Source of the DNA: Azospirillum sp. TSO22-1 | GTDB taxonomy: Bacteria; Pseudomonadota; Alphaproteobacteria; Azospirillales; Azospirillaceae | DNA length: 64,000 bases | Direction of reading: 5' to 3' | Assembly (NCBI RefSeq): GCF_003116015.1 | Contig: NZ_LGQZ01000107.1 | Coordinates: 62,001-126,000, forward strand | Shown: positions 1-64,000 of the stretch, piece by piece | How the letters are laid out: each line of letters opens with the position of its first letter | How positions within the stretch are numbered: position 1 is the first letter of the stretch | Translations under genes and position numbers: made by a program | Notes under the pieces: generated by a model | What the model was told of the DNA's origin: nothing | Databases searched by the model: none | The model's input: only the letters and a program-made list of their open reading frames with translations

Positions 1-118
1 CCTGCGCACCGACGTGGTGCTGCTGGGGATCGTGCTGCTGGGGCTGTTCGGATACCTGCTCGACCTCGCCGTGGTCGGGCTCCGCAAACGGGTGGTGCCA
101 TGGATGGGTCGGGAGTGA
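1..118 (+). CDS. ABC transporter permease, C-terminal end only (sulfonate/nitrate/taurine type)
   Basis: The frame is open from base 2 and ends with TGA at 116-118, giving 38 residues. It contains one hydrophobic stretch (VLLGIVLLGLFGYLLD) followed by a basic tail ending in LRKRVVPWMGRE. That is the usual end of SsuC/TauC/NrtB-type inner-membrane permeases: a last transmembrane helix, then an arginine-rich cytoplasmic tail. The ATPase gene that follows overlaps it by 19 bp (or 4 bp with the alternative GTG start), so the two are translationally coupled partners. The rest of the gene lies left of the window. The substrate cannot be read from this fragment. Confidence 0.75.
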   Translation, partial: LRTDVVLLGIVLLGLFGYLLDLAVVGLRKRVVPWMGRE

Positions 119-912
119 TCGCGCCGCCGCGCGCAAAGATCCGCGTCGAGAGCGTCGTGAAGACCTACGCCGCCGACCGCGCCGCGGCGCGGACCACGGC
201 GCTGCAGGACGTGTCGCTGCACTTGGGCGAGGGGGAGCTGGTCTGCCTGCTCGGCCCCAGCGGCTGCGGCAAGTCCACCGTGCTGAACCTGATCGCCGGC
301 TTCGAGCGGCCGGAGTTCGGCGCGGTGACGGTGGACGGCCGGCCGGTGGAGCGCCCCGGCCCCGACCGCGCCGTGGTGTTCCAGCAGCCGCAGCTGTTCC
401 CCTGGCTGAGCGTGCTCGACAACGTCACCTTCGGCCCGCGCATGGCCGGCGTGCCGCCCGCCCGGTACCGGGAGGACGCCGAACGCTACCTGCGCCTGGT
501 CGGCCTCACCGGGTTCGAGCGGCACGCCCCCTACGAGCTGTCCGGCGGCATGCGCCAGCGCGTGGCGCTGGCCCGCGCCTGGATCGCCAACCCCGCCGTG
601 CTGCTGATGGACGAGCCGTTCGCCGCGCTCGACGCGCAGACGCGGCTGACCATGCAGGAGCTGCTGCTCGACCTGCGGCGCGCCACCGGCACCACCATCC
701 TGTTCGTCACCCACGACATCGACGAAGCGCTGTTCCTCGCCGACCGCGTGCTGGTGATGACCGCCCGCCCCGGCCGCATCAAGGCCGAGGTGGCGGTCCC
801 GCGCGCCGCCGTGCGCGACTTCGACAACCTGTTCGACGCCCCCGCGATGGCGCAGCGCCGCCACGACCTCATCGCCCTGGTGCGCGAGGAAGCGCGCAAG
901 GCCGCCCCCTGA
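100..912 (+). CDS. ABC transporter ATP-binding protein (SsuB/TauB/NrtD family)
   Basis: This 270-residue protein is the cytoplasmic ATPase of an importer for sulfonate-, taurine-, nitrate- or cyanate-like anions. It shows Walker A GPSGCGKST (about residues 52-60), a Q-loop in VVFQQPQLFPW, the signature LSGGMRQR, Walker B LLMDEP and the switch histidine in FVTHDIDEAL. The FxQ..LFPW motif is typical of the NitT/TauT subfamily. ATG at 100 gives a 19-bp overlap with the permease gene; a GTG at 115 in the same frame would give the common GTGA overlap and is equally possible. A PLP-enzyme gene follows 16 bp downstream, so the operon continues into 929-2404. Confidence 0.93.
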   Translation: MDGSGVIAPPRAKIRVESVVKTYAADRAAARTTALQDVSLHLGEGELVCLLGPSGCGKSTVLNLIAGFERPEFGAVTVDGRPVERPGPDRAVVFQQPQLFPWLSVLDNVTFGPRMAGVPPARYREDAERYLRLVGLTGFERHAPYELSGGMRQRVALARAWIANPAVLLMDEPFAALDAQTRLTMQELLLDLRRATGTTILFVTHDIDEALFLADRVLVMTARPGRIKAEVAVPRAAVRDFDNLFDAPAMAQRRHDLIALVREEARKAAP

Positions 913-928
913 CCCTTCCGGAGCCCCG

Positions 929-2404
929 ATGACCCAGCCGCGCTTCCGCCTGGACCTGTACCGTTACCTCGCCGCCCACGCCGCCGACATCGTCGAGGAC
1001 GCCGCCGCGCTCGGCCGTGACCTTGCGATCCCGGAGGAGTGGCGCGGCCGCTTCGGCATCTCGGCCAGCAACTCCTCGGCCCCCGGCACGCTGCGCCACG
1101 AGGTGCTGGAGGCCATCGCCGGCGGCGCCCGCGAGTACGGCCCGCTGGCCGCCGTCGGCGACGAGATCCGCCGCACCGTCAAGTCGGTGTACGGCGACGG
1201 GTACGACGCCGTGCTGGTCAACAGCGCCGAGGCCGGGCTGTGGGTCGCCTACGAGACGCTGATCGCCCCGTCGCAGGTCGGCCGCGGCGACGCGGCGCGC
1301 GCCAAGGCGGTGGTCCCCTACGAGCGGCACGTCGAGCACCACGGCAGCTACGGCCGGCCCATACCCGCCCTCTACAAGGATCTGTTCGCCGACCGCGGCG
1401 CCACCGCCGGCGAACTCGGCCTGCTCGGCCGGCGGCTGGAGAACCTGGACATCGTCTTCGTCCGGCTGCCCGGCGCCCGCTACGACCTGCACGGCATCAA
1501 GTCCTACCCCGCGCCGCTGCTGACCGGGGTGGACGCCGAGGCGGCCGGCGCCGCGCTGGCCCGCGCCGCCGAGATCCACGCGGCGGAGTTCGGCGGCGTG
1601 GTGACGCTGGCCTACGACACGCCGGGCTACGGCTACGGGACCAAGGACGCCGACGGCACGTCCGTGCTGCACCGCCGGGCCGGCGAGCTGGCGGCGCGCT
1701 TCGGCGTGCCCTACGTCGCCGACAACGCCTGGGGCACGCCGTTCCTCGGCACCGACATCCGGCGCATCGGCGCCGACGTGATGATGTTCAGCATGGACAA
1801 GGTGGCCGGCGGCCCGACCGCCGGGCTGGTGATCGGCCGCGAGGGGCCGATGGTCAACATCCGCCGCGCGCTCGGCGTGCATGGCGAGCGCTTCGGCACC
1901 GTCTCGGCGCACGGCAAGGGCTCGCACGTCGCCGTCGATCCGGGCAAGGAGGCCCTCTATGGCTCGCTGGCGGCGCTGCGCCTGCTGCGCGACGCGCCGG
2001 AGCGCATCCTCGCCCCCATCGACGCCATCCACGCCATCGTGCTCGACGAGTTCGAGCGGCACCGCGGCGCGCTGTGGGAAGGCATCCGCATCACCCGCTC
2101 GGTCAACGCCGGCGGCGTCGAGATCAACTACGAGGGCACCTGGGAGCACCGCCCCTGGGGCATCCCAATCTTCACGCACGAGGACCGCATCGCCGGCAGC
2201 AACCTGTTCAACAGGGCGCTGGCGCGGATCGGCGTCGTGCCGAACCTGTCGGACGACGCCAACATCCTGATCACCCCCGGCGCCGGCACACTGACCGAGG
2301 ACGGCCGGCTGCACGAGGCGCGCATGCGCCTCGCCGTGCGCGCGGTGTTCCGCACCCTCAAGCTCCTGCAGGGTTGGACGGAGCGGGCAGCCGGGCGGGA
2401 TTGA
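929..2404 (+). CDS. PLP-dependent enzyme of fold type I, SelA-like / aminotransferase-like, function unknown
   Basis: The protein has 491 residues and reads as a fold-type-I pyridoxal-phosphate enzyme. The segment FSMDKVAGGPTAGLVIG contains Lys291, the expected Schiff-base lysine, in a DK-x-x-GGP context also seen in SelA-type and cysteine-lyase-type enzymes. An Asp in VPYVADNAWG (about residue 265) would contact the PLP pyridine nitrogen. I do not recognise a named family, and the substrate is unknown. It lies 16 bp after the ABC ATPase, so it probably acts on the compound that transporter imports; with the sulfonate-type transporter, C-S or C-N bond cleavage is a reasonable but unproven guess. 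A ribosome-binding-like GGAG lies upstream of the ATG. Confidence 0.7.
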   Translation: MTQPRFRLDLYRYLAAHAADIVEDAAALGRDLAIPEEWRGRFGISASNSSAPGTLRHEVLEAIAGGAREYGPLAAVGDEIRRTVKSVYGDGYDAVLVNSAEAGLWVAYETLIAPSQVGRGDAARAKAVVPYERHVEHHGSYGRPIPALYKDLFADRGATAGELGLLGRRLENLDIVFVRLPGARYDLHGIKSYPAPLLTGVDAEAAGAALARAAEIHAAEFGGVVTLAYDTPGYGYGTKDADGTSVLHRRAGELAARFGVPYVADNAWGTPFLGTDIRRIGADVMMFSMDKVAGGPTAGLVIGREGPMVNIRRALGVHGERFGTVSAHGKGSHVAVDPGKEALYGSLAALRLLRDAPERILAPIDAIHAIVLDEFERHRGALWEGIRITRSVNAGGVEINYEGTWEHRPWGIPIFTHEDRIAGSNLFNRALARIGVVPNLSDDANILITPGAGTLTEDGRLHEARMRLAVRAVFRTLKLLQGWTERAAGRD

Positions 2405-2447
2405 CGGCGGGAGCCGGCCGCGCCAGAGACTTTTTGGGAGGGATTCC

Positions 2448-2570
2448 ATGATCACCGCCATCGTGCGGCAGCGCTGCGGCACCGATCCGGAGATCGGGCA
2501 CTTCGAGACCTTCGCAGTGACCGACAACCCTGGCGGCGCCGTGACCGTTCCCGCCGCGGGGCCGGCGTGA
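2448..2570 (+). CDS. small ORF, 40 residues, translationally coupled to the HAD phosphatase
   Basis: An ATG at 2448 follows a strong GGGAGGG ribosome-binding site. The frame encodes 40 residues (starting MITAIVRQRC, ending AAGPA) and stops with TGA at 2568-2570, overlapping the ATG of the next gene at 2570 (TGATG). The strong Shine-Dalgarno and exact stop/start overlap suggest real translation. No domain is recognisable. It could be a leader peptide that couples translation to the phosphatase, or the residue of a longer degraded gene. Confidence 0.4.
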   Translation: MITAIVRQRCGTDPEIGHFETFAVTDNPGGAVTVPAAGPA

Positions 2571-3364
2571 TGCGGCCGCTCGCCGAGGCGCCGGTGGAGC
2601 GGCTGCGCCGCGTGAGCCTCGTGCTGACCGACATGGACGACACGCTGACGCACCGCGGCCGGCTGTCGGCGGCCACCTACGCCGCGCTGGAGCGGCTGGA
2701 GGCGGCCGGGATCCCGGTGATCCCGGTCACGGCGGCGCCGGCGGGCTGGTGCGACCAGATGGCCCGCATGTGGCCGGTGGCCGGGGTGATCGGCGAGAAC
2801 GGCGGGCTGCATGTGCAAAGGCAGGGCGTCGGCGGCGCGGCGCACCGCTTCTGGCATGGCAACGGGCGGGCGGCCGTCCTGGCGCGCCTACGGGCGCTCG
2901 CCGATGAGGTGATCGCCGGGATCCCGGGCATCGCGCTGGCACCCGACCAGCCGTTCCGACTCACCGGCGTGGCCTTCGAGCGGCCCGCGGACCCGGTGCG
3001 GCGGGGATGGCTGCTGGACAGCCTGCGCGCCGCGGGGGCCGACGTGACGGTGAATTCGTTGTGGGTGCTCGCGTGGTCCGGCGGCTACGACAAGCTGTCG
3101 GCGTCCCGGCGCTTCTTGGCCGCGGCGCATGGCGTGGACATCGACGCCCGCCGCGAGGAGATCCTCTACGTCGGCGACTCCGCCAACGACGCGCCGATGT
3201 TCGCCTTCTTCCCGAACAGCGTCGGCGTCAGCACGGTGACCGAACACCTGGCCGACCTTCCGATGGCGCCGGCCTGGATCACCCGCGGGCCGGGCGGCCA
3301 GGGCTTCGTCGAGGCGGCCGACGCGGTGCTGGCCGCGCGCCTGCACACGGCGGAGCGCGTCTAG
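2567..3364 (+). CDS. HAD-IIB family hydrolase (Cof / sugar-phosphatase-like)
   Basis: The protein has 265 residues and shows the HAD motif I TDMDDTLT with its nucleophilic and acid/base aspartates near residues 22-25. It then has a threonine/serine motif II region in VIPVTAAP, GENGG typical of the IIB (Cof/sucrose-phosphatase) subclass, and motif IV YVGDSANDAPMF. Such enzymes hydrolyse phosphate from small sugars or metabolites in the cytoplasm. The start is GTG at 2567 or, more likely, ATG at 2570, just after the small ORF. Its stop TAG (3362-3364) overlaps the stop of the convergent molybdopterin gene on a shared CTAG. The substrate is not predictable. Confidence 0.8.
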   Translation: MMRPLAEAPVERLRRVSLVLTDMDDTLTHRGRLSAATYAALERLEAAGIPVIPVTAAPAGWCDQMARMWPVAGVIGENGGLHVQRQGVGGAAHRFWHGNGRAAVLARLRALADEVIAGIPGIALAPDQPFRLTGVAFERPADPVRRGWLLDSLRAAGADVTVNSLWVLAWSGGYDKLSASRRFLAAAHGVDIDARREEILYVGDSANDAPMFAFFPNSVGVSTVTEHLADLPMAPAWITRGPGGQGFVEAADAVLAARLHTAERV

Positions 3365-5415
3365 GAACCCAGCCGGCGGATCCGGACGCGGGTGTCGTGC
3401 ACCGCGGCGCCGCCGTTCGGTGGTACCGGGTCGGCGCCGGTCAGGCTGTTGATCCCGCGCCCGCCCTCGTGGGCGCCGTTCGGCCAGATGGATTCGGCGA
3501 TCACCACGCCGCGCCGCACGCCGTCGAACAGGCGGGCGTGCAGGATCACCGCGCCGCGCGGGTTGGCGGCCTCCACCCGGTCGCCCTCCGCCACGCCGAG
3601 CCCAGCCGCGTCGTCGGGGTGCAGCAGCAGTGATGGGCGCCCCTCCCGGCTTTGCGAGCCCGGCGTCTCGGTGAAGCTGCTGTTCAGGAAATTGCGTGCC
3701 GGCGCCGTGACCAGGCGGAAGGGATGCTCCGCGTCCGCCTCCTCGGTCACCGTCCAATGGTCGGGAAAGGCCGGCATCGCCGCCGACGGCCAGTCCGGCT
3801 TCAGGCGGAACCGCCCGTCCGGCCAGGCGAAGCCATCCAGGAAATGCGCCCTGGGGAACTCCGGCTGCACGTCGTGGAAGCGCGCCGCCTCCAACTCCGC
3901 CAGCGAGCCCCAGCCGGAGCGGTGCAGTGTCTCGTCGATGATCTCGCGCTCGGTCAGGTGGAAGCCCGGGTGATCGTCGGCGCCCAGCCGGGCGGCCAGC
4001 GCGCGCACCACCGCGTGGTTGGGGCGGCAGTCGCCGGGCGGCTCGACGGTCTTCGGGCCGAACAGGATGTGCTGGTTGCCGCCGGCCTGGTAGAGGTCGT
4101 CGTGCTCCAGGAACATGGTGGCCGGCAGCACGATGTCGGCCATGCGCGCCGTCTCGGTCAGGAACTGCTCGTGCACGCAGACGAACAGGTCGTCGCGGGC
4201 AAAGCCGCGGCGCACGCAGGTCTGGTCGGGGGCGATGGTCACCGGGTTGGTGTTCTGGATCAGCAGCGCCGTGACCGGCGGCCCGCCGCCCAGCGCGTCG
4301 GCATCGCCCTCCAGCACCGCGCCGATGCGCGACTGGTCGAGCGTGCGCACCGCCGGGTCGCGGCGGTCCAGCCCCTCGATCAGCGTCTTGTCCCAGTGGT
4401 AGATGGCGCCGTTGGTGTGGAAGGCACCGCCGCCCTCGTGCCGCCACGCCCCGCTGACCGCCGGAATGCACAGCGCCGCGTGCATGTTCACCGCCCCGTT
4501 GCGCGAGCGGGTGAAGCCGTAGCCGAGGCGGAAGAAGCTGCGTGGGGTGGTCCCGACCAGCCGGGCGAACGCCTCGATCTCCGCGGCGGCCAAGCCGGTG
4601 ATCGCCTCCGCCCACTCCGGCGTGCGGTCGGCCAAGTGCGCCTCCAGCCCCGCCGGATCGTCGGCGTGCGCGGCGAGGTAGGCGCGGTCGGCCAAGCCGT
4701 CCCGGAACAGCACGTGCATCACCGCGCAGGCCAGCGCGCCGTCGGTGCCCGGCCGGATCAGCAGCGGGATATCGGCCTGCTCCATGGTCGGGGTGCGGTA
4801 GACGTCAACGACCGCGATCTTCGCCCCGCGCTCCTTGCGGGCGCGCACCGCGTGGGTCATCACGTTGACCTGGGTGGACACCGGGTTGGTGCCCCAGATC
4901 ACCACGAGGTCGGAGACCGCCATCTCGCGCGGGTCGGCGCCGGACAGCCGCCCCGCCCCGGCCAGCCAGCCGGTCCAGGCAGGCGTGGTGCAGATGGTCC
5001 CGTGGAACCCGGAATAGCGCTTCACGTGGCGCAGCCGGTTGATGCCGTCGCGCTGCACGAGGCCCATGGTGCCGGCGTAATAGTACGGCCACACCGTCTC
5101 CGCCCCGATGCGCCGCTCCGCCTCCAGGAAGCGCTCGGCGACGAGGTCCAGCGCGTCGTCCCACGCGATCGGTGCGAATTGGCCGGAGCCCTTCGGCCCG
5201 GTGCGCCGCAGCGGCGTGGTCAGCCGGTCGGGGTGGTGGATGCGCTCGGCGTAGCGCGCCACCTTGGCGCAGATCACGCCGGCCGTGTAGCTGTTGCCGG
5301 CCGCCCCGCGCACCCGCCCGATGCGGGCGCCGTCCAGCACCTCGACCTCCAGCGCGCAGGTGGAGGGGCAGTCGTGCGGGCAGGCGGAGGCGTGCAGGCG
5401 GGACGCGGCGGGCAT
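3361..5415 (-). CDS. molybdopterin-dependent oxidoreductase (bis-MGD family)
   Basis: The protein has 684 residues from ATG at 5415. Near the N-terminus Cys12, Cys16, Cys20 and Cys49 (C-x3-C-x3-C-x28-C) would bind one [4Fe-4S] cluster, followed by the molybdopterin fold with VIWGTNPVSTQ and the C-terminal dinucleotide-binding domain near residues 560-680. This is the DMSO-reductase superfamily, a group of cytoplasmic or periplasmic enzymes that reduce or oxidise oxyanions, S-oxides and similar compounds. No Tat signal is visible, so it is probably cytoplasmic. It is divergent from the AprA-like operon, and a CAATTAGTTG palindrome lies between them, so both may answer to the same regulator. 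The exact substrate is unknown. An upstream in-frame extension would run past the intergenic operator and is less likely. Confidence 0.88.
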   Translation of the reverse strand: MPAASRLHASACPHDCPSTCALEVEVLDGARIGRVRGAAGNSYTAGVICAKVARYAERIHHPDRLTTPLRRTGPKGSGQFAPIAWDDALDLVAERFLEAERRIGAETVWPYYYAGTMGLVQRDGINRLRHVKRYSGFHGTICTTPAWTGWLAGAGRLSGADPREMAVSDLVVIWGTNPVSTQVNVMTHAVRARKERGAKIAVVDVYRTPTMEQADIPLLIRPGTDGALACAVMHVLFRDGLADRAYLAAHADDPAGLEAHLADRTPEWAEAITGLAAAEIEAFARLVGTTPRSFFRLGYGFTRSRNGAVNMHAALCIPAVSGAWRHEGGGAFHTNGAIYHWDKTLIEGLDRRDPAVRTLDQSRIGAVLEGDADALGGGPPVTALLIQNTNPVTIAPDQTCVRRGFARDDLFVCVHEQFLTETARMADIVLPATMFLEHDDLYQAGGNQHILFGPKTVEPPGDCRPNHAVVRALAARLGADDHPGFHLTEREIIDETLHRSGWGSLAELEAARFHDVQPEFPRAHFLDGFAWPDGRFRLKPDWPSAAMPAFPDHWTVTEEADAEHPFRLVTAPARNFLNSSFTETPGSQSREGRPSLLLHPDDAAGLGVAEGDRVEAANPRGAVILHARLFDGVRRGVVIAESIWPNGAHEGGRGINSLTGADPVPPNGGAAVHDTRVRIRRLGS

Positions 5416-5507
5416 GGGGTCGGGCGTCTCCGGATGGTGCGTCGCGCGGGCGGACGGTCCTCCCGTGCGACGCACGTTATCGCACAGACCCCACCCCGCG
5501 TGCCGCG

Positions 5508-5517
5508 CAATTAGTTG
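5508..5517. promoter_or_regulatory. CAATTARTTG operator copy 1
   Basis: The sequence CAATTAGTTG, within GCAATTAGTTGC, is a near-perfect palindrome 72 bp upstream of the AprA-like start at 5589 and about 93 bp from the divergent oxidoreductase start at 5415. Two further copies lie at 10180 and 15951, at similar distances from start codons. Assignment to the Crp/Fnr protein encoded at 15102-15836 is inference. Confidence 0.55.
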
Positions 5518-5588
5518 CTCGACCCTGTGCCGCCGCCGCCGCCATCGTTCCCCGCGTTCAAGGGCTCGCAGCACAGGAAAGCACAGGC

Positions 5589-7316
5589 ATGGAAACCCGC
5601 ACGCTCGACGTCGACGTCTTGGTGGTGGGCGGCGGCACCGCCGGCCCGCTGGCCGCCATCCGGGCCAAGGAGAAGGACCGGAACCTCCGCGTCCTGCTGC
5701 TGGACAAGGCGAACGTCAAGCGCGCCGGCGCCATCGCCGAGGGCATGGACAGCGTCAACAACGCCGTCATCCCCGGCCACGCCACGCCCGAGCAGTACGT
5801 GCGCGAGATCACCATCGCCAACGACGGCATCGTCAACCAGGCGACGATCCACGCCTACGCCAGCCGCAGCCACGACATGATCCGCAAGCTCGACGGCTGG
5901 GGCGTCAAGTTCGAGAAGGACGGGAACGGCGACTACGCCGTCAAGAAGGTCCACCACATGGGCGCCTACGTGCTGCCCATGCCCGAGGGCTACAACGTCA
6001 AGAAGGTCATCTACCGGCAGATCCGCAAGGTCGGCGTCGAGGTCAGCAACCGCCTGACCGCCACCCGCCTGCTGACCGGCGGCGGCGGGCGCATCGCCGG
6101 CGCGCTGGCGCTCGATTCCCGCAGCGGCGACTTCGTGGTGGTGCGCGCCCGCGCGGTCATCCTGTGCACCGGCGCCGCCGGGCGGCTGGGGCTGCCGGCG
6201 TCGGGCTACCTGTTCGGCACCTACGAGAACCCGACCAACGCCGGCGACGGCTACAGCATGGCCTACCACGCCGGCGCCGAGCTGTCGGGGCTGGAGTGCT
6301 TCCAGATCAACCCGCTGATCAAGGACTACAATGGCCCGGCCTGCGCCTACGTGACCGGCCCGTTCGGCGGCTACACGGTCAACGCCAAGGGTGAGCGCTT
6401 CATCAAGAGCGACTACTGGAGCGGCCAGATGATGCTGGAGTTCTGGCGCGAGCTGGAAAGCGGCAACGGCCCGGTGTTCCTCAAGCTCGACCACCTGGCG
6501 CCGGAGACGGTGACCCGCATCGAGAACATCCTGCACATCACCGAGCGCCCGACCCGCGGCCGCTTCCACGAGGGGCGCCACACCGACTACCGCAGCGACC
6601 TCGTCGAGATGCACATCTCGGAGATCGGCCTGTGCGGCGGCCACAGCGCGTCCGGCGTCTGGGTGGACGAGCACGCGCGCACCACGGTGCCCGGCCTCTA
6701 CGCCGCCGGCGACCTGTGCAACGTCGCGCACAACTACATGCTGGGCGCCATGGTCTTCGGCGAGATCGCCGGGGGGGACGCGGTCGACTTCCTCGACGGG
6801 CAGGCCCACGCCGCCATCGACCAGGACCAAGTGGAGGCCGAGCGCAAGCGCCTGTTCGCGCCCCTGGGCCGCGAGGAGGGATTCACCCCGGCGCAGGTGG
6901 AATACAAGCTGCGCCGCATGGTCAACGACTACCTCCAGCCGCCCAAGGTGACGGCGAAGATGGAGATCGGCCTGCGCCGCTTCGCCGAGATCCGCGAGGA
7001 TCTGGAGCGCATCAAGGCGACCTCTCCGCACGAGTTGATGCGCGCCATCGAGGTGCACGCCATCCTCGACTGCGCCGAGCTGGCGGCGCACGCCTCGCTG
7101 TACCGCACCGAGAGCCGCTGGGGCCTCTACCACCACTACCCGGAGCACCCCGAGCGGAACGACGCGGAGTGGTTCACCTTCGTCGAGGTGCGCAAGGGCG
7201 CGGACGGACGGCCGGTCTGCTTCAAGCGCCCGGTTCCCCCCTACCTGTTCCCGATCGACGAGCAGGACCGCGACGCCTACAACCGCCTGCGCATCGACGC
7301 GCCGGCCGCCGCCTGA
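5589..7316 (+). CDS. AprA-like / fumarate-reductase-type FAD flavoprotein
   Basis: The protein has 575 residues from ATG at 5589. An N-terminal Rossmann FAD motif VVGGGTAG (about residues 12-19) is followed by long fumarate-reductase/APS-reductase-type segments, and the conserved C-terminal FAD motif PGLYAAGDLCNVAHN is near residue 375. The fold covers fumarate reductase, L-aspartate oxidase and adenylylsulfate reductase alpha (AprA). Pairing with a two-cluster ferredoxin immediately downstream (7332) copies the AprA/AprB arrangement, so it likely exchanges electrons through that ferredoxin. No ATP sulfurylase is nearby, so I would not call it a true APS reductase. It heads a co-directional run of five redox genes. 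The substrate is unknown; an organosulfur compound is inferred from context. Confidence 0.82.
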   Translation: METRTLDVDVLVVGGGTAGPLAAIRAKEKDRNLRVLLLDKANVKRAGAIAEGMDSVNNAVIPGHATPEQYVREITIANDGIVNQATIHAYASRSHDMIRKLDGWGVKFEKDGNGDYAVKKVHHMGAYVLPMPEGYNVKKVIYRQIRKVGVEVSNRLTATRLLTGGGGRIAGALALDSRSGDFVVVRARAVILCTGAAGRLGLPASGYLFGTYENPTNAGDGYSMAYHAGAELSGLECFQINPLIKDYNGPACAYVTGPFGGYTVNAKGERFIKSDYWSGQMMLEFWRELESGNGPVFLKLDHLAPETVTRIENILHITERPTRGRFHEGRHTDYRSDLVEMHISEIGLCGGHSASGVWVDEHARTTVPGLYAAGDLCNVAHNYMLGAMVFGEIAGGDAVDFLDGQAHAAIDQDQVEAERKRLFAPLGREEGFTPAQVEYKLRRMVNDYLQPPKVTAKMEIGLRRFAEIREDLERIKATSPHELMRAIEVHAILDCAELAAHASLYRTESRWGLYHHYPEHPERNDAEWFTFVEVRKGADGRPVCFKRPVPPYLFPIDEQDRDAYNRLRIDAPAAA

Positions 7317-7331
7317 CCGGAGACGCGCCCC

Positions 7332-7568
7332 ATGCCCGCCACCATCCGCGAAGTCCCCAACCCCTCCGTCCGCATCGACCACGGCAAGTGCATCGCCGAC
7401 AAGGGCTGCCGCTCCTGCATCGATTCCTGCCCGCTCGACATCCTCGCCTTCGACGAGGGCGACGGGAAGGTCAAGATGGCCTACGACGAGTGCTGGTACT
7501 GCCTGCCGTGCGAGCACGACTGCCCGACCAAGGCGGTGACGGTCTCCATCCCCTACCTGCTGCGCTGA
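7332..7568 (+). CDS. AprB-like 2x[4Fe-4S] ferredoxin
   Basis: This 78-residue cytoplasmic protein has cysteines at 20, 26, 29 and 33 (C-x5-C-x2-C-x3-CP) and at 54, 57, 60 and 64 (C-x2-C-x2-C-x3-CP), enough for two [4Fe-4S] clusters. The longer spacing in the first motif (CIADKGCRSCIDSCP) matches the electron-transfer subunit of APS reductase and related ferredoxins. It starts 15 bp after the flavoprotein gene and probably forms a complex with it. It lacks the C-terminal tail that canonical AprB wraps around AprA, so the complex may be looser. Confidence 0.85.
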   Translation: MPATIREVPNPSVRIDHGKCIADKGCRSCIDSCPLDILAFDEGDGKVKMAYDECWYCLPCEHDCPTKAVTVSIPYLLR

Positions 7569-7575
7569 GCCGGCG

Positions 7576-8525
7576 ATGAGCGCCGTAGCCGATCCCGAAC
7601 TGGACGCCCTGACCCGCGCGCTGGCCGACCCCGATCCGGCGGTCCGCCGCCTCGGCGTCCTGCGGGCCGCCGACCTCGCCGACGACGCCCCCGCGCCGTT
7701 CGTCGCCGCCACCCGCGACGCCGACGCCGGCGTCCGGCTGGAGGCCGCGCGCGCCCTGGAGGGTGTCGCCGACGGTGCGGCCGTGGACGCGCTGGCCGAC
7801 CGCCTGGACGACGCCGACGGCGAGGTCCGCCGGGCCGCCGCGGAGTCGCTGGCGGAGATCCTCGACGAGGCCGCCGGGCCGCCGCTGCTGCGCCGGGTGA
7901 CCGCGGCGCCGACGCCCTTCGCGCGCGCCGCCCTGCTCGCTGCGCTGCGCAAGCTCCGCGTGCCCGGCGCGCTGGCCCCGGCGCTGGCGGCGCTGGACGA
8001 CGCCGACCCCGCGGTGCGGCGCGAGGCGGTGGGCGTGCTCGCCTACCTGCGCGCACCCGAGGCGGTGGAGCCGCTGGCCGGCCGGCTGGCCGCCGACCCC
8101 GACGCGGAGGTGCGCCGCACCGCCGCCGGCGGTCTCGGCTACGCCGACAACGGTCGCGCCACGGCGGCGCTGGTCGCGGCGCTGCACGACGCCGACTGGC
8201 AGGTCCGCGAGGCGGCGGCGGTGACCCTGGGCAAGCTGGCGCCGCCCGCGGCGATGGCCGGCCTCGTCGCCGCGGTCGCGGATTCCAACTGGCAGGTCGC
8301 GGTAAAGGCCGCCACGGCGTTGGGCCGCCTCGCCGAGGCCGCCGCGGTGCCGGCCCTGGTCGGCGCGCTGACGCACCCGGTGCCGAACCTGCGCAAGGAG
8401 GCGGCGGCGGCGCTCGGCACCATCGGCGCGCCCGACGCCGCGCCGGCCCTGGGCAAGGCCGCGGCGGACGACCTGGACGTCGAGGTCCGCAAGGCCGCCG
8501 GCCGCGCGCTGGAGCGCCTGCGGCG

Positions 8526-8529
<4 letters not shown>
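7576..8529 (+). CDS. HEAT-repeat protein
   Basis: The protein has 317 residues built almost entirely of roughly 31-residue alpha-helical HEAT (PBS-lyase-type) repeats. About nine repeats are visible, each with a core like DAD..VR..AA..LG or DPAVRREA. The composition is very rich in Ala, Asp, Leu and Arg. Such proteins act as scaffolds or as lyase-like subunits; no catalytic residues can be assigned. It begins 7 bp after the ferredoxin stop and overlaps the next gene by 4 bp (ATGA), so it belongs to the redox operon and may assemble or regulate the flavoprotein/ferredoxin complex. Confidence 0.85.
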
Positions 8530-10029
<1,500 letters not shown>

Positions 10030-10031
10030 AA

Positions 10032-10158
10032 CCCCTCTCCCGCCCCGGGAGAGGGAGGGGCCCGCGAAGCGGGAGGGTGAGGGTAAATCCAAGGATTCTC
10101 GCACTGCCCCTCACCCGGCCGCTCCGCGGCCACCCTCTCCCGGGGCGGGAGAGGGTTT
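10032..10158. repeat. nested inverted repeats (CCCTCTCCC family) with terminator-like right hairpin
   Basis: Two hairpins, CCCTCTCCC/GGGAGAGGG at 10033-10055 and again at 10133-10155, lie on either side of GC-rich arms that are themselves complementary (GCGGGAGGGTGAGGG against CCCCTCACCC). This gives a large cruciform-capable structure. The right hairpin is followed by TTTATT, so it can also act as an intrinsic terminator for the redox operon. REP-like elements of this sequence type are common in high-GC alphaproteobacteria. Confidence 0.7.
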
Positions 10159-10179
10159 ATTCCCCAACACCCAAGTGGA

Positions 10180-10189
10180 CAATTAGTTG
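10180..10189. promoter_or_regulatory. CAATTARTTG operator copy 2
   Basis: CAATTAGTTG lies 62 bp upstream of the start codon of the binding-protein gene at 10252. It is identical to the copy at 5508. The spacing would suit an activator site close to a -35 region with a short leader, as for class II Crp/Fnr promoters; that reading is inference. Confidence 0.55.
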
Positions 10190-10251
10190 GCCGACAGCGG
10201 CTTGGCTGTTCCGGCACGCTGCCCCATCGAGGCCACCAGAGGAACGAGACC

Positions 10252-11628
10252 ATGCCGAGCACCGCCCCCTTCCCGATGCTGCGCGCCGCCCTGGCGGCCG
10301 GCGTCCTGATCGCCGCGCCCGCGGCGGCGGAGACCATCGACATCACCGTCGGCCACCAGAGCATGTGCACCGACACCTACACCGCCGGCATCGTGGTGAA
10401 GGAGCTGAAGCTCTTGGAGAAGCACCTGCCGCGCGACGGCAAGTACGCCAAGGCCGACTACAACGTGGTGTGGAGCGACTACGCCTCGGGCGGGCCGATC
10501 ACCAACCAGATGCTGGCCGGCAAGCTGAGCTTCGGCGTGATGGGCGACTTCCCGCTGGTGGTGAACGGCGCGAAGTTCCAGGAGACCAAGAGCCTGCGCA
10601 CCATCGTGGTGGCCGGCACCGGCTACAACCTCAAGGGCTCCGGCAACGCCCTGGTGGTGCCGGCGGCCTCGACCGCGCACAGCCTGGAGGACCTCAAGGG
10701 CAAGGCGGTGTCCACTCCGGTCGGCAGCGCCGCCTGGGGCATGCTGGTGAAGGCGCTGCAGGACAAACAGATCCCGCTGTCCGCCATCGAGCTGAAGAAC
10801 CAGGCGCCGGCGGTCGGCGCCGCCAACATCGCCACCGGCAAGATCGACGCGCACGCCGACTTCTGCCCCTGGTCGGAGATCATGGAGTTCCGCGGCACCG
10901 GGCGGAAGATCTACGACGGCAGCGAGGGCGGCGTGCCCTACCTGCACGGCCTCGTGGTGCGCGCCGACTTCGCCGAGGCGCACCCGGAGGTCGTCACCGC
11001 CTTCGTCAAGGCCATCGTCGACGCCGGCCGCTGGATCGAGGAGGACCCGCTGCGCGCCACCGAGGCGCTGGAGAAGTGGACCGGCGTCGAGAAGGAGGTG
11101 CTGTACATCTACTTCTCCAAGGGCGGCCACCTGACGCTCGACCCGACGCTGAAGGCGCAGTGGATCGACACGCTGAAGGCCGACCACGGCGTGCTCGCCA
11201 AGGAGAAGCTGGCGCCGGCGCTGAACGTCGACGACTTCGTGACCGAGGCGTACCTGAAGACGGCCTACGCCGAACTGGGCCTCGACTACGCGGCGCAGAA
11301 GGCGAAGCTGGTCGATCCCTCCACCGCCAACGCCGGCCGGCCCAGCGAGGTCTGGCACGCCCGCGACGGCATCACCAGCTACCCGACGCCGAGGGAGTTC
11401 CTGAAGGCGGTGGCCGGCTTCCAGGCGACCGGGGCAAAGCTGAACGCCACCTACGTCTACGACCGCGAGACCGGCCTGAAGCTGTTCGGCAAGACCGCCT
11501 TCTTCGTGCAGGGCAAGGACGGCGAGTTCGCCACCTTCCTGCGCAAGGGCGAGGCCGAGGCGCACGCCGCCAAGGCCGGCGGCAAGGTGCTGAGCTTCGA
11601 CGAAGCCGTCGCCAGCGCCGCGTCATGA
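10252..11628 (+). CDS. ABC transporter substrate-binding protein (NrtA/SsuA type) with NosL-like C-terminal extension
   Basis: The protein has 458 residues, longer than the usual 310-350 for this family. A Sec signal peptide spans about residues 1-25, ending in APAAA. Residues 28-390 look like a nitrate/sulfonate/bicarbonate binding protein (GHQSMCTDTY, ITNQMLAGKLSFGVMGDFP). The last 60 residues (LNATYVYDRETG, then GGKVLSFDEAV) resemble the copper-binding NosL domain ending GGRVL.FDE, so this may be a fusion. It begins an operon with permease 11625, membrane protein 12458, SCO1 13054, cytochrome c 13662 and ATPase 14249. A CAATTAGTTG site precedes it. Periplasmic capture of an unknown, possibly metal- or sulfur-containing, anion is inferred. 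Confidence 0.85.
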   Translation: MPSTAPFPMLRAALAAGVLIAAPAAAETIDITVGHQSMCTDTYTAGIVVKELKLLEKHLPRDGKYAKADYNVVWSDYASGGPITNQMLAGKLSFGVMGDFPLVVNGAKFQETKSLRTIVVAGTGYNLKGSGNALVVPAASTAHSLEDLKGKAVSTPVGSAAWGMLVKALQDKQIPLSAIELKNQAPAVGAANIATGKIDAHADFCPWSEIMEFRGTGRKIYDGSEGGVPYLHGLVVRADFAEAHPEVVTAFVKAIVDAGRWIEEDPLRATEALEKWTGVEKEVLYIYFSKGGHLTLDPTLKAQWIDTLKADHGVLAKEKLAPALNVDDFVTEAYLKTAYAELGLDYAAQKAKLVDPSTANAGRPSEVWHARDGITSYPTPREFLKAVAGFQATGAKLNATYVYDRETGLKLFGKTAFFVQGKDGEFATFLRKGEAEAHAAKAGGKVLSFDEAVASAAS

Positions 11629-12461
11629 CCGCGCTCGCGGTGTCGCCCCCCGGCCGGGCCGCGCCCGCCCACCCGCGCCGCGCCCGGCTCGCCGGTGCGG
11701 CGCGGAGCCTCGGGCTGCGCCTCGCGGCGCTGCTCGCCGGCCTCTGGCTGTGGCACTGGGGGGCGACCCACGAGGTCGATCTCTACATCCGCTTCCAGAA
11801 CGTCCCGGCACCGCTCGCGGTGGGTGAAGCGTTCCTGAAGCACCTGGCCGATCCGGTCTTCTACCGGCACATCCTGGTCAGCCTGACGCGCATCCTGGTC
11901 GCCTACACCATCGCCGCCGGGCTGGGCATCGCCCTGGGGCTGGCCATGGGCCGCTCGCGCGTCGCCCGCGACCTGCTGATCCCCTACATCGAGATCCTCC
12001 GGCCGATCCCGGCGGTGGCCTGGATCCCGCTGGCGATCCTGATGTGGCCGACCGAGGAATCGTCCATCATCTACATCACCTTCCTGGGCGCGCTGTTCCC
12101 CATCGTCCTCAACACCGTGCACGGCGTCGAGCAGACGCCCGAGGTGCTGGTGCGCGCCGCCCGCTCGCTGGGGGCGCGGCGGGCCGCGGTCTTCCTGCAC
12201 GTGGTGCTGCCCGCCGCCCTGCCGGGCATCGCCGCCGGGCTCGCCATCGGCATGGGGGTGTCGTGGTTCTCGCTGCTGGCCGGCGAGATCATCAGCGGCC
12301 AGTACGGCATCGGCTACTTCACCTGGAACGCCTATTCGGTGATCAACTACCCGGACATCATCGTCGGCATGCTGGTAATCGGCTCGCTCGGCACGCTCTC
12401 CACCTGGCTGGTCCGCGCCGCCACCCGTCCGCTGATGGCGTGGCAGAGGAGGGCGCGGTGA
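11625..12461 (+). CDS. ABC transporter permease (SsuC/NrtB type)
   Basis: This 278-residue inner-membrane protein starts at an ATGA overlap with the binding-protein gene. It has about six transmembrane helices and a BPD_transp_1 domain. The EAA-type loop that contacts the ATPase is visible as VLVRAARSLGARRAAVF...LPAALPGI near residues 165-195. It is the partner of the binding protein at 10252 and the ATPase at 14249, which is placed four genes downstream instead of next to it. It overlaps the next gene by 4 bp (GTGA). Confidence 0.92.
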   Translation: MTALAVSPPGRAAPAHPRRARLAGAARSLGLRLAALLAGLWLWHWGATHEVDLYIRFQNVPAPLAVGEAFLKHLADPVFYRHILVSLTRILVAYTIAAGLGIALGLAMGRSRVARDLLIPYIEILRPIPAVAWIPLAILMWPTEESSIIYITFLGALFPIVLNTVHGVEQTPEVLVRAARSLGARRAAVFLHVVLPAALPGIAAGLAIGMGVSWFSLLAGEIISGQYGIGYFTWNAYSVINYPDIIVGMLVIGSLGTLSTWLVRAATRPLMAWQRRAR

Positions 12462-13057
12462 GCCTCGCCCGTTCCCTCGCTGCCGGCGCCGCGCTCGCCG
12501 TCGCCTTCCATGCCGCGCAGCTCGCGGCTCTGGTGGTGCGCTTCGAGGCGCTGCCGAACTTCGTCACGCTGCACGACTGGCCCGGCAACGTCGCGCGCAT
12601 CCTGCGCGCCACGCCCGCGTTGGCCGACGTGCCCGCCATCGCCGCCGAGGAGTGGCTGCTGGAGATCGGTTTCTTCAACACGTCCTACGGCAAGGGCATC
12701 ACCGAGTGGAGCCTCGCCGTGCTGCCGGCCAAGCTGGCCCTCGCCACCCTGGCCGGCGCCCTGCTGGCCGCGGCGGCGGGACGGCTGCGCGCCCTCCCGC
12801 CGGGGGCCTGCCGGCGCACCGGCGTTGCCGCGGCCGGTGCCGGGACGGCGCTCACCGCGCTGACCGGGGTCACCGTCTCCTGGGTGGCCTGCTGCGCGGC
12901 GCCGAGCTGGGTGGTCGGGCTGGCGGTGCTCGGCATGGGCGTCGGCACCGCCTTCGCGCTGCTGCCCTGGGGGCCGTGGCTGACCATGGCCGGCTTCGCG
13001 CTGCTGGCGGCCGGCGTGCTGCTGCCAGCGTGGGCGGCACAGCGGGGACGGGGATGA
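12458..13057 (+). CDS. uncharacterised membrane protein in the ABC/cytochrome operon
   Basis: The protein has 199 residues from GTG at 12458, inside the 4-bp overlap with the permease gene. It has an N-terminal hydrophobic helix (about residues 5-25), a periplasmic-looking segment of about 75 residues (LPNFVTLHDWPGN, then EEWLLEIGFFNTSYGKG), and four helices after residue 85. A CC pair lies near residue 147 (WVACCAAPSW). I do not recognise the family. It ends in an ATGA overlap with the SCO1 gene, so it is an integral part of this operon; the Cys pair and SCO1/NosL-like neighbours would fit a metal-related role, but that is speculation. Confidence 0.7.
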   Translation: MSLARSLAAGAALAVAFHAAQLAALVVRFEALPNFVTLHDWPGNVARILRATPALADVPAIAAEEWLLEIGFFNTSYGKGITEWSLAVLPAKLALATLAGALLAAAAGRLRALPPGACRRTGVAAAGAGTALTALTGVTVSWVACCAAPSWVVGLAVLGMGVGTAFALLPWGPWLTMAGFALLAAGVLLPAWAAQRGRG

Positions 13058-13665
13058 CCGCCATGCCGCATTGGTTCGCCGCCCTGCTCGCCCTCCTGAT
13101 GACCGCCGCGCCCGCGTGGGCCCGGCTCGACGGCATCCTGGTCGAGCCGCCCGCGGCGCTGCCCGCCTTCGCCCTGGAGGACCACGACGGCCGCCCCTTC
13201 ACGCCGGCGGCGCTGGCCGGGCGGTGGACGCTGGTCGCCGTCGGCTACACCAGCTGCCCGGACGTCTGCCCCTTCACGCTCGCCAACCTGGAGGCGGTGC
13301 GGGCCGAGCTGGCGACCACCACGGCGCCGGAGCGTTTGCCGCGCGTGGTCTTCCTGGCCGTCGATCCGGCCCGCGACCGACCGATTCTGCGCGACTACGT
13401 CCACCACTTCCACCCCGACTTCGTCGGCGTGACCGGCGGCGCGGAGGCCGTCGCGGTGCTGCTCGCCGGGCTCGACGCCAAAGCGGTGATCAGCCCGCCC
13501 GACGCCAACGGCGCCTACGAGGTGGCGCACAGCGCCGCCGTCGGCGTCGTGGCGCCGGACGGGCGTTTGGTCGCCAAGCTCTCCCCGCCCTTCGACCCGG
13601 CCGAGACCGCCGCGTTCCTCACCGGCCTGATCCGCGGCCTCGCGCGCGGGAGCGCCGCGCCATGA
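13054..13665 (+). CDS. SCO1/SenC family protein
   Basis: The protein has 203 residues with an N-terminal signal or anchor helix (about residues 5-22) and a thioredoxin-like fold. Cys68 and Cys72 in YTSCPDVCPF, and a distal histidine in EVAHSAAV, form the copper-binding/thiol-redox site of SCO proteins. They deliver copper to cuproenzymes or act as thiol reductases in the periplasm. ATG at 13054 overlaps the upstream stop (ATGA); an ATG at 13063 is an alternative. The neighbours are a diheme cytochrome and the NosL-like binding protein, which together suggest periplasmic metal/redox handling. Confidence 0.9.
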   Translation: MTAMPHWFAALLALLMTAAPAWARLDGILVEPPAALPAFALEDHDGRPFTPAALAGRWTLVAVGYTSCPDVCPFTLANLEAVRAELATTTAPERLPRVVFLAVDPARDRPILRDYVHHFHPDFVGVTGGAEAVAVLLAGLDAKAVISPPDANGAYEVAHSAAVGVVAPDGRLVAKLSPPFDPAETAAFLTGLIRGLARGSAAP

Positions 13666-14252
13666 CGGTTCGCCGGGTCATCCTCGCCGCGCTGCTGTCG
13701 GCGTCCCCCGGCGCCATGGCCGACACGCTGGTCACCGACGGGGCGCCGCCGTGGGAGATGTGCGGCGAGTGCCACGGGCTGGACGGGCTGAGCGCGGTGC
13801 CGCGCTTCCCGCGCCTCGCCGGGCAGGACCGCGCCTACATCGAGAAGCAGCTGCGCGACTTCCGCGCCGGCCGACGGCGCAACGACGGCGGGCAGATGTC
13901 CGGCTCGGTGTCCGAGCTGACCGACGAGACCATCCCCCCGGTCGCCGCGCACTTCAGCGCGCAGGCGCCCCTGCCCGCGTCGCCCGCTGGCGATCCGCGC
14001 GCGCGCCGGGTGATCGCCGAGGGCGACGCCGCGGCCGGCATCCCGCCCTGCCGGTCCTGCCACGGCACGGGCGCGCCACGTCTGGAAGGGCAGCACGCCG
14101 GCTATCTCGCCAAGCAGCTGCGCGACTTCCGCGATGGCCGGCGCGACAACGACGCGGACGGCGCCATGCGCGCGGTGGCGGCGCGGCTGAGCGACGCCGA
14201 CGTGGAGGCGCTGTCCCACGCCCTGCAGGATACGGAGACGACACGGCCATGA
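13662..14252 (+). CDS. diheme cytochrome c4-like protein
   Basis: The protein has 196 residues with a Sec signal (residues 1-20, ending AMA). Two heme-c sites are present: CGECH at 34-38 and CRSCH at 130-134. Each is followed by the repeated cytochrome-c4 pattern RLAGQDRAYIEKQLRDFRAG and RLEGQHAGYLAKQLRDFRDG, so the protein is an internal duplication. Such proteins carry electrons in the periplasm. It overlaps the SCO1 gene and the ATPase gene by 4 bp each. A cytochrome inside an ABC importer operon is unusual and suggests that the imported or bound compound is also oxidised or reduced in the periplasm. Confidence 0.9.
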   Translation: MTVRRVILAALLSASPGAMADTLVTDGAPPWEMCGECHGLDGLSAVPRFPRLAGQDRAYIEKQLRDFRAGRRRNDGGQMSGSVSELTDETIPPVAAHFSAQAPLPASPAGDPRARRVIAEGDAAAGIPPCRSCHGTGAPRLEGQHAGYLAKQLRDFRDGRRDNDADGAMRAVAARLSDADVEALSHALQDTETTRP

Positions 14253-15100
14253 CGCTCGCGACGGAACGCTCCCTCCCGCTGCGGCCCGGGCGGCCGGGCA
14301 AGGTCCACGTGGTGCGCGGCGCCCTGCGGCTGGAGGACGTCACCGTCCGCTTCGGCGCGGACGCCGTGGCGGTCTCCGGCGTGTCGCTGACGGTCGAGCC
14401 GGGCGAGTTCGTCTGCCTGCTCGGCCCCAGCGGCTGCGGCAAGTCGACGCTGCTGAACGCGGTCGCCGGCTATGTCGAACCGTCGGAGGGCCGCATCCGG
14501 CTGGACGGCGCGCCGGTCGCCGGCCCGGGGCCGGACCGCGGCATGGTGTTCCAGCAATACTCCCTGTTCCCGTGGAAGTCGGTGCTGGAGAACGTCGCCT
14601 TTGGTCCGCGTATGTCGGGCCACGGCCGCGCCGAGGCGCGCCTGCTGGCCGGGCAGTTCCTCGACATGGTCGGCCTGTCCGGCCACGCGCGCCGCTACCC
14701 GGCGGAACTGTCGGGCGGCATGCAGCAGCGCGTCAGCATCGCCCGCGCGCTCGCCAACTACCCCGCGGTGCTGCTGATGGACGAGCCGTTCGGCGCGCTC
14801 GACGCGCAGACGCGCGCCATGATGCAGGAGGCGCTGCTGTCGCTGTGGGGGCAGACCGGGACGACGGTCCTCTTCGTCACCCATGACATCGACGAGGCGC
14901 TGTTCCTCGCCGACCGCGTGGTGGTGATGGGCACGGCACCCGGCCGCATCGTCGCCGACCTGCCCGTCGCCCTGCCCCGCCCGCGGCACGCCGACCTCGT
15001 CCTCGACCCCGCCTTCCTGGAGATGAAGAGGCGCTGCCTGGAGCTGATCCGCCGGGAAAGCCTGAAGGCCTTCGACGGGCAGGCCGGCGCGGGGATCTGA
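14249..15100 (+). CDS. ABC transporter ATP-binding protein (SsuB/NrtD family)
   Basis: The protein has 283 residues with Walker A GPSGCGKST, Q-loop VFQQYSLFPW, signature LSGGMQQR, Walker B LLMDEP and switch histidine FVTHDIDEAL. It is the energy-coupling subunit for the permease at 11625. The N-terminal 30 residues extend beyond the usual start, and the first ATG overlaps the cytochrome stop. Its stop is separated by a single base from the stop of the convergent Crp/Fnr gene. Confidence 0.93.
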   Translation: MTLATERSLPLRPGRPGKVHVVRGALRLEDVTVRFGADAVAVSGVSLTVEPGEFVCLLGPSGCGKSTLLNAVAGYVEPSEGRIRLDGAPVAGPGPDRGMVFQQYSLFPWKSVLENVAFGPRMSGHGRAEARLLAGQFLDMVGLSGHARRYPAELSGGMQQRVSIARALANYPAVLLMDEPFGALDAQTRAMMQEALLSLWGQTGTTVLFVTHDIDEALFLADRVVVMGTAPGRIVADLPVALPRPRHADLVLDPAFLEMKRRCLELIRRESLKAFDGQAGAGI

Positions 15101-15101
15101 A

Positions 15102-15836
15102 TCATCCGGCGAAGCGGCGCAGGCGGTCCTCGTCGAGGATGAGGATCCTGTTCGGGCTGATGCCGATCATGCCCTGCTCGCGGAAACGTTCCAGCGTGGC
15201 GGTGACCCATTGCCGGGTGACGCCGACCATCTTGGCCAATTCCTCCTGCGTCAGGGTGCGGCCGATGGCGACGCCCTCCGGCACCCGCCGCCCGTCCAGC
15301 CCGGCCATCAGCAGCAGCAGCTGCGCCAGCCGCTCCGCCGCCGAGCGCGTGCCCAGCATGTGGATCAGCGCCGAGTAGCACTTGCCCTTGTGAACCAGCG
15401 CCTGCACCAGCGCCACCGCGAGGCGCGGGATGCTCTCCATCAGCCGGCGCAGCTCCGGCCCGCGGACGTGCAGCACCTGGCTGTTGCGCACCGCCTGACC
15501 CGACCAGACGTGCGGGCTGCCGCCGAACAGCTCCGGCCCGCCGACGAAGTTGCCGGGCGACCAGTAGGCCAGCGTGATCTCGCGCCCCGACGGCCCGAGG
15601 TAGTAGGTGCGCACCTGCCCCGACAGGATGATGAAGATGCCGTCGTGCGGCATGCCCTGCTGGAACACCATCTCGCCAGGGCGGTAGCCGCGCACCGTGG
15701 CGGCGGCGCACACCGCCGCGCACTCCTCGTCGGTCAGGTTGCCGAGCAGGTTTGTGTCATACCCGCCGGTCTCCTCCTCGTACAGGCGCAGCGAGGGATT
15801 CGGCTTGATGCGGGCTGCTTCCAGGGGAACGGGCAT
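15102..15836 (-). CDS. Crp/Fnr family transcriptional regulator
   Basis: The protein has 244 residues. Residues about 30-145 form a cyclic-nucleotide-binding-type sensor domain (GEMVFQQGMPHDGIFIILSG), followed by a long dimer helix and a C-terminal HTH (LTQEELAKMVGVTRQWVTAT, about residues 191-212). There is no N-terminal cysteine cluster like that of FNR, so the signal is not oxygen through an Fe-S cluster of the FNR type. The recognition-helix segment VTRQWV differs from the FNR ESVSR motif, so a different DNA site is expected. It is divergent from the amidase operon, with the palindrome CAATTAATTG between them, and is the best candidate to bind the three such sites in this window. Confidence 0.9.
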   Translation of the reverse strand: MPVPLEAARIKPNPSLRLYEEETGGYDTNLLGNLTDEECAAVCAAATVRGYRPGEMVFQQGMPHDGIFIILSGQVRTYYLGPSGREITLAYWSPGNFVGGPELFGGSPHVWSGQAVRNSQVLHVRGPELRRLMESIPRLAVALVQALVHKGKCYSALIHMLGTRSAAERLAQLLLLMAGLDGRRVPEGVAIGRTLTQEELAKMVGVTRQWVTATLERFREQGMIGISPNRILILDEDRLRRFAG

Positions 15837-16023
15837 CGATATCTCCAGGTGGCTTTCGCGGCCGGGGCATCCAGCGTCGCACGCAATTTCCTACTTATCA
15901 AGTATGTTTATATGTCTATTTAACCTGCATGCCTGGCGGCATGAGCGGCGCAATTAATTGCTTTCACACCAACACAAGTGGGTTTTAGCGTCGTGCGTCC
16001 ATCCACACGACCCGAGGCCCCGC
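15837..16023. promoter_or_regulatory. divergent promoter region, Crp/Fnr gene and amidase operon
   Basis: This spacer between divergent genes has an AT-rich stretch at 15890-15965 that stands out from the GC-rich surroundings. It contains a perfect palindrome GCAATTAATTGC at 15950-15961, TATGTCTATTTAAC at 15911-15924 and several TATA-like steps. The layout suits autoregulation of the regulator together with control of the amidase/transport operon. Confidence 0.5.
15951..15960. promoter_or_regulatory. CAATTARTTG operator copy 3 (perfect palindrome)
   Basis: CAATTAATTG, extended to a 12-bp perfect palindrome GCAATTAATTGC, lies 64 bp upstream of the amidase start at 16024 and 115 bp from the regulator start at 15836. 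It differs from the other two copies only in the symmetric central base. Confidence 0.6.
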
Positions 16024-17403
16024 ATGCCGACGCACGACGTCACCCAGCTCAGCGCCACCGACCTGTCGGAGGCCTACCGCACCCGCCGGCTGTCGCCGCT
16101 CGAGGTGACCCGCGCGGTCCTCGACCGTATCGCCGCGCTCGACCCGCAGGTCAACGCGTTCGCTCATCTCGACGCCGACTCCGCTCTCGACGCGGCGCGG
16201 GCGTCGGAGCGGCGCTGGGCGCGCGGCGAGCCGCTGGGGGCGGTGGACGGCGTGCCGGCGGCGGTGAAGGACCTGCTGCTGGCCAAGGGCTGGCCGACCC
16301 TGCGCGGCAGCCTCGCCGTGGAGCGCGAGCAGCCCTGGGACGAGGACGCCCCGGCCGTCGCCCGCCTGCGCGAGCAGGGGGCGGTGCTGCTCGGCAAGAC
16401 CACCACGGCCGAGTTCGGCACCAAGGGGGCCACCGACAACGCGCTGACCGGAATCACCCGCAACCCGTGGAACACGGCCAAGACGCCGGGCGGCAGCAGC
16501 GGCGGCTCGGCGGTGGCGGCGGCTCTCGGCTTCGGGCCGATCCAGATCGCCACCGACGGCGGCGGCTCGATCCGCCAGCCGGCCTCCTTCACCGGACTGG
16601 TCGGGTTCAAGCCGACCTTCGGCGTGGTGCCCGGCTACCCGTCGTCGTTCCGCGGCTCGCTGTTCCACGTCGGCCCCATCGCCCGCTCGGTGGAAGACGT
16701 GGCGCTGATCCTCAACGCCATCGCCCGGCCGGACGAACGCGACTGGTTCGCCCTGCCCTCCGACGGCCGTGACTGGCGGCTAGGGCTGGACAGCGGCGTC
16801 GAGGGGCTGCGCATCGCCTTCAGCCCCGACCTCGGCTACGCCAGCGTCGATCCCGAGGTGGCGGCCGTCGTCGCCGACGCGGTCCGCGTCTTCACCGACC
16901 TCGGCGCCACGGTCGAGCGCGCCGATCCCGGCTTCGCCGACCCGTTCCACATCTTCTCCGGCCTGTCGGCCGCCGGCGCGGCGCGGCTGGTCGAGGCGCT
17001 GCCGGAGGAGCGCCGCGCGCTGATCGGCCCGGAGCTGCGCGCCGCCTGGGAGTTCGGCCGCACCATCGACGTCGATGCCTACATCACCCTGAACGAGGAG
17101 CGGGCGGCGCTCGGCCGCCATCTCAACCGCTTCCACCGCGACTGGGACCTGCTGGTCACCCCGACCACGCCGGTCGCGGCGCCGGACGTGGGCGCCGCCC
17201 CGGCGCGCTCCTCCTTCACCTACCCGTTCAACCTCACCAAGCAGCCGGCGGTGTCGGTCCCCGCCGGGTTCACCGAGGCCGGGCTGCCGGTCGGCCTCCA
17301 GATCGTCGGGCCGCGCCCGCACGGCGACACCCTGGTCCTGCGGGCGGCCCGCGCCTTCGAGCGGGCGCGCCCGATCCGGCTGCCGACCACGGTCAACGGC
17401 TGA
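16024..17403 (+). CDS. amidase signature family amidase
   Basis: The protein has 459 residues. The catalytic triad of the amidase signature family is visible as Lys82 (AAVKDLLL), cis-Ser158 (PGGSSGGS) and Ser182 (DGGGSIRQPAS). These enzymes hydrolyse amides to carboxylic acid and ammonia. The start at 16024 begins a co-directional run with a binding protein, an ATPase, a permease and a second amidase, so the operon may import an amide-containing compound and split it. The substrate is unknown. Confidence 0.9.
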   Translation: MPTHDVTQLSATDLSEAYRTRRLSPLEVTRAVLDRIAALDPQVNAFAHLDADSALDAARASERRWARGEPLGAVDGVPAAVKDLLLAKGWPTLRGSLAVEREQPWDEDAPAVARLREQGAVLLGKTTTAEFGTKGATDNALTGITRNPWNTAKTPGGSSGGSAVAAALGFGPIQIATDGGGSIRQPASFTGLVGFKPTFGVVPGYPSSFRGSLFHVGPIARSVEDVALILNAIARPDERDWFALPSDGRDWRLGLDSGVEGLRIAFSPDLGYASVDPEVAAVVADAVRVFTDLGATVERADPGFADPFHIFSGLSAAGAARLVEALPEERRALIGPELRAAWEFGRTIDVDAYITLNEERAALGRHLNRFHRDWDLLVTPTTPVAAPDVGAAPARSSFTYPFNLTKQPAVSVPAGFTEAGLPVGLQIVGPRPHGDTLVLRAARAFERARPIRLPTTVNG

Positions 17404-17438
17404 CGATCCAATTCCACAGAGCATCCATGGGGACGGTC

Positions 17439-18473
17439 ATGAGCGACAGCATTCTCTCCACCATCGGCGCCGCCCTGGCCACGGCGGCGCGCCGCCTGCA
17501 TGCCAACCTCAATTGGGCGGCCGGCATCGCCGCGGTCGCCCTGATGGCGGCGCAGGCGCAGCCCGCCAGGGCGCAGGACATCACCATCGGCGAGGGCATC
17601 GCCATCGGCTGGGGCCAGTTCTTCGTCGCCGACGAGCGCAAGCTGTGGGAGCAGGAGGGCCTCAACCCGAAGATCATCCAGTTCGCCTCCGGCCGGCTGG
17701 TGCTGGAGGCGGTGGCCGGCGGGCACGTGACGGTGGGCACGGCGGCGGAGACGCCGGTGATGTTCGCAGCGGTGAACAACCTGCCGATCCGGGTCATCGG
17801 CACGCTCAACCGCTACGAGCCGTTCGAGCTGGCGGCGGTCAAGGACATCAAGACCATCCAGGACATCAAGGGCCGCAAGATCGGCTATTCGCAGGGCACC
17901 AACGCCCACTACTACCTGCACAAGCTGCTGGACCGGGCGGGCCTGAAGCTGTCCGACGTCACCCCGGTCAGCCTCAACCCCGGCGACTTCGTCGCCAGCC
18001 TGACCAACGGCGCCATCGACGCCTTCATCTGGACCGAGCCGCACCTCAGCCAAGCGCTGGCGCAGGGCGGCGGCAAGGTGCACCGCATCGCCACGCCCGG
18101 CCTCTACAGCACCTTCTCCAGCATCATCACCCACCAGAAGGTCGTCGACGAGACCCCGGAGCTGCTGGTGAAGGCGCTGCGGGCGCTGATCGCCGCCGAC
18201 CGGGTCGCCCGCGACAACCCGGACGAGGCGGTCGGCTACGCTGCCACCCGCGTCAAGCTCGACCCGCAGATCGCCAAACAGGTGTGGCCGACGCTGAACC
18301 TCGCCATCGACCTCGACCGCGAGGCCCTGACGCGCGAGTTGGAGAGCCAGGCCAAGTGGGCCATCGCCAACAACCTCGTGCGTCCCGACGCCAGGCTGCC
18401 GGACTTCAACGCGGTGCTGGTGTCGAAGCCGCTGGAGACCGCCCGCGGCCAGCTCAAGGCGGCGCAGAAGTGA
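17439..18473 (+). CDS. ABC transporter substrate-binding protein (SsuA/TauA/NMT1 type)
   Basis: The protein has 344 residues with a Sec signal whose hydrophobic core is about residues 27-40 and which ends in ARAQD. The body matches NMT1/SsuA-like periplasmic binding proteins (ITIGEGIAIGWGQFFVADE, then EAVAGGHVTVGTAAETPVMFAAV). I chose ATG 17439 because GGGGA lies 6 bp ahead; ATG 17427 is in frame and would add four residues. It is preceded 35 bp by an amidase and overlaps the ATPase gene by a GTGA. It would feed an amide- or sulfonate-like ligand to the permease at 19290. Confidence 0.88.
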   Translation: MSDSILSTIGAALATAARRLHANLNWAAGIAAVALMAAQAQPARAQDITIGEGIAIGWGQFFVADERKLWEQEGLNPKIIQFASGRLVLEAVAGGHVTVGTAAETPVMFAAVNNLPIRVIGTLNRYEPFELAAVKDIKTIQDIKGRKIGYSQGTNAHYYLHKLLDRAGLKLSDVTPVSLNPGDFVASLTNGAIDAFIWTEPHLSQALAQGGGKVHRIATPGLYSTFSSIITHQKVVDETPELLVKALRALIAADRVARDNPDEAVGYAATRVKLDPQIAKQVWPTLNLAIDLDREALTRELESQAKWAIANNLVRPDARLPDFNAVLVSKPLETARGQLKAAQK

Positions 18474-19279
18474 GGGCGGCGACCGCCGTCGCCGTGTCCC
18501 GCAGCCGGACCGCGGCGGCACCGCCGCGGATCGTCTGCGAGGGCGTGCGGCACGCCTACCGCAGCGCGTCGGGGCAGGAGACGCTGGCGCTCGCCGACGT
18601 CTCGCTGAGCTTCGCGGACGGCGCGTTCGTCTGCCTGCTCGGCCCCAGCGGCTGCGGCAAGACCACGCTGCTCAACATGATCGCCGGCTTCCTGCAGCCC
18701 GGCGCCGGCACCGTCGCGGTGGACGGCCGGCCGGTGGAGGGGCCCAGCCCGGACCGCGGCGTGGTCTTCCAGGACTACTCGCTGTTCCCCTGGCTGACCG
18801 TGCGCGGCAACGTCCAGTTCGGCCTGCGTATGGCCGGCGTGCCGCCGCGCGAGCGCCGCCGTGTCGCCGACGACTGCCTGGACCGGGTGGGGCTGGCGGC
18901 GGCCGGCGGCCGCTACCCGTTCGAGCTGTCGGGCGGCATGAAGCAGCGCGTCGCCATCGCCCGCGCGCTCGCCCCCGGCCCCCGCGTGCTGCTGATGGAC
19001 GAGCCGTTCGCGGCCCTCGACGCGCTGACCCGGACCTCGCTGCAGAACGACCTGCTGGAGCTGCACCGGCGCGACGCCAAGACGGTGGTGTTCGTCACCC
19101 ACAACATCGCCGAGGCAATCTATTTGGCAGACCGGGTGGTGGTGATGTCGCCGCACCCCGGCCGGGTGATCGAGGACATCACGGTCGACATCCCGCGGCC
19201 GCGCCGGCGCACCGCCGCCGCCTTCAACGAGCTGTACGAGCGCCTCGCCGCCGCCATCGGCGTGAACGCCCTGGAGTGA
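18470..19279 (+). CDS. ABC transporter ATP-binding protein (SsuB/TauB family)
   Basis: The protein has 269 residues from GTG at 18470 in a GTGA overlap. It shows Walker A GPSGCGKTT, Q-loop VVFQDYSLFPW, signature LSGGMKQR, Walker B LLMDEP and switch histidine FVTHNIAEAI. It energises the permease that starts 10 bp downstream. The start codon is inferred from the overlap, since no ATG is available before the conserved region. Confidence 0.92.
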   Translation: MRAATAVAVSRSRTAAAPPRIVCEGVRHAYRSASGQETLALADVSLSFADGAFVCLLGPSGCGKTTLLNMIAGFLQPGAGTVAVDGRPVEGPSPDRGVVFQDYSLFPWLTVRGNVQFGLRMAGVPPRERRRVADDCLDRVGLAAAGGRYPFELSGGMKQRVAIARALAPGPRVLLMDEPFAALDALTRTSLQNDLLELHRRDAKTVVFVTHNIAEAIYLADRVVVMSPHPGRVIEDITVDIPRPRRRTAAAFNELYERLAAAIGVNALE

Positions 19280-19289
19280 ACCCGCTGCC

Positions 19290-20090
19290 ATGATCCGCCG
19301 CCTCGACCCGTCCGCCCTGCAGGGGCTCGCCGGCGCCCTCCTGTTCTTTGCGGGGTGGGAGGCGCTCAGCCGCTCCGGCCTCGTCAACGCCGTCATGCTG
19401 CCGGCGCCCAGCACCGTCGTCCGCTCCGCCTGGGCGCTGCTCCAGGTGGGCGAGTTGCAGAGCCACCTCTGGGCCAGCCTGGGGCGGGCCCTGCACGGCT
19501 TCGCCTGGGGGGCAGGCCTCGGCGTCCTGCTCGGCGTGGCGATGGCGCGGCTGCCCCGGCTCAACGGCTTCACCTACCCGCTGGTGCAGATGTTCCGGGC
19601 CATCCCGGCGCTCGCCTTCGTGCCGCTGGCGGTGTTCTGGTTCGGCATCGGCGAGACCTCCAAGGTCTTCCTGATCGCCTGGGGCGTGTTCTTCCCGACC
19701 TGGGTCAACACCTTCATCGGCGTGCGCGACACCAGCCCGCTGCTGGCCCGCGCCGGCGCCAGCCTGGGGGCGCGCGGCTGGCGGATGCTGGCGTTCGTGG
19801 TGCTGCCGGGGGCGCTGCCCTTCATCATCGCCGGCCTGCGCATCAGCCTGTCGGTCGCCCTGATGATCCTGGTGGCGGCCGAGCTGACCGGCGCGCTGTT
19901 CGGCGTCGGCTACCTGATCCAGATGTCGCAGCTCGTCTTCCGGGTCGACCAGATGTTCGTCGGGCTGCTGGTGCTCGGCATCATGGGCTTCGGCACCGAC
20001 CTCCTGTTCAACCACCTGATCGGCCGTCTGCTGCCGTGGTACGGCGCCGAGCGCCGCCAGCAGCAGGCCGCCCGCCGGAGCACGCCATGA
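19290..20090 (+). CDS. ABC transporter permease (SsuC/TauC type)
   Basis: This 266-residue inner-membrane protein has five to six helices and the BPD_transp_1 fold. The EAA loop is ARAGASLGARGWRML...LPGALPFIIAGL (about residues 155-185). It follows the ATPase by 10 bp and overlaps the second amidase by an ATGA. It is the pore of transporter three, with the binding protein at 17439. Confidence 0.92.
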   Translation: MIRRLDPSALQGLAGALLFFAGWEALSRSGLVNAVMLPAPSTVVRSAWALLQVGELQSHLWASLGRALHGFAWGAGLGVLLGVAMARLPRLNGFTYPLVQMFRAIPALAFVPLAVFWFGIGETSKVFLIAWGVFFPTWVNTFIGVRDTSPLLARAGASLGARGWRMLAFVVLPGALPFIIAGLRISLSVALMILVAAELTGALFGVGYLIQMSQLVFRVDQMFVGLLVLGIMGFGTDLLFNHLIGRLLPWYGAERRQQQAARRSTP

Positions 20091-21529
20091 CCGACCTGTG
20101 CGACCTCCCCGCCCGCGAGCTGCGCCGCCGCATCGGCGCCAGGCGCCTCTCCCCCGTCGAGCTGCTGGAGTCCTGCATCGCCCGCATCGAGGCGGTGGAC
20201 GGCATCCTCAACGCCATCCCCATCCGCGCCTTCGACCAAGCCCGCGCCGCGGCCGGGCGGGCGGAACGGCAGGTGCGCGCCGGCGAGCCGCTGGGGCCGC
20301 TGCACGGGTTGCCGGTCGGCATCAAGGACCTGAACCGCACCGCCGGCATCCGCACCACCTTCGGCTCGCCGATCTACGCCGACACCGTGCCGGCGGGCGA
20401 CGACGATTTCGTGGCGCGCCTGAAGGCGGCCGGTAGCATCGTCGCCGGCAAGACCAACACCACCGAGTTCGGCGCCGGCTCCAACACCACCAACGCGGTG
20501 TTCGGGCCGACCCGCAACCCGTTCGACACGGCGCTGACCAGCGGCGGCTCGTCCGGCGGCTCGGCGGTGGCGGTGGCGACCGGCATGCTGCCGCTGTGCA
20601 CCGGCAACGACACCGGGGGCAGCCTGCGCGTGCCCGCCGGCTTCTGCGGCGTCACCAGCATCCGCCCCAGCCAGGGCGTGGTGCCCTACGAGCGGCGGCA
20701 GTTCCCCTTCACGCCGTTCTCGGTGCAGGGGCCGATGGCCCGCACGGTGGACGACCTGATCCTGCTGTTCTCCGTCATGGCGCAGCCGCGCGGCATCGAC
20801 CCGCTGTCCTTCGCCGTGGACCACGCCGAGCTGACGCGCGAGGTGGACCCGTCGACGCTCAAGGTCGCGGTCAGCCCCGACCTCGGCTTCGCGCCGGCCG
20901 GCCAACGGGTGCGCGCCGCCTTCGCCGAGAAGCTGGCGGTCTTCGCCGACGCCTTCGCCGTCTGCGGGGAGGACGCCCCCGACCTCGCCTCGGCGCCGCG
21001 CGTCAACTGGATCCTGCGCGGCGTCGAGTACGTCGGGCGCCACCGCCGGCACTACGAGGAGCATCGCGCTCTGCTCGGCCCGCTGGTGGTGCACAACTAC
21101 GAGGAGGGCCTGAAGGTCACCGTCGACGACGTGATCTGGGCCAAGACCGAACAGGGCGCGCTGCACCGCCGGGTGGAGGCGTTCTTCGACCGCTGGGACG
21201 TGCTGATCTGCCCGGTGGCCTCGGTGCCTCCCTTCCCGGTGGAGCAACTGTACCCCGAATCCGTGGACGGCGAGGCGCAGGAGACCTACGTGCGCTGGGC
21301 CGGCCTGACCAACGGCCTGTCGGTCGCCGGCACGCCGGTGGTCACCCTGCCCTGCGGGCGTGACGGCGGCGGACTGCCGTTCGGCATCCAGGTGGTCGGC
21401 CGCCGCGGCTCCGACACGCGCCTGCTGACGGTGGCCGCCGCGATCGAGCGCCTGCTCGCCGCCGATCCGCGCACCGCGCGCCCCCTGCCCGATCTGGCGG
21501 CGCTGGTATCGACAGTGCGGCGGCCGTAG
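20087..21529 (+). CDS. amidase signature family amidase (second in operon)
   Basis: The protein has 480 residues with triad Lys80 (GIKDLNRT), cis-Ser155 (SGGSSGGS) and Ser179 (NDTGGSLRVPAG). It is only distantly like the amidase at 16024, so it is not a recent duplicate, and the DTGGS motif differs from DGGGS. It is the last gene of the transporter operon and overlaps the permease by 4 bp. Two different amidases bracketing one transporter suggest two-step deamidation or two related ligands. The alpha/beta hydrolase at 21536 converges on it. Confidence 0.9.
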   Translation: MTDLCDLPARELRRRIGARRLSPVELLESCIARIEAVDGILNAIPIRAFDQARAAAGRAERQVRAGEPLGPLHGLPVGIKDLNRTAGIRTTFGSPIYADTVPAGDDDFVARLKAAGSIVAGKTNTTEFGAGSNTTNAVFGPTRNPFDTALTSGGSSGGSAVAVATGMLPLCTGNDTGGSLRVPAGFCGVTSIRPSQGVVPYERRQFPFTPFSVQGPMARTVDDLILLFSVMAQPRGIDPLSFAVDHAELTREVDPSTLKVAVSPDLGFAPAGQRVRAAFAEKLAVFADAFAVCGEDAPDLASAPRVNWILRGVEYVGRHRRHYEEHRALLGPLVVHNYEEGLKVTVDDVIWAKTEQGALHRRVEAFFDRWDVLICPVASVPPFPVEQLYPESVDGEAQETYVRWAGLTNGLSVAGTPVVTLPCGRDGGGLPFGIQVVGRRGSDTRLLTVAAAIERLLAADPRTARPLPDLAALVSTVRRP

Positions 21530-21535
21530 GCGCGG

Positions 21536-22513
21536 TCAGGCGCCCAGATGGTCGCGCACCGCCGCCGCGGCCCGCGCCACGGCCCCGTCGGCCGCCGCCA
21601 CGAGACGGGCCATGTTGGCGAAGCCGTGCGGCAGGGTTTCGCACACCTCCAGCCGGTGCGGCACCCCCGCCTCGGCCAGCCGCTCGGCGAGGCGCAGGCT
21701 GTCGTCGCGCAGGCAGTCCCGCCCGGCGGCGGTCAGCCACAGCGGCGGCAGGCCCCGCAGGTCGGCGAACAGCGGCGCGGCGCGCGGGTCGCCGGTGATC
21801 TCCGCATGCCCCAGGTACTGCTCCCAGTACCAGCGCATGCGCGCGCTGGTCAGGCCGTACCGGCCGCCGCCATAGCGGCGGTGCGAGGGCGTGTCGAAAT
21901 CGTGCGCGAACATGCCGTAGAGCAGCAGCCCGAAGGCGATGCGCGGCTCTCCCGGCGGGCGGGCGGCCAGCGCGGCGGCAAGCGCCAGGTTGGCGCCCGC
22001 GGAGTCGCCGCCCACCGCGATGCGCTCCACGTCCAGCCCGTGTGCCGCCCCCTCCCGCGCCAGCCAGCGCAGGGCGGCCAGCGCCTCATCGTGCTGATGC
22101 GGGAAGCGGCGTTCGGGGGCGAGGCTGTAGGCCGGCGCACAGACCGCCACGCCGGCGCGCCGGGCCAGCAGGCGCAGCAGCCGGTCATGCGTGTCCAGGC
22201 TGTTCACCGCGAAGCCGCCGCCGTGGAAGTACAGCAGCACCGGCAGGGTGCGGGCCTCGCTCCCGGGCGGCCGGTACAGCCGCAGCCGCAACGGCCCGCC
22301 GGGAGCGTCGATGCGCCGCTCCTCCACGTCGGCCGGCAGGGCCTCGGGGCCGTTGAGGAAGGCGTGGTAGCGTTCCGCCGCGGCGCGCGCCTGCTGCAGC
22401 GGCTGCCTCAGGGGATCGGCGGGTGCGCAGCCGTGCCGCACCGCCGCCGCATTGGCGGTGACCATCTGCGGGTCGATCTCGTCGATGACGTGATGATGGT
22501 ACGCGTCCGGCAT
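21536..22513 (-). CDS. alpha/beta hydrolase of the hormone-sensitive-lipase (HSL) family
   Basis: The protein has 325 residues with oxyanion-hole motif YFHGGGFAVN (about residues 93-102) and nucleophile elbow GGDSAGANL (about residues 168-176), the two hallmarks of HSL-type carboxylesterases. Such enzymes hydrolyse short-chain esters in the cytoplasm. It is transcribed toward the amidase operon and away from the nitroreductase gene. Its role with the neighbouring genes is unknown. Confidence 0.88.
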   Translation of the reverse strand: MPDAYHHHVIDEIDPQMVTANAAAVRHGCAPADPLRQPLQQARAAAERYHAFLNGPEALPADVEERRIDAPGGPLRLRLYRPPGSEARTLPVLLYFHGGGFAVNSLDTHDRLLRLLARRAGVAVCAPAYSLAPERRFPHQHDEALAALRWLAREGAAHGLDVERIAVGGDSAGANLALAAALAARPPGEPRIAFGLLLYGMFAHDFDTPSHRRYGGGRYGLTSARMRWYWEQYLGHAEITGDPRAAPLFADLRGLPPLWLTAAGRDCLRDDSLRLAERLAEAGVPHRLEVCETLPHGFANMARLVAAADGAVARAAAAVRDHLGA

Positions 22514-22611
22514 GCCGCTCTCCCCTGCTGCTTCGGAAGCCCGTATCGGCGCGTGGCTGCCACTGCCGACCGCTTGGGCCGGTTCGTATTTAACATGATA
22601 TTATTGCCATT

Positions 22612-22619
22612 GACTATTG
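22612..22619. promoter_or_regulatory. GACTATTG element upstream of nitroreductase gene
   Basis: In the AT-rich divergent spacer 22514-22674 the sequence GACTATTG is the reverse complement of CAATAGTC, the left part of the 18-bp element repeated at 27335 and 44701. It lies 56 bp before the start at 22675. This is a partial match only. Confidence 0.3.
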
Positions 22620-22674
22620 TTACACACTACATCACGCTATTCTCTATTCATCAAGTGGAATTAAGGGAACCGCC

Positions 22675-23259
22675 ATGCCCGTGAGCGCACACCGCCGCCC
22701 CGACCGCGCCATCGACCCGTTGTTCGTGAACCGCTGGTCGCCGCGCGCCTACAGCGGCGAGGAGATCCCCGACGCCGTGCTGGAGCTGGGGTTCGAGGCG
22801 GCGCGCTGGGCGCCCTCGGCGCGGAACGCGCAGCCCTGGCGCTTCGTCTATTCCAAGCGCCACTCCTCGTCCTGGGAGTCCTTTGCCGGCCTGCTGAACG
22901 CGCGCAACCGTCAGTGGGCGGGGAACGCCTCGGCGCTGGTGGCGGTGCTGTCGCGGACGACCCACGACGACGGCACGCCGATCCTCACCCACTCGTTCGA
23001 CACCGGCGCCGCCTGGGCCAATTTCGCGCATCAGGTCGTGCTGGCCGGCTGGCACACGCGGGCGATCGGCGGCTTCGACCACGCGGCGGCGCGGACCGTC
23101 CTCGGCGTGCCCGAGGATCACGCGGTGGAAATCCTCATCGCCATCGGCCGCCAAGCCGCCGCCGAGACCCTGCCGGACGAGTTCCGTACCCTGGAGACGC
23201 CGAACGGCCGCCGGCCGCTGAGCGCCTTCGTGTCGGAAGGCGCGTTCGGCACGCCCTGA
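22675..23259 (+). CDS. nitroreductase family protein (FMN-dependent)
   Basis: This 194-residue protein carries the N-terminal RWSPRAY motif and the FMN-phosphate-contacting RWAPSARNAQPWRFVY segment (about residues 44-59), plus a C-terminal ILIAIGRQA stretch. It is a short nitroreductase-family flavoprotein, which typically uses NAD(P)H and FMN to reduce nitro compounds, quinones or other electrophiles. It is followed 126 bp downstream by the TauD-like dioxygenase in the same direction. Members of the family with atypical roles exist, so the substrate is unassigned. Confidence 0.85.
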   Translation: MPVSAHRRPDRAIDPLFVNRWSPRAYSGEEIPDAVLELGFEAARWAPSARNAQPWRFVYSKRHSSSWESFAGLLNARNRQWAGNASALVAVLSRTTHDDGTPILTHSFDTGAAWANFAHQVVLAGWHTRAIGGFDHAAARTVLGVPEDHAVEILIAIGRQAAAETLPDEFRTLETPNGRRPLSAFVSEGAFGTP

Positions 23260-23385
23260 CGCCGGCCCCGACGACCGCATCCCGCTGCGGCCCGACCCGC
23301 CCGCCGCCCGCCTCTTCGACGCCGGCACCGGCCGGTGCCCGAGCTGACCAGCCCCCGTTCCAACGCCACCAGGGAGAACCATGCG

Positions 23386-24300
23386 ATGAGCGTGTCCGAC
23401 AGCACCACCATCGGTCTCGACATCAAGCCGATCAACGGCAACATCGGCGCGGAGGTGCGCGGCGTGCGCCTGTCCGGCGACCTGACGCCGGCCACCGTCA
23501 AGGCGCTGCACCAGGCGGTGCTGCGCCACAAGGTGATCTTCGTGCGCGACCAGCAGCACCTGGACGACGCCGGGCAGGAGGCGTTCGGCCGCCTGTGGGG
23601 CAACCTCGTCGGCCACCCGACCGTGCCGTCGCTGGCCGGCACCGAGGCGATCTTCGACGTCGACGGCTCGCGCGGCGAGCGGGCCAGTTCCTGGCACGCC
23701 GACATCACCTTCACCGACGCCTACCCCCGCATCACCATCCTGCGCCCGCACACCCTGCCGGAGCGCGGCGGCGATACGCTGTGGGGCAACACCGTGGCCG
23801 CCTACGCCGAGCTGCCGGAGCCGCTGAAGGCGCTGGCCGACCAGACCTGGGCGCTGCACACCAACGAGTACGACTACGCCGGCGACCGCAAGGTGCACGA
23901 AGGCGGCCTGCGCCGCTTCAAGGAGGTCTTCACCTCCACGGTGTACGAGACCGAGCACCCGCTGGTCGCCGTGCACGCCGAGACCGGCGAGCGCACGCTG
24001 ATCGTCGGGCATTTCGTGAAGAAGCTGATCGGTTTCGGCACCAGCGATTCGCGACGCCTGCTCGACATCTTCAACGACCACGCGACGCGGCCGGAGAACA
24101 CGGTGCGCTGGCACTGGTCGCCGGGCGACGTGGCGATCTGGGACAACCGCGCCACCATCCACCGCGCGGTGGACGACTACGACGACCTGCCGCGCGTCGT
24201 GCGCCGCACCACCGTGGCCGGCGAGCCGCCGGTGAGCGTCGACGGCCGCCGCAGCGGGCCCACCCGCGTGCTCGGCGCCAAGCCCGCCGTCGCCGCCTGA
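23386..24300 (+). CDS. TauD/AtsK-like alpha-ketoglutarate-dependent dioxygenase
   Basis: The protein has 304 residues. The Fe(II) facial triad is His104 and Asp106 (SWHADITF) and His259 (ATIHRAVDDY), and arginines 270-274 would bind alpha-ketoglutarate. TauD releases sulfite from taurine; AtsK releases sulfate from alkyl sulfate esters. Segments such as FVRDQQHLDDAGQEAFGRLWG and WHADITFTDAYP look closer to AtsK-type alkylsulfatase than to strict TauD, but I cannot distinguish them here. An AGGGAG ribosome-binding site precedes ATG 23386. It converges on transporter four, which may bring in its sulfonate or sulfate-ester substrate. Confidence 0.88.
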   Translation: MSVSDSTTIGLDIKPINGNIGAEVRGVRLSGDLTPATVKALHQAVLRHKVIFVRDQQHLDDAGQEAFGRLWGNLVGHPTVPSLAGTEAIFDVDGSRGERASSWHADITFTDAYPRITILRPHTLPERGGDTLWGNTVAAYAELPEPLKALADQTWALHTNEYDYAGDRKVHEGGLRRFKEVFTSTVYETEHPLVAVHAETGERTLIVGHFVKKLIGFGTSDSRRLLDIFNDHATRPENTVRWHWSPGDVAIWDNRATIHRAVDDYDDLPRVVRRTTVAGEPPVSVDGRRSGPTRVLGAKPAVAA

Positions 24301-24373
24301 GTCGCGAAGGACCATCCGTCACGCGGCGCGCGCACCCGGTGCGCCGCTGGCGGAAGCGGCCTTCCCGGTGCCC

Positions 24374-24421
24374 GGCCGGCCCGCGCCCGACAGCACACCC
24401 GACAAGGGGGGCGGGCCGGCC
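24374..24421. terminator. GC-rich inverted repeat between convergent genes
   Basis: GGCCGGCCCGC (24374-24384) is exactly complementary to GCGGGCCGGCC (24411-24421), with a 26-base loop. It lies between the convergent TauD-like and permease genes and could stop transcripts from both sides; no U-tract follows it. Confidence 0.35.
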
Positions 24422-24447
24422 CCGCGGGGCCTGCATCCGCGCCGCAT

Positions 24448-25350
24448 TCAGGCGCGCTGCATGCCCCAGCGCCGCACCGTGCGGCGTTCGACGGTGCGGA
24501 ACACCAGCCCCTCGACAAGAAGCCCGATCAGGATCACGGTGATCAGCCCGGCGAAGACCTGGGCGATCTCCAACTGGTTGCGGTTCTCGAAGATGAACCA
24601 GCCCAGCCCGCCGGAGCCGGCGCTGACGCCGAACACCAGCTCGGCGGCGATCAGCGAGCGCCAGGAGAAGGCCCAGCTGATCTTCAGACCCGTCAGGATC
24701 GACGGGAACGCCGCCGGGATCAGGATCTTCAGCACGAAGCGCAGCCCCGACACGCCGATGGTCTGCCCGGCCATGCGCAGCGTCTCGCTGACCGAGCGGA
24801 AGCCGGAATAGGTGTTGAGCGCCAGCGGCCACAGCACCGAGTGAATCAGCACGAACATGGTGCTCGGCTCTCCCAGCCCGAACCACAGCAGCGCCAGCGG
24901 CAGCAGCGCGATGGCCGGCAGCGGCGCCAGCATGGAGGTGAGCAGCTGCAGCAGGTCGCGCCCGGTCCGCGTGGTGATCGCCAGCACCGTCATCACCGTC
25001 GCCAGCCCGACCCCGGCGGCGTAGCCGAGCAGCAGCACGCGCAGCGACGTCCAGGTGCGCAGCGGCAGCACGCCGCTGAGCACCGAGGCCCAGAAGGCCT
25101 CCAGCGTCTCGCCCAGCGTCGGCACCAGCAGCGGGTTGTTCAGCCACAGCCCATAGACCTGCCACCCCAGCGCCAGCGCGACCAGCAGCACGGTCAGCCG
25201 GAACGGCTCGCTGCCGGACAGCCGCTCGCGCAGGCGCAGCGGCCGCTGGACGGCGGCCGGCAGCTCCTCCAGCGCCTCGTCGCGCTCGAACTCCGGGCGG
25301 ACCGGCGGCAGCGCGCGGCCCGGCCGGCCGGCGGCGGGGGCGTCAGCCAT
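24448..25350 (-). CDS. ABC transporter permease (SsuC/TauC type)
   Basis: The protein has 300 residues from ATG at 25350, with a hydrophilic N-terminal extension of about 50 residues before the first helix. It has six helices in the BPD_transp_1 fold with an EAA-like loop (RMAGQTIGVSGLRFV...IPAAFPSILTGL). The gene overlaps the ATPase gene by 8 bp. It forms transporter four with the ATPase at 25343 and the binding protein at 26187. Confidence 0.92.
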   Translation of the reverse strand: MADAPAAGRPGRALPPVRPEFERDEALEELPAAVQRPLRLRERLSGSEPFRLTVLLVALALGWQVYGLWLNNPLLVPTLGETLEAFWASVLSGVLPLRTWTSLRVLLLGYAAGVGLATVMTVLAITTRTGRDLLQLLTSMLAPLPAIALLPLALLWFGLGEPSTMFVLIHSVLWPLALNTYSGFRSVSETLRMAGQTIGVSGLRFVLKILIPAAFPSILTGLKISWAFSWRSLIAAELVFGVSAGSGGLGWFIFENRNQLEIAQVFAGLITVILIGLLVEGLVFRTVERRTVRRWGMQRA

Positions 25351-26173
25351 GGGCGAGGCGGCGCGGCGCCGCCGCCGGCTCCCCGAACAGCAGGCGATGG
25401 ATGCGGCGCGACAGCGCGTGGAACGCCTCACCGCCGCTCGCCGCGTGGTCGAGGTGGTGGGCGTTCAGCTCGGCCCGGACGCGGCCGGGGTGCGGGGAGA
25501 GCACCAGGATGCGGCTGCCCACGACGATCGCCTCCTCGATGGAATGGGTGACGAACAGGACGGTGAAGCCGACGTCCTCCCACAACGCCAGCAGTTCCTC
25601 CTGCATCTTGCGACGGGTCAGCGCGTCGAGCGCGGCGAACGGCTCGTCCATCAGCAGGATGCGCGGCTCCAGCGCCATGGCCCGGGCGATGGCGACACGC
25701 TGCTTCATGCCGCCGGAGAGCATGTGCGGGTAGACGTCGGCGAACCGCGCCAGCCCGACGGTGTCGAGAGCGTGGCGCGCCTTGTCGGTCGCCTCGCGCC
25801 GCGCCACGCCGTTCTCGGTCAGCGCGAAGACGATGTTCTGCGCCACCGTCTTCCAAGGGAGCAACTGGTCGAACTCCTGGAACACCATCACCCGCTCCGG
25901 GCCGGGCCGGCGGATCGGCCGGCCGTCCAGCCGGATCTCCCCCTCCACCGGGTCGAGGAACCCGGCCACCGCCTTGAGCAGCGTGGACTTGCCGCAGCCC
26001 GAGGGCCCCAGCAGCACGAAGCGGTCGCCGGCGTGGACCTGGAAATCGACCCGCTGCGTCGCCGTCACCACATGCTCGGGCGTCGTGTAGCGCAGCGTGA
26101 CCCCGTCGACGGACAGCAGTGGCGGCGGAAGGAGCGGGGCGGCGGCGGTGGGGAGCGCGGTGACGGTGCTCAT
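25343..26173 (-). CDS. ABC transporter ATP-binding protein (SsuB/TauB family)
   Basis: The protein has 276 residues with Walker A GPSGCGKST, Q-loop VMVFQEFDQLLPW, signature LSGGMKQR, Walker B LLMDEP and switch histidine FVTHSIEEAI. The Q-loop FQEFDQLLPW is a small variation on the FQ..LFPW of the other four ATPases in this window, so this one is probably from a separate branch. It lies 13 bp after the binding-protein gene. Confidence 0.93.
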   Translation of the reverse strand: MSTVTALPTAAAPLLPPPLLSVDGVTLRYTTPEHVVTATQRVDFQVHAGDRFVLLGPSGCGKSTLLKAVAGFLDPVEGEIRLDGRPIRRPGPERVMVFQEFDQLLPWKTVAQNIVFALTENGVARREATDKARHALDTVGLARFADVYPHMLSGGMKQRVAIARAMALEPRILLMDEPFAALDALTRRKMQEELLALWEDVGFTVLFVTHSIEEAIVVGSRILVLSPHPGRVRAELNAHHLDHAASGGEAFHALSRRIHRLLFGEPAAAPRRLAHG

Positions 26174-26186
26174 GGTCCGCTCCTCC

Positions 26187-27215
26187 TCAGCTGCCGGCTT
26201 CGTCGTGCAGCAGCGGGAAGACGTAGTCCTTCCAGGACGCCGGCTTCGTCTTGATCGAGCCGACCCGGTGCATGAAGTCGGCGATGACCCCGGTGTTGAC
26301 CGGCACCAGGGAGTAGCTGATGTCCGGGTTGTTGAGCAGCGCCACCACCTCGGCGTGGGTGAGCTTGTTGCTCTCCTCGGCGAGGTAGACGCGGGCGGCC
26401 TCCTCCTTGTCGCGTTCGATCAGCGCCAGGCCGTCGCGCACCGCATCGACGAAGGCGGCGGCGAGCTTCGGGTTCTCCTCGTAGAACTTCGTGGTGCCGT
26501 AGGCCAGCACCAGCGTCGCCGTGCCGAAGACGTCGCGCGAGCTGAGGATGCGGTGCACGTTCGGCGAGGCGAGCTGCACCGTGCCGTAGGTGGGCGTGGT
26601 GATGTGCCCGGTGATCTCGGTCTTGCCGGAGACCAGGGCGGCGGTCGCCTCCGGCGGGCTCAGCTGCACCGTCAGCTTCTCGAAGTCGTAATGGTGGCCG
26701 GGCCCGAACTCCTTCTCGGCGGCGATCTGCAGGACCACCGAGTTGATGGAGATCTTGACCGCCGGCACCGCGATGCGATCCTTGTCGGTCAGATCGCGGA
26801 TGGTGCGGACGTTCGCGTTGTTGGAGTTGATCCAGTAGGCCGAGGAATCCAGCCCGGTCAGCGCCTTCACCGGGTTCGACGTGCGCGTCTTGTCCCAGAT
26901 GGTCAGCAGCGGCGCGATGCCGGCGCCGACGATGTGGGCGTTGCCGGTCAGCAGCGCGTCGTTGGTGGCGGCCCCGCCGTTCAGCACGATCCAGCTCACC
27001 TTGACCGGGCCTGCACCCCGCGCCTCAGCGTGCTTCTCGATGAGCTGCTTGTTCTTGGCGACCATCAGGGGCAGGTAGCCGAGGCCGTACTGGATGGCGA
27101 TCTTCAGCTCCGGCACCTCGGCCCGGGCGGCCGGCGGCGCCAGCGCTGTCCAGAGCATCGCCGCGACCGCCAGCGCAGCGCCCGACAGGCGTCCGCGGAT
27201 TCCCTTGTCCTGCAT
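26187..27215 (-). CDS. ABC transporter substrate-binding protein (SsuA/TauA type)
   Basis: The protein has 342 residues from ATG at 27215, which follows an AGGAG site; a longer in-frame start at 27236 is less likely. The Sec signal ends near AARAEV (residue 32). The mature part is a NMT1/SsuA-like periplasmic protein (ELKIAIQYGLGYLPLMVAKNKQL, WIVLNGGAATNDALLTGNAHIVGAG). It begins transporter four. An 18-bp element, CAATAGTCTATTTTAAAA, lies 120-137 bp upstream at 27335-27352. Confidence 0.88.
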   Translation of the reverse strand: MQDKGIRGRLSGAALAVAAMLWTALAPPAARAEVPELKIAIQYGLGYLPLMVAKNKQLIEKHAEARGAGPVKVSWIVLNGGAATNDALLTGNAHIVGAGIAPLLTIWDKTRTSNPVKALTGLDSSAYWINSNNANVRTIRDLTDKDRIAVPAVKISINSVVLQIAAEKEFGPGHHYDFEKLTVQLSPPEATAALVSGKTEITGHITTPTYGTVQLASPNVHRILSSRDVFGTATLVLAYGTTKFYEENPKLAAAFVDAVRDGLALIERDKEEAARVYLAEESNKLTHAEVVALLNNPDISYSLVPVNTGVIADFMHRVGSIKTKPASWKDYVFPLLHDEAGS

Positions 27216-27751
27216 CCCGTGTGTCTCCTTCTGCAATGGACTTCGGCGGGCATAATTTACAAATATGATTCGCTGTATTGATCCAGCTCCGCGCTTTTCC
27301 GCTGTATAAGAAGGCTGCGATCGCCCACGCCTGTCAATAGTCTATTTTAAAAATAGGTTTTTAGCGGTGTATGACGGTTTGCTTCCGCTATTTGTGCGGT
27401 TCCACCTCTGGGATGGGGCCATCACCGGCCGCGCGACCCGGACTCCAGCCTGCCTGATCCGGCGCAACCACGGCCTGCCGACCACCGGGCGCACGCCGAC
27501 CATCGGCGTCTTCGACGCGCCTGCGGCATCCAGGTGCTGGCCGGGTTGCGGGTGCATGGAAATGGACCGGCGACGACACCGTTGCGAACGGACGCCGGTG
27601 GAACCGAATTTCATGGACCAGCACGTTTGCCCGGCGCCGTGCGTGGGGCATGCGCCCGCCGGCACGCGGACCGCCTGCGTGCCGCCTCCCAGGGTGTGCC
27701 CAGGGTCATGCAACGAGCGGTGCCGCCGCGGCTTCGACGCGATCCGGCCCG
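27216..27751. other. intergenic region, 536 bp, between transporter four and serine acetyltransferase gene
   Basis: The left part (27216-27360) is AT-rich and includes the 18-bp repeated element, so it is probably the promoter of the transporter operon. The right part (27361-27751) is GC-rich and holds no gene I can support on either strand. A 130-residue frame there has unusual Arg/Cys/His-rich content and no recognisable motif. I see no riboswitch-like structure. Confidence 0.5.
27335..27352 (+). promoter_or_regulatory. 18-bp element CAATAGTCTATTTTAAAA, copy 1
   Basis: The same 18 bases occur in reverse orientation at 44701-44718. Within it AATAGTCTATT is a palindrome with one central base, and the following CTATTTTAAAAATAG (27342-27356) is another. 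It sits upstream of the transporter-four operon and is probably an operator for a sulfur-responsive regulator, possibly LysR-type; that is inference. Confidence 0.5.
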
Positions 27752-28633
27752 TCAGATCGAATAGTTGAAGGTGTCGTAGGACAGGTCGCTGAGGATCTGG
27801 TCGAGACGGCGGGCAGCGTCGGCGCGGCCCTCGGTGCTGACCACCTTGGCCGGCACCCCGGCCACCGTGGCGTTCGCCTCCACCGGGCGGAGCACCACCG
27901 AGCCGGCGGCGACGCGGGCGCACGCGCCGATCTCGATGTTGCCGAGGATCTTGGCGCCAGCGCCGATCATGGCGCCCCGCCGCACCTTGGGGTGGCGGTC
28001 GCCGTGCTCCTTGCCGGTGCCGCCCAGCGTGACGTTCTGCAGCAGCGACACCTCGTCCTCGACGACGGCCGTCTCGCCCACCACCAGCCCGGTCGCGTGG
28101 TCCAGGAAGATCCCCCGCCCGAAGCGCGCCGCCGGGTGGATGTCGGTCTGGAACACGTCCGACGAGCGGCTCTGCAGGTACAGAGCAAGGTCCCGCTCAC
28201 CGCTGTCCCACAGCCAGTGCGCCAGCCGCTGCGTCTGGATGGCGTGGAAACCCTTGAAGTAGAGGAACGGCTCGATGAAGCGTTCGCACGCCGGATCGCG
28301 CTCGACCACCGCGATGATGTCGGCGCGCGCGGCGTCGCCGATCGCCGGGTCGGCCCCCAGCCCACGGCGGAAGATCTCCACCAGCAGGCCGGTCGGCACG
28401 GCGTCGTTGCCCAGGCGGACGGCGACGCGGTGGAACACCGCCGCCTCGAACGAGGGCTGGTCGAGGATCGACCCGACGAACAGCGCCCGCAGCGTCGGCG
28501 TCTGCGCCAGCGCCTCGCGCGCCTCGTTGCGCAGGCGCGCCCACAGGGCGTCGGCGATCGCCCGGCTCTGCGAGCGCGCCAGCGCACTCTCGCCGGGGGT
28601 GATGGACAGGCGGCTCAGCGTCGAGCGGTGCAT
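27752..28633 (-). CDS. cysE: serine O-acetyltransferase
   Basis: The protein has 293 residues. The C-terminal half is a left-handed beta-helix of hexapeptide repeats with the family motifs DIHPAARFGRGIFLDHATG and VSLLQNVTLGGTGKEHGDRHPK, including the catalytic histidines and aspartate of CysE. The N-terminal half is alpha-helical. It makes O-acetylserine, the acceptor for sulfide in cysteine synthesis. It is the last gene of the encapsulin operon, 27 bp after the cysteine desulfurase gene. The pairing of acetyltransferase, cysteine desulfurase and encapsulin shell is known from Family 2A encapsulin loci. Confidence 0.93.
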   Translation of the reverse strand: MHRSTLSRLSITPGESALARSQSRAIADALWARLRNEAREALAQTPTLRALFVGSILDQPSFEAAVFHRVAVRLGNDAVPTGLLVEIFRRGLGADPAIGDAARADIIAVVERDPACERFIEPFLYFKGFHAIQTQRLAHWLWDSGERDLALYLQSRSSDVFQTDIHPAARFGRGIFLDHATGLVVGETAVVEDEVSLLQNVTLGGTGKEHGDRHPKVRRGAMIGAGAKILGNIEIGACARVAAGSVVLRPVEANATVAGVPAKVVSTEGRADAARRLDQILSDLSYDTFNYSI

Positions 28634-28660
28634 GGCGTCTCCTCGATGCGATCGGGGATG

Positions 28661-30379
28661 CTACCGGGGAAAGGTCGTCAGGCCGGGCGGCGGGGCGCCG
28701 CTGCGGATCCGCCGCAACGCCGCGGCCAGCGCGTCGACGTCCTCGAACGTGTTGTAGAAGGCCAGCGACGGCCGCACCGTGGCCTCCAGGCCGAAGCGCC
28801 GCAGGATCGGCTGGGCGCAGTGGTGCCCCGAGCGCACCGCGATGCCCTCGCGGTTGAGCGCCTTGCCGACCTCCTCCGGCGCCATCCCGTCGAGCACGAA
28901 GGACAGCACGCCGGCCTTCTCCGCCGCAGTGCCGATCAGGCGCAGCCCGCCGATCTCCCGCAGCAGGCGGGTGCCGTGCTCCAGCAGGGCGTGCTCGTGG
29001 CGGGCGACGTTCTCCATGCCGACGCGGTCCAGGTAGTCGACCGCCGCCCCCAGGCCGACGGCGTCGGCGATGTTGCCGGTGCCCGCCTCGAAGCGCGCCG
29101 GGGCGCCGTGGTACTCGGTCTTCTCGAAGGTGACGTCGCGGATCATGTTGCCGCCGCCCTGCCAGGGCGGCATGGCGTCGAGCACCGCCTTGCGGCCGTA
29201 CAGCACGCCGATGCCGGTCGGCCCGAACATCTTGTGCCCCGACAGCGCGTACCAGTCGGCGCCCAAGTCCTGCACGTCGACCCGCATGTGCGACACCGCC
29301 TGGGCGCCGTCCACCAGCACGTGGGCGCCGTGCCGGCGCGCCATCTCCACCATGGCCTTGGCCGGGGTGACGGTGCCGAGCGCGTTGGACACCTGGGTGA
29401 AGGCGACCAGCCGGGTGCGCGGGTTCAGCAGCCGCTCGTACTCCTCCAGCAGCACTTGGCCGCGGTCGTCCACCGGGACGACGCGCAGGCGCGCTCCGGT
29501 CAGCGCCGCCAGCTGCTGCCACGGCACGATGTTGGCGTGGTGCTCCAGCCAGGTGACGACGATCTCGTCGCCCTCGCGCAGGTTCTTCGGCCCCCAGCTC
29601 TTGGCGACGAGGTTGATCGCCTCGGTGGCGCCGCGCACGAAGACGATCTCGTCCGGCGAGGCGGCGTTGAGGAAGCGCCGCACCTTGTCGCGCGCCGCCT
29701 CGTAGGCGTCGGTGGCGCGCGCCGCCATCTCGTGAGCGGCGCGGTGGATGTTGGAGTTCTCGTGCGCGTAGAAGTGCGCCAGCCGGTCGATCACCGCCTG
29801 CGGCTTCTGTGTGGTGGCGGCGTTGTCCAGCCAGATCAGCGGCCGGCCGTTGACCGTCTCGCCCAGGATCGGGAAATCGCGCCGGTAGAGGTGCGCGTCG
29901 AACGGCGGGTGTGCCACGGTCGCCGCCGGCACCGGCGGCACGGCGGCCCCGGGCCGCGGCGGCCCCGCCCCGTCGAGGACGTAGAGCGGCCCGCCGGCCG
30001 CCGCCGCGGGCGGCAGCGCCGGCCCGGCCGGTAGCCGTGGCGCCAGCAGCGCCACCAGCTCCGCCGTGCCGGGCAGCGTGGCGCCGAGCGACGGCACGCC
30101 GGGCAGCGGCGAGTCCGGAAGCGGCGCGCCGAAGCCGCCGGCCGGCAGCTCGTGCGACGGCATGGAGTGCGATGGCGTGGGGAGGGCTGACGGGGCGAGC
30201 CAGGGCGGCGCGCCGGCCGCGCCGCCCGGCAGCGCCGCGAACAGCTCGTTCGCCAGCCGGGTCAGCGACTGTTCGTCCGTCGGACCACCGGGGAAGGCCG
30301 GCGGTCCGGCGTGGGGCAGACCCGCCGCAGGATGTGGCGGCGCCCCCGTCCGATCAAGCGTAGACATCGCTGTAGGCAT
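28661..30379 (-). CDS. SufS-type cysteine desulfurase with disordered N-terminal encapsulin-loading extension
   Basis: The protein has 572 residues. The C-terminal 410 are a SufS/CsdA-like PLP enzyme: PLP lysine in LSGHKMFGPTGIG and catalytic Cys521 in RSGHHCAQPI. Residues 1 to about 158 are an Ala/Pro/Gly-rich low-complexity region, without helices except short hydrophobic patches such as TRLANELFAALPG and AELVALLAPRLPA. That organisation matches the cargo-loading domain of the cysteine desulfurase (CyD) packed in Family 2A encapsulins. It takes sulfur from cysteine to give persulfide and alanine. The start at 30379 overlaps the encapsulin stop by 26 bp; ATG 30367 is also possible. Confidence 0.93.
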   Translation of the reverse strand: MPTAMSTLDRTGAPPHPAAGLPHAGPPAFPGGPTDEQSLTRLANELFAALPGGAAGAPPWLAPSALPTPSHSMPSHELPAGGFGAPLPDSPLPGVPSLGATLPGTAELVALLAPRLPAGPALPPAAAAGGPLYVLDGAGPPRPGAAVPPVPAATVAHPPFDAHLYRRDFPILGETVNGRPLIWLDNAATTQKPQAVIDRLAHFYAHENSNIHRAAHEMAARATDAYEAARDKVRRFLNAASPDEIVFVRGATEAINLVAKSWGPKNLREGDEIVVTWLEHHANIVPWQQLAALTGARLRVVPVDDRGQVLLEEYERLLNPRTRLVAFTQVSNALGTVTPAKAMVEMARRHGAHVLVDGAQAVSHMRVDVQDLGADWYALSGHKMFGPTGIGVLYGRKAVLDAMPPWQGGGNMIRDVTFEKTEYHGAPARFEAGTGNIADAVGLGAAVDYLDRVGMENVARHEHALLEHGTRLLREIGGLRLIGTAAEKAGVLSFVLDGMAPEEVGKALNREGIAVRSGHHCAQPILRRFGLEATVRPSLAFYNTFEDVDALAAALRRIRSGAPPPGLTTFPR

Positions 30380-31283
30380 GGTACTTGGTGACGTCCACGC
30401 CCTCCAGCACGCCCAGCGCGTCGTCGGTCAGCACCGCCAGCGAGCAGTAGAGCGACACCAGGTAGGACGCGATGGCCTTGTGGTTGATGCCCATGAAGCG
30501 CACCGACAGCCCCAGGCCCTGCTGGCCGGGCAGGTTCGGCTGGTAGAGGCCGACCACGCCCTGGCGGGCCTGGCCGGTGCGCAGCAGCAGGATGTTGCTC
30601 TTGCCGTTCTCGATGCGCACCTTGTCGGAGGGGACCAGCGGCAACCCGCGCCACGTCAGGAACGAGGCGCCGAACATGGTGATGGTGGGCGGCGGCACGC
30701 CGCGCCGGGTGCACTCGCGGCCGAAGGCGGCGATGGCGGCGGGATGTGCCAGGAAGAACGCCGGCTCCTTCCACACGCGGGAGATCAGCTCGTCCAGGTC
30801 GTCGGGAGTCGGCGCGCCGGTGCGCGGTGCGACGCGCATGCCCGGAGCGACGTTGCTAAGCAGGCCGTATTCGGGGTTGTTGATCAGCTCGCTTTCCTGG
30901 CGCTCCTTGATGACCTCGATGGTCAGGCGGAGCTGCTCGGCGATCTGGTCGTGCGGCACGCTGTACAGGTCGGACACCCGGGTGTGGATATCGACCACGG
31001 TGTTGACCGCGCTCAGCATGTATTCGCGCGGGTTCTCGACGTAATCGACGAAGGTCTGCGGCAGGTCGCGCTCGTCGCGGTTCGAGCACTCGACGGCGAC
31101 GGCGCCTTCGTCCTTGACGCGGTTGAGCCGGAAGATGCCGGCTTCGACGGGAGCCCATTGGAGGCAGTGGACCAGCCAGCGCGGCGTGATGCGCCCCATC
31201 TGCGGGGCGGTCTTGGTGGCGTTGGCAAGTTGCCGGGCGGCGATGTCGCCGAGCGCCGTGGGTGTTGCTGTATCGTCGGCCAT
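30354..31283 (-). CDS. Family 2A encapsulin shell protein (SrpI-like)
   Basis: The protein has 309 residues. It resembles the SrpI family (segments RWLVHCLQWAPVEAG, then YSVPHDQIAEQLRLTIEVIKERQESE and NPEYGLLSNVAPG), which is a HK97-fold Family 2A encapsulin known to form sulfur-related compartments. Its cargo is encoded next: a cysteine desulfurase with a long disordered N-terminus. The compartment would hold the desulfurase inside the cytoplasm and may store or buffer sulfur. A serine acetyltransferase gene completes the operon. Start ATG 31283 is preceded by AAGGTG; I see no insertion or extra domain. Confidence 0.9.
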   Translation of the reverse strand: MADDTATPTALGDIAARQLANATKTAPQMGRITPRWLVHCLQWAPVEAGIFRLNRVKDEGAVAVECSNRDERDLPQTFVDYVENPREYMLSAVNTVVDIHTRVSDLYSVPHDQIAEQLRLTIEVIKERQESELINNPEYGLLSNVAPGMRVAPRTGAPTPDDLDELISRVWKEPAFFLAHPAAIAAFGRECTRRGVPPPTITMFGASFLTWRGLPLVPSDKVRIENGKSNILLLRTGQARQGVVGLYQPNLPGQQGLGLSVRFMGINHKAIASYLVSLYCSLAVLTDDALGVLEGVDVTKYHAYSDVYA

Positions 31284-31672
31284 TGGGGAGCACACCTTGT
31301 TGCTGGAGGCGGCGCGCGGGAGGACTGCGCCGCGTCACGGGACGCCCGATCGCGATGCCGGGTGTTCAGGGAAGTGTCGTCGCCGAAGACTTCGGCTTCC
31401 GGATGCCCGCATGATTGGCGCGCCGCCGGTGCGGCGCAACCGCAAACAGCGCAGAGATTTCCGTTTCGTCCGTCACACGAGACAAGTCTCCAAGATATCG
31501 GATCCGGCAGCCCCGCCCGCCCATCTTCTCGACACGAACGTCCGTATACTCGAATTCTCTAGTGCCAATGCATGGTTTTATTGAAAGACGCTGATCCGCA
31601 CACGAAACATCCGCACCACGGTCCTTATCCACCGGTTCCGGATACGCCGTCGGCAGCCGGCGCCGGTTTTCC
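31284..31672. other. intergenic region, 389 bp, upstream of the encapsulin operon
   Basis: It lies between the LysR gene stop and the encapsulin start, both on the minus strand. It holds no gene I can support. An AT-richer stretch at 31540-31620 may carry the encapsulin promoter. The 18-bp element found upstream of transporter four is not present here. Confidence 0.4.
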
Positions 31673-32536
31673 TCAGAGCACCAGCCGCAGCGCCTCGGTC
31701 AGAACGGCGCGCAGGCGGGCCACCGTCGGCGTGCGGCTGGCCGGCGACAGGTGAAGCTCGAGCGCCACGCTGGGCAGGGACGGCAGGGCCAGCCGCGGGT
31801 CGAGCGGCGCCAGCGTGTCCGGCAGCCCGAGCGGCGTGCGGACGGTGACGCCGAGGCCGGCCTCCACCGCCGCCCACAGCCCGGCGAGGCTGGGGCTGGT
31901 GAAGGTGTTCCGCCACGCCCGGCCGCTCTGGTCCAGGCGCGCCGTGCCGTGCCTGCGGAACGGACAGGGCCCGTCCAGCAGGGCGAGCGGCAGCGGGGCC
32001 GCCGGGTCCGGCCGGTAGCCGCGCGGGCCGATCCACACCAGCGGCAGGCGGGCAACCAGCGCCTGGCCGTTCTCCGCCCCGTCGATGTCGCCGAACACCA
32101 GCGCCAGGTCCAGGCCGCCGCGCGCGATGTGGTCGCGCAGGTCGCGCCCGACCTGCGCCTCGAACCGGACCCTGGGGTGGGCGCGGTGGAAAGCGCCCAG
32201 CACGCCGGGCAACCAGCGGTCGGCGAGATCCTCGGGAAAGCCGATGCGCACGGTGCCGTCCATGGCGCCGCCGCGCGCCACCGACAGCGCCTCATCGTTC
32301 AGCGCGATGATCCGCCGGGCGTAGTCGAGGAGCGTGTCGCCGATCTCGGTCAGCGTCACGCCCCGCCCGTTCTTGCGGAACAGCGGAAGCCCGACCTGGT
32401 CCTCCAGCTTCTTCATCTGGAGGCTGATCGCCGACTGGCTGCGGCCAAGCCGCTCCGCCGCCCGCCCGAAGCCGCCCAGCTCGGTGGCGATCACCAGCGC
32501 GCGCAGAACATCCATGTCGAGGTTGGTCGGCGCCAT
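31673..32536 (-). CDS. LysR family transcriptional regulator
   Basis: The protein has 287 residues. Residues about 8-65 form the winged HTH (LDMDVLRALVIATELGGFGRAAERLGRSQSAISLQMKKLE), followed by a periplasmic-binding-protein-like effector domain (DGTVRIGFPEDLADRWLP). It begins 25 bp after the ABC ATPase stop and so may belong to the transporter-five operon. LysR proteins such as CysB and Cbl control sulfur genes, so this one may read a sulfur metabolite; no direct evidence. It lies 389 bp upstream of the encapsulin gene in the same direction. Confidence 0.9.
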   Translation of the reverse strand: MAPTNLDMDVLRALVIATELGGFGRAAERLGRSQSAISLQMKKLEDQVGLPLFRKNGRGVTLTEIGDTLLDYARRIIALNDEALSVARGGAMDGTVRIGFPEDLADRWLPGVLGAFHRAHPRVRFEAQVGRDLRDHIARGGLDLALVFGDIDGAENGQALVARLPLVWIGPRGYRPDPAAPLPLALLDGPCPFRRHGTARLDQSGRAWRNTFTSPSLAGLWAAVEAGLGVTVRTPLGLPDTLAPLDPRLALPSLPSVALELHLSPASRTPTVARLRAVLTEALRLVL

Positions 32537-32561
32537 GCGATCGGCCGCTACCCGTGCTCTC

Positions 32562-33355
<794 letters not shown>

Positions 33356-33362
<7 letters not shown>

Positions 33363-34354
33363 CGGACCAACCCCTTCTGCCAGGCGAGCAGGCGGTCGCG
33401 CGCCAGGAACAGCAGCAGCACGAGGCCCGAGCAGACCAGCGCCATCACCACCAGCGCCGCGTACATGTTGGCGTAGGCGGCCCAGCCCTGCGCCCACTGC
33501 AGGTACCAGCCCAGGCCCGACTTGACGCCCAGCATCTCGGCGACCACCAGCACCGCGAAGGAGGAGCACAGGCCCATGAACAGGCCGACGAAGACATGCG
33601 GCATCGCCGCCGGGATGGCGACCTTGCGCACCAGGAAGCGCTGGTTGGCGCCCAGCGTGCGGGCGATGTCGTAATACGCGCTGTTCACCGCCGACACCCC
33701 CGACCACGTCAGCACCGCCACCGGCGTGCCGGAGGCGAGCGCGATCAGGAAGACGCTGGCGCTCCAGCTCGACGGGAAGGCGAAGAAGGCGACGGGCAGC
33801 CAGGCGGTCGCCGGCATCGGCCCGATCAGGCGCAGCACCGGGTGCCCCCAGTAGGCCGCGGTCCGCGACCAGCCGAGCGCCACGCCGACCAGGAAGCCGG
33901 TGAACGCCCCCACCAGATAGCCGGTGACCAGCAGGCCCACGGAATTGACCGTGCAGTCGATGAGCCGCGCCCAGTCGTCGATGTACGCCTCCAGCAGCGC
34001 CTGCGGCGGCGCGAAGAAGGGCAGCGGCAGCCACATCAGCTTGGCGGTCAGCGCCTGCCACAGCGCCGCCAGTCCGGCGAGCGCGATCAACCACGGCGCC
34101 GCCGGGCGCAGCCGCGCGACGGCGCCACCGAGGTACGGCCCGGCCACCGCGGCGACGATGAAGGCGGCGCCCAGCACGGCCTGCAGCACCGCCAGCGTGC
34201 CGGTGTGGACCCACTCCTCCAAGTCGGGCCAGAGCAGGGTCAGGGCCGCCGTCGCCTCCCAGGCGACGCCCGCCGCGAGCACCCCCGGCCACAGGGACAG
34301 CGCCTCGAAGAGGACGGCGGGGCGGACCTCACTGCGCGTCGACGCGACACTCAT
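33356..34354 (-). CDS. ABC transporter permease (SsuC-type, with extra N-terminal helices)
   Basis: The protein has 332 residues from ATG at 34354, which follows a GGAGGTGGC site. The N-terminal 100 residues contain three hydrophobic helices ahead of the usual six-helix BPD_transp_1 core, making it longer than the other permeases here (about 265-300). The EAA-like loop ARTLGANQRFLV...IPAAMPHVFVGL is near residues 230-260. It forms transporter five with the ATPase at 32562 and binding protein 34893. Confidence 0.9.
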
Positions 34355-34892
34355 CGCCACCTCCGCGCGACCGGGACGCCGCTGCCGGGAAACCCGGGCA
34401 CGCCGGCATGGGCGGCGGCGGTAACCCACGCCGCCCGCACCCGCCGCCGCCCATCCTCCGACGGTTGCAGCCTCCACGATTGTCGCGCTGGCCCGCTTGG
34501 CGGCCGACCTGTTGGTCGGCCCATTGGTTGGAATGCTTGCATGATCGCCTGTCCCCTTTCCGGTGCAGCCGCGCCTCGGTCAACGCCGCCGAATCAAAGT
34601 CTATTTTAAAACTAGGAAACAGCACATACAACATGTCTGACAAGTTAGAAAAACTCATATAGCAATTTTTTAGTGTCTTATATACCCACCTTCCGATTGT
34701 GGTTATAGCTCTATAAACTTGATTATTGTGTTGAATTAACTTTAAAAACACCAATAAGTCTACTGCTGCAATTGACAAATATCCCCCTCGAAGCCTCCAT
34801 TTTCGCTGTCGCATAGGCGAAACAGCCGAGAACGGCGCTCCCGGACATCGGCGCCGGAGCGAGTTCCACACCCACCGAGAGGAGATCAGACG
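34355..34892. promoter_or_regulatory. divergent intergenic region, 538 bp, transporter five
   Basis: This spacer separates the permease/ATPase operon (minus) from the binding-protein/activase operon (plus). Bases 34590-34800 are strongly AT-rich and contain AGTCTATTTTAAAA (34598-34611), matching 14 bases of the 18-bp element at 27335 and 44701. Another AATAAGTCTACT lies at 34751-34762. No gene is supported in it. It probably holds two promoters and a shared regulator site. Confidence 0.5.
34598..34611 (+). promoter_or_regulatory. AGTCTATTTTAAAA, partial copy of the 18-bp element
   Basis: Fourteen bases are identical to the 3' part of the CAATAGTCTATTTTAAAA element at 27335-27352. It is 244 bp from the permease start and 282 bp from the binding-protein start. 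Confidence 0.45.
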
Positions 34893-36011
34893 ATGGCGGA
34901 TTCCGATCACGATCACAGCCGGAGCCGGCGACGCGGCCCCTCCCGCCGCGCCCTTCTGGAGATGGCTGGCGCGTTCGGGGCCGCCGCGACCCTCGGCAGC
35001 GCGTCCGCCTACGGCCTGACCAATTTCGGCGGCGGCGCGGCCGGCGCCCTCTCGAAGGCCGGCGACGTCTGCCTGGCGGCCTTCCAGGGCAACGCGCCGG
35101 CCCTGTCGGGGCCGCCAGTCAAGGTCCGTTTCGCCTACAACGGCACCGGCATCTGCTCGGCGTCGGTGCCGGTGGCTCTGCACCGCGGCTATTTCAAGAA
35201 GCACAACCTCGACGTCGAGTTCGTGGCGCTGGCCGGCAACACCGACCAGATGCTGCAGGCGCTGGCGACCGAGAAGGCCGAGGTCGGCATCAGCATGCTG
35301 CTGAGCTGGCTGAAGCCGCTGGAAAGCGGCTTCGACGTCAAGCTGACAGCGGGGATCCACGGCGGCTGCGTGCGCCTGCTGGCGAACCCGCAGACCGGCA
35401 TCACCGACATCACCAAGCTGCGCGGCAAGACCATCGGCGTCTCCAGCCTGGCCGGCTCGCCGCGGCACTTCTTCTCGGTGCTGCTGGCCAAGCACGGCAT
35501 CAACCCGGACAGCGAGGTGCACTGGCGCGAGTTCCCGGCCGACCTGCTGGGCACGGCGGTGCAGCGCGGCGAGATCCAGGCGCTGGCAGACAGCGACCCC
35601 ACGGTGTGGCTGACCCGCCAGCGCTCGAACGGCGAGCTGGTGGAGATCTCCTCCAACCTCGTCGACGACTACGCCGCCCTGTCGTGCTGCACGCTGGGCA
35701 TCGCCGGCCCTTACCTGCGCAAGAACCCGGCGGTGGGAGCGGCGCTGACCCGCGCCGTCCTGGAGGCGGGCGCCCATGTGCACGCCAACCCGGACGACGC
35801 GGCGGCGGTCTTCGGTCCCTACACGCCGAAGGTGCCGGTGGCCGACCTGGCCGCCATGCTGCGTTCGCACACGCACGGCCATTCGCCGACCGGCGCCGAC
35901 CTGCGCAACGAGGTGGTGAAGATCGTCGGCGACCTGAAGCAGGCCAACATCGTCAAGCCGACCACCGATCCCGGCCGCTTCGCCGCCAAGGTCGTGGTCG
36001 ACCTGAGCTGA
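34893..36011 (+). CDS. Tat-exported ABC substrate-binding protein (SsuA/TauA-like)
   Basis: The protein has 372 residues. An N-terminal twin-arginine motif (SRRALLEMAG, about residues 17-26) and a hydrophobic core suggest Tat export, unlike the Sec signals of the other four binding proteins. The mature domain has the SsuA/NMT1 signature (VKVRFAYNGTGICSASVPVAL, then LQALATEKAEVGISMLLS). Two CC-containing or Cys positions (GICSAS, SCCTLG) are unusual. It lies 47 bp upstream of the activase gene and is divergent from its permease. Being in line with the activase/HgdB-like genes, it likely brings in their substrate. Confidence 0.88.
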   Translation: MADSDHDHSRSRRRGPSRRALLEMAGAFGAAATLGSASAYGLTNFGGGAAGALSKAGDVCLAAFQGNAPALSGPPVKVRFAYNGTGICSASVPVALHRGYFKKHNLDVEFVALAGNTDQMLQALATEKAEVGISMLLSWLKPLESGFDVKLTAGIHGGCVRLLANPQTGITDITKLRGKTIGVSSLAGSPRHFFSVLLAKHGINPDSEVHWREFPADLLGTAVQRGEIQALADSDPTVWLTRQRSNGELVEISSNLVDDYAALSCCTLGIAGPYLRKNPAVGAALTRAVLEAGAHVHANPDDAAAVFGPYTPKVPVADLAAMLRSHTHGHSPTGADLRNEVVKIVGDLKQANIVKPTTDPGRFAAKVVVDLS

Positions 36012-36058
36012 GCCGCGCCCCGCCCCGCCCTCGTCCCCACTCACGGATTCCCACGCGC

Positions 36059-37102
36059 ATGAAGATCAGCGACATCGTCAAGGCCGACCCGGCCAGGGTC
36101 GTTCCCGCCGCCCCGGTGGTCGGCTTCGATATCGGCTCCCGCGGCTCGAAGGGGGTGCTGGTCACCCCCGACGAGATCCACACCGTCTTCATTCCCACCG
36201 GCCTCTACATGCAGGAGACCGCCGACGAGCTTCTGTCCCTGCTGCTCAAGCGGGCGAAGCTGAAGCGCCACAACCTCGGCTTCATCGTCGGCACCGGCTA
36301 CGGCCGCATCTCGCTGAAGTACGAGGACATCCCCTACCAGGTGGTGACCGAGATCAGCTGCCACGCCATGGGAGCGCACGTCGTCAACCCGGCGACCCGC
36401 ACCATCATCGACATCGGTGGCCAGGATTCGAAGGCGATCAAGGTCGATCCGGCCACCGGCAAGGTGGTCGAGTTCGTCATGAACGACAAATGCGCCGCCG
36501 GCACCGGCCGCTTCCTGGAAAAGGCGGCGAACCTGCTCGGCATCGGCCTGGACGAGCTGGGCGGGGTGGCGCTCCAGGCCAAGGAGCCGGCCCAGGTGTC
36601 GAGCCAGTGCGTCGTCTTCGCCGAATCCGAGGTGGTCAGCCTGCGCGCCCGCGGCGACCGCGTCGGCGACGAGGAGGCGCGCGCCAACATCGCCGCCGGC
36701 ATCCACTACGCCTCGGCGCGGCGGGTCAAGACGCTGCTCGGCCGCGTCGGGCTGGAGCCCGACCTGGTGTTCACCGGCGGCGTGGCCAACAACGCCGGCA
36801 TGTGGCACGCGCTGGAGGACCTCATCGGCTCGCCGTTCGCGCCGAGCCCCGCGGGCTTCGACATGATCTTCGCCGGGGCGCTCGGGGCGGCGGTCTACGC
36901 CGGCCGCCACCACGCGCTCAGCCGCCCGGCCAAGCCGGCCAAGGCCAAGGCGAAGACGACACCCAAGCCGCCGGTCGAGCTGGAGACGGCCAAGATCGAG
37001 ACGATCGTCGCCGAGGCGCCGCGCCTGCCGCACCGCCCGGCCTGCCACACGCCCGGCCGCGCCGAGGCGCCGGCCTGCGGCGTCGCCGGCTTCGCCGACT
37101 GA
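36059..37102 (+). CDS. BadF/BadG/BcrA/BcrD-type ATPase activase (2-hydroxyacyl-CoA dehydratase activator)
   Basis: The protein has 347 residues. The actin-like ASKHA ATPase fold is visible in GFDIGSRGSKGVL (about residues 22-34), IIDIGGQDSKAI (116-127) and FTGGVANNAGM. Two cysteines, Cys145 in NDKCAAGTG and Cys184 in SQCVVFAESE, would bind the [4Fe-4S] cluster shared across the homodimer. Such activases use ATP to push an electron to very low potential onto an HgdB-like partner. The partner genes follow at 37123 and 38403. A proline/lysine-rich tail of about 45 residues with two cysteines (after residue 300) extends beyond the usual length. ATG 36059 is used. Confidence 0.92.
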   Translation: MKISDIVKADPARVVPAAPVVGFDIGSRGSKGVLVTPDEIHTVFIPTGLYMQETADELLSLLLKRAKLKRHNLGFIVGTGYGRISLKYEDIPYQVVTEISCHAMGAHVVNPATRTIIDIGGQDSKAIKVDPATGKVVEFVMNDKCAAGTGRFLEKAANLLGIGLDELGGVALQAKEPAQVSSQCVVFAESEVVSLRARGDRVGDEEARANIAAGIHYASARRVKTLLGRVGLEPDLVFTGGVANNAGMWHALEDLIGSPFAPSPAGFDMIFAGALGAAVYAGRHHALSRPAKPAKAKAKTTPKPPVELETAKIETIVAEAPRLPHRPACHTPGRAEAPACGVAGFAD

Positions 37103-37122
37103 GCCCGAGGGAGGACCCGACC

Positions 37123-38361
37123 ATGGCCACGCACGCCGCCCACCACGCGCCCCGCAAGGCGCCGCCCTCGATCAGTCCCGACCTGATGCCCATCCACGCC
37201 CTGATCGAGGCCGAGCAGGAGGCCTTCATCAAGGAGGAGGACGGGCTGAAGCGGGCGGGCTATTTCTGCTCCTACACGCCGCCGGAGCTGCTGAACGCCG
37301 CCGGGCTGCGCCACGCCCGCCTGTTCAAGGCGGGCACGCCGGCCATCGTCTCGAACGGGGAGCGCTACACCCAGAGCGTCTTCTGCGACTTCTCCAAGAG
37401 CTGCATCGGCGGCTTCGACAAGGACGCAGGCGACCCGTTCTACCTGGCGGTGGACAAGCTCTACAACTTCCACACCTGCGCCTCGATGAAGCGGGCGACC
37501 GAGGTGCTGGACAGCATGGTGCCGACCACCATGCTGAACCTGCCGCGGCTGCGCGGTGAGGAGTCGTCGCGCGCCTTCTTCCGCGACGAGATCGCGCATT
37601 TCCGGGACGACGTCGCCGACCTCGCCGGCCGGCCGGTCACCGAGGACGACGTGCGCGAGCAGATCGTGCTGTTCAACAAGGCGCGCCGCCTCATCCGCAA
37701 GTTCTCCGACCTGCGCAAGCGGCCGAAGCCGCCGCTCTCCGGGCGCGACTTCCTGGAGCTGGTGCGCGGCTTCTACTACCTGAAGCCGGACGCGCTGCTC
37801 GCCGCCTACGAGCCGCTGTACCGCAAGCTCAGCCGCTCGCGCGGCAAGGGCGACGGCCGTCCCCGCCTGATGATCTCGGGCAGCGAGATGGCCGACGGCG
37901 ACCGCCGCCTGGTCGAGCTGATCGAGGAGGACATCGGCGCCCACATCGTGGCCGAGGACCACTGCACCGGCCTGCGCCCGTTCACCTACACGGTGTGCGA
38001 GACCGGCGACCCGTTCCGCGCGCTGGCCGACGGCTACCTCGACCAGGCGCCGTGCGCCCGCATGAAGCCGATCGAGGACCCGCTCGACTTCTCCGGCCAA
38101 CTTGCCCAGGAGTACGCGGTGGACGGGGTGGTCTACGTCTACCTCAAGTTCTGCGCCTGCTACGGCGCCACGCGCAGCGCCTTCATCGGCCGCTTCCAGG
38201 AACTCGGCATCCCGGTGCTGGAGATCTCCAGCGACTACTCGCACAGCGACATCGGCCAGCTCAAGACGCGCGTCGAGGCCTTCATCGAGGTGCTCAACGA
38301 GAAGCGGTTCGACCGCCTGCTGGCGGCGCGCGCCGCCGAGGCCGAAGCAGCCGCCGATTGA
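37123..38361 (+). CDS. HgdB-like / double-cubane-type reductase subunit 1
   Basis: The protein has 412 residues and belongs to the 2-hydroxyacyl-CoA dehydratase / benzoyl-CoA reductase BcrB-BcrC (HGD-D) family. The opening GYFCSYTPPELLNAAG (Cys49) is the family hallmark. Further cysteines at 88, 94, 119, 281, 292, 311, 344 and 346 exceed the three needed for a single [4Fe-4S] cluster. That surplus fits a double-cubane [Fe8S9] cluster site, as described for the DCCP proteins, but it is not proof. It receives electrons from the ATPase activase 20 bp upstream. Acetyl-CoA-type dehydration is not required; DCCPs reduce small molecules. The substrate is unknown. Confidence 0.85.
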   Translation: MATHAAHHAPRKAPPSISPDLMPIHALIEAEQEAFIKEEDGLKRAGYFCSYTPPELLNAAGLRHARLFKAGTPAIVSNGERYTQSVFCDFSKSCIGGFDKDAGDPFYLAVDKLYNFHTCASMKRATEVLDSMVPTTMLNLPRLRGEESSRAFFRDEIAHFRDDVADLAGRPVTEDDVREQIVLFNKARRLIRKFSDLRKRPKPPLSGRDFLELVRGFYYLKPDALLAAYEPLYRKLSRSRGKGDGRPRLMISGSEMADGDRRLVELIEEDIGAHIVAEDHCTGLRPFTYTVCETGDPFRALADGYLDQAPCARMKPIEDPLDFSGQLAQEYAVDGVVYVYLKFCACYGATRSAFIGRFQELGIPVLEISSDYSHSDIGQLKTRVEAFIEVLNEKRFDRLLAARAAEAEAAAD

Positions 38362-38402
38362 CTGCGCGCCACCACACACCAGAGGAAAGGGAACACGACG
38401 CC

Positions 38403-39626
38403 ATGGGCATTGTGCGGACACAGGACAAGCACCTCCTCGACCCCGCCGTCCGGCCGCGGGGCTTCGGGCGGGAGACCTCGGAGGGGCTGCGCATCCTCGA
38501 CGAGCTGGCTGCCGGCTACACCTTCGACGCGCTGGAGAAGCTGGCGGCCGACGGGCAGTCGGTGATCTGGGGCGGGCAGAACTGGGATTCGCCGCTGGTC
38601 TACGCCTGCGACACCATCCCGGTGTCCTTCGAGCAGCTCTGGGCCGAGGAGAGCCGCGCCAGCGAAGCCATCGCCGAGGACCTGTTCCAGGTGCCGTCGG
38701 AGTTCTGCTCCATGGCCAAGGCGATGCTGGGCCGGCTGCACGTCGGCCGCGCCAAGTCGGTCAAGCGCATCCTGCACTTCGGCTCCGGCTGCGAGCCGAT
38801 CCACTCGATCCTCGAGCTGACCAAGCGCGACGGCTACGATGTGCAGACCATCGACACCGTCTCCGCCTTCAAGGCCCAGGACAAGCGCGACCACGCCATC
38901 CGCTTTCTGGTCACGGAACTGGAGCGTATCGCCGTCTGGCTGACCGGCAAGCCGGTGGACCACGACCGCGTGGCCGAGCAGATCCACCTGAAGAACACCG
39001 CGCTGCGCAAGGTGCACCGGGTGCTGGAGCTGCGCTCGCGCCATCCCTTCTACATCGCCGGCGAACAGACCAAGCGGATCTTCGTCGGTTCGCTGCACCA
39101 GTTCGGCAAGCCGCAGCGCTTCATCCAGGCGATGGACCTGCTGATCGAGGAGCTGGAAGCGATCGACGCGCTGGGGCCGGAGCCGCTGACCTACATCCCC
39201 ATCGTGCTGGCCGGCTCGGTCGGCAACGTCAAGCTGTTCGAGGCCATCGAGGAATCGAACGCCGGCATCGTCGGCTGGGTCTATTTCGGCTCGCACCCCT
39301 ATCGCGAGGATGTGCCGCCGCTGGAGGCCCTGGCCCACTTCGTGCTCGACGCGCAGAGCCGCGGCGACCTCGGCGAAGGCGTCGGTTCCTCGGTGGCTTA
39401 CCGCCGCAACCTGGTGGAGGAGGAGGTGCGCAAGACCGGGGCGCGGGGGGTCATCTCCTCCTCGGTCACCGGCTGCCCCTACGCCAGCCTGATGCAGCAG
39501 CTGGAGCGCGACCACTTCAAGAAGGTCGGCATCCCCATCGTCACCCTGGAGACCGACGTGCACAAGGAGCCCCCCACCGAGGAGCAGATCACGCGCGTCA
39601 AGGCCTTCATCGAGATGCTGGCGTAG
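38403..39626 (+). CDS. HgdB-like / 2-hydroxyacyl-CoA dehydratase family subunit 2
   Basis: The protein has 407 residues of the same HGD-D superfamily as the preceding gene but clearly divergent. It has only four clear cysteines: Cys69 (VYACDTIPV), Cys102 (EFCSMAK), Cys130 (SGCEPIH) and Cys358 (TGCPYAS). Three of them can hold a [4Fe-4S] cluster. It probably forms a heterodimer with 37123-38361 in the way HgdA/HgdB or BcrB/BcrC do. The gene is 41 bp downstream and in the same direction, and no thioesterase, CoA-ligase or hydratase genes lie nearby, so the substrate need not be a CoA ester. Confidence 0.85.
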   Translation: MGIVRTQDKHLLDPAVRPRGFGRETSEGLRILDELAAGYTFDALEKLAADGQSVIWGGQNWDSPLVYACDTIPVSFEQLWAEESRASEAIAEDLFQVPSEFCSMAKAMLGRLHVGRAKSVKRILHFGSGCEPIHSILELTKRDGYDVQTIDTVSAFKAQDKRDHAIRFLVTELERIAVWLTGKPVDHDRVAEQIHLKNTALRKVHRVLELRSRHPFYIAGEQTKRIFVGSLHQFGKPQRFIQAMDLLIEELEAIDALGPEPLTYIPIVLAGSVGNVKLFEAIEESNAGIVGWVYFGSHPYREDVPPLEALAHFVLDAQSRGDLGEGVGSSVAYRRNLVEEEVRKTGARGVISSSVTGCPYASLMQQLERDHFKKVGIPIVTLETDVHKEPPTEEQITRVKAFIEMLA

Positions 39627-39645
39627 AGGGCCGCTGCGCCGGCCG

Positions 39646-39683
39646 GCGGGGCGGGTCGGAGGGTGATTCCCCGCCCGCCCCGC
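39646..39683. terminator. GC hairpin after HgdB-like gene 2
   Basis: GCGGGGCGGG (39646-39655) is complementary to CCCGCCCCGC (39674-39683) with an 18-base loop. It lies between 39626 and the modD-like start at 39736. It has no clear U-tract, so it may only attenuate read-through. Confidence 0.3.
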
Positions 39684-39735
39684 TTCGCGTTCTTCCCGAT
39701 CCCCACCGCCCGATCCCCACCGAAAGCTCCCGCCC

Positions 39736-40587
39736 GTGTACCGCATCCCCGACGCCGAGATCGACCGCCTGCTCGGCGACGACGCCCCCTACGGCGACCT
39801 GACCACGCACACGCTGGGCATCGGCGCCGCTGCCGGCAGCATGGTGTTCACCGCCCGCGCTCCGCTCGTCGCCGGCGCCACCGAGGAGGCGGCTCGCATC
39901 GTCGAGCGCGCCGGCGGGCGGATCGACCGGCTGCGCCCCAGCGGCTCCGCCGTCGTGGCTGGCGAGGTGCTGCTGGCGGCGCACGGGACGGCGGCGGCGC
40001 TGCTGGTCTCCTGGAAGGTGGCGCAGACGCTGGTCGAGTACGCCTCGGGCATCGCCACCGCGGCCCGGCGGATCGTCGACGCGGCGCGCGCCGTCAACCC
40101 GGCGGTGATGGTCGCCTGCACCCGCAAGAACTTCCCCGGCACCAAGGCGCTGGCGGTAAGGGCGGTGTTGGCCGGCGGAGCGTCGCTGCACCGGCTCGGC
40201 CTGTCCGAGACCGTGCTGCTGTTTCCCGAGCACCGCGCCTTCCTGCCCGGCGGCTCGCTGGCCCTCGGCGTCGGGCGGCTCAAGGCCGCCAACCCCGAGC
40301 GCACCATCGTGGTCGAGGTCAACACCCTAGCCGAGGCGCTCGCCGCGGCTGAGGCCGGCGCCGATGTGATCCAGTTGGAGAAGTTCGCGCCCGCCGCGGT
40401 GGCGGAGGCGGTGCGCGCCCTGTCCGACGCTCCGGTGAAGGTCGCGGCGGCGGGCGGCGTCAACGCCGGCAACGCCGCCGAATACGCTGCGACCGGCGCC
40501 CACGTGCTGGTGACCTCGGCGCCCTACGCGGCCCCGCCACAGGACGTCAAGGTGGCGATCGGCCCGGAGGGCGCCGCCCTCGGCTGA
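39736..40587 (+). CDS. modD: ModD-like nicotinate-nucleotide pyrophosphorylase family protein
   Basis: The protein has 283 residues from GTG at 39736. It has the quinolinate phosphoribosyltransferase (NadC) fold: GDLTTHTLGIG at the N-terminus, TRKNFPGTKALAVRAVLAGG for phosphoribosyl pyrophosphate binding, and VIQLEKFAP. The opening MYRIPDAEIDRLLGDDAPYGDLTT is the ModD pattern, a NadC paralogue found with molybdenum-related genes. Its true reaction is not established. It lies between HgdB-like genes and the DUF1847 gene, so it may support the metal cluster of that enzyme. It is not needed for NAD synthesis itself if a nadC lies elsewhere. Confidence 0.82.
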   Translation: MYRIPDAEIDRLLGDDAPYGDLTTHTLGIGAAAGSMVFTARAPLVAGATEEAARIVERAGGRIDRLRPSGSAVVAGEVLLAAHGTAAALLVSWKVAQTLVEYASGIATAARRIVDAARAVNPAVMVACTRKNFPGTKALAVRAVLAGGASLHRLGLSETVLLFPEHRAFLPGGSLALGVGRLKAANPERTIVVEVNTLAEALAAAEAGADVIQLEKFAPAAVAEAVRALSDAPVKVAAAGGVNAGNAAEYAATGAHVLVTSAPYAAPPQDVKVAIGPEGAALG

Positions 40588-40731
40588 GGCGGTTCCGGCC
40601 GCCCGCCGGATTTGCCCACTTCATGCTCGTTTTATATTGGCGAAATATCTATAAAATAAGTAGTGATATAGTACCCCCGGTGGGCGCGCCGCCTGTCCGC
40701 GCCCCGGCCTTCCACGAACCCGAGGACCAGA

Positions 40732-41403
40732 ATGTCGGACACCTCCGCCGAGCCGCAGCTCACCTGCTCCGACTGCGCGCAGCTCAACTGCAACCGCCGG
40801 GAAACCCGGTTTCCCACCTTTTGCCTGACCGAAAGCGTCGATCCCGGGCAGCTGGAAAACGCGGTCGACCTCTACCGGGGGGACGGCCTAGACGCCCGCA
40901 TCGCGCGCGCCGCCGCCGAGGTCGAGGGGCTGTACTACGGCAAGCTGACGCGGGTCGAGGAGACCGTCGCCTTCGCCCGCCGCATCGGCGCCCGGAAGAT
41001 CGGCATCGCCAGCTGCGTCGGCCTGATCAACGAGACCAAGGTCTTCGCCCAGGTGCTGAAGCTGGCCGGGCTGGAGCCCTTCACGGTGGCCTGCAAGATC
41101 GGCTCGACCGACAAGAACGAGATCGGCATCCCGGACGAGCTGAAGATCCGCCGCGGCGGCTTCGAGGCGATGTGCAACCCGGCCCTCCAGGCCACGCTGA
41201 TGAACGAGGAGAAGACCGACCTGAACGTCATCGTCGGCCTGTGCGCCGGCCACGATTCGCTGTTCATCCGCCATTCCGAGGCGCCGGTGACGGTGCTGAT
41301 CGTCAAGGACCGCGTGCTCTGCCACAACCCGGTGGCGGCGCTCCACACGGTCAAGTCCTACACCAGCCGCCTGCTCGACAAGGCCCACATCGACAGCCTC
41401 TAG
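40732..41403 (+). CDS. DUF1847 domain, Cys-rich metal-binding protein
   Basis: The protein has 223 residues. The N-terminus has CSDCAQLNC (Cys12, Cys15, Cys20) and Cys31 in FPTFCLTE, a likely zinc or Fe-S site. Further cysteines sit in IASCVGLI, EAMCNPALQ, VGLCAGHDSLF and VLCHNPV. The DUF1847 family is annotated as a metal-binding protein, and I do not know a function. Its AT-rich upstream region (40600-40731) suggests its own promoter, including TTTATATTGG and TATCTATAAAATAAG. Its stop TAG overlaps that of the convergent permease on a CTAG. It likely works with the HgdB-like system. Confidence 0.8.
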   Translation: MSDTSAEPQLTCSDCAQLNCNRRETRFPTFCLTESVDPGQLENAVDLYRGDGLDARIARAAAEVEGLYYGKLTRVEETVAFARRIGARKIGIASCVGLINETKVFAQVLKLAGLEPFTVACKIGSTDKNEIGIPDELKIRRGGFEAMCNPALQATLMNEEKTDLNVIVGLCAGHDSLFIRHSEAPVTVLIVKDRVLCHNPVAALHTVKSYTSRLLDKAHIDSL

Positions 41404-42464
41404 CGCCGCCGCTCCGGGTTCAGGCGGCGCTCCAGCCACAGGCCGTAGTGCGAGGCGGCGGCGCACACCACGAAGTAGACGGCGGCGACGAAGCTGTACG
41501 CCTCGTCGTGGAAGCCCAGCCATTCGCTGTCGAGCGTCGCCGCCCGCGTCGTGTTGAGCAGGTCGAAGACGCCGATCACCGCCACCAGGCTGGTGTCCTG
41601 GAAGAAGCCGATGGCGATGGTGACCAGCGACGGGATCGCCATCTTCAGCCCCTGCGGCAGCACGACGAGGAGCAGCACCAGGGTCGGCCGCAGGCCCAGC
41701 GACAGCGCCGCCTCGGCCTGCCCGCGCGGCACCGCCTGGAGGGCGGCGCGCACCGCCTCGGCAATGTAGGCGGCGGCGAACAGCGTCATCCCGGCGCCGG
41801 CGCGCAGCAGTTTGTCGACGCTGATGCCGCCCGGCAGCATCAGCGGGAACACCAGCGAGGCGACGTAGAGGATGACGATCAGCGGCAGACCGCGCACCGT
41901 CTCGATGACCACCGTCGCCAGCAGCCGCGGCGTGCGCCGCCGCGACCGCCGCGCCAGCGCCAGCGCGACGCCGAGCGGAAAGCCCGCCACCAGCCCGCCG
42001 GCGGTCAGCAGCAGGGTCAGCGGCAGCCCGCCCCACAGCCGCGAGGCCACCGGCTCCAGCCCTCCCCCGCCGCCCAGCAGCCACAGGGTGGCGGCCAGCC
42101 CCGCCGCCCAGGCGCCGAGCAGCCAGGGCCGCCACAGCCGCGGGTGGGCGCTGAGCAGCACCAGCCCGCCGAGCAGCCCGGCCGCGGCGACGGCCCGCCA
42201 CGCCGCGGCCGGCGGATAGAGCCCGACCAGGATGAATCGCAGCTTGGCGGCGATGAAGGCCCAGCAGGCGCCCGCGGCGCCGCGGCAGGCCGACGGCGGA
42301 CCGCTCCACACCGCGTCGAGCACGGCCCAGCGCAGCAGCGGCGGCAGCGCCAGCGCCAGCAGGCCGAGCGCCGCCGCCGTCAGCGCCGCGTTCAGCGGCG
42401 TGCCGACGCAGCGGCGCAGCCACGCCCGCCCGCCGCCCAGATGGGCCAGGCGGACCGCCGTCAC
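41400..42464 (-). CDS. polar amino acid ABC transporter permease (AapM-like)
   Basis: The protein has 354 residues from GTG at 42464, in a GTGA overlap with the other permease. The N-terminal half has four hydrophobic helices; the C-terminal HisM/GlnP-type domain has RTPRLLATVVIETVRGLPLIVILY and the EAA-like loop GQAEAALSLGLRP...LPQGLKMAIPS. It forms the permease heterodimer of a general L-amino-acid type importer with 42461-43570. No ATPase (AapP/GlnQ-type) gene is adjacent, so it must be elsewhere or shared. Confidence 0.88.
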   Translation of the reverse strand: MTAVRLAHLGGGRAWLRRCVGTPLNAALTAAALGLLALALPPLLRWAVLDAVWSGPPSACRGAAGACWAFIAAKLRFILVGLYPPAAAWRAVAAAGLLGGLVLLSAHPRLWRPWLLGAWAAGLAATLWLLGGGGGLEPVASRLWGGLPLTLLLTAGGLVAGFPLGVALALARRSRRRTPRLLATVVIETVRGLPLIVILYVASLVFPLMLPGGISVDKLLRAGAGMTLFAAAYIAEAVRAALQAVPRGQAEAALSLGLRPTLVLLLVVLPQGLKMAIPSLVTIAIGFFQDTSLVAVIGVFDLLNTTRAATLDSEWLGFHDEAYSFVAAVYFVVCAAASHYGLWLERRLNPERRR

Positions 42465-43570
42465 CGCTCGCCCCGCCGCAGCAGGCGGGCGTTGTAGGCG
42501 TTCAGCGCGCTTGAAGTGGCGAGGTTGAGCGCCAGGAACAGGCCGGCCAGCAGCGCCATCACCTCGATCTCCTGCCCGGTTTGGCTGCCGATGGTGCCGA
42601 GCACGCTCACCACGTCGGGAAAGCCGATGGCGACGGCGAGGCTCGACCCCTTGGTCAGGTTGAGGGCGGTGGAGGCGAGCAACGGCACCATGGCCCGCAA
42701 CGCCTGCGGCAGCACCACCAGATGCAGCGTCCGCGCCCGCGTCAGGCCCAGCGCCTGCGCCGCCTCCCACTGGCCGGCCGGCACGCCGAGCACGGCGCCG
42801 CGCACGATCTCCGACACGCCGGCGGCGTGGTGCAGCACCAGCCCGGCCAGCAGCGCGGTGAACTCCGGCGACACGGTGGCGCCGCCGACGAAGTTGAAGC
42901 CCTTCAGCCGCGGCACCCGCCACTCTGGCGGGGCGAGCGCCAGGGCCGCGGCGAACCCGGCCGCCGCCAGCAGCCGGGCCGGGGTGACCAGCCGCGCCGG
43001 CAGCACCCGCCGCCCGGCCAGCAGCAGGACGAGCAGCAGGCCGCCGGCCCACAGCGGCGCCGCGCCCGGCACCGGGTAGGGCAGGACCAGCCCGCGGTTG
43101 GACAGGAAGACGCCGGGCAGCGGCTCGGCGGCGGCGCGCACCGGCGGCAGGGCGTGGATGACCGCGCTCCAGAACAGCAACTGCAGCAGCAGCGGCGTGT
43201 TGCGCATCAGCTCGACGTAGGCGCGCACCAGCGCCTCGACGATGGGGTTGTCCGACAGCCGCAGCGCCCCCAGCAGAAAGCCGAGCACGCCGGCCAGCAC
43301 ACAGCCCAGCACCGCCACCGCCACCGTGTTGAGCAGGCCGGCGAGGATGGCGCGGGCGTAGCTGTGCGCCGGCTCGAAGGCCAACAGCGTGTCGTCGAGG
43401 GCGAACCCCGCCGGCCGGCCGAGGAAGCCGAAGCCGAGCGCGATCCCCTGGCGGTCGAGGTTGTCCAGCGTGTTGCGGGCGAGCCACCAGACGAGCGCCG
43501 CCATGCACAGGAAGCCGACCGCCGAGACCAGCGGCTCCTGCGCTGCGCCGCCCGTCCGCCCCGTCGTCAT
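42461..43570 (-). CDS. polar amino acid ABC transporter permease (AapQ-like)
   Basis: The protein has 369 residues with helices at the N-terminus (about 15-35), 75-105 and in the C-terminal half. The HisM/GlnP-type domain has VEALVRAYVELMRNTPLLLQL and the EAA loop GQWEAAQALGLTRARTL...LPQALRAMVPL. It lies 13 bp after the binding-protein gene and 4 bp overlapping with the second permease gene. This is the AapJQM order, without P. Confidence 0.9.
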   Translation of the reverse strand: MTTGRTGGAAQEPLVSAVGFLCMAALVWWLARNTLDNLDRQGIALGFGFLGRPAGFALDDTLLAFEPAHSYARAILAGLLNTVAVAVLGCVLAGVLGFLLGALRLSDNPIVEALVRAYVELMRNTPLLLQLLFWSAVIHALPPVRAAAEPLPGVFLSNRGLVLPYPVPGAAPLWAGGLLLVLLLAGRRVLPARLVTPARLLAAAGFAAALALAPPEWRVPRLKGFNFVGGATVSPEFTALLAGLVLHHAAGVSEIVRGAVLGVPAGQWEAAQALGLTRARTLHLVVLPQALRAMVPLLASTALNLTKGSSLAVAIGFPDVVSVLGTIGSQTGQEIEVMALLAGLFLALNLATSSALNAYNARLLRRGER

Positions 43571-43583
43571 GGCGCCCTGCGGC

Positions 43584-44615
43584 TCAACGGAACGGCGGGG
43601 AGACGATCAGGCCGCCGCGCTGCACCAACTCGTTCGGGCCGCGGGCGAACTTGAGCGGCGAGTCCTTGCCGTAGTTGCGCTCGAAGATCTCGCCGTAATT
43701 GCCAACCGCCTTGACGATGTTGTAGGCCCAGCGGGGATCGAGCCTGATCGCCTCGCCGATGCCGGGGTCGATGCCGAGGAAGCGGCGGACCGACGGGTCG
43801 GGGCTGCCGGCGAAGCCGTCCACGGTGTCCCTGGCGATCCCGAACTCCTCGGCCTGGATGGTCGCCCAGATCGTCCAGTTGACGATCTCCTGCCACTGAT
43901 CATCGCCGAAGCGCACCGCGGGGGCGATCGGCTCCTTCGAGATGCGCTCGGGCAGCAAGACGTAGTCGTCCGGCTTGGGCAGTTGCGAGCGGGTGATGGC
44001 CAGCGCCGAGGCGTCCTGGGTCAGCACGTCGCAGCGGCCGGCGGTGAACGCCGCCAGGACCTCGCGGAACTCCTCGGCGACCACCGGCTTGTAGCTGATC
44101 TTGTTCAGCCGGAAGAAGTCGGTGACGTTCAGCTCGGTCGTGGTGCCGGGCATGGTGCAGACGGTGGCGCCGTCCAGCTCCGTCGCCTTCGCCACCTTCA
44201 GCGCCTTCGGCACAAGGAAGCCCTGGCCGTCGTGCAGGACGATCGGCCCGAAATGCAGGCCGAGCTGCAGGGCGCGGGTGACCGTCTGCGTCACGCCGGC
44301 GATCAGCACATCCACCTCGCCGGACTGGATGGCGGTGAAGCGCTGCTGGCGGGTGGTGGCGACGAACTCCACCTTGCGCGGGTCGTTGAACAGCGCCGCC
44401 GCGATGGCGCGGCAGAAGTCGGCGTTGAAGCCGCGCCACTCGCCGTTGGCGTCGGGCGCCGATCCGCCGGGCGAGTTGAGCACGCCGCACTTCACCGTGC
44501 TCCGCGCCTTCACCGCGTCGAGGGTCGGGCCGGCCTGGGCGGTGCCGGCGATCAGCGCCAGCGCGGCGGCGAACGGGGCGAGGAGACGGAGGGAAACGGG
44601 CTTGCGGTCGGGCAT
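43584..44615 (-). CDS. polar amino acid ABC substrate-binding protein (AapJ-like)
   Basis: The protein has 343 residues with a Sec signal ending near GTAQAG (residue 28). The body is a type-3 solute-binding protein (VKCGVLNSPGGSAPDANGEWRGFNADFCRAIAAAL) like AapJ/BztA, which bind amino acids broadly. It begins the permease operon and is divergent from the cysteine dioxygenase gene. The neighbourhood (cysteine dioxygenase, rhodanese, MetC) makes a sulfur amino acid such as cystine or cysteine a plausible ligand. Confidence 0.9.
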   Translation of the reverse strand: MPDRKPVSLRLLAPFAAALALIAGTAQAGPTLDAVKARSTVKCGVLNSPGGSAPDANGEWRGFNADFCRAIAAALFNDPRKVEFVATTRQQRFTAIQSGEVDVLIAGVTQTVTRALQLGLHFGPIVLHDGQGFLVPKALKVAKATELDGATVCTMPGTTTELNVTDFFRLNKISYKPVVAEEFREVLAAFTAGRCDVLTQDASALAITRSQLPKPDDYVLLPERISKEPIAPAVRFGDDQWQEIVNWTIWATIQAEEFGIARDTVDGFAGSPDPSVRRFLGIDPGIGEAIRLDPRWAYNIVKAVGNYGEIFERNYGKDSPLKFARGPNELVQRGGLIVSPPFR

Positions 44616-44788
44616 GGCGGATTCCGTCGGTGGCCGGGCTTGGGTGCGGTCGGGGCTCAGCTTCCGGACGAAGCGCGGGTCCTGTCAACCAGAATCATAC
44701 TTTTAAAATAGACTATTGATGCTCTTGGACGGTGTTTGTATGTGTAATTAAGGCGAACCGTCTCCCATCCCACAGCCGAGGACCGATC
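44616..44788. promoter_or_regulatory. divergent promoter region, AapJ-like and cysteine dioxygenase genes
   Basis: The AT-rich middle of this spacer holds the 18-bp element in reverse orientation. It lies about 86 bp from the transporter start at 44615 and 71 bp from the dioxygenase start at 44789, so both operons could be controlled from it. Confidence 0.45.
44701..44718 (-). promoter_or_regulatory. 18-bp element CAATAGTCTATTTTAAAA, copy 2
   Basis: On the minus strand these 18 bases are identical to 27335-27352. It lies in the divergent spacer of the amino-acid transporter and cysteine dioxygenase genes. The core AATAGTCTATT is palindromic about one base. Confidence 0.5.
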
Positions 44789-45409
44789 ATGGCCACCCGC
44801 GACGTCCCGCTCCCGACCGCCGAATCCGCAACCGCGCGCACCTGTGCCCGCGCCGTCGATGAGGCGCTGGGCGCCGCCAGGTCGGCCCTTGCCGGGCGAG
44901 TCGACCGGGACTCGCTGGACGAGGCCCTCGGCGCGCTGCGGGCGCTCGCCGCCAGGACGGAGCTGTGGCGGCCCGACGACTTCCCGGTGCCGGACGACGG
45001 CGGCCTGCAGGCCCGCTACCTGATCCGCGAGGACGCCGACCGCGGCTTCGCGCTCTACCTGAACGTCATGCTGCCGGGGAAGCACACCGGGGCGCACAAC
45101 CACACCACCTGGGCCTGCATCGCCGCCGTCGAGGGGGTCGAGCACAACCATCTCTACCGCCGCACCGACGACGGCAGCCGCGAGGGTTTCGCCACGCTGG
45201 AGCTGGCGGAGACTCGGGCCATCGGGCCGGGAAACGGGATCGCCCTGCTGCCCGACGATATCCACGCGGTGGAGATCCGCGGCGAGGCGCCGATCCGCCA
45301 CCTCCACCTCTACGGCCGCGCGCTGGAGACGCTGACGGAGCGCTTGCAATTCGACCTCGCGGCCGGCACCTGTGGGCGCAAGCCGATCGGTGTCGAGACC
45401 CGCCGCTGA
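44789..45409 (+). CDS. cysteine dioxygenase-type thiol dioxygenase
   Basis: The protein has 206 residues with a cupin core. Iron ligands are His103 and His105 in [16 protein letters not shown] and His159 in DDIHAVEI. It converts L-cysteine to cysteine sulfinate, or in some bacteria 3-mercaptopropionate to its sulfinate; the sequence alone does not separate these. I use ATG 44789. The rhodanese gene follows 18 bp downstream, and a MetC-like gene ends the operon. It is divergent from the AapJ-like importer, supporting uptake followed by oxidation of a sulfur amino acid. Confidence 0.88.
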
Positions 45410-45427
45410 CCGAAGGACACGCCCGCG

Positions 45428-47002
45428 ATGCCCACGCTGATCGCCCCGGCCGCGCTCAAGGCCCGCCTTTCGGAGCCGGGGGAACTGGCCCTGTTCGACG
45501 TCCGCGAGGCCGGGCAGTTCGGCGAGGGGCACCTGTTCCTCGCCGTGCCGCTGCCCTACAGCCGGCTCGAGCTGGACGTCGGGCGCCTCGCCCCGCGACG
45601 CGGCGTCCCGGTCGTGCTGTGCGCCGACGACACCGCACTGGCGCAAACGGCGGTGCGCCGGCTGGAGGGGCTGGGCTACACCGACATCGCCGTGCTCGAC
45701 GGCGGGACGGCGGGCTGGGCGGCGGCGGGCTTCACCCTGTTCAAGGGCGTCAACGTTCCCTCCAAGGCCTTCGGCGAGCTGGTCGAGCACGCCTGCGGCA
45801 CGCCGCGCGTCGGCGCACGGGAGCTGGCCCGCTGGCAGGCGGAGGGACGCGACCTCGTGGTGCTCGACGGCCGCCCGGTCGAGGAGTTCCGCAAGATGAG
45901 CATCCCCGGCGCCGTCTGCTGCCCGAACGGGGAGCTGGGCTACCGGCTGCGCGACCTCGTGCCGTCGCCGGAGACCATGGTGGTGATCAACTGCGCCGGG
46001 CGGACGCGCAGCATCATCGGCGCCCAGACGCTCATCAACCTGGGGATCCCCAACCCGGTGCTGGCGCTGGAGAACGGCACGCAGGGCTGGGTCCTCGCCG
46101 ACCTGGCGCTCGACCACGGCAGCGCCCGCCGCTACCCGGACAACGCCGCCCCGGCCGGGCTGGACGAAGCGCGCGCCGCCGCCGCGCAGCTGGCCGGGCG
46201 TTTCACCGTGCCGCGCATCGACGCCGCCACCCTGGCCGCGTGGCGGGCCGACCCGGCGCGCACCACCCTCCTCCTCGACGTGCGCACCGCCGCGGAGTTC
46301 GCCGCGTCGCATCTCGACGGGGCGCAGCACGCGCCGGGTGGCCAGCTCATTCAGGCGACCGACCAGTATGTCGGGGTGCTGGGCGCCCGGCTGGTGCTCT
46401 ATGATTCCGACGGGGTGCGGGCGCCGGTCGTCGCCAGCTGGCTGCGCCAGCTCGGCCGCGACGCGGCGGTGCTGGAGAGTGGCCTCGGGTCCGGCGCTCC
46501 GCTCGCCCCGGCCGTCGCGGCGCCACCGGAGGGCGGCACGGTCGATGCCGCGGCGGCGCATCGGCTGGCCGCCGACGGCGCCACCGTGGTGGACGTCGGC
46601 GCCAGCGCCCGGTTCCGGACGCGTCACATCCCCGGCGCCCGCTGGTCGATCCGTCCGCGTCTGGCGGAGGACGTCGCCGGGACCGCCGGGCCGTTCCTGG
46701 TGGTCGGCGACGACGACGGGGTCGCGCGCCTCGCCGCGCAGGAGCTGCGCGAGGCGACGGGCGGAGCGGCCCACGTCCTGGCCGGCGGGGTCGATGCCTG
46801 GGTGCGGGCCGGCCTGCCGCTCGCCGCCTCCCCCGCCGAGCCGCCCGACGCAGAGCGGATCGACCACCTCTTCTTCGTGCACGACCGCCACGACGGCAAC
46901 CGGGACGCGGCGCGCCGCTACCTCGCCTGGGAGACCGCCCTCGTCGGCCAGCTCGACGACGCCGAGCGCGCGCTCTTCACCCTTCCCCACCCCGCAGCGT
47001 GA
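45428..47002 (+). CDS. four-domain rhodanese (sulfurtransferase)
   Basis: The protein has 524 residues containing four rhodanese-like domains: about 1-105, 125-235, 255-345 and 375-480. Domain 1 has Cys65 in VVLCADDT. Domain 2 has the canonical-looking catalytic Cys189 in INCAGRTRS. Domain 3 (VLYDSDGV) and domain 4 (FLVVGDDDG) lack cysteine at the loop and are probably structural or regulatory. Rhodaneses move sulfane sulfur from persulfide or thiosulfate to acceptors. A short helical C-terminal tail (YLAWETALVGQLDDAERALF) follows. Position between a cysteine dioxygenase and a PLP lyase suggests detoxification or reuse of sulfur from cysteine. Confidence 0.88.
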   Translation: MPTLIAPAALKARLSEPGELALFDVREAGQFGEGHLFLAVPLPYSRLELDVGRLAPRRGVPVVLCADDTALAQTAVRRLEGLGYTDIAVLDGGTAGWAAAGFTLFKGVNVPSKAFGELVEHACGTPRVGARELARWQAEGRDLVVLDGRPVEEFRKMSIPGAVCCPNGELGYRLRDLVPSPETMVVINCAGRTRSIIGAQTLINLGIPNPVLALENGTQGWVLADLALDHGSARRYPDNAAPAGLDEARAAAAQLAGRFTVPRIDAATLAAWRADPARTTLLLDVRTAAEFAASHLDGAQHAPGGQLIQATDQYVGVLGARLVLYDSDGVRAPVVASWLRQLGRDAAVLESGLGSGAPLAPAVAAPPEGGTVDAAAAHRLAADGATVVDVGASARFRTRHIPGARWSIRPRLAEDVAGTAGPFLVVGDDDGVARLAAQELREATGGAAHVLAGGVDAWVRAGLPLAASPAEPPDAERIDHLFFVHDRHDGNRDAARRYLAWETALVGQLDDAERALFTLPHPAA

Positions 47003-47009
47003 GCCCGCC

Positions 47010-48185
47010 ATGACCCGAGAGACCCGCCGGTTTTCCGCGACCCGCCTCATCCACGCCGGGCGCGGCGCCGAGGCCGAGGGCGGGCGGCCGGTCAACCCGC
47101 CGGTGGTGCGGCTGAGCACCGTGCTGTTCGACTCCGTCGCCCAGATGCGCGACCTGCGGCGACGGCGCGACAGCGAGCGGCTGCTCACCTACGGCGCCCG
47201 CGGCAACCCCACCGCCTACGCACTGGAGGACCTCGTCACCGAACTGGAGGGCGGCTACCGCACGCGCCTCGTCCCCACCGGGCTGGCGGCCATTGCCCAG
47301 GTCTTCCTCGCCTACCTGCGTCCCGGCGACCACGTCATCATCGCGGATTCGGTCTACGAGCCGGTGCGCCAGCTCTGCCACGCCGTCCTCGACCGCTACG
47401 GCATCCTGTACGACTTCCTGGCCGGCGACGGCAGCGGGCTTGAGGAGTTGATCCGGCCGGAGACGCGGCTGCTCTACCTGGAATGCCCGGGCTCCTTCGC
47501 CTACGAGCTGTGCGACCTGCCGGCCCTCGCCGCCCGCGCCCGGGCGCGCGGCATCCTGGTGGCGGCCGACAACACCTGGGGAGCCGGCGGGCTCTACCGG
47601 CCGCTCGGCCTCGGCGCCGACATCTCCATCGTCGCCGCCACCAAGTACCTCAGCGGCCACTCCGACGTGGTGATGGGGGCGGTGACCACCACCGAAGCCG
47701 CCTGGCCGGCGCTGCACGCCTTCAGCGACGCCACCGGCTCGGCGGTCGGCCCTGACGACGCCTATCTGGTGCTGCGCGGCGCGCGCAGCCTCGCCGCCCG
47801 GCTGCCCATGCATCAGGCCGGCGCGCTGGCGGTGGCCGAATGGCTGTCGGGCCATCCCAGGGTCGCCGAGGTGCTGTGCCCGGCGCTGCCGCAGCATCCC
47901 GGCCACGCCCTGTGGAAACGCGACTTTCATGGCACCAACGGCCTGCTGTCCTTCCGCCTGCGCGATGCCGGTGATGCCGCGGCGGTGCGGGTGGTCGATG
48001 GCCTGCGGCTGTTCGGTCTCGGCGCCTCCTGGGGCGGCTTCGAGAGTTTGGTGACGTTGGCCGACCTCGGCCGGCTGCGCGCGGTGACCCGCTGGCCGGA
48101 ACCGCACATCCTCATCCGCCTGCACATCGGCCTGGAATCCCCGGCCGACCTCATCGCCGACCTGGATCAGGCGCTCAGCGCCTGA
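47010..48185 (+). CDS. metC: Cys/Met metabolism PLP enzyme (cystathionine beta-lyase-like)
   Basis: The protein has 391 residues. Fold-type-I PLP enzyme of the Cys/Met family: Tyr61 and Arg64 (TYGARGNPT), VPTGLAAIA, VAADNTWGAGG and the PLP lysine Lys212 in ATKYLSGHSDV. The end motif GLFGLGASWGGFESL is that of cystathionine beta-lyase (MetC). It could act as cystathionine beta-lyase or as a cystine/cysteine lyase giving pyruvate, ammonia and thiol or persulfide. The latter would fit the rhodanese 8 bp upstream. It closes the operon. Confidence 0.9.
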   Translation: MTRETRRFSATRLIHAGRGAEAEGGRPVNPPVVRLSTVLFDSVAQMRDLRRRRDSERLLTYGARGNPTAYALEDLVTELEGGYRTRLVPTGLAAIAQVFLAYLRPGDHVIIADSVYEPVRQLCHAVLDRYGILYDFLAGDGSGLEELIRPETRLLYLECPGSFAYELCDLPALAARARARGILVAADNTWGAGGLYRPLGLGADISIVAATKYLSGHSDVVMGAVTTTEAAWPALHAFSDATGSAVGPDDAYLVLRGARSLAARLPMHQAGALAVAEWLSGHPRVAEVLCPALPQHPGHALWKRDFHGTNGLLSFRLRDAGDAAAVRVVDGLRLFGLGASWGGFESLVTLADLGRLRAVTRWPEPHILIRLHIGLESPADLIADLDQALSA

Positions 48186-48242
48186 TTCCCGGACAAACCT
48201 TGATTCCATATTTTGCATTTTGTGCATGTTTAATAATATAAA

Positions 48243-48250
48243 AGTCTATT
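48243..48250 (+). promoter_or_regulatory. AGTCTATT, fragment of the 18-bp element
   Basis: Eight bases match the core of the element repeated at 27335 and 44701, within AAAAGTCTATTAAATG. It lies in an AT-rich spacer after the MetC-like gene where the downstream gene has been destroyed, so it may be a relic of a former promoter. Confidence 0.3.
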
Positions 48251-48323
48251 AAATGAATTGATAATAATGTGCCCCCAGACATAAAACTTCCGTTCGATAC
48301 GGACGCGCTGGTGGCCGGACAGC

Positions 48324-48440
48324 GGGGGCGGAGGGTTCCTCGGGCGCCGTCTGGTCCGGGCGCTGCTGGAGCGCGGCACGCTAACCGACGCGGCCGGGCG
48401 GGTGCGGGACATCTCCGCCCTGGTGGTGCTCGCCCGTTCC
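48324..48440 (+). pseudogene. fragment of an NAD-dependent epimerase/dehydratase (DenD-like)
   Basis: The frame here reads GGGGFLGRRLVRALLERG and then TLTDAAGRVRDISALVVLA, which is the nucleotide-binding start of a short-chain epimerase/dehydratase resembling D-erythronate dehydrogenase. It has no start codon in a sensible place and is cut off near 48450, where ISL3 transposase sequence begins. It is a short remnant from an insertion or recombination event. Confidence 0.5.
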
Positions 48441-48451
48441 GGCACGCAAAA

Positions 48452-49055
48452 GATCGTTACTGGCGCACGCTCGCCGACCTGCCTTGGCAGGGGCGCCCGA
48501 TCGTTCTGCGGGTTGAGGTTCGCCGCTTCCGCTGCCGGCACTGCGGACCGCGCATCTTTGCCGAGCGCCTGCCCGAGATTGCCCGCACGGAGCGGCGGAC
48601 GGGGCGGCTGGCGTTGGCTCAAGCCCAGATCGGCTTGATGCTGGGCGGTGAACCGGGTGTGCGGTTGGCGTCGAAGCTGGCCATGCCGGTGAGCGGCGAT
48701 ACCGTCCTGCGCCTCATCCGCAAACTGCCGCTACCACCGTGCCGGCCTCCGCGGGCAATCGGTGTCGACGACTGGGCATGGTGCCGCAGCCGGCGCTATG
48801 GAACCATCGTGTGCGACCTGGAGCGCGGCCGGGTGATCGACCTCCTGCCGGACCGCTCCGCCGCTCCTCTGCGGGCTTGGCTGAAGCGGCACCCGACCGT
48901 CACGCTGGTCAGCCGTGATCGCTCCGGCCCCTATGCCGAAGCGTCCGCACCGGCGCACCGGGCGCGTTCAGGGGGCGGATCAGCTCATCAAGCGGCAGAT
49001 GTTCGGCCGTGCCAAGTTCGATCTGCTCCGTCAGCGCGTCTTATGCACCGCTTGA
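48452..49055 (+). pseudogene. decayed ISL3 family transposase
   Basis: From about 48452 the frame reads RYWRTLADLPWQGRPIVLRV, RRFRCRHCGPRIFAERLPEI and VDDWAWCRSRRYGTIVCDLE, characteristic of ISL3 transposases. About 60 N-terminal residues are missing and replaced by the DenD-like fragment. After VTLVSRDRSGPYAEAS the catalytic middle is gone, and a frame change leads to the C-terminal piece DQLIKRQMFGRAKFDLLRQR, with stop at 49053-49055. So the gene has lost its start and an internal segment and is not functional. Confidence 0.75.
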
Positions 49056-49534
49056 CGACCGAAGCGCTCGCCATCACTGCGGCCCTCGACACCTCAGCAC
49101 CGAATGCGCGGATGAACCGCCTTTGGCCCCCAGGCAGGCAAAAGATCAAGGATTTGTGCGGGATGTAGGCGTACCAACGCTTTGGAGCGGTGGTGGCGTC
49201 CCATAGGTAATGAAACTGAGAACTGGGAGGCGGCGGTACCTCCACTCTCCAGCCGTTGATGTGGTATGCTGCAGGTTCAAATCCGGGCGCGCAACCACCG
49301 GGCATTGACGTTACCGCCGGTCACCGTCTGATTAGACCGCCCCGGAAGTACATCCAGTGTCTCTATCCCGGATAAGTCACCTCGGTAGGGAAGCGGTAGC
49401 CGGCGTACAGCGGATCGGGGTACGTCGTCATGCTGGCCCTATACCGTCACACCGGCGTCCCTGGCCAGCCCGAACTTGACGGTGCCCGTTCACCGCATTT
49501 TAATGAGGCGGCATGCGGTTAAGGAAATTGGCGA
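49056..49534. other. decayed mobile-element debris, 479 bp
   Basis: This stretch holds no intact gene. It contains a short IS6-like remnant on the minus strand (49363-49431) and further open pieces without recognisable motif. A GGTTCAAATCC sequence at 49274-49284 looks like a tRNA T-loop but does not fold with its surroundings. Confidence 0.5.
49363..49431 (-). pseudogene. short IS6-like transposase N-terminal remnant
   Basis: The minus strand encodes MTTYPDPLYAGYRFPTEVTY from ATG at 49431 to a stop at 49363. YAGYRFPTEV is very like the YAGYRFPPEII start of IS6 family transposases. Only 22 residues remain. This is a low-confidence reading. Confidence 0.35.
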
Positions 49535-50161
49535 ATGGCCCATCCAGAACAAGTTTTTTTTGTTAGAAGTATTAAGAACTTTCTAGAATCGCACTTCGTG
49601 GATGCGGAAGTTCTTGAAATAGGGAGTCTTGATATCAACGGAAGTGTGCGGGAGCACTTTGAGCGTTGCCGCTATATCGGGATCGACCTGGAGTTGGGGC
49701 CAGGCGTAGATGTGGCCTGTCCGGGAGAGGATTTCGGCGGCAAGGCTCATCAGTTCAACACGATTGTTTCGTGCGAGGCGATGGAGCACAATAGGAACTG
49801 GCGGGAAACGTGGCTGAACATGATCCGCATGCTCCGTAAGGACGGGCTTATGATCATGACGTGCGCGTCCCTTGGCCGTCGCCGTCACGGCACCGCAGAG
49901 GACGTTCCATCGGATTCCCCGTTTACCTCTCATGACGGAATGAACTATTATAGAAATTTGGATATTTCGGATTTCACAAAACTTGTAAATCACGATGATT
50001 GGTTTTCGGTGTGGGGTTTTTTCAGGGATCATGTGATCAGAGATGTCTATTTCTTTGGAATAGGAAAGGAAGCCGATGAAATGACGCAGAGAAACGCTGT
50101 CAATCTTAAGGTAGTGTTCGAACAATTCTACAATGCCCGGAATACCGAAGGTCGGTACTAG
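49535..50161 (+). CDS. class I SAM-dependent methyltransferase-like protein
   Basis: The protein has 208 residues. It shows motif I VLEIGSLDINGSV (about residues 25-37), the post-I acidic residue in YIGIDLELGPGVD, and FNTIVSCEAMEHNRNW, a typical arrangement of Methyltransf_11-like proteins. The acceptor is unknown. The G+C content is clearly lower than in the sulfur genes, with many AAA, TTT and ATT codons, so it is probably acquired. It precedes two glycosyltransferase genes, suggesting surface polysaccharide or glycan modification. Confidence 0.75.
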   Translation: MAHPEQVFFVRSIKNFLESHFVDAEVLEIGSLDINGSVREHFERCRYIGIDLELGPGVDVACPGEDFGGKAHQFNTIVSCEAMEHNRNWRETWLNMIRMLRKDGLMIMTCASLGRRRHGTAEDVPSDSPFTSHDGMNYYRNLDISDFTKLVNHDDWFSVWGFFRDHVIRDVYFFGIGKEADEMTQRNAVNLKVVFEQFYNARNTEGRY

Positions 50162-50515
50162 GAACAGTGACCGGACCTGCAAGCCGACGAAGATGCAGAC
50201 CCGTGCGTCGGACTGCCCGGCCACCGACACTTGTTCAGCCCACGTCGGCCGGTCGATTGCTCGGCTGTTGCCCTGACGACATGCCACACAGCAAGCGTGG
50301 TCTCCGCTTACGGCACCGGAAGCACTCGGGCAACGCGCTCGCGCCGAGGTCAACTCTCGTCAGTTCCCTTGGTGACGGACCGGTACCACAAGGGGCAAGA
50401 TAAACCTGAACGGACACGGAACCGGTCGACAGACTCGGGTTCAGCAGTTAAATCTTGCGCTTTGCCAGTGGCCTGCACCATGCCACCCAACTCTGACGAG
50501 TAAGGCCTGCCGTCC
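50162..50515. other. intergenic region, 354 bp
   Basis: No gene is supported between the methyltransferase and the large glycosyltransferase. Short open frames on both strands have no recognisable motifs. It may be promoter and remnant sequence. Confidence 0.4.
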
Positions 50516-53188
50516 ATGCAAGGTGGTTCCAGAAAGCAGAACAACAAGCTCGCGGCCGCACCCGACAGGGTCTTGCAATCCATCCGTCGCTGCAGCCTAC
50601 AAGAACTGATCAAGGTCATGGAAGGCCTCGATCCGGCCGGCCGCCTGGAACGCAGCATCGAGCTTTATGAGGCATGGCTGAAGCATAACGCCCAATCGCC
50701 TCTGGCCTTCGCCGCCTATTTCAATCTGGGCTGTGCCCTCAGCCAAGCCGGCAGGGACGAGGCGGCCCTGCAGGCTCATCTATCGGCCCTGAAGCGCAAC
50801 CCGGCTTTTCTGCAGGCCCATATCAGCGCCGGCGTCCTCCAGGAGAAGCTCGGTCGCCCTGCGGAAGCCATCCTCACCTGGGATAAGGTGGTAAGCGCCA
50901 GCGGCAAAGGGGACCCCGAGCTCGTTGTCATCGCCCTTAACAACCTAGGACGCCTGCTCGAGCGGCTAGGCCGCTACGAGGAAGCCCTGGCCCGCTTGAC
51001 CCTCAGCCTCAAGCTTCGCACACAACAGCCTGAGGTGCTCTACCACTGGGTCCGCCTGCGACAGCGCATCTGTGCTTGGCCGATATACGAGGACGTCGAG
51101 GGCATCTCCCTGGACATGATGCGCAAGGCCACCTCGGCCATATCCATGTTAAGCATCAGCGATGATCCACAGCTGCAGCTGGAGGCCAGCAGAAGATCCG
51201 TGGCATCCTTCGTGCGCTGCGGTCAGGATCGTTTGGCGCCGGACTCTGGCTACCGGCACGAGCGCCTGCGCATCGGCTATCTTTCCTCAAACTTCAATCT
51301 GCACGCAGTCTCCATCCTTACCGCGGAATTGTACGAACTGCACGACCGCAGGCGCTTCGAAATTTACGGCTTCAACTGGAGCACCGATGACGGCGGCCCG
51401 ATGTACGCGCGAGTCCGTCGGGCTATGGATCATTTTGTCGATATCCACGAGCTTTCCGACGAGGCGGCCGCGCGCGTCATCCGGGCGGCGGAAATCGATA
51501 TCCTTGTCGATCTACAAGGGCTGACCACCAACAGCCGATCGAATATCCTGGAGTTCAAACCGGCTCCTGTCCAGATTTCCTATCTCGGCCTGCCCGGCAC
51601 CACCGCTTTGCCCAGCCTGGATTACGTCCTGGCCGACCGCTATGTACTTCCCGAGGAGGAAGCCCGCTTCTTCACCGAAAAGCCACTCTACTTGCCAGAG
51701 TGCTTTCAGGTGAACGACCGGCAGCGCCAAGCTGGGGCGGCGCTGAAACGCAGCGACTATGGGTTGCCTGACGACGCTCTCGTATTCTGCGCCTTCAACA
51801 ATACCAACAAGCTCACGCCCGAACTCTTCGCCGTCTGGATGAGCATACTGCGCCAAGTGCCCGACAGCATCCTCTGGTTGCTAGCTACCAATCCGACGGC
51901 GCAAGCCAATTTGCTGCGCTATGCTCAAAGCGTCGGCGTGCTGCCTCAGCGCATTCTCTTCGCGCGGCCCGCACCTACGCCCGAATACTTGGCGCGCTTC
52001 ACCCTGGCGGACCTGCAACTCGACACTTTTCCCTTCAATGGTGGCACCTCCACCAGTGACGCACTTTGGATGGGGCTCCCAGTCCTTACCTGCTCCGGGC
52101 GCAGCTTCGCCTCCCGCATGGCAGGCAGCCTGCTGCGGGCGGTGGGCGCGCCGGAGTTGGTGACCGACTCCTTTGCCGCCTACGAGGCTTTGGCTCTGGC
52201 CCTGGCAGCCGACCGGCCACGACTGCAGGCGTTGCGCCAGCGAATCCAGCGCAACCGCCTCGCCCACCCGCCTTTCGATACGCCCCGGCAGGTACAAGCC
52301 CTGGAAAGCCTGTTCGAACAGGTGGCCGTGCGACCTGCGGCGACCGAGCCCGGCCAGACGGCGGTGCCGGTATCTGTGCCGTACGAGATTCGCCCGCGGT
52401 TGAGCGTTATCATTCCCACCCACCACCGGCCCCAACTTCTGGTGCGCGCGGTGGGTTCGGTCAAGATGCAGTCTCAGGGGCGGGTGCAGGTTATCGTCGT
52501 TGCCGACGACTGGGATGCGGGGACCTACGGTGCGGTTGCCGGCCTGCTCGACGGCCAGGACCTTTTTCTGCAAAGATGCGGCGCTCCCGGGCCGGCGGCC
52601 AGCCGCAACCTGGGCCTGGATCTCGCCTCGGCTGAGCACATCCTCTTTTTGGACGATGACGACAGCTTCCCACCGGGTTTCGTCAACACCTTGCTTTCGT
52701 CTCTCGACTGCGAGTCGGAGGCGGTCTTCTTCTGCAATCCACGCTTCGTCGAGGAAGAACGACGGCCGGACGGCATCGTCGTTTTGGGCGAGCAGGACGT
52801 GGATCTTGCCAACGTTTCACTGGCCGAAATCGAAGTCAAGAACCGTATTCCCAACAATTGTCTGGTGTTTCCGAGAAAGCTCCTGCTCGGCCGGCGCTTC
52901 GATGATTCGCTGGTGCTGTTCGAGGATTGGGAATTCCTCCTCAATGTCCTCGCCGATGCCGAGTTGAGGCACCTCCCCATACGCGGGCCGAATACCCACA
53001 AGACTGACCGCCAGCTGGGGGGGAGGCGCGGAGCGTCGAACGACCACATGCTCTTGGACTGTATCCTGAGTATCTACCGCAAATGGCCCGGTCGCTGCCC
53101 GCAGACGCCGGCTGCTCGCCGCGTCTTTCTGCAGAATGCCAATGCAGTGGAGGAGGGCGCTGACGATATGAATGCCACCCGCCTCTGA
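50516..53188 (+). CDS. fusion glycosyltransferase: TPR, GT41 (SPINDLY/OGT-like) and GT2 domain
   Basis: The protein has 890 residues. About residues 40-180 are TPR-like helices. About 235-600 form a SPINDLY/OGT (GT41) domain, with motifs DILVDLQGLTTNSRSNI, APVQISYLGLPGTTALPSLD, FCAFNNTNKLTPELFAVW and DTFPFNGGTSTSDALWMGLP. From about 626 a GT2 domain follows: RLSVIIPTHHRPQLLVRAV, then DxD-type FLDDDDSFPPGF near 711. GT41 proteins transfer GlcNAc or another sugar to protein side chains; GT2 domains make glycans. The fusion would transfer sugar and then extend it. Base composition is lower in G+C than the sulfur island. It begins a glycan gene pair with 53405. Confidence 0.88.
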   Translation: MQGGSRKQNNKLAAAPDRVLQSIRRCSLQELIKVMEGLDPAGRLERSIELYEAWLKHNAQSPLAFAAYFNLGCALSQAGRDEAALQAHLSALKRNPAFLQAHISAGVLQEKLGRPAEAILTWDKVVSASGKGDPELVVIALNNLGRLLERLGRYEEALARLTLSLKLRTQQPEVLYHWVRLRQRICAWPIYEDVEGISLDMMRKATSAISMLSISDDPQLQLEASRRSVASFVRCGQDRLAPDSGYRHERLRIGYLSSNFNLHAVSILTAELYELHDRRRFEIYGFNWSTDDGGPMYARVRRAMDHFVDIHELSDEAAARVIRAAEIDILVDLQGLTTNSRSNILEFKPAPVQISYLGLPGTTALPSLDYVLADRYVLPEEEARFFTEKPLYLPECFQVNDRQRQAGAALKRSDYGLPDDALVFCAFNNTNKLTPELFAVWMSILRQVPDSILWLLATNPTAQANLLRYAQSVGVLPQRILFARPAPTPEYLARFTLADLQLDTFPFNGGTSTSDALWMGLPVLTCSGRSFASRMAGSLLRAVGAPELVTDSFAAYEALALALAADRPRLQALRQRIQRNRLAHPPFDTPRQVQALESLFEQVAVRPAATEPGQTAVPVSVPYEIRPRLSVIIPTHHRPQLLVRAVGSVKMQSQGRVQVIVVADDWDAGTYGAVAGLLDGQDLFLQRCGAPGPAASRNLGLDLASAEHILFLDDDDSFPPGFVNTLLSSLDCESEAVFFCNPRFVEEERRPDGIVVLGEQDVDLANVSLAEIEVKNRIPNNCLVFPRKLLLGRRFDDSLVLFEDWEFLLNVLADAELRHLPIRGPNTHKTDRQLGGRRGASNDHMLLDCILSIYRKWPGRCPQTPAARRVFLQNANAVEEGADDMNATRL

Positions 53189-53404
53189 GCGGCGTCGGGA
53201 ATCATTAACCGCTTGACTATGGCGTGAGCAATCGCATGACGTTCACCGAGACAATCCGTTTCCAGCGCCTAGGCTTCTCTGCCGTGGACGCAATTAAAGA
53301 TCGGTCGCTGTATGCGCGAGGCGGTGCAGTCGGTGCATGGTCGTCGCCCTCCAGCAAGAGTTGGCGGAATTGGAGCTTCGCGATGCAGAGCACTCCCGGC
53401 TACC

Positions 53405-54295
53405 ATGACTAAGATTTCCGTCGCGCTCCCGGTCTACAACGCAAGCGCAAATTTGCGACCAACTCTCGACTCCTTGGTTGCGCAGAGCCATCGTGACTTC
53501 GATGTGGTCGTTCATGACGATGCTTCGCAAGACGATACACTGGAGATCCTTGAAGGCTATTCGAAGAGGATGAGCCTAAAAATCATCCACAGCTCCGTCA
53601 ATCTCGGCATTTCGGATTCTCGCAATAAGCTGCTTGATGCAATTGATGCGCCGATGGTTGCAATTCTCGACCATGACGACATCTGTCACCCGACCCGCCT
53701 GGAACGCCAAGCCGAGTTCCTTGAGGCGAATAGGGACATCGATATCTGCGGCAGCGCGATCATCTACTTCTCTGACGACGCCGAAATCCCGATCGCCAGT
53801 CGCGTACTACGCCATCCAGCTCATGACGCTGAAATCAAGACGCAGTTGCTTTACAACACCTCGATGGTGCACCCCAGCGCGATGGCTCGCCGCTCCTTCT
53901 TCGCCGATGTAGGCAGCTATGATGCTAAGTTCTCACCGGCCGAGGACTATGCCATGTGGTGCCGAGCCGCTCTTCTGGGCAAGCGGTTTGCCAATTTGGA
54001 AGAACCGCTACTCTATTATCGTGTCCACTCCAGGCAAACAAGCAATATCCAGGCGCAAAGGATGGTGCAGAACGACATAGAAGTGAAGAGATTGTACATT
54101 CGAGGTTTGCTGCATGGCGCGTTGGACGCCTCGCTGGCTGAGCTGTTGTGCCCTTATCTGCGGCACAGCAATCAAGCTATAGCAGCGGCATTGCCAAACA
54201 TCGTTCCAGTCATCTTGGCCCTTAATGACAAGGTACCTTGTCGGGCTACGTACGCAAAGTTGATTGGCGCCGCTATTACCAGGAACATCGTGTAA
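53405..54295 (+). CDS. GT2 family glycosyltransferase
   Basis: The protein has 296 residues. N-terminal ISVALPVYNASANLRPTLDSL and DFDVVVHDDASQDDTL are GT2 fold A; ILDHDDICHPTRL carries the DxD-type metal site, and SPAEDYAMWCRAALLGKR carries the catalytic ED motif. It probably makes a glycosidic bond in a surface glycan. Start ATG 53405 follows the TPR-GT41-GT2 gene by 216 bp. Its TAA stop at 54293-54295 abuts the IS630 element that begins at 54296, so the 3' end may have been trimmed. Confidence 0.88.
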   Translation: MTKISVALPVYNASANLRPTLDSLVAQSHRDFDVVVHDDASQDDTLEILEGYSKRMSLKIIHSSVNLGISDSRNKLLDAIDAPMVAILDHDDICHPTRLERQAEFLEANRDIDICGSAIIYFSDDAEIPIASRVLRHPAHDAEIKTQLLYNTSMVHPSAMARRSFFADVGSYDAKFSPAEDYAMWCRAALLGKRFANLEEPLLYYRVHSRQTSNIQAQRMVQNDIEVKRLYIRGLLHGALDASLAELLCPYLRHSNQAIAAALPNIVPVILALNDKVPCRATYAKLIGAAITRNIV

Positions 54296-55462
54296 TACCA
54301 AAACTCACGGATCATGACCGATGGGCCCAGGCTCGCATGCCGATGGACATGATGGTCCAGGGCTGATCGACGAGGGCGTTCCAGGCGAAGCCGCAGTGAT
54401 CGAGGATGTCCTGGTAGGAGGCGAAAACGCGGTTGGACAGCCGGTTGTCGCGAAGGAACTGCCAGATATTCTCCACTGGGTTCAGCTCGGGCGACTTCGG
54501 CGGTAACGGCAGCGGCGTGATGTTGCCGGGGATCGGCAGCTTGGTCGAGGTGTGCCAGCCGGCCTGGTCGAGCAGCACGACGGCATATGCACCCAGCGCC
54601 ACGGCGCGGGAGATCTCCTCCAGATGCAACGCCATCGCCTCGCTCGTGCAGTGCGGCAGCACCAGGGCGGCGCCTTTGCCGTGGGCCGGGCAGATCGCCC
54701 CGAACAGATAGGCCGAGTGCGTGCGCTGGTCGCGCGGTGCGGCTGGCCGGGTGCCACGGCGCGCCCAGCGGCGGGTGATCTTGTTCTTCTGACCGATCCG
54801 GGCCTCGTCCTGCCACCAGATCTCTATCGGCTTGCCAGCAGCCTCGTGCGCCGCGATCTCTGCCTGCAGCGTGGGAAACTTTTTTGAACGCCTCGGCGGC
54901 CTCGGGATCTTTGGCGTGGTGGCGGGGGCGCGCCGACAGCTTGCGGAAGCCCAGGGCGCGCAGCTCCCGGCTCAGCGTCTGCTTGGAAAGGGAGACGCGG
55001 AACTCCTCCCAGAGCCAGTGCAGCAGGTCGATGATCCGCCAGCGCACCACCCCATGCACCGCCGGGAGCGGCCCGTCCTCGACGACTTGGCGCAACGCGG
55101 CCCGGTGGTGCTCGGCCAAGCGCGGCTGCGGCCCCGGAGCCTTGCCGGCCAGCAAGCCCGCCGGTCCCGCGGCATTGAAGCGCAGCACCCAGTCGCGCAC
55201 CGTTTGCAAGCCGACCCCGCCGATTGCCGCCGCCGTCGAGCGCGGTTCGCCATCGTAGATCGCCGCCAACGCCAGCAGTCGGCGGACCTGACCGGGATCG
55301 TGGGCGGATCGAGCAAGCCGGCGCAGGGCGGCGGCATCATAATCGCTGCGCACTGGGACCGGAGCGGCCATGGCGGACCTCGTCGTCGTGGTCCCTCCGG
55401 TGAATCACGCCGCCCCAGCCTGCGGGAATCGCCGCATGAGTCGTACTCCGCAGGACTTGGTA
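54296..55462. mobile_element. IS630 family insertion sequence, about 1.17 kb
   Basis: Ends are imperfect inverted repeats: TACCAAAACTCACGGA at the left (54296) and, reversed from the right end, TACCAAGTCCTGCGGA. Both ends include TA (54296-54297 and 55461-55462), fitting the TA target duplication of IS630/Tc1 elements. One transposase gene is inside, on the minus strand. It lies directly between a GT2 gene stop and the truncated DUF2182 gene. Confidence 0.8.
54312..55371 (-). pseudogene. IS630 transposase gene with a frameshift at an A6 run
   Basis: The gene starts at 55371 with MAAPVPVRSDYDAAALRRLA, an HTH region (STAAAIGGVGLQTVRDWVLR), and proceeds to EAFKKV. There the reading frame breaks at the minus-strand run CAAAAAAG (about 54882-54889). 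The second frame restores FPTLQAEIAAHEAAGKPIEI, WWQDEARIGQKNKITRRWA and the DDE end PGNITPLPLPPKSPELNPVE (stop at 54312). The D-D-E triad (WWQDE, LLDQAGWH, SPELNPVE) is intact across both frames. It could be programmed slippage, as in some IS630 elements, or a disabling mutation. Confidence 0.75.
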
Positions 55463-55481
55463 TGAGTCCGAAGCCGATTGA

Positions 55482-55958
55482 CAGGCTACGGCCTTCCTCT
55501 GCGCGTACGGCGCCGTGTGGCTGCTGGCCGCCGGAGGCGCAACGGCGCTGCAATGGGGGCTTTCCGCCGTGGGCGTCCTGTCGCCGTCGCTGATCGTCGG
55601 CGACCCGGCGGTGCGGGGGGTAGCCCTCGTTCTGGTCGGCGCGTACCAGCTCAGTCCGCTGAAGGACGCGTGCCTGACGTACTGCGAGTCCCCCGCCACG
55701 TTCTTCCTGTCGCGCTGGCGCGACGGTACACACGGTGCCCTGGTGATGGGTGCGCAGCACGGGCTGTACTGTGTGGGCTGCTGCTGGCCGGCGATGGCGC
55801 TGATGGTGGCGGCCGGCGCCATGAGCACCGCCTGGATGGCGGGCGTCACCCTCTACACTCTGTCGGAGATGTATGTGCCGGAGGTGCGCCGGGTGACCCG
55901 CGCGGCCGGCACCCTGATGATCGTTGCCGGATCGATGTCCCTTCTGAGCGGAGGATGA
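55482..55958 (+). pseudogene. 5'-truncated DUF2182 membrane protein
   Basis: The frame is open from 55482 and reads QATAFLCAYGAVWLLAAGGA, YQLSPLKDACLTYC, RDGTHGALVMGAQHGLYCVG and CCWPAMALM. This matches the C-terminal two thirds of DUF2182, a predicted metal-binding integral membrane family, with the CCW motif. The N-terminal 90-100 residues are missing: a stop TGA lies just upstream (55479-55481), right after the IS630 end at 55462. The first ATG is 55533 in frame and internal starts are possible, but the gene is most likely inactivated by insertion. Confidence 0.75.
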
Positions 55959-56323
55959 ATGCAGGCGAAGATCAGGGTTCTGAAGAAGCGCTTACCGGCC
56001 CGCCGATCCTTGTCGCTGGACTGGGCTGCAACCTGCGAGAGATGCCTGTTGCCGACCTGATGGAACCTTGGCCCGGCGCGTATCAGCCTCTCCGCCCTCC
56101 CTGTCACCGACAGCGCCCAGGCCATGGCGGAGACCCTGGCGGCGCTCCCGCGACATCGCACGGCTGGAGGGCGCCGTCAGCGACCGGGCGCTGGCGGGGG
56201 CGATGACGGTCGCCCGCCTGCTCGCGCCGAGGGGGAAATGACGTGTAACGTTCCGGTATCCGCCCCCGTCCAACGGGCATGAGGCGCGGATCGGCCGCGC
56301 CTTCCCCTTGGATGGAGGCGATG
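55959..56323. other. intergenic region, 365 bp, with possible broken ORFs
   Basis: No intact gene is supported. One frame reads PPILVAGLGCNLREMPVADLM, another reads TDSAQAMAETLAALPRDIAR and continues to RLLAPRGK; both lack starts and stops in the right places. They look like pieces of degraded coding sequence near the IS element, but no family is recognised. Confidence 0.4.
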
Positions 56324-56809
56324 ATGTCCCTGACGATGCTGGAGAAGGAACTGGTGGCGGTGGCGATCTCGGTGGCGGCGGGATGCCGCCCCTGCACCAC
56401 CTACCACCTCGCCGAGGTGAAGCGTGCCGGCGCCACCGGTGCGGACATCGAGAAGGCCGTGGCCGGTGCCGTGTGCGTGCGGACCAGCGCCACCGAGGGG
56501 ATGGGCCGCCACGCGCTCGGCCTGGAGCCGGCGCCGGACGGTTGCGGATGCGGCACGACGGATATGCTCGCCGAGTTGATCGCCATCGGCGCGTCGCTGG
56601 CCGTCAACTGCACGGCCAACCTCGACAAGCACCTCGCCGCCGCGCGTGCCCTGGGCGTGCCGCAGGAGCATATCGACGAGGTCGCGGCACTCGCGGCGAT
56701 GATCCGCTCCAAGGCCGTCCATCACGTCGAGAAGCACCTCGGCGACAGGGCCGCGCCCGCTCCGACGGCCGGCTGCGCCCTGGTGGCGGCCCCGGCGGGC
56801 TGCTGCTGA
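56324..56809 (+). CDS. AhpD-like / carboxymuconolactone decarboxylase-family protein, Cys-rich
   Basis: The protein has 161 residues from ATG at 56324, which follows GGAGG with 5-bp spacing; ATG 56321 and 56312 are in frame. It has two AhpD-like segments: CRPCTTYHLAEVKRAGAT and NCTANLDKHLAAARALGVP. Each combines cysteine with histidine. The CxxC-x3-H of the first resembles the AhpD redox site. A C-G-C pair (DGCGCGTTD) and the Cys-rich tail (TAGCALVAAPAGCC) are extra. It probably reduces peroxide or handles a thiol/metal stress. It sits near DUF2182 and the bufferin operon, both metal-related. Confidence 0.75.
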   Translation: MSLTMLEKELVAVAISVAAGCRPCTTYHLAEVKRAGATGADIEKAVAGAVCVRTSATEGMGRHALGLEPAPDGCGCGTTDMLAELIAIGASLAVNCTANLDKHLAAARALGVPQEHIDEVAALAAMIRSKAVHHVEKHLGDRAAPAPTAGCALVAAPAGCC

Positions 56810-56941
56810 TCCCCTTCCCCATCGACTGGACGGGTTCCCATTCCGTCGCTGCCGCAGCGCCCGCACCCGGCATGAGCCGGGTGCGGGCGCCGTCCGTGCT
56901 GCACGTCCTGTCCGGTCGGCACCTGACACGGAGAATCCGAC

Positions 56942-57727
56942 ATGTCCGAAGCCGAACCGATCCTGCTCACCCATGTCGAGGCCGGCGTCGCCACGCTGAC
57001 GCTCAACCGGCCCGAGGCCCACAACACCCTGTCCGTCGCCCTGCTGACTGAGCTGGAGCGCGCATTCGCCACCCTCGCCACGGACCGCGACGTCCGGGTG
57101 GTGGTGCTGGCCGCCACCGGGCGGGCCTTCTGCGCCGGCCACGACGTGCGCGAGATGCGCGCGCTGGACGGGCGCGAGGCCGTGGCGGCGCTGTTCGCCC
57201 TGTGCACGCGGGTGATGACCGCCATCGTGCGGCTGCCGCAGCCGGTGATCGCCAAAGTCCAGGGGGCTGCCGCCGCAGCGGGCTGCCAACTGGTGGCAAG
57301 CTGCGACCTCGCCTATGCCTCGACCACCGCCCGCTTTGCCACGCCGGGGATCAACCTTGGCCTGTTCTGCTCGACGCCTGGGGTAGCCCTGGCGCGCGCC
57401 GTCGGACGCAAAGCGGCGATGGAGATGCTGCTGTCCGGCGATGTCATCGACGCGCCCGCTGCCGAACGGCATGGCCTGATCAACCGCGCGGTGGCACCGG
57501 AGCGGCTGGACGCGGAGGTGGCGGCGATGGCGGCGCGAATCGCGTCGAAGCCGCCCTTCGTGCTGAAACTCGGCAAGGCGACGTTCCATCGCCAGCTCGA
57601 CATGGGGCTGGACGACGCCTACGCGTGCGCCGGCGAGGCGATGGTCACCAACATGCTCGCCCAGGATGCGGCCGAAGGCTTTGACGCATTTCTCGGCAAG
57701 CGCCAGCCTGTGTGGGAGGGGCATTGA
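56942..57727 (+). CDS. enoyl-CoA hydratase/isomerase family protein
   Basis: The protein has 261 residues with the crotonase fold: RPEAHNTLSVALLTEL, AFCAGHDVREM (oxyanion hole) and AAAAGCQLVASCDLAYAS. FATPGINLGLFCSTPGVAL is the common continuation. The usual catalytic glutamate near the second motif (E164-type) is not evident, as the sequence has STPGVAL instead of an acidic residue; function as a hydratase is therefore uncertain. It is 132 bp after the AhpD-like gene. Confidence 0.88.
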   Translation: MSEAEPILLTHVEAGVATLTLNRPEAHNTLSVALLTELERAFATLATDRDVRVVVLAATGRAFCAGHDVREMRALDGREAVAALFALCTRVMTAIVRLPQPVIAKVQGAAAAAGCQLVASCDLAYASTTARFATPGINLGLFCSTPGVALARAVGRKAAMEMLLSGDVIDAPAAERHGLINRAVAPERLDAEVAAMAARIASKPPFVLKLGKATFHRQLDMGLDDAYACAGEAMVTNMLAQDAAEGFDAFLGKRQPVWEGH

Positions 57728-58172
57728 AGAAGTGCCGACCCTGCTGTGCCGGCGGGCTCCGTTGGCTCGCCGATGCGCCGGGGCGTCCCAGAGACCTCAC
57801 GGGCACGATACGGAAGTGATCAGTTGTCCGGCTCAGCAAAATGAGCCACGTTCTTCTGCCTTTACCCCTTCCCAGGTGGTGAGATCGTCCGCTTTGCGCC
57901 GATAGTGTTGAAAAACTCCCTGACGGGTGTTTTGTAGCCGTTTTCGAGGAACAATGTGTCACTTGCACGGGTTTTGGAGCGATATTACTGCGCGACATGG
58001 CCGTGGTAAGATGGAAAAATTCTTACTCCGCCAGCCCCGGGATTTTTCAACACTATCGGTCAGGAGCGGACTCTAGACTGAGCGCCACAAGCAGTCCTTG
58101 CCGTACGTTGTAACCGATCTTCAGCCGGCCACGATGGGCACGCGTCGCCAAGAAGCTGAGGATTTGAACCAG
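57728..58172. other. intergenic region, 445 bp, holding a MITE-like element
   Basis: Most of it is non-coding. Bases 57899-58060 form the MITE described separately. The remaining sequence, including 58061-58172 up to the DoxX gene stop, holds no gene I can support. Confidence 0.5.
57899..58060. repeat. MITE-like element, 162 bp, with 17-bp terminal inverted repeats
   Basis: The left end CCGATAGTGTTGAAAAA (57899-57915) is exactly complementary to the right end TTTTTCAACACTATCGG (58044-58060), and the match continues imperfectly inward (CTCCC and TCCCG). GTGTTGAAAAA-type ends resemble those of IS1182/IS5-group elements. There is no transposase gene inside, so it is a non-autonomous derivative. 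I see no clear target duplication. Confidence 0.7.
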
Positions 58173-58685
58173 TTACGTGGCATTTCGTTTTCCATTGCGG
58201 CAAAGCCCGCGCAGCACGCCATCCAGCGACAAGCGCCCCGGCCCGTGCACCACGATGGTCAGCAGCAGGAACATCCAGTAGACGTGCTCGACGGAATCAT
58301 AAGCCGGGTTGGCGGCGCCCAGCACGAACTGGATCACCAGCGCCATGCCGAGCAACGGCAACGCTGCCAGCCGGCTGAACAGACCAACCGCCAGCAGCAC
58401 CGGCATGCCCAGCTCGAACGTGGTGCCGAGCGCCGCCGCTACGTCGGGGGACAGCAGGGGTACCTTGTACTCCTCGGCGAACAGCAGCACGGTGGTATCC
58501 CAGTCCTGGATCTTGGTCAGGCCTGAGGTGAAGAACACCTTGGCGATCCACAGCCGGATCGCGAGTTGGAGCAGTGGAGCGCCCCAGGCGTTCAGCCGCC
58601 CGATGACGCCGTCCACCTGCCCGACAATCGAGGCCATCTGCGCACGGCGCGGGGACACAGGGGGCGCAACGGCAAGAAGGGTCAT
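58173..58685 (-). CDS. DoxX family membrane protein of the bufferin operon
   Basis: The protein has 170 residues with four transmembrane helices. LQLAIRLWIAKVFFTSGLTKIQDW and LLSPDVAAALGTTFELGMPVLLAVGLFSRLAA are the DoxX signature. DoxX proteins are membrane partners in redox or thiol stress, and one is commonly the last gene of bufferin operons. It begins 3 bp downstream of the BufC-like stop. Function in the operon is inferred, possibly in electron supply to the maturation of the RiPP. Confidence 0.85.
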   Translation of the reverse strand: MTLLAVAPPVSPRRAQMASIVGQVDGVIGRLNAWGAPLLQLAIRLWIAKVFFTSGLTKIQDWDTTVLLFAEEYKVPLLSPDVAAALGTTFELGMPVLLAVGLFSRLAALPLLGMALVIQFVLGAANPAYDSVEHVYWMFLLLTIVVHGPGRLSLDGVLRGLCRNGKRNAT

Positions 58686-58688
58686 TTT

Positions 58689-59435
58689 TCATTCCTCCGG
58701 GAGCAGGGAAAAGGTCGTGAAGGTGCCCAGTTGCAGGTGGGCGAGCAGGGTGGCCTGCAGGTCGAGACCGGGATCGGTTCCCGTCGCCGCCGCGGCGGCG
58801 TGTCCGAGGTTCACGCCCGCCGACAGCGCGAGCAGCAGCGTGAACTCGCCACGCCCGATGGCCACGGCGTGCACCTCGGTCAGGGGACGGACGATCAGCA
58901 CCTGCCCGCCGTCGGACGTCGGGCGCGGCGGTGGCTCGTCGCGGCGCAGCGCGTCCCAGAGGTCGAGGACGGGGCACGCCATGGTGAGCAGATGCGCCGA
59001 GGGATGCAGCGCGAAGCGCAGCTCCGGATAGCGGTGCTGCGGCACCACGCGCAGATCCTCCGGGTCGAGCATCGGCGCGTCGGCGGCGAAGAAGGCGCCG
59101 TTCCATGCCCACTCCAGCCGGGCCAGGTCGGCCGCCTCGGGCATCGCGTCCAGATGATCCGGGAAGCCGTCGCCGAAGGCGAGCAACTGTGGGACGAGCG
59201 GCGGGTGCCGGCGGACGTAGGAGGCCGCGGCGCGCCGGAAGGCTGTCCGGCCGAGCAGGCGGGCCGTAACCGGGAACGCCGCCTCCAGCGCCTCGACCAG
59301 CGAGCCGACGACGTTGTTGGCATGGACGGCGAAGCGCATGGAGGCCGGGATCCCGTCGCCCAGGATGCCGGCGGGCGCTTCCGGCGCGTCCGCCAGCAAC
59401 TGGCGGCGCATGGCCGCTTGCAGGTCATGCAGCAT
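58689..59435 (-). CDS. bufC: DUF2063 / BufC-like protein, bufferin maturation
   Basis: The protein has 248 residues with the DUF2063 N-terminal helical region ([38 protein letters not shown]) and a C-terminal domain. BufC/MbnC-like proteins partner the DUF692 enzyme in modifying the RiPP precursor, forming a complex that converts cysteines to metal-binding heterocycles. It overlaps bufB by 11 bp and follows it in the operon, as expected. Confidence 0.88.
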
Positions 59436-60303
59436 GGCGCAGCTCCAGCAGGCGGTCGGCGCGCGCGGCCTCGGCCAACAGAACGGGCAGAGCCGGCACG
59501 CGCGTGTCCCATTCCACCAGCACCGGGCGGGGGCCGATGCGCCGGAGCGTGGAGGCCAGCAGCGCCCACACCGCGTCCGCCACCACGTCGCCGTGGTCGT
59601 CGATCAGCAGCGTGCCGCTTCCCGTCTCGTGCACGGCGTGGCCGGCGATATGGATCTCATCCACCGCCCCGGCGGGGATCTCAGCGAGGAATGAGGCGGC
59701 ATCGAACCCCAGGTTCCGCGCGCTGACGTACACGTTGTTGACGTCCAGCAGCAGGCCGCAACCGGTGCGCGCGGCGAGTTCGGCCAGGAATTCCCATTCG
59801 GGGATGACGGACTGCGCGAAGCCCAGGTAGCGCGAGGGGTTCTCCACCAGAATGCGGCGGCCCAGCGCCTCCTGCGTCCGCTCGACGTTGCAGCGGACGA
59901 TCTCGAGGGACTCCTCGGTGTAGGGCAGCGGCAGCAGGTCGTTGAGGTAGGTACCGTCCGTTACGCTCCAGGCCAGATGGTCGGAGACCAGTTCCGGCTC
60001 CAGGCGGTCATAGAGGACGCCCAGCCGGGCGAGGTGATCGGGGGCGACCCCTTCGGCCGAACCGAGGGAGAGGCCAACCCCGTGGCAGCTCAGCGGATAG
60101 TCCCGGCGGATCGCCTCCAGGGCGCGCAGCCGGGGGCCGCCGGCCGCCAGATAGGTCTCGCTGTGCACCTCGATCCACGCCACGTGCGGGCGGGAGGTGA
60201 GAAATTCCGCGACGTGGCGATGCCGCAGTCCGATGCCCGCCCGGCAGGGCACGGGGGAGGACGCGCTGGCGGCGGCATGGTTCGCGGGGATCGGGGTGAG
60301 CAT
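59425..60303 (-). CDS. bufB: DUF692 multinuclear iron oxidase (BufB/MbnB-like)
   Basis: The protein has 292 residues from ATG at 60303. It has the DUF692 TIM barrel: [74 protein letters not shown] and DDHGD. These conserved His, Glu, Asp and Asn residues bind the iron cluster. The enzyme oxidises cysteines of the precursor peptide. ATG 60303 is used; the earlier in-frame start would overlap the precursor gene. It is followed by bufC and preceded by the precursor gene bufA. Confidence 0.93.
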
Positions 60304-60338
60304 GGCGGACGTCTCCGGCGGCCGGCGGATGGGGTGCG

Positions 60339-60665
60339 TCAGCTCTTCTTGGCGGCGGCCTTTGTCATGTCCTTGGGCATGCCGATGCCCGCGAACGCCT
60401 CGGTCTTGCCGCCGATTTCCGCGCACACGCCGGCTTTCACCGCGCGCCACTCGCCGCCGTCATAGTCCTTGGTGGACTGGCCGGCGCAGGAGTGGGTGCC
60501 GGCGGCGTTGGCGCAGCTGTTCTGCCCGGCCTTGGAGACGCCGTAGCACTTCTCCAGCCCGCCGGCCTCCGCGGCCGCCGCGCTGTGCAAGGGCACCAGG
60601 GCGGCCAGCGACAGGGCGCCGGCCAGGGCGGCGGCAATGGTGGTAGCGTTGGTCTTTTCGGTCAT
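60339..60665 (-). CDS. bufA: bufferin precursor (DUF2282)
   Basis: The protein has 108 residues from ATG at 60665, preceded by GGAGATGGAAG. A Sec signal of about 33 residues ends at AAAAEAG. The mature part has four conserved cysteines: [32 protein letters not shown] and VKAGVC. This is the DUF2282 pattern of bufferins, RiPP peptides whose cysteines are converted to copper-binding groups and that bind copper in the periplasm. It heads the operon bufA-bufB-bufC-DoxX. A LysR-type regulator is divergent. Confidence 0.93.
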
Positions 60666-60809
60666 CTTCCATCTCCGTTGGTTCGATCCTCCCGCTTCGG
60701 GAGGTGGTTGACATGGCCAAAGTATTCGTGGACGCGCCGCCGCTGAAATGCTTTGGTCGTATTGACTGGATAGCCGCCGTCTATGGTTCGATCTGCACCG
60801 GAGGCCACG

Positions 60810-61739
60810 ATGGAGATGCACCAGATCCGCTACTTCCTGGCCGTCGCCGAGACGCTGAACTTCACGCGCGCGGCGGAGCAGTGCAACGTCACCCAGCCTT
60901 CGCTCACCCGCGCCATCCAGAAGCTGGAGGAGGAGATGGGCGGCCTGCTGTTCAGCCGGGAACACCACAACACTCACCTGACCGAGCTGGGCCGGCTGGT
61001 GCTGCCGCACCTGGAGTCCATCTACGTGACCAACTCGGCCGTGCTGGCGGAGGCCAAGCAGTACCGCAGCATGGAGCGCGCGCCGCTCAAACTGGGCGTC
61101 ATGTGCACGATCACGCCCACCCGCCTCGTCGGCTTCTTCGAGCAGCTGCGCGCCCGCGTCCCGATGCTCGACCTGACGATCCGCGACATGCCGGCCAAGC
61201 CGCTGGTGGAGGCGTTGCTGGCCGGCGAGTTGGACGTGGCGCTGGTGGCGCTGCCGAGCTTCCCGGAGCGGTGCACCGCCAAGCCGCTGTTCACCGAGCG
61301 CTACCTGATCGCCTGCCCGCGCGGCCACCGCTTCGAGGACATGAACGCCGTGCCGTTGTCCGAACTGGACGGCGAGGACTATCTGCAGCGCGTGCACTGC
61401 GAATTCCGCTATCACTTCGAGGCGCTGAACGTGCCGAAGCAGCATACGGTGAACGTCCGCTATCACAGCGAGCGCGAGGACTGGGTGCAGGCGATGATCG
61501 CCGCCGGGATGGGATGCGCGGTGATGCCGGAGAACCTGGCGACCCTGCCCGGCCTGGTGACGCGCGCCATCATCGAGCCGGAGGTGACGCGGACGATCCA
61601 CCTGGTGACCGTGTCCGGCCGGCGCTTCACGCCGGTGGAGCAGGTGGCCATCCGCATGGCGCAGACCTACCGCTGGGACGCGGCGGAACCGGCGCGCAGC
61701 ACGGCGATGGTGTGGGAGGATATCGCGGTGGTGGAATAA
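60810..61739 (+). CDS. LysR family transcriptional regulator, divergent from bufferin operon
   Basis: The protein has 309 residues. The HTH ([20 protein letters not shown], then [20 protein letters not shown]) is followed by a LysR effector domain. ATG 60810 is preceded by GGAGG; the longer in-frame start at 60783 is less supported. Divergence from bufA, with a 144-bp spacer, makes it the likely regulator of the copper-buffering operon, but a general stress role is also possible. Regulators of this type more commonly linked with bufferin loci elsewhere are extracytoplasmic sigma factors, so LysR is a notable variant. Confidence 0.9.
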
Positions 61740-61762
61740 TGCCCCCTCCCCCCGCCCGGCCG

Positions 61763-61960
61763 CTACGGTATGAAACACATGTTGTGACGCAAAAATGCCA
61801 ACCAATTCAAAGAATTGCCCGTCATCCCCGCGAAGGCGGGGATCCATACGTTCCGCAACCGCATGCTTTGGAAGTTATGGATCCCCGCCTTCGCGGGGAT
61901 GACGGCTAAGTTATTGCAATAACAGGTGCTTTTGCACGGTGGCTTGTTTGCATACCGTAG
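61763..61960. repeat. MITE-like element, 198 bp, enclosing a REP-type palindrome
   Basis: The ends CTACGGTATG (61763-61772) and CATACCGTAG (61951-61960) are exact inverted repeats; the match continues inward (AAACA and TGTTT). Inside, CGTCATCCCCGCGAAGGCGG (from 61820) and its inverted copy ending at 61904 make a longer hairpin of the widespread CCCCGCGAAGGCGGGG REP family. So it is a nested repeat: a REP-like hairpin within a mobile-like unit. Confidence 0.65.
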
Positions 61961-61986
61961 AGCCCTGCGGGGGAGGGATGAGCGCG

Positions 61987-64000
61987 TCAGGCGACCTCCT
62001 CCACGCTCCGCGACTTCCAGTATTCCGGCACGTCGCGGCGGTATCGGCGCATCACCAGATTGCCGAGGAGGCCGGTCCAGCCGGTCTGGTGCGCGGCGCC
62101 CAGGCCCTGGCCGGAATCGGCGTGGAAGTATTCGTAGAACAGCAACAGGTCGCGCCAGTGCGGATCCTCGTGGAAGACCGGCTGCGCGCGGTAGACCGGC
62201 CGCCGGCCTTCTTCGTCGGGGCGGTAGATCGACACCAGCCGGTCGGCGATCAGCGTGGCGATCTCCTTGAGAGTCAGGTGCTTTCCGCCAAGGCACGGCA
62301 CCGGCACGGTGAAGTCGTCGCCGAGGAAGCGGTGGAACTTCTCCAGGCCCTGGACCAGCGTGTAGTTCACCGGCATCCACACCGGCCCGCGCCAATTGGA
62401 GTTGCCGCCGAACAGGCCGGTGTTGGACTCGCCCGGCACGTACTCGATCAGCGCCTGCCCTACACCGGGCAGGTCGCCCAGGTGGCGGTGTTCGGCGTGG
62501 ATGCGGCTGACGCTGCGCACACCATAATCCGACAAGAACTGCCCCTGATCGAGCAGCCGCTGAAGGATGCGCGGCAGCATGGTGTGGTCGACCAACGCCA
62601 GCAGGTGCTCGCCCCGTGCGTTCTCCCAGTCCGGGCAGGCGCAGATGTAGCTGCCCTGGAACTTGCCGCCCTTGTGCCGCGTCAGCAGCGCGCGGAAGCG
62701 CGGCACGTGTTCGAGCAGGCGGCGGTCGATCACCTCGGTCGCGAACAGCGGGATCAGGCCGACCAAGGAGTAGACGTTGACGCGGCTGACCTTGCCGTCC
62801 GGACAGACAATGAGGTCCTTGAAGAAGCCGTCCTCCTCGTCCCACAGCGACACCGCCCCCGGCATGTGGCCGCCGATGGCGTTGGCGACCGACAGGAACT
62901 GGCTGTAGATCTGGATCGCGATGTCCTCGTAATCGTGGTCCTCGCGGGCCAGTTCCAGCGCCATCACCACCATGTTCAGCGCGAACATCGCCATCCAGCC
63001 GGTGGCGTCGGCCTGCTTCAGGCTGTAGCCCGGCGGCAGCGGCGCCGAGCGGTCGAACACCGAGATGTTGTCGAGGCCGAGGAAGCCGCCCTCGAACACG
63101 TTATGGCCGTCCGTGTCCTTGCGGTTGATCCACCACGCGTAGTTCAGCAGCAGCTTGTGGAAGACGCGGTGCAGGAAGTGCTCGTCGCCCTCGCCGCGCT
63201 GCACGCGCTCGGCCCGGAAGACCTTCAGCGCCGCCATGGCATGCACCGGCGGGTTGACGTCGCCGAACGCCCATTCGTAGGCCGGGATCTGCCCGTTGGG
63301 GTGTAGGAAGCGCTCGCTCAGCAGCACCTCGATCTGGTCCTTGGCGAAATCCACGTCCACCAGCGCCAGCGCCGCGCAGTGGTAGGCGAGGTCCCAGGCG
63401 GCGAACCACGGATATTCCCAGGCGTCGGGCATGGAGATGACGTCGGAGGATTTCAGGTGCTTCCACGAGCGGTTGCGCGCCCCCTTGCGTCCCTCCGGCG
63501 GCGGCAGCCGGTCGCCGTCCAGCCAGCGCTCCACGTCGTAATGGAAGAACTGCTTGGACCAGATCATGCCGGCCAGCGTCTGGCGCAGGATCCGCGCGTC
63601 CTCCGCATCGGCGTCGGGCAGCAGATCACGGTAGAAGGCATCGGCCTCGGCCGCGCGGGTGTCGAGCACGCGCTGCGTGCGGGCGAACGGGCGGGCAAGC
63701 GGTTCGGCGGACAGCACGAGATCCACCGCGGCGCTGCCACCGGCCGGCAGATCGAGGACGTACCACACCGCGGCCTTGCTGCCCTCGCCGGCCGGGTTGA
63801 CCGCGCCCGCCTCACCATGCACCACGCGGCGGTGAAAGGCGTCCTTGACGAAGGGCGTCGGGTTGGGCTGGCCCCACAGGCGCTCGGCGTTGCTGTCGTT
63901 TTCGGTGAACAGCAGGTCGGCCGGACGGGCGCCGTACAGGCGGTACTCGCCCAGCCCGGGATGCGCGGTGCGGATCGCCCAGGCCGCGCCGTCCGGCGCG
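61987..64000 (-). CDS. MGH1-like glycoside hydrolase, partial (5' end outside the window)
   Basis: The visible 670 residues run to the right edge and are open throughout; the start lies outside. Segments include FTENDSNAERLWGQPNPTPF, FVKDAFHRRVVHGEAGAVNP, SWKHLKSSDVISMPDAWEYP, VFEGGFLGLDNISVFDRSAP and NSNWRGPVWMPVNYTL. They match the MGH1-like (GH63-related) glycoside hydrolase family, which degrades mannosylglycerate or similar glycosides. An acidic active-site residue cannot be fixed from this partial view. There is no signal peptide in view. It is not clearly linked to the bufferin operon. Confidence 0.85.
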   Translation of the reverse strand, partial: APDGAAWAIRTAHPGLGEYRLYGARPADLLFTENDSNAERLWGQPNPTPFVKDAFHRRVVHGEAGAVNPAGEGSKAAVWYVLDLPAGGSAAVDLVLSAEPLARPFARTQRVLDTRAAEADAFYRDLLPDADAEDARILRQTLAGMIWSKQFFHYDVERWLDGDRLPPPEGRKGARNRSWKHLKSSDVISMPDAWEYPWFAAWDLAYHCAALALVDVDFAKDQIEVLLSERFLHPNGQIPAYEWAFGDVNPPVHAMAALKVFRAERVQRGEGDEHFLHRVFHKLLLNYAWWINRKDTDGHNVFEGGFLGLDNISVFDRSAPLPPGYSLKQADATGWMAMFALNMVVMALELAREDHDYEDIAIQIYSQFLSVANAIGGHMPGAVSLWDEEDGFFKDLIVCPDGKVSRVNVYSLVGLIPLFATEVIDRRLLEHVPRFRALLTRHKGGKFQGSYICACPDWENARGEHLLALVDHTMLPRILQRLLDQGQFLSDYGVRSVSRIHAEHRHLGDLPGVGQALIEYVPGESNTGLFGGNSNWRGPVWMPVNYTLVQGLEKFHRFLGDDFTVPVPCLGGKHLTLKEIATLIADRLVSIYRPDEEGRRPVYRAQPVFHEDPHWRDLLLFYEYFHADSGQGLGAAHQTGWTGLLGNLVMRRYRRDVPEYWKSRSVEEVA

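Follow-up and report, generated by a model that had tools for sequence, protein, structure and literature searches.

A candidate ATP-driven HgdB-type reductase linked to sulfur genes in Azospirillum sp. TSO22-1

Introduction

The 64,000-nucleotide stretch of Azospirillum sp. TSO22-1 DNA analysed here (the window) encodes an ATP-dependent activase and two HgdB-like proteins beside an ABC importer, which raises the question of what such a reductase acts on. It stands at close to an even chance, in our judgement, that the system is an ATP-driven, CoA-free reductase that would free sulfur from an imported organosulfur compound without oxygen, and the locus is a good candidate for a new oxygen-free route of sulfur release from organic molecules. 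Among the matches listed from open-licence PMC papers, we found no description of the HgdB1/HgdB2 system. A relative that works without CoA and is served by a dedicated importer, if real, would offer a natural substrate for the family and an escape from CoA activation, which is named in the literature as the current limit on enzymatic Birch-type reduction; and if the substrate is an organosulfur compound, ATP-driven sulfur release would have evolved in bacteria on the HgdB scaffold as well as on the unrelated nitrogenase scaffold.

Gene content and order of the locus

32562-33362, minus strand: ABC transporter ATPase, SsuB/TauB-like (71% identity to the ATPase of genome G561, 68% to that of G806)
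33356-34354 (or 33356-34477), minus strand: ABC transporter permease, BPD_transp_1 (PF00528, 62.6 bits)
34893-36011, plus strand: periplasmic substrate-binding protein, NMT1/SsuA-type, with a Tat-like signal (PF09084, 65.3 bits)
36059-37102, plus strand: ASKHA-type ATP-dependent activase, or electron pump (PF01869, 187.8 bits; TIGR00241, 211.9 bits, cut-off 125.4)
37123-38361, plus strand: HgdB1, nine cysteines (PF06050, 296 bits; DCCP 6eno/7yyl, E ~2e-42)
38403-39626, plus strand: HgdB2, four cysteines (PF06050, 126 bits)
39736-40587, plus strand: ModD, NadC-type phosphoribosyltransferase (TIGR01334, 267.7 bits, cut-off 178.85)
40732-41403, plus strand: DUF1847 protein, nine cysteines (PF08901, 209 bits, cut-off 25)

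Every component named in an earlier, sequence-only reading of this DNA (binding protein, divergent permease and ATPase, activase, two HgdB-like proteins, ModD and DUF1847) is present, as are the features it had singled out, namely nine cysteines in one HgdB-like protein (HgdB1) and Cys145 and Cys184 of the activase, which we take to be cluster ligands. From the binding protein to DUF1847 the genes lie on the same strand throughout, separated by 47, 20, 41, 109 and 144 bases, and the permease and ATPase genes are divergent from this run. The N-terminus of the binding protein contains SRRALL, twin-arginine-like as judged by eye. Because this protein scored 47.4 bits against SsuA_fam (TIGR01728), below the cut-off of 163.5, a sulfonate is no more than a candidate ligand. 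The best NCBIfam models for the permease were NtrB, SaoP, TauC and SsuC, all with scores below cut-off, and its identity to the G561 and G806 copies is 61% and 67%, respectively.

The same reading held that no CoA ligase, hydratase or thioesterase gene accompanies the run, which is true of the immediate surroundings (inspection by eye of the window between 25 and 48 kb revealed no CoA ligase or thioesterase) but not of the window as a whole, as an enoyl-CoA hydratase gene (56942-57727, above the PRK08139 cut-off) lies about 15 kb away, past transposase remains. No nitrogenase-like (NifH/NifD/NifK-type) match occurred among the scanned subset of window genes, the reductase subunits being of HgdB type. 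A by-eye assignment of 44789-45409 as cysteine dioxygenase was rejected, as neither NCBIfam nor Pfam supported it.

Conservation of the locus in related genomes

The system was found in eight genomes from three families, including Rhodopseudomonas rhenobacensis DSM 12706. In wider draws the only carrier was the window's own genome (1 of 385 genomes drawn from the class, 1 of 82 from the family and 1 of 398 from the phylum), and the families of G465 and G463 yielded 2 carriers of 198 and 3 of 299, respectively. A search of viral contigs found no relatives of HgdB2 or DUF1847, and plasmids gave one HgdB2 relative, in Azoarcus.

The activase, HgdB1 and HgdB2 genes occur in the same order in all seven complete related clusters (77-79%, 69-76% and 66-70% identity to the window, respectively), so the cluster in the window is no chance assembly. 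Conservation of the wider neighbourhood, which the sequence-only reading had put forward as a check, is partial. An orthologous binding protein (68-70% identity) lies in the stretch read of four of the seven (G462, G465, G561 and G806), and permease and ATPase genes (61-71% identity) adjoin two (G561 and G806). ModD is present in two complete clusters, with a partial copy at an eighth locus, at a contig end; it lies directly 3′ of HgdB2 in G462 (contig C392, partial on C7) and G806, which with the window makes four loci in three genomes, and in R. rhenobacensis and the Rhodopila MAGs it is located elsewhere in the genome. Two motifs known from solved QRPTases, TRK...PG and HR, are retained in ModD. 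We rejected it as a dedicated partner, since the HgdB-adjacent copies form no clade of their own.

DUF1847 adjoins the system in the window only (0/7 related clusters) and was accordingly rejected as a core part. A copy is nevertheless found somewhere in the genome in 6/6 tested HgdB genomes vs. 6/288 other genomes of the class; of six DUF1847 loci in other genomes of the class four were retrieved, three of them yielded gene calls (L075, L077 and L078, but not L076), and none of these three had HgdB gene matches. By sequence, DUF1847 had no solved relative up to E 10, and its single-sequence model was useless (pLDDT 36.1).

Predicted metal clusters of HgdB1 and HgdB2

Reference ligand residues of BzdN and BzdO were taken from the available text of PMC11971306. 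In HgdB1, all six BzdN double-cubane ligand columns are cysteine in 11/11 aligned family members (Cys49, Cys88, Cys119, Cys281, Cys311 and Cys344 in the window), whereas in HgdB2 the three BzdO [4Fe-4S] ligand columns are cysteine in 13/13 aligned sequences (Cys102, Cys130 and Cys358 in the window) and the remaining three double-cubane columns are lost in all 13. Since HgdB1 has six ligands and HgdB2 only three, the two are predicted to form a BzdNO-type heterodimer, and a layout with a double cubane in HgdB1 and a [4Fe-4S] cluster in HgdB2 is, judging by these columns, very probable. HgdB1 would be the double-cubane [8Fe-9S] electron-storage subunit and HgdB2 the predicted catalytic subunit with a site-differentiated [4Fe-4S]; from the ligand pattern we infer that the metal clusters themselves are present, with a predicted content of twelve Fe per dimer.

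Like DCCP and E. coli YjiM (~33% identical to HgdB1), HgdB1 has all six double-cubane ligands and an activase partner, but HgdB2, by ligand pattern, has only a [4Fe-4S] site. In DCCP, two identical subunits each carry a double cubane (PMC11971306), and the three-cysteine catalytic [4Fe-4S] site of HgdB2 makes the predicted layout that of BzdNO rather than of DCCP. The activase-plus-cubane architecture of DCCP, to which the earlier reading had likened the system, is thus retained for HgdB1, and HgdB2 departs from it in having no second double cubane.

The structure model of HgdB2 (pLDDT 81.3, pTM 0.83) gave VIA Z values of 28.6-32.7 to HAD, DCCP, BzdNO and MbdON chains. The system resembles HadBC in fold (VIA Z 32.7 to HadC) and in the three-cysteine [4Fe-4S] site; however, HadBC dehydrates CoA esters, HadC lacks two of the six double-cubane columns, and the window proteins fall far below the cut-off of the HAD equivalog NF052456 (67.8 and 29.2 bits vs. 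700). Where BzdO has its acid/base residue His131, beside the [4Fe-4S] water, 13/13 HgdB2 sequences have Ile, Val or Leu. This column is Phe in MbdO and in the BcrB-like subunit of the window's own genome, and other BCR/HAD subunits are also without His.

Relationship to known enzymes

In a phylogenetic tree built without the partial BzdO row, HgdB1 and HgdB2 fall into separate clades (100/100 support, long branches) outside DCCP, benzoyl-CoA reductase (BCR) and 2-hydroxyacyl-CoA dehydratase (HAD). A position inside the characterised CoA-ester dehydratases, which would have told against the sequence-only reading, was not seen. Neither protein reaches the DCCP equivalog NF040772 (243.8 bits for HgdB1 and 54.5 for HgdB2, cut-off 350). 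The system shares with BzdNO an ATP-dependent activase, a common fold and, judging by the ligands, a heterodimer that pairs a double-cubane subunit with a catalytic [4Fe-4S] one, but differs in having one activase gene instead of two, in its separate clades, in an HgdB2 without His131, and in its own ABC importer and sulfur neighbours with no adjacent CoA ligase in the window.

Alternatively, the system could be a HAD/BCR-type enzyme that dehydrates CoA esters or reduces aryl-CoA, and its CoA ligase could be encoded at another genomic site or farther along the region. Such an enzyme would account for the BzdNO-like fold and cluster layout and would be in keeping with a benzoyl-CoA-reductase-like gene set that the window's own genome also has. 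CoA-based catabolism near relatives would have told against the sequence-only reading, and there are partial signs of it: in Azoarcus sp. KH32C the sister trio is surrounded by acyl-CoA genes (AMP-binding, thiolase and acyl-CoA dehydrogenase), R. rhenobacensis has PaaK-like ligase and enoyl-CoA hydratase genes past MarDK, ~7 kb from HgdB2, and on contig C7 of G462, an Acetobacteraceae MAG, a PaaK-like ligase lies ~17 kb from HgdB2, both ligases scoring below the PaaK cut-offs. These ligase-like genes near two relatives slightly lower the odds of a sulfur role and of C-S cleavage. Against a CoA-ester enzyme stand the position of both subunits in the tree, scores that come nowhere near the equivalog cut-offs for BCR and HAD (e.g., bzdN 102 vs. 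453.8), the replacement of His131, shared though it is with other BCR/HAD subunits, and the fact that the remaining related clusters that were read showed no recognisable ligase; we consider it quite improbable. The evidence supports an activase-driven reductase with a double-cubane subunit, probably other than a classical CoA-ester enzyme, which is the part of the original interpretation that stands; its view of HgdB2 needed revision, and the neighbourhood proved only partly conserved.

Association with sulfur genes

On the far side of the transporter genes, the window contains a block of sulfur-starvation genes:

27752-31295, minus strand: sulfur-starvation block (NF041162, 521.9 bits, cut-off 380; NF041166, 857.2 bits, cut-off 800; TIGR01172, 221.2 bits, cut-off 210.65)
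27752-28633, minus strand: CysE, part of the block
28661-30379, minus strand: encapsulated cysteine desulfurase, part of the block
30354-31295, minus strand: family 2A encapsulin, part of the block
31673-32536: LysR regulator, after the block

Encapsulin 2A was present in 8/8 HgdB genomes vs. 1/72 control genomes of the class, and a cysteine desulfurase gene adjoins it in each of the eight. As the eight carriers belong to three families, the genome counts are not independent: Fisher's test gives p = 3e-10 if genomes are treated as independent and p = 6e-5 with the three families as units. The absences may be over-counted, because the search gave no match in the Synechococcus elongatus control, although SrpI (presumably plasmid-borne there) was described from that species.

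Sulfur genes (encapsulin 2A, methylthio-alkane reductase, ssuACB, SsuD or CysK) lie close by at 6 of the 11 main-type loci; two more (L007 and L011) have only a PhsA-like oxidoreductase nearby, scoring far below cut-off, and at the remaining three (L005, L006 and L063) no sulfur gene was recognised close by. The encapsulin and desulfurase genes of G561 begin 515 bases past HgdB2. The cluster of R. rhenobacensis neighbours MarD (E 5e-201), MarK (E 6e-197) and two O-acetylhomoserine sulfhydrylase-like genes, and that of G806 neighbours MarD (E 2e-227 to 9FMG, the MarDK2H2 structure; PMC12552129, available part), MarK-like, NifH-like and sulfhydrylase-like genes, along with SsuD above cut-off; the MarD-like proteins were compared with solved chains only. 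A lone HgdB2 copy in G462 adjoins ssuACB, whose binding protein passes the SsuA cut-off (202.6 bits), and an HgdB2′ copy adjoins SsuD and ssuCB. The encapsulin counts and the 6/11 loci lend support to the earlier guess of a sulfur-containing substrate. The reductase is probably linked to sulfur, and we consider it likely that the system serves sulfur acquisition. As PAPS-reductase-family genes occur in 8/8 HgdB genomes, it would be an extra sulfur source and no substitute for sulfate assimilation, and the idea that missing sulfate assimilation is the reason for the system was rejected.

The encapsulin and desulfurase might instead provide sulfur for the large Fe-S clusters of a reductase that itself lies outside sulfur metabolism. 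In two lineages the desulfurase block adjoins the cluster, 8/8 genomes carry it, and twelve Fe per dimer are predicted; however, such a supply role leaves the Mar, ssuACB, SsuD and CysK neighbours unexplained, and E. coli and Methanocaldococcus jannaschii have HgdB-family genes without encapsulin 2A. We give this explanation very little weight.

Comparable surroundings are described for isethionate reductase (Isr, IsrBHDK) of Rhodobacter capsulatus. This enzyme, which works at low potential and presumably depends on ATP, is encoded in a sulfonate/sulfate-starvation locus that also contains genes for ABC sulfonate transporters, SufS2, 'major membrane protein I' (MMPI), serine acetyltransferase and rhodanese (PMC11423573). 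According to the same paper, the block of the last four was induced >1000-fold together with Isr, and sufS2, MMPI and rhodanese mutants retained growth on isethionate, so the block is a regulon marker that is dispensable for the reaction. By analogy, the HgdB system and Isr perhaps do the same kind of job, although Isr is nitrogenase-like, has a radical SAM partner and belongs to a protein family unrelated to HgdB. MarBHDK likewise performs ATP-driven C-S cleavage in sulfur scavenging, and in both R. rhenobacensis and G806 Mar genes adjoin the HgdB cluster, but its nitrogenase fold and clusters place it in an unrelated family.

Proposed function and alternatives

In the reaction that we propose, the SsuA/TauA-like ABC transporter would bring in an organosulfur compound, for which a sulfonate or related molecule is the most likely candidate. 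ATP hydrolysis by the activase would drive low-potential electrons into the HgdB1 double cubane. From there they would pass to HgdB2, where the free fourth iron of the [4Fe-4S] cluster would bind and reduce the substrate, with no need for CoA. A C-S (or S-O) bond would be broken, and the resulting sulfite or sulfide would enter cysteine synthesis and the encapsulin/cysteine desulfurase store. The gene set and order, ligand pattern, fold, separate phylogenetic position and recurrent sulfur-gene link are read from the sequences; the path of the electrons, the identity of the substrate, the bond that is cleaved and the independence from CoA are inferred. Reductive C-S cleavage of the imported compound is a tentative assignment, and the adjacency of the transporter in only 2/7 related clusters and of DUF1847 in the window alone speaks against the scheme. 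A sulfur-source growth test is already established for Isr (PMC11423573, accessible part).

The locus might instead encode a double-cubane reductase that acts on some other small or heterocyclic molecule and lies in a nutrient-stress island by chance; an N-heterocycle rendered reducible by ModD-dependent phosphoribosylation would be an example. NMT1-type binding proteins take many ligands, and the NadC-like ModD follows HgdB2 at the four loci given above. DCCPs reduce acetylene, hydrazine and azide, with a physiology given as unknown in the available text of PMC11971306. Nevertheless, several genomes show the sulfur link again, each time with other sulfur systems, encapsulin is as strongly enriched as reported above, and the HgdB2-adjacent ModD copies form no clade, ModD being unlinked to the cluster in R. 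rhenobacensis and the Rhodopila MAGs, which makes this explanation unlikely.

Highly improbable, in our view, is a thio-nucleobase desulfidase, in which ModD would make the nucleotide of an imported thio-heterocycle and HgdB1/HgdB2 would strip its sulfur. The QRPTase motifs of ModD and the sulfur context would fit, but ModD is adjacent in only 2/7 related clusters, nothing ties the importer to nucleobases, and TudS, the model for such a reaction, is not known to need ATP-driven electrons. TudS is a distant relative in the same superfamily, a single-domain [4Fe-5S] enzyme acting on 4-thio-UMP (PMC11971306, available part), and offers a mechanistic analogy only.

If the organosulfur reading is correct, the system could be a third ATP-driven reductive C-S cleavage enzyme of oxygen-free sulfur assimilation, separate in evolution from the nitrogenase-like Mar and Isr, in which HgdB2 copies would be exchangeable, substrate-specific subunits served by one HgdB1/activase pair, a suggestion more tentative still than C-S cleavage itself. 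Lone HgdB2 copies do occur, one of them beside ssuACB.

A conserved activase, HgdB1 and HgdB2 core

The gene inventory and order put forward in the sequence-only reading were borne out by coordinates and family models, and the two activase cysteines and nine HgdB1 cysteines that it named are all present. The activase is the ASKHA-type ATP-dependent partner of two HgdB-like reductase subunits, HgdB1 and HgdB2; the intergenic gaps from the binding protein through DUF1847 are 47, 20, 41, 109 and 144 bases.

Genes of the cluster (family models agree)
32562-34354, opposite strand (-), permease and ATPase
34893-36011, + strand, binding protein
36059-37102, + strand, activase (Cys145, Cys184)
37123-38361, + strand, HgdB1 (nine Cys)
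38403-39626, + strand, HgdB2
39736-40587, + strand, ModD
40732-41403, + strand, DUF1847

A contig scan identified 7 loci, on three contigs of the Acetobacteraceae MAG G462, in the Rhodopila MAGs G463, G464 and G466, and in Rhodopseudomonas rhenobacensis DSM 12706 (G465), and whole-genome searches added G561 (family of R. rhenobacensis) and G806 (family of G463). The system is rare, with 1 carrier among 385 genomes of the class, 1 among 82 of the window's family and 1 among 398 of the phylum, the sole carrier in each draw being the window's own genome. Comparison of the seven complete clusters read besides the window (L005, L006, L007, L011, L048, L047 and L061/L062) shows that the neighbourhood described in the sequence-only reading is conserved in part: the order activase, HgdB1, HgdB2 is kept in 7/7, an orthologous binding protein lies within the cluster stretch in four (G462, G465, G561, G806), and the permease and ATPase (G561, G806) and ModD (G462, G806, plus a partial copy at an eighth, cut-off locus) each occur at two. 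DUF1847 does not keep its place next to the cluster; a copy is present somewhere in the genome in 6/6 HgdB genomes tested (the set before G561 and G806) vs. 6/288 others.

Other genes recur as well. A sister system, frequently arranged in tandem with the main system, consists of an activase fused to its HgdB1 version (HgdB1') with HgdB2' adjoining and mostly a second activase too. A YncE-like, beta-propeller-type protein, probably exported and recognised partly by eye, recurs near binding proteins or HgdB clusters (weak propeller matches at L008; no Pfam match at L046), and members of a class I SAM methyltransferase family near the cluster are 42-84% identical to one another.

Sites of recurrent genes
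Sister system: L006 11074-13017; L046 13788-15797; L060 10997-13006; L061 12759-14771; L074 15851-17908
YncE-like protein: L008 3590-4699; L046 10275-11390; L061 15446-16537; L066 716-1873
SAM methyltransferase: L062 5788-6621; L006 3182-3991; L007 182-1021; L046 8078-8881

Cluster ligands, fold and phylogeny

The best PDB matches of HgdB1 are double-cubane reductase (DCCP) structures (E ~2e-42), ahead of BzdN, MbdN and HadC; HgdB2 has diverged much further, its top PDB match from a single sequence having E 1.5e-4. In the benzoyl-CoA-reductase type enzyme BzdNO, BzdN binds the double cubane through Cys36/73/100/263/293/327 and BzdO the catalytic [4Fe-4S] through Cys95/128/380 (excerpt of PMC11971306). 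We aligned 35 rows with MAFFT, and the typed reference rows gave back the published Cys numbers; HgdB1 proteins have Cys at all six double-cubane columns (11/11) and HgdB2 proteins at the three [4Fe-4S] columns only (13/13). An AlphaFold2 model of HgdB2 built from 8 sequences (pLDDT 81.3, pTM 0.83) gave 20 Foldseek matches at E up to 0.001, every one a 2-hydroxyacyl-CoA dehydratase (HAD), DCCP, MbdON or BzdNO chain, and VIA-align Z scores of 28.6-32.7 to such entries vs. 9.4 for the next entry. Because of these ligand columns and fold matches, HgdB1 and HgdB2 are predicted to form a heterodimer laid out like BzdNO, with one double-cubane and one [4Fe-4S] subunit; such a dimer would be expected to hold about 12 Fe. 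The acid/base His131 of BzdO is replaced by Ile, Val or Leu in HgdB2; as it is also missing from MbdO and from the BcrB-like subunit of the window's own genome, its loss tells little about CoA use. That genome also encodes, on contig 55 (L002, L003), a pair resembling benzoyl-CoA reductase; upstream of the pair lies a crotonase-like gene (by eye) and downstream an activase-like match.

In the tree suggested by the sequence-only reading (34 rows, LG+C20, partial BzdO row excluded), HgdB1 and fused HgdB1' group in a single clade (100/100), outside both DCCP and BCR/HAD; HgdB2 with HgdB2' makes up a separate clade (100/100). Given the long branches and a warning from the program that some joins could be false, we claim only that neither protein falls inside a characterised group. 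The system is a variant among the HgdB/DCCP/BCR reductases. In the phage collection, MT836106.1 and MT837370.1, both human-faecal 'Bacteriophage sp.' records that carry no annotation, encode HgdB-family proteins with 25.6% and 26.8% identity to HgdB1, and are possibly misassigned bacterial DNA.

Sulfur and CoA genes near HgdB loci

Sulfur genes are clear and close at 6 of the 11 main-type HgdB2 loci read. The window has encapsulin 2A (SrpI-type), its cysteine desulfurase and CysE, with rhodanese and cystathionine beta-lyase downstream, and in G561 the encapsulin and desulfurase genes begin 515 bases past HgdB2. Methylthio-alkane reductase genes occur in R. rhenobacensis (MarD E 5e-201, MarK E 6e-197, to 9FMG/9D9U chains), with two O-acetylhomoserine sulfhydrylase-like genes below cut-off, and in G806 (MarD E 2e-227), with MarK-like, NifH-like and sulfhydrylase-like genes and SsuD above cut-off. 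In G462, contig C280 has an HgdB2 adjoining ssuACB (SsuA above cut-off), and C7 encodes a fragment of a Cys/Met-metabolism PLP enzyme as well as CysK above cut-off. Beyond these six, G462 C88 has an HgdB2' copy adjoining SsuD and ssuCB. At Rhodopila L007 and L011 a PhsA-like oxidoreductase set, scoring far below cut-offs, lies immediately upstream of the activase. No sulfur gene was recognised close by at L005, L006 and L063 (3/11); about 12 kb from the L006 locus of G463, L067 encodes a histidine-specific methyltransferase together with an FGE-sulfatase-domain protein, as in ergothioneine synthesis. Counted against a sulfur role are PAPS-reductase-family genes in 8/8 carrier genomes and a window binding protein far below the SsuA cut-off.

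The sequence-only reading had found no CoA ligase, hydratase or thioesterase genes alongside the cluster, which stands for the immediate surroundings; the wider surroundings do hold CoA genes. PaaK-like ligases, below PaaK cut-offs, lie ~7 kb from HgdB2 in R. rhenobacensis (past MarDK, with an enoyl-CoA hydratase) and ~17 kb from it on G462 C7, and the window has an enoyl-CoA hydratase 15 kb away. In Azoarcus sp. KH32C, three genes, for an activase, an activase-HgdB1 fusion and HgdB2', sit amid acyl-CoA genes; a 'putative sulfate exporter' lies ~15 kb off on the opposite side. Because of the ligases near two relatives we gave more weight to a CoA-ester dehydratase or aryl-CoA reductase of the HAD/BCR kind, which we still consider improbable, and slightly less to sulfur acquisition.

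Elsewhere in the window, 3361-10029 encodes a molybdopterin oxidoreductase, a fumarate-reductase/AprA-like flavoprotein and a small dicluster ferredoxin, adjoining NMT1-type ABC transporters (Pfam; AprA/AprB likeness by eye), possibly a second sulfur or small-molecule module. Past the sulfur genes lie an ISL3-type transposase (48269-49168, Pfam) and a second transposase-like ORF (54312-54662, by eye), and the sulfur island may be a mobile element or have undergone recent rearrangement.

Encapsulin and sulfate starvation

SrpI-type encapsulin was found in 8/8 genomes with the system, each time beside a cysteine desulfurase gene, vs. 1/72 further genomes drawn from the class (G001 to G072, many of them small; Fisher p = 3e-10), where absences may be over-counted because the search gave no match in the named Synechococcus elongatus control, a species in which SrpI is described and plasmid-borne. 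None of the 17 controls of at least 4.0 Mb has it (p = 9e-7), and counting carriers as three families gives p = 6e-5. From its naming, we take 'major membrane protein I' (MMPI) of R. capsulatus to be an encapsulin.

SrpI and its desulfurase together make up a compartment that S. elongatus PCC 7942 upregulates under sulfate starvation (excerpt of PMC8049743). On isethionate, R. capsulatus increases isrBHDK (isethionate reductase), ssuCAB, sufS2, MMPI, serine O-acetyltransferase-2 and rhodanese more than 1000-fold and tauABC 490- to 930-fold; its sufS2, MMPI and rhodanese mutants still grew on isethionate (excerpt of PMC11423573), so that block serves as a regulon marker only. The same paper tested growth of R. 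sphaeroides expressing isrBHDK together with ssuCAB. By annotation a similar set to that of R. capsulatus surrounds the window's HgdB genes; isrBHDK is absent from the window genes scanned.

Proposed mechanism

The interpretation in the sequence-only reading, an importer-linked ATP-driven reductase with a probably sulfur-containing substrate, is supported in part and sharpened. On present evidence the system is best read as an importer-fed, activase-driven reductase that may well take sulfur from an organosulfur compound, substrate and chemistry being putative. The importer would supply the compound, the activase would pass ATP-driven electrons to the HgdB1 double cubane and from there to the [4Fe-4S] of HgdB2, whose open site would be the place of substrate cleavage. 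There is a realistic chance that the system is a new way of acquiring sulfur without oxygen.

HgdB2 would be the substrate-specific part, and copies with no HgdB1 adjoining, on G462 C280 and in G806 at 4.237 Mb, fit that role. Such copies are possibly exchangeable catalytic subunits.

Lone HgdB2 copies (HgdB1 not adjacent; one beside ssuACB)
L064 12983-14200
L063 8731-9948
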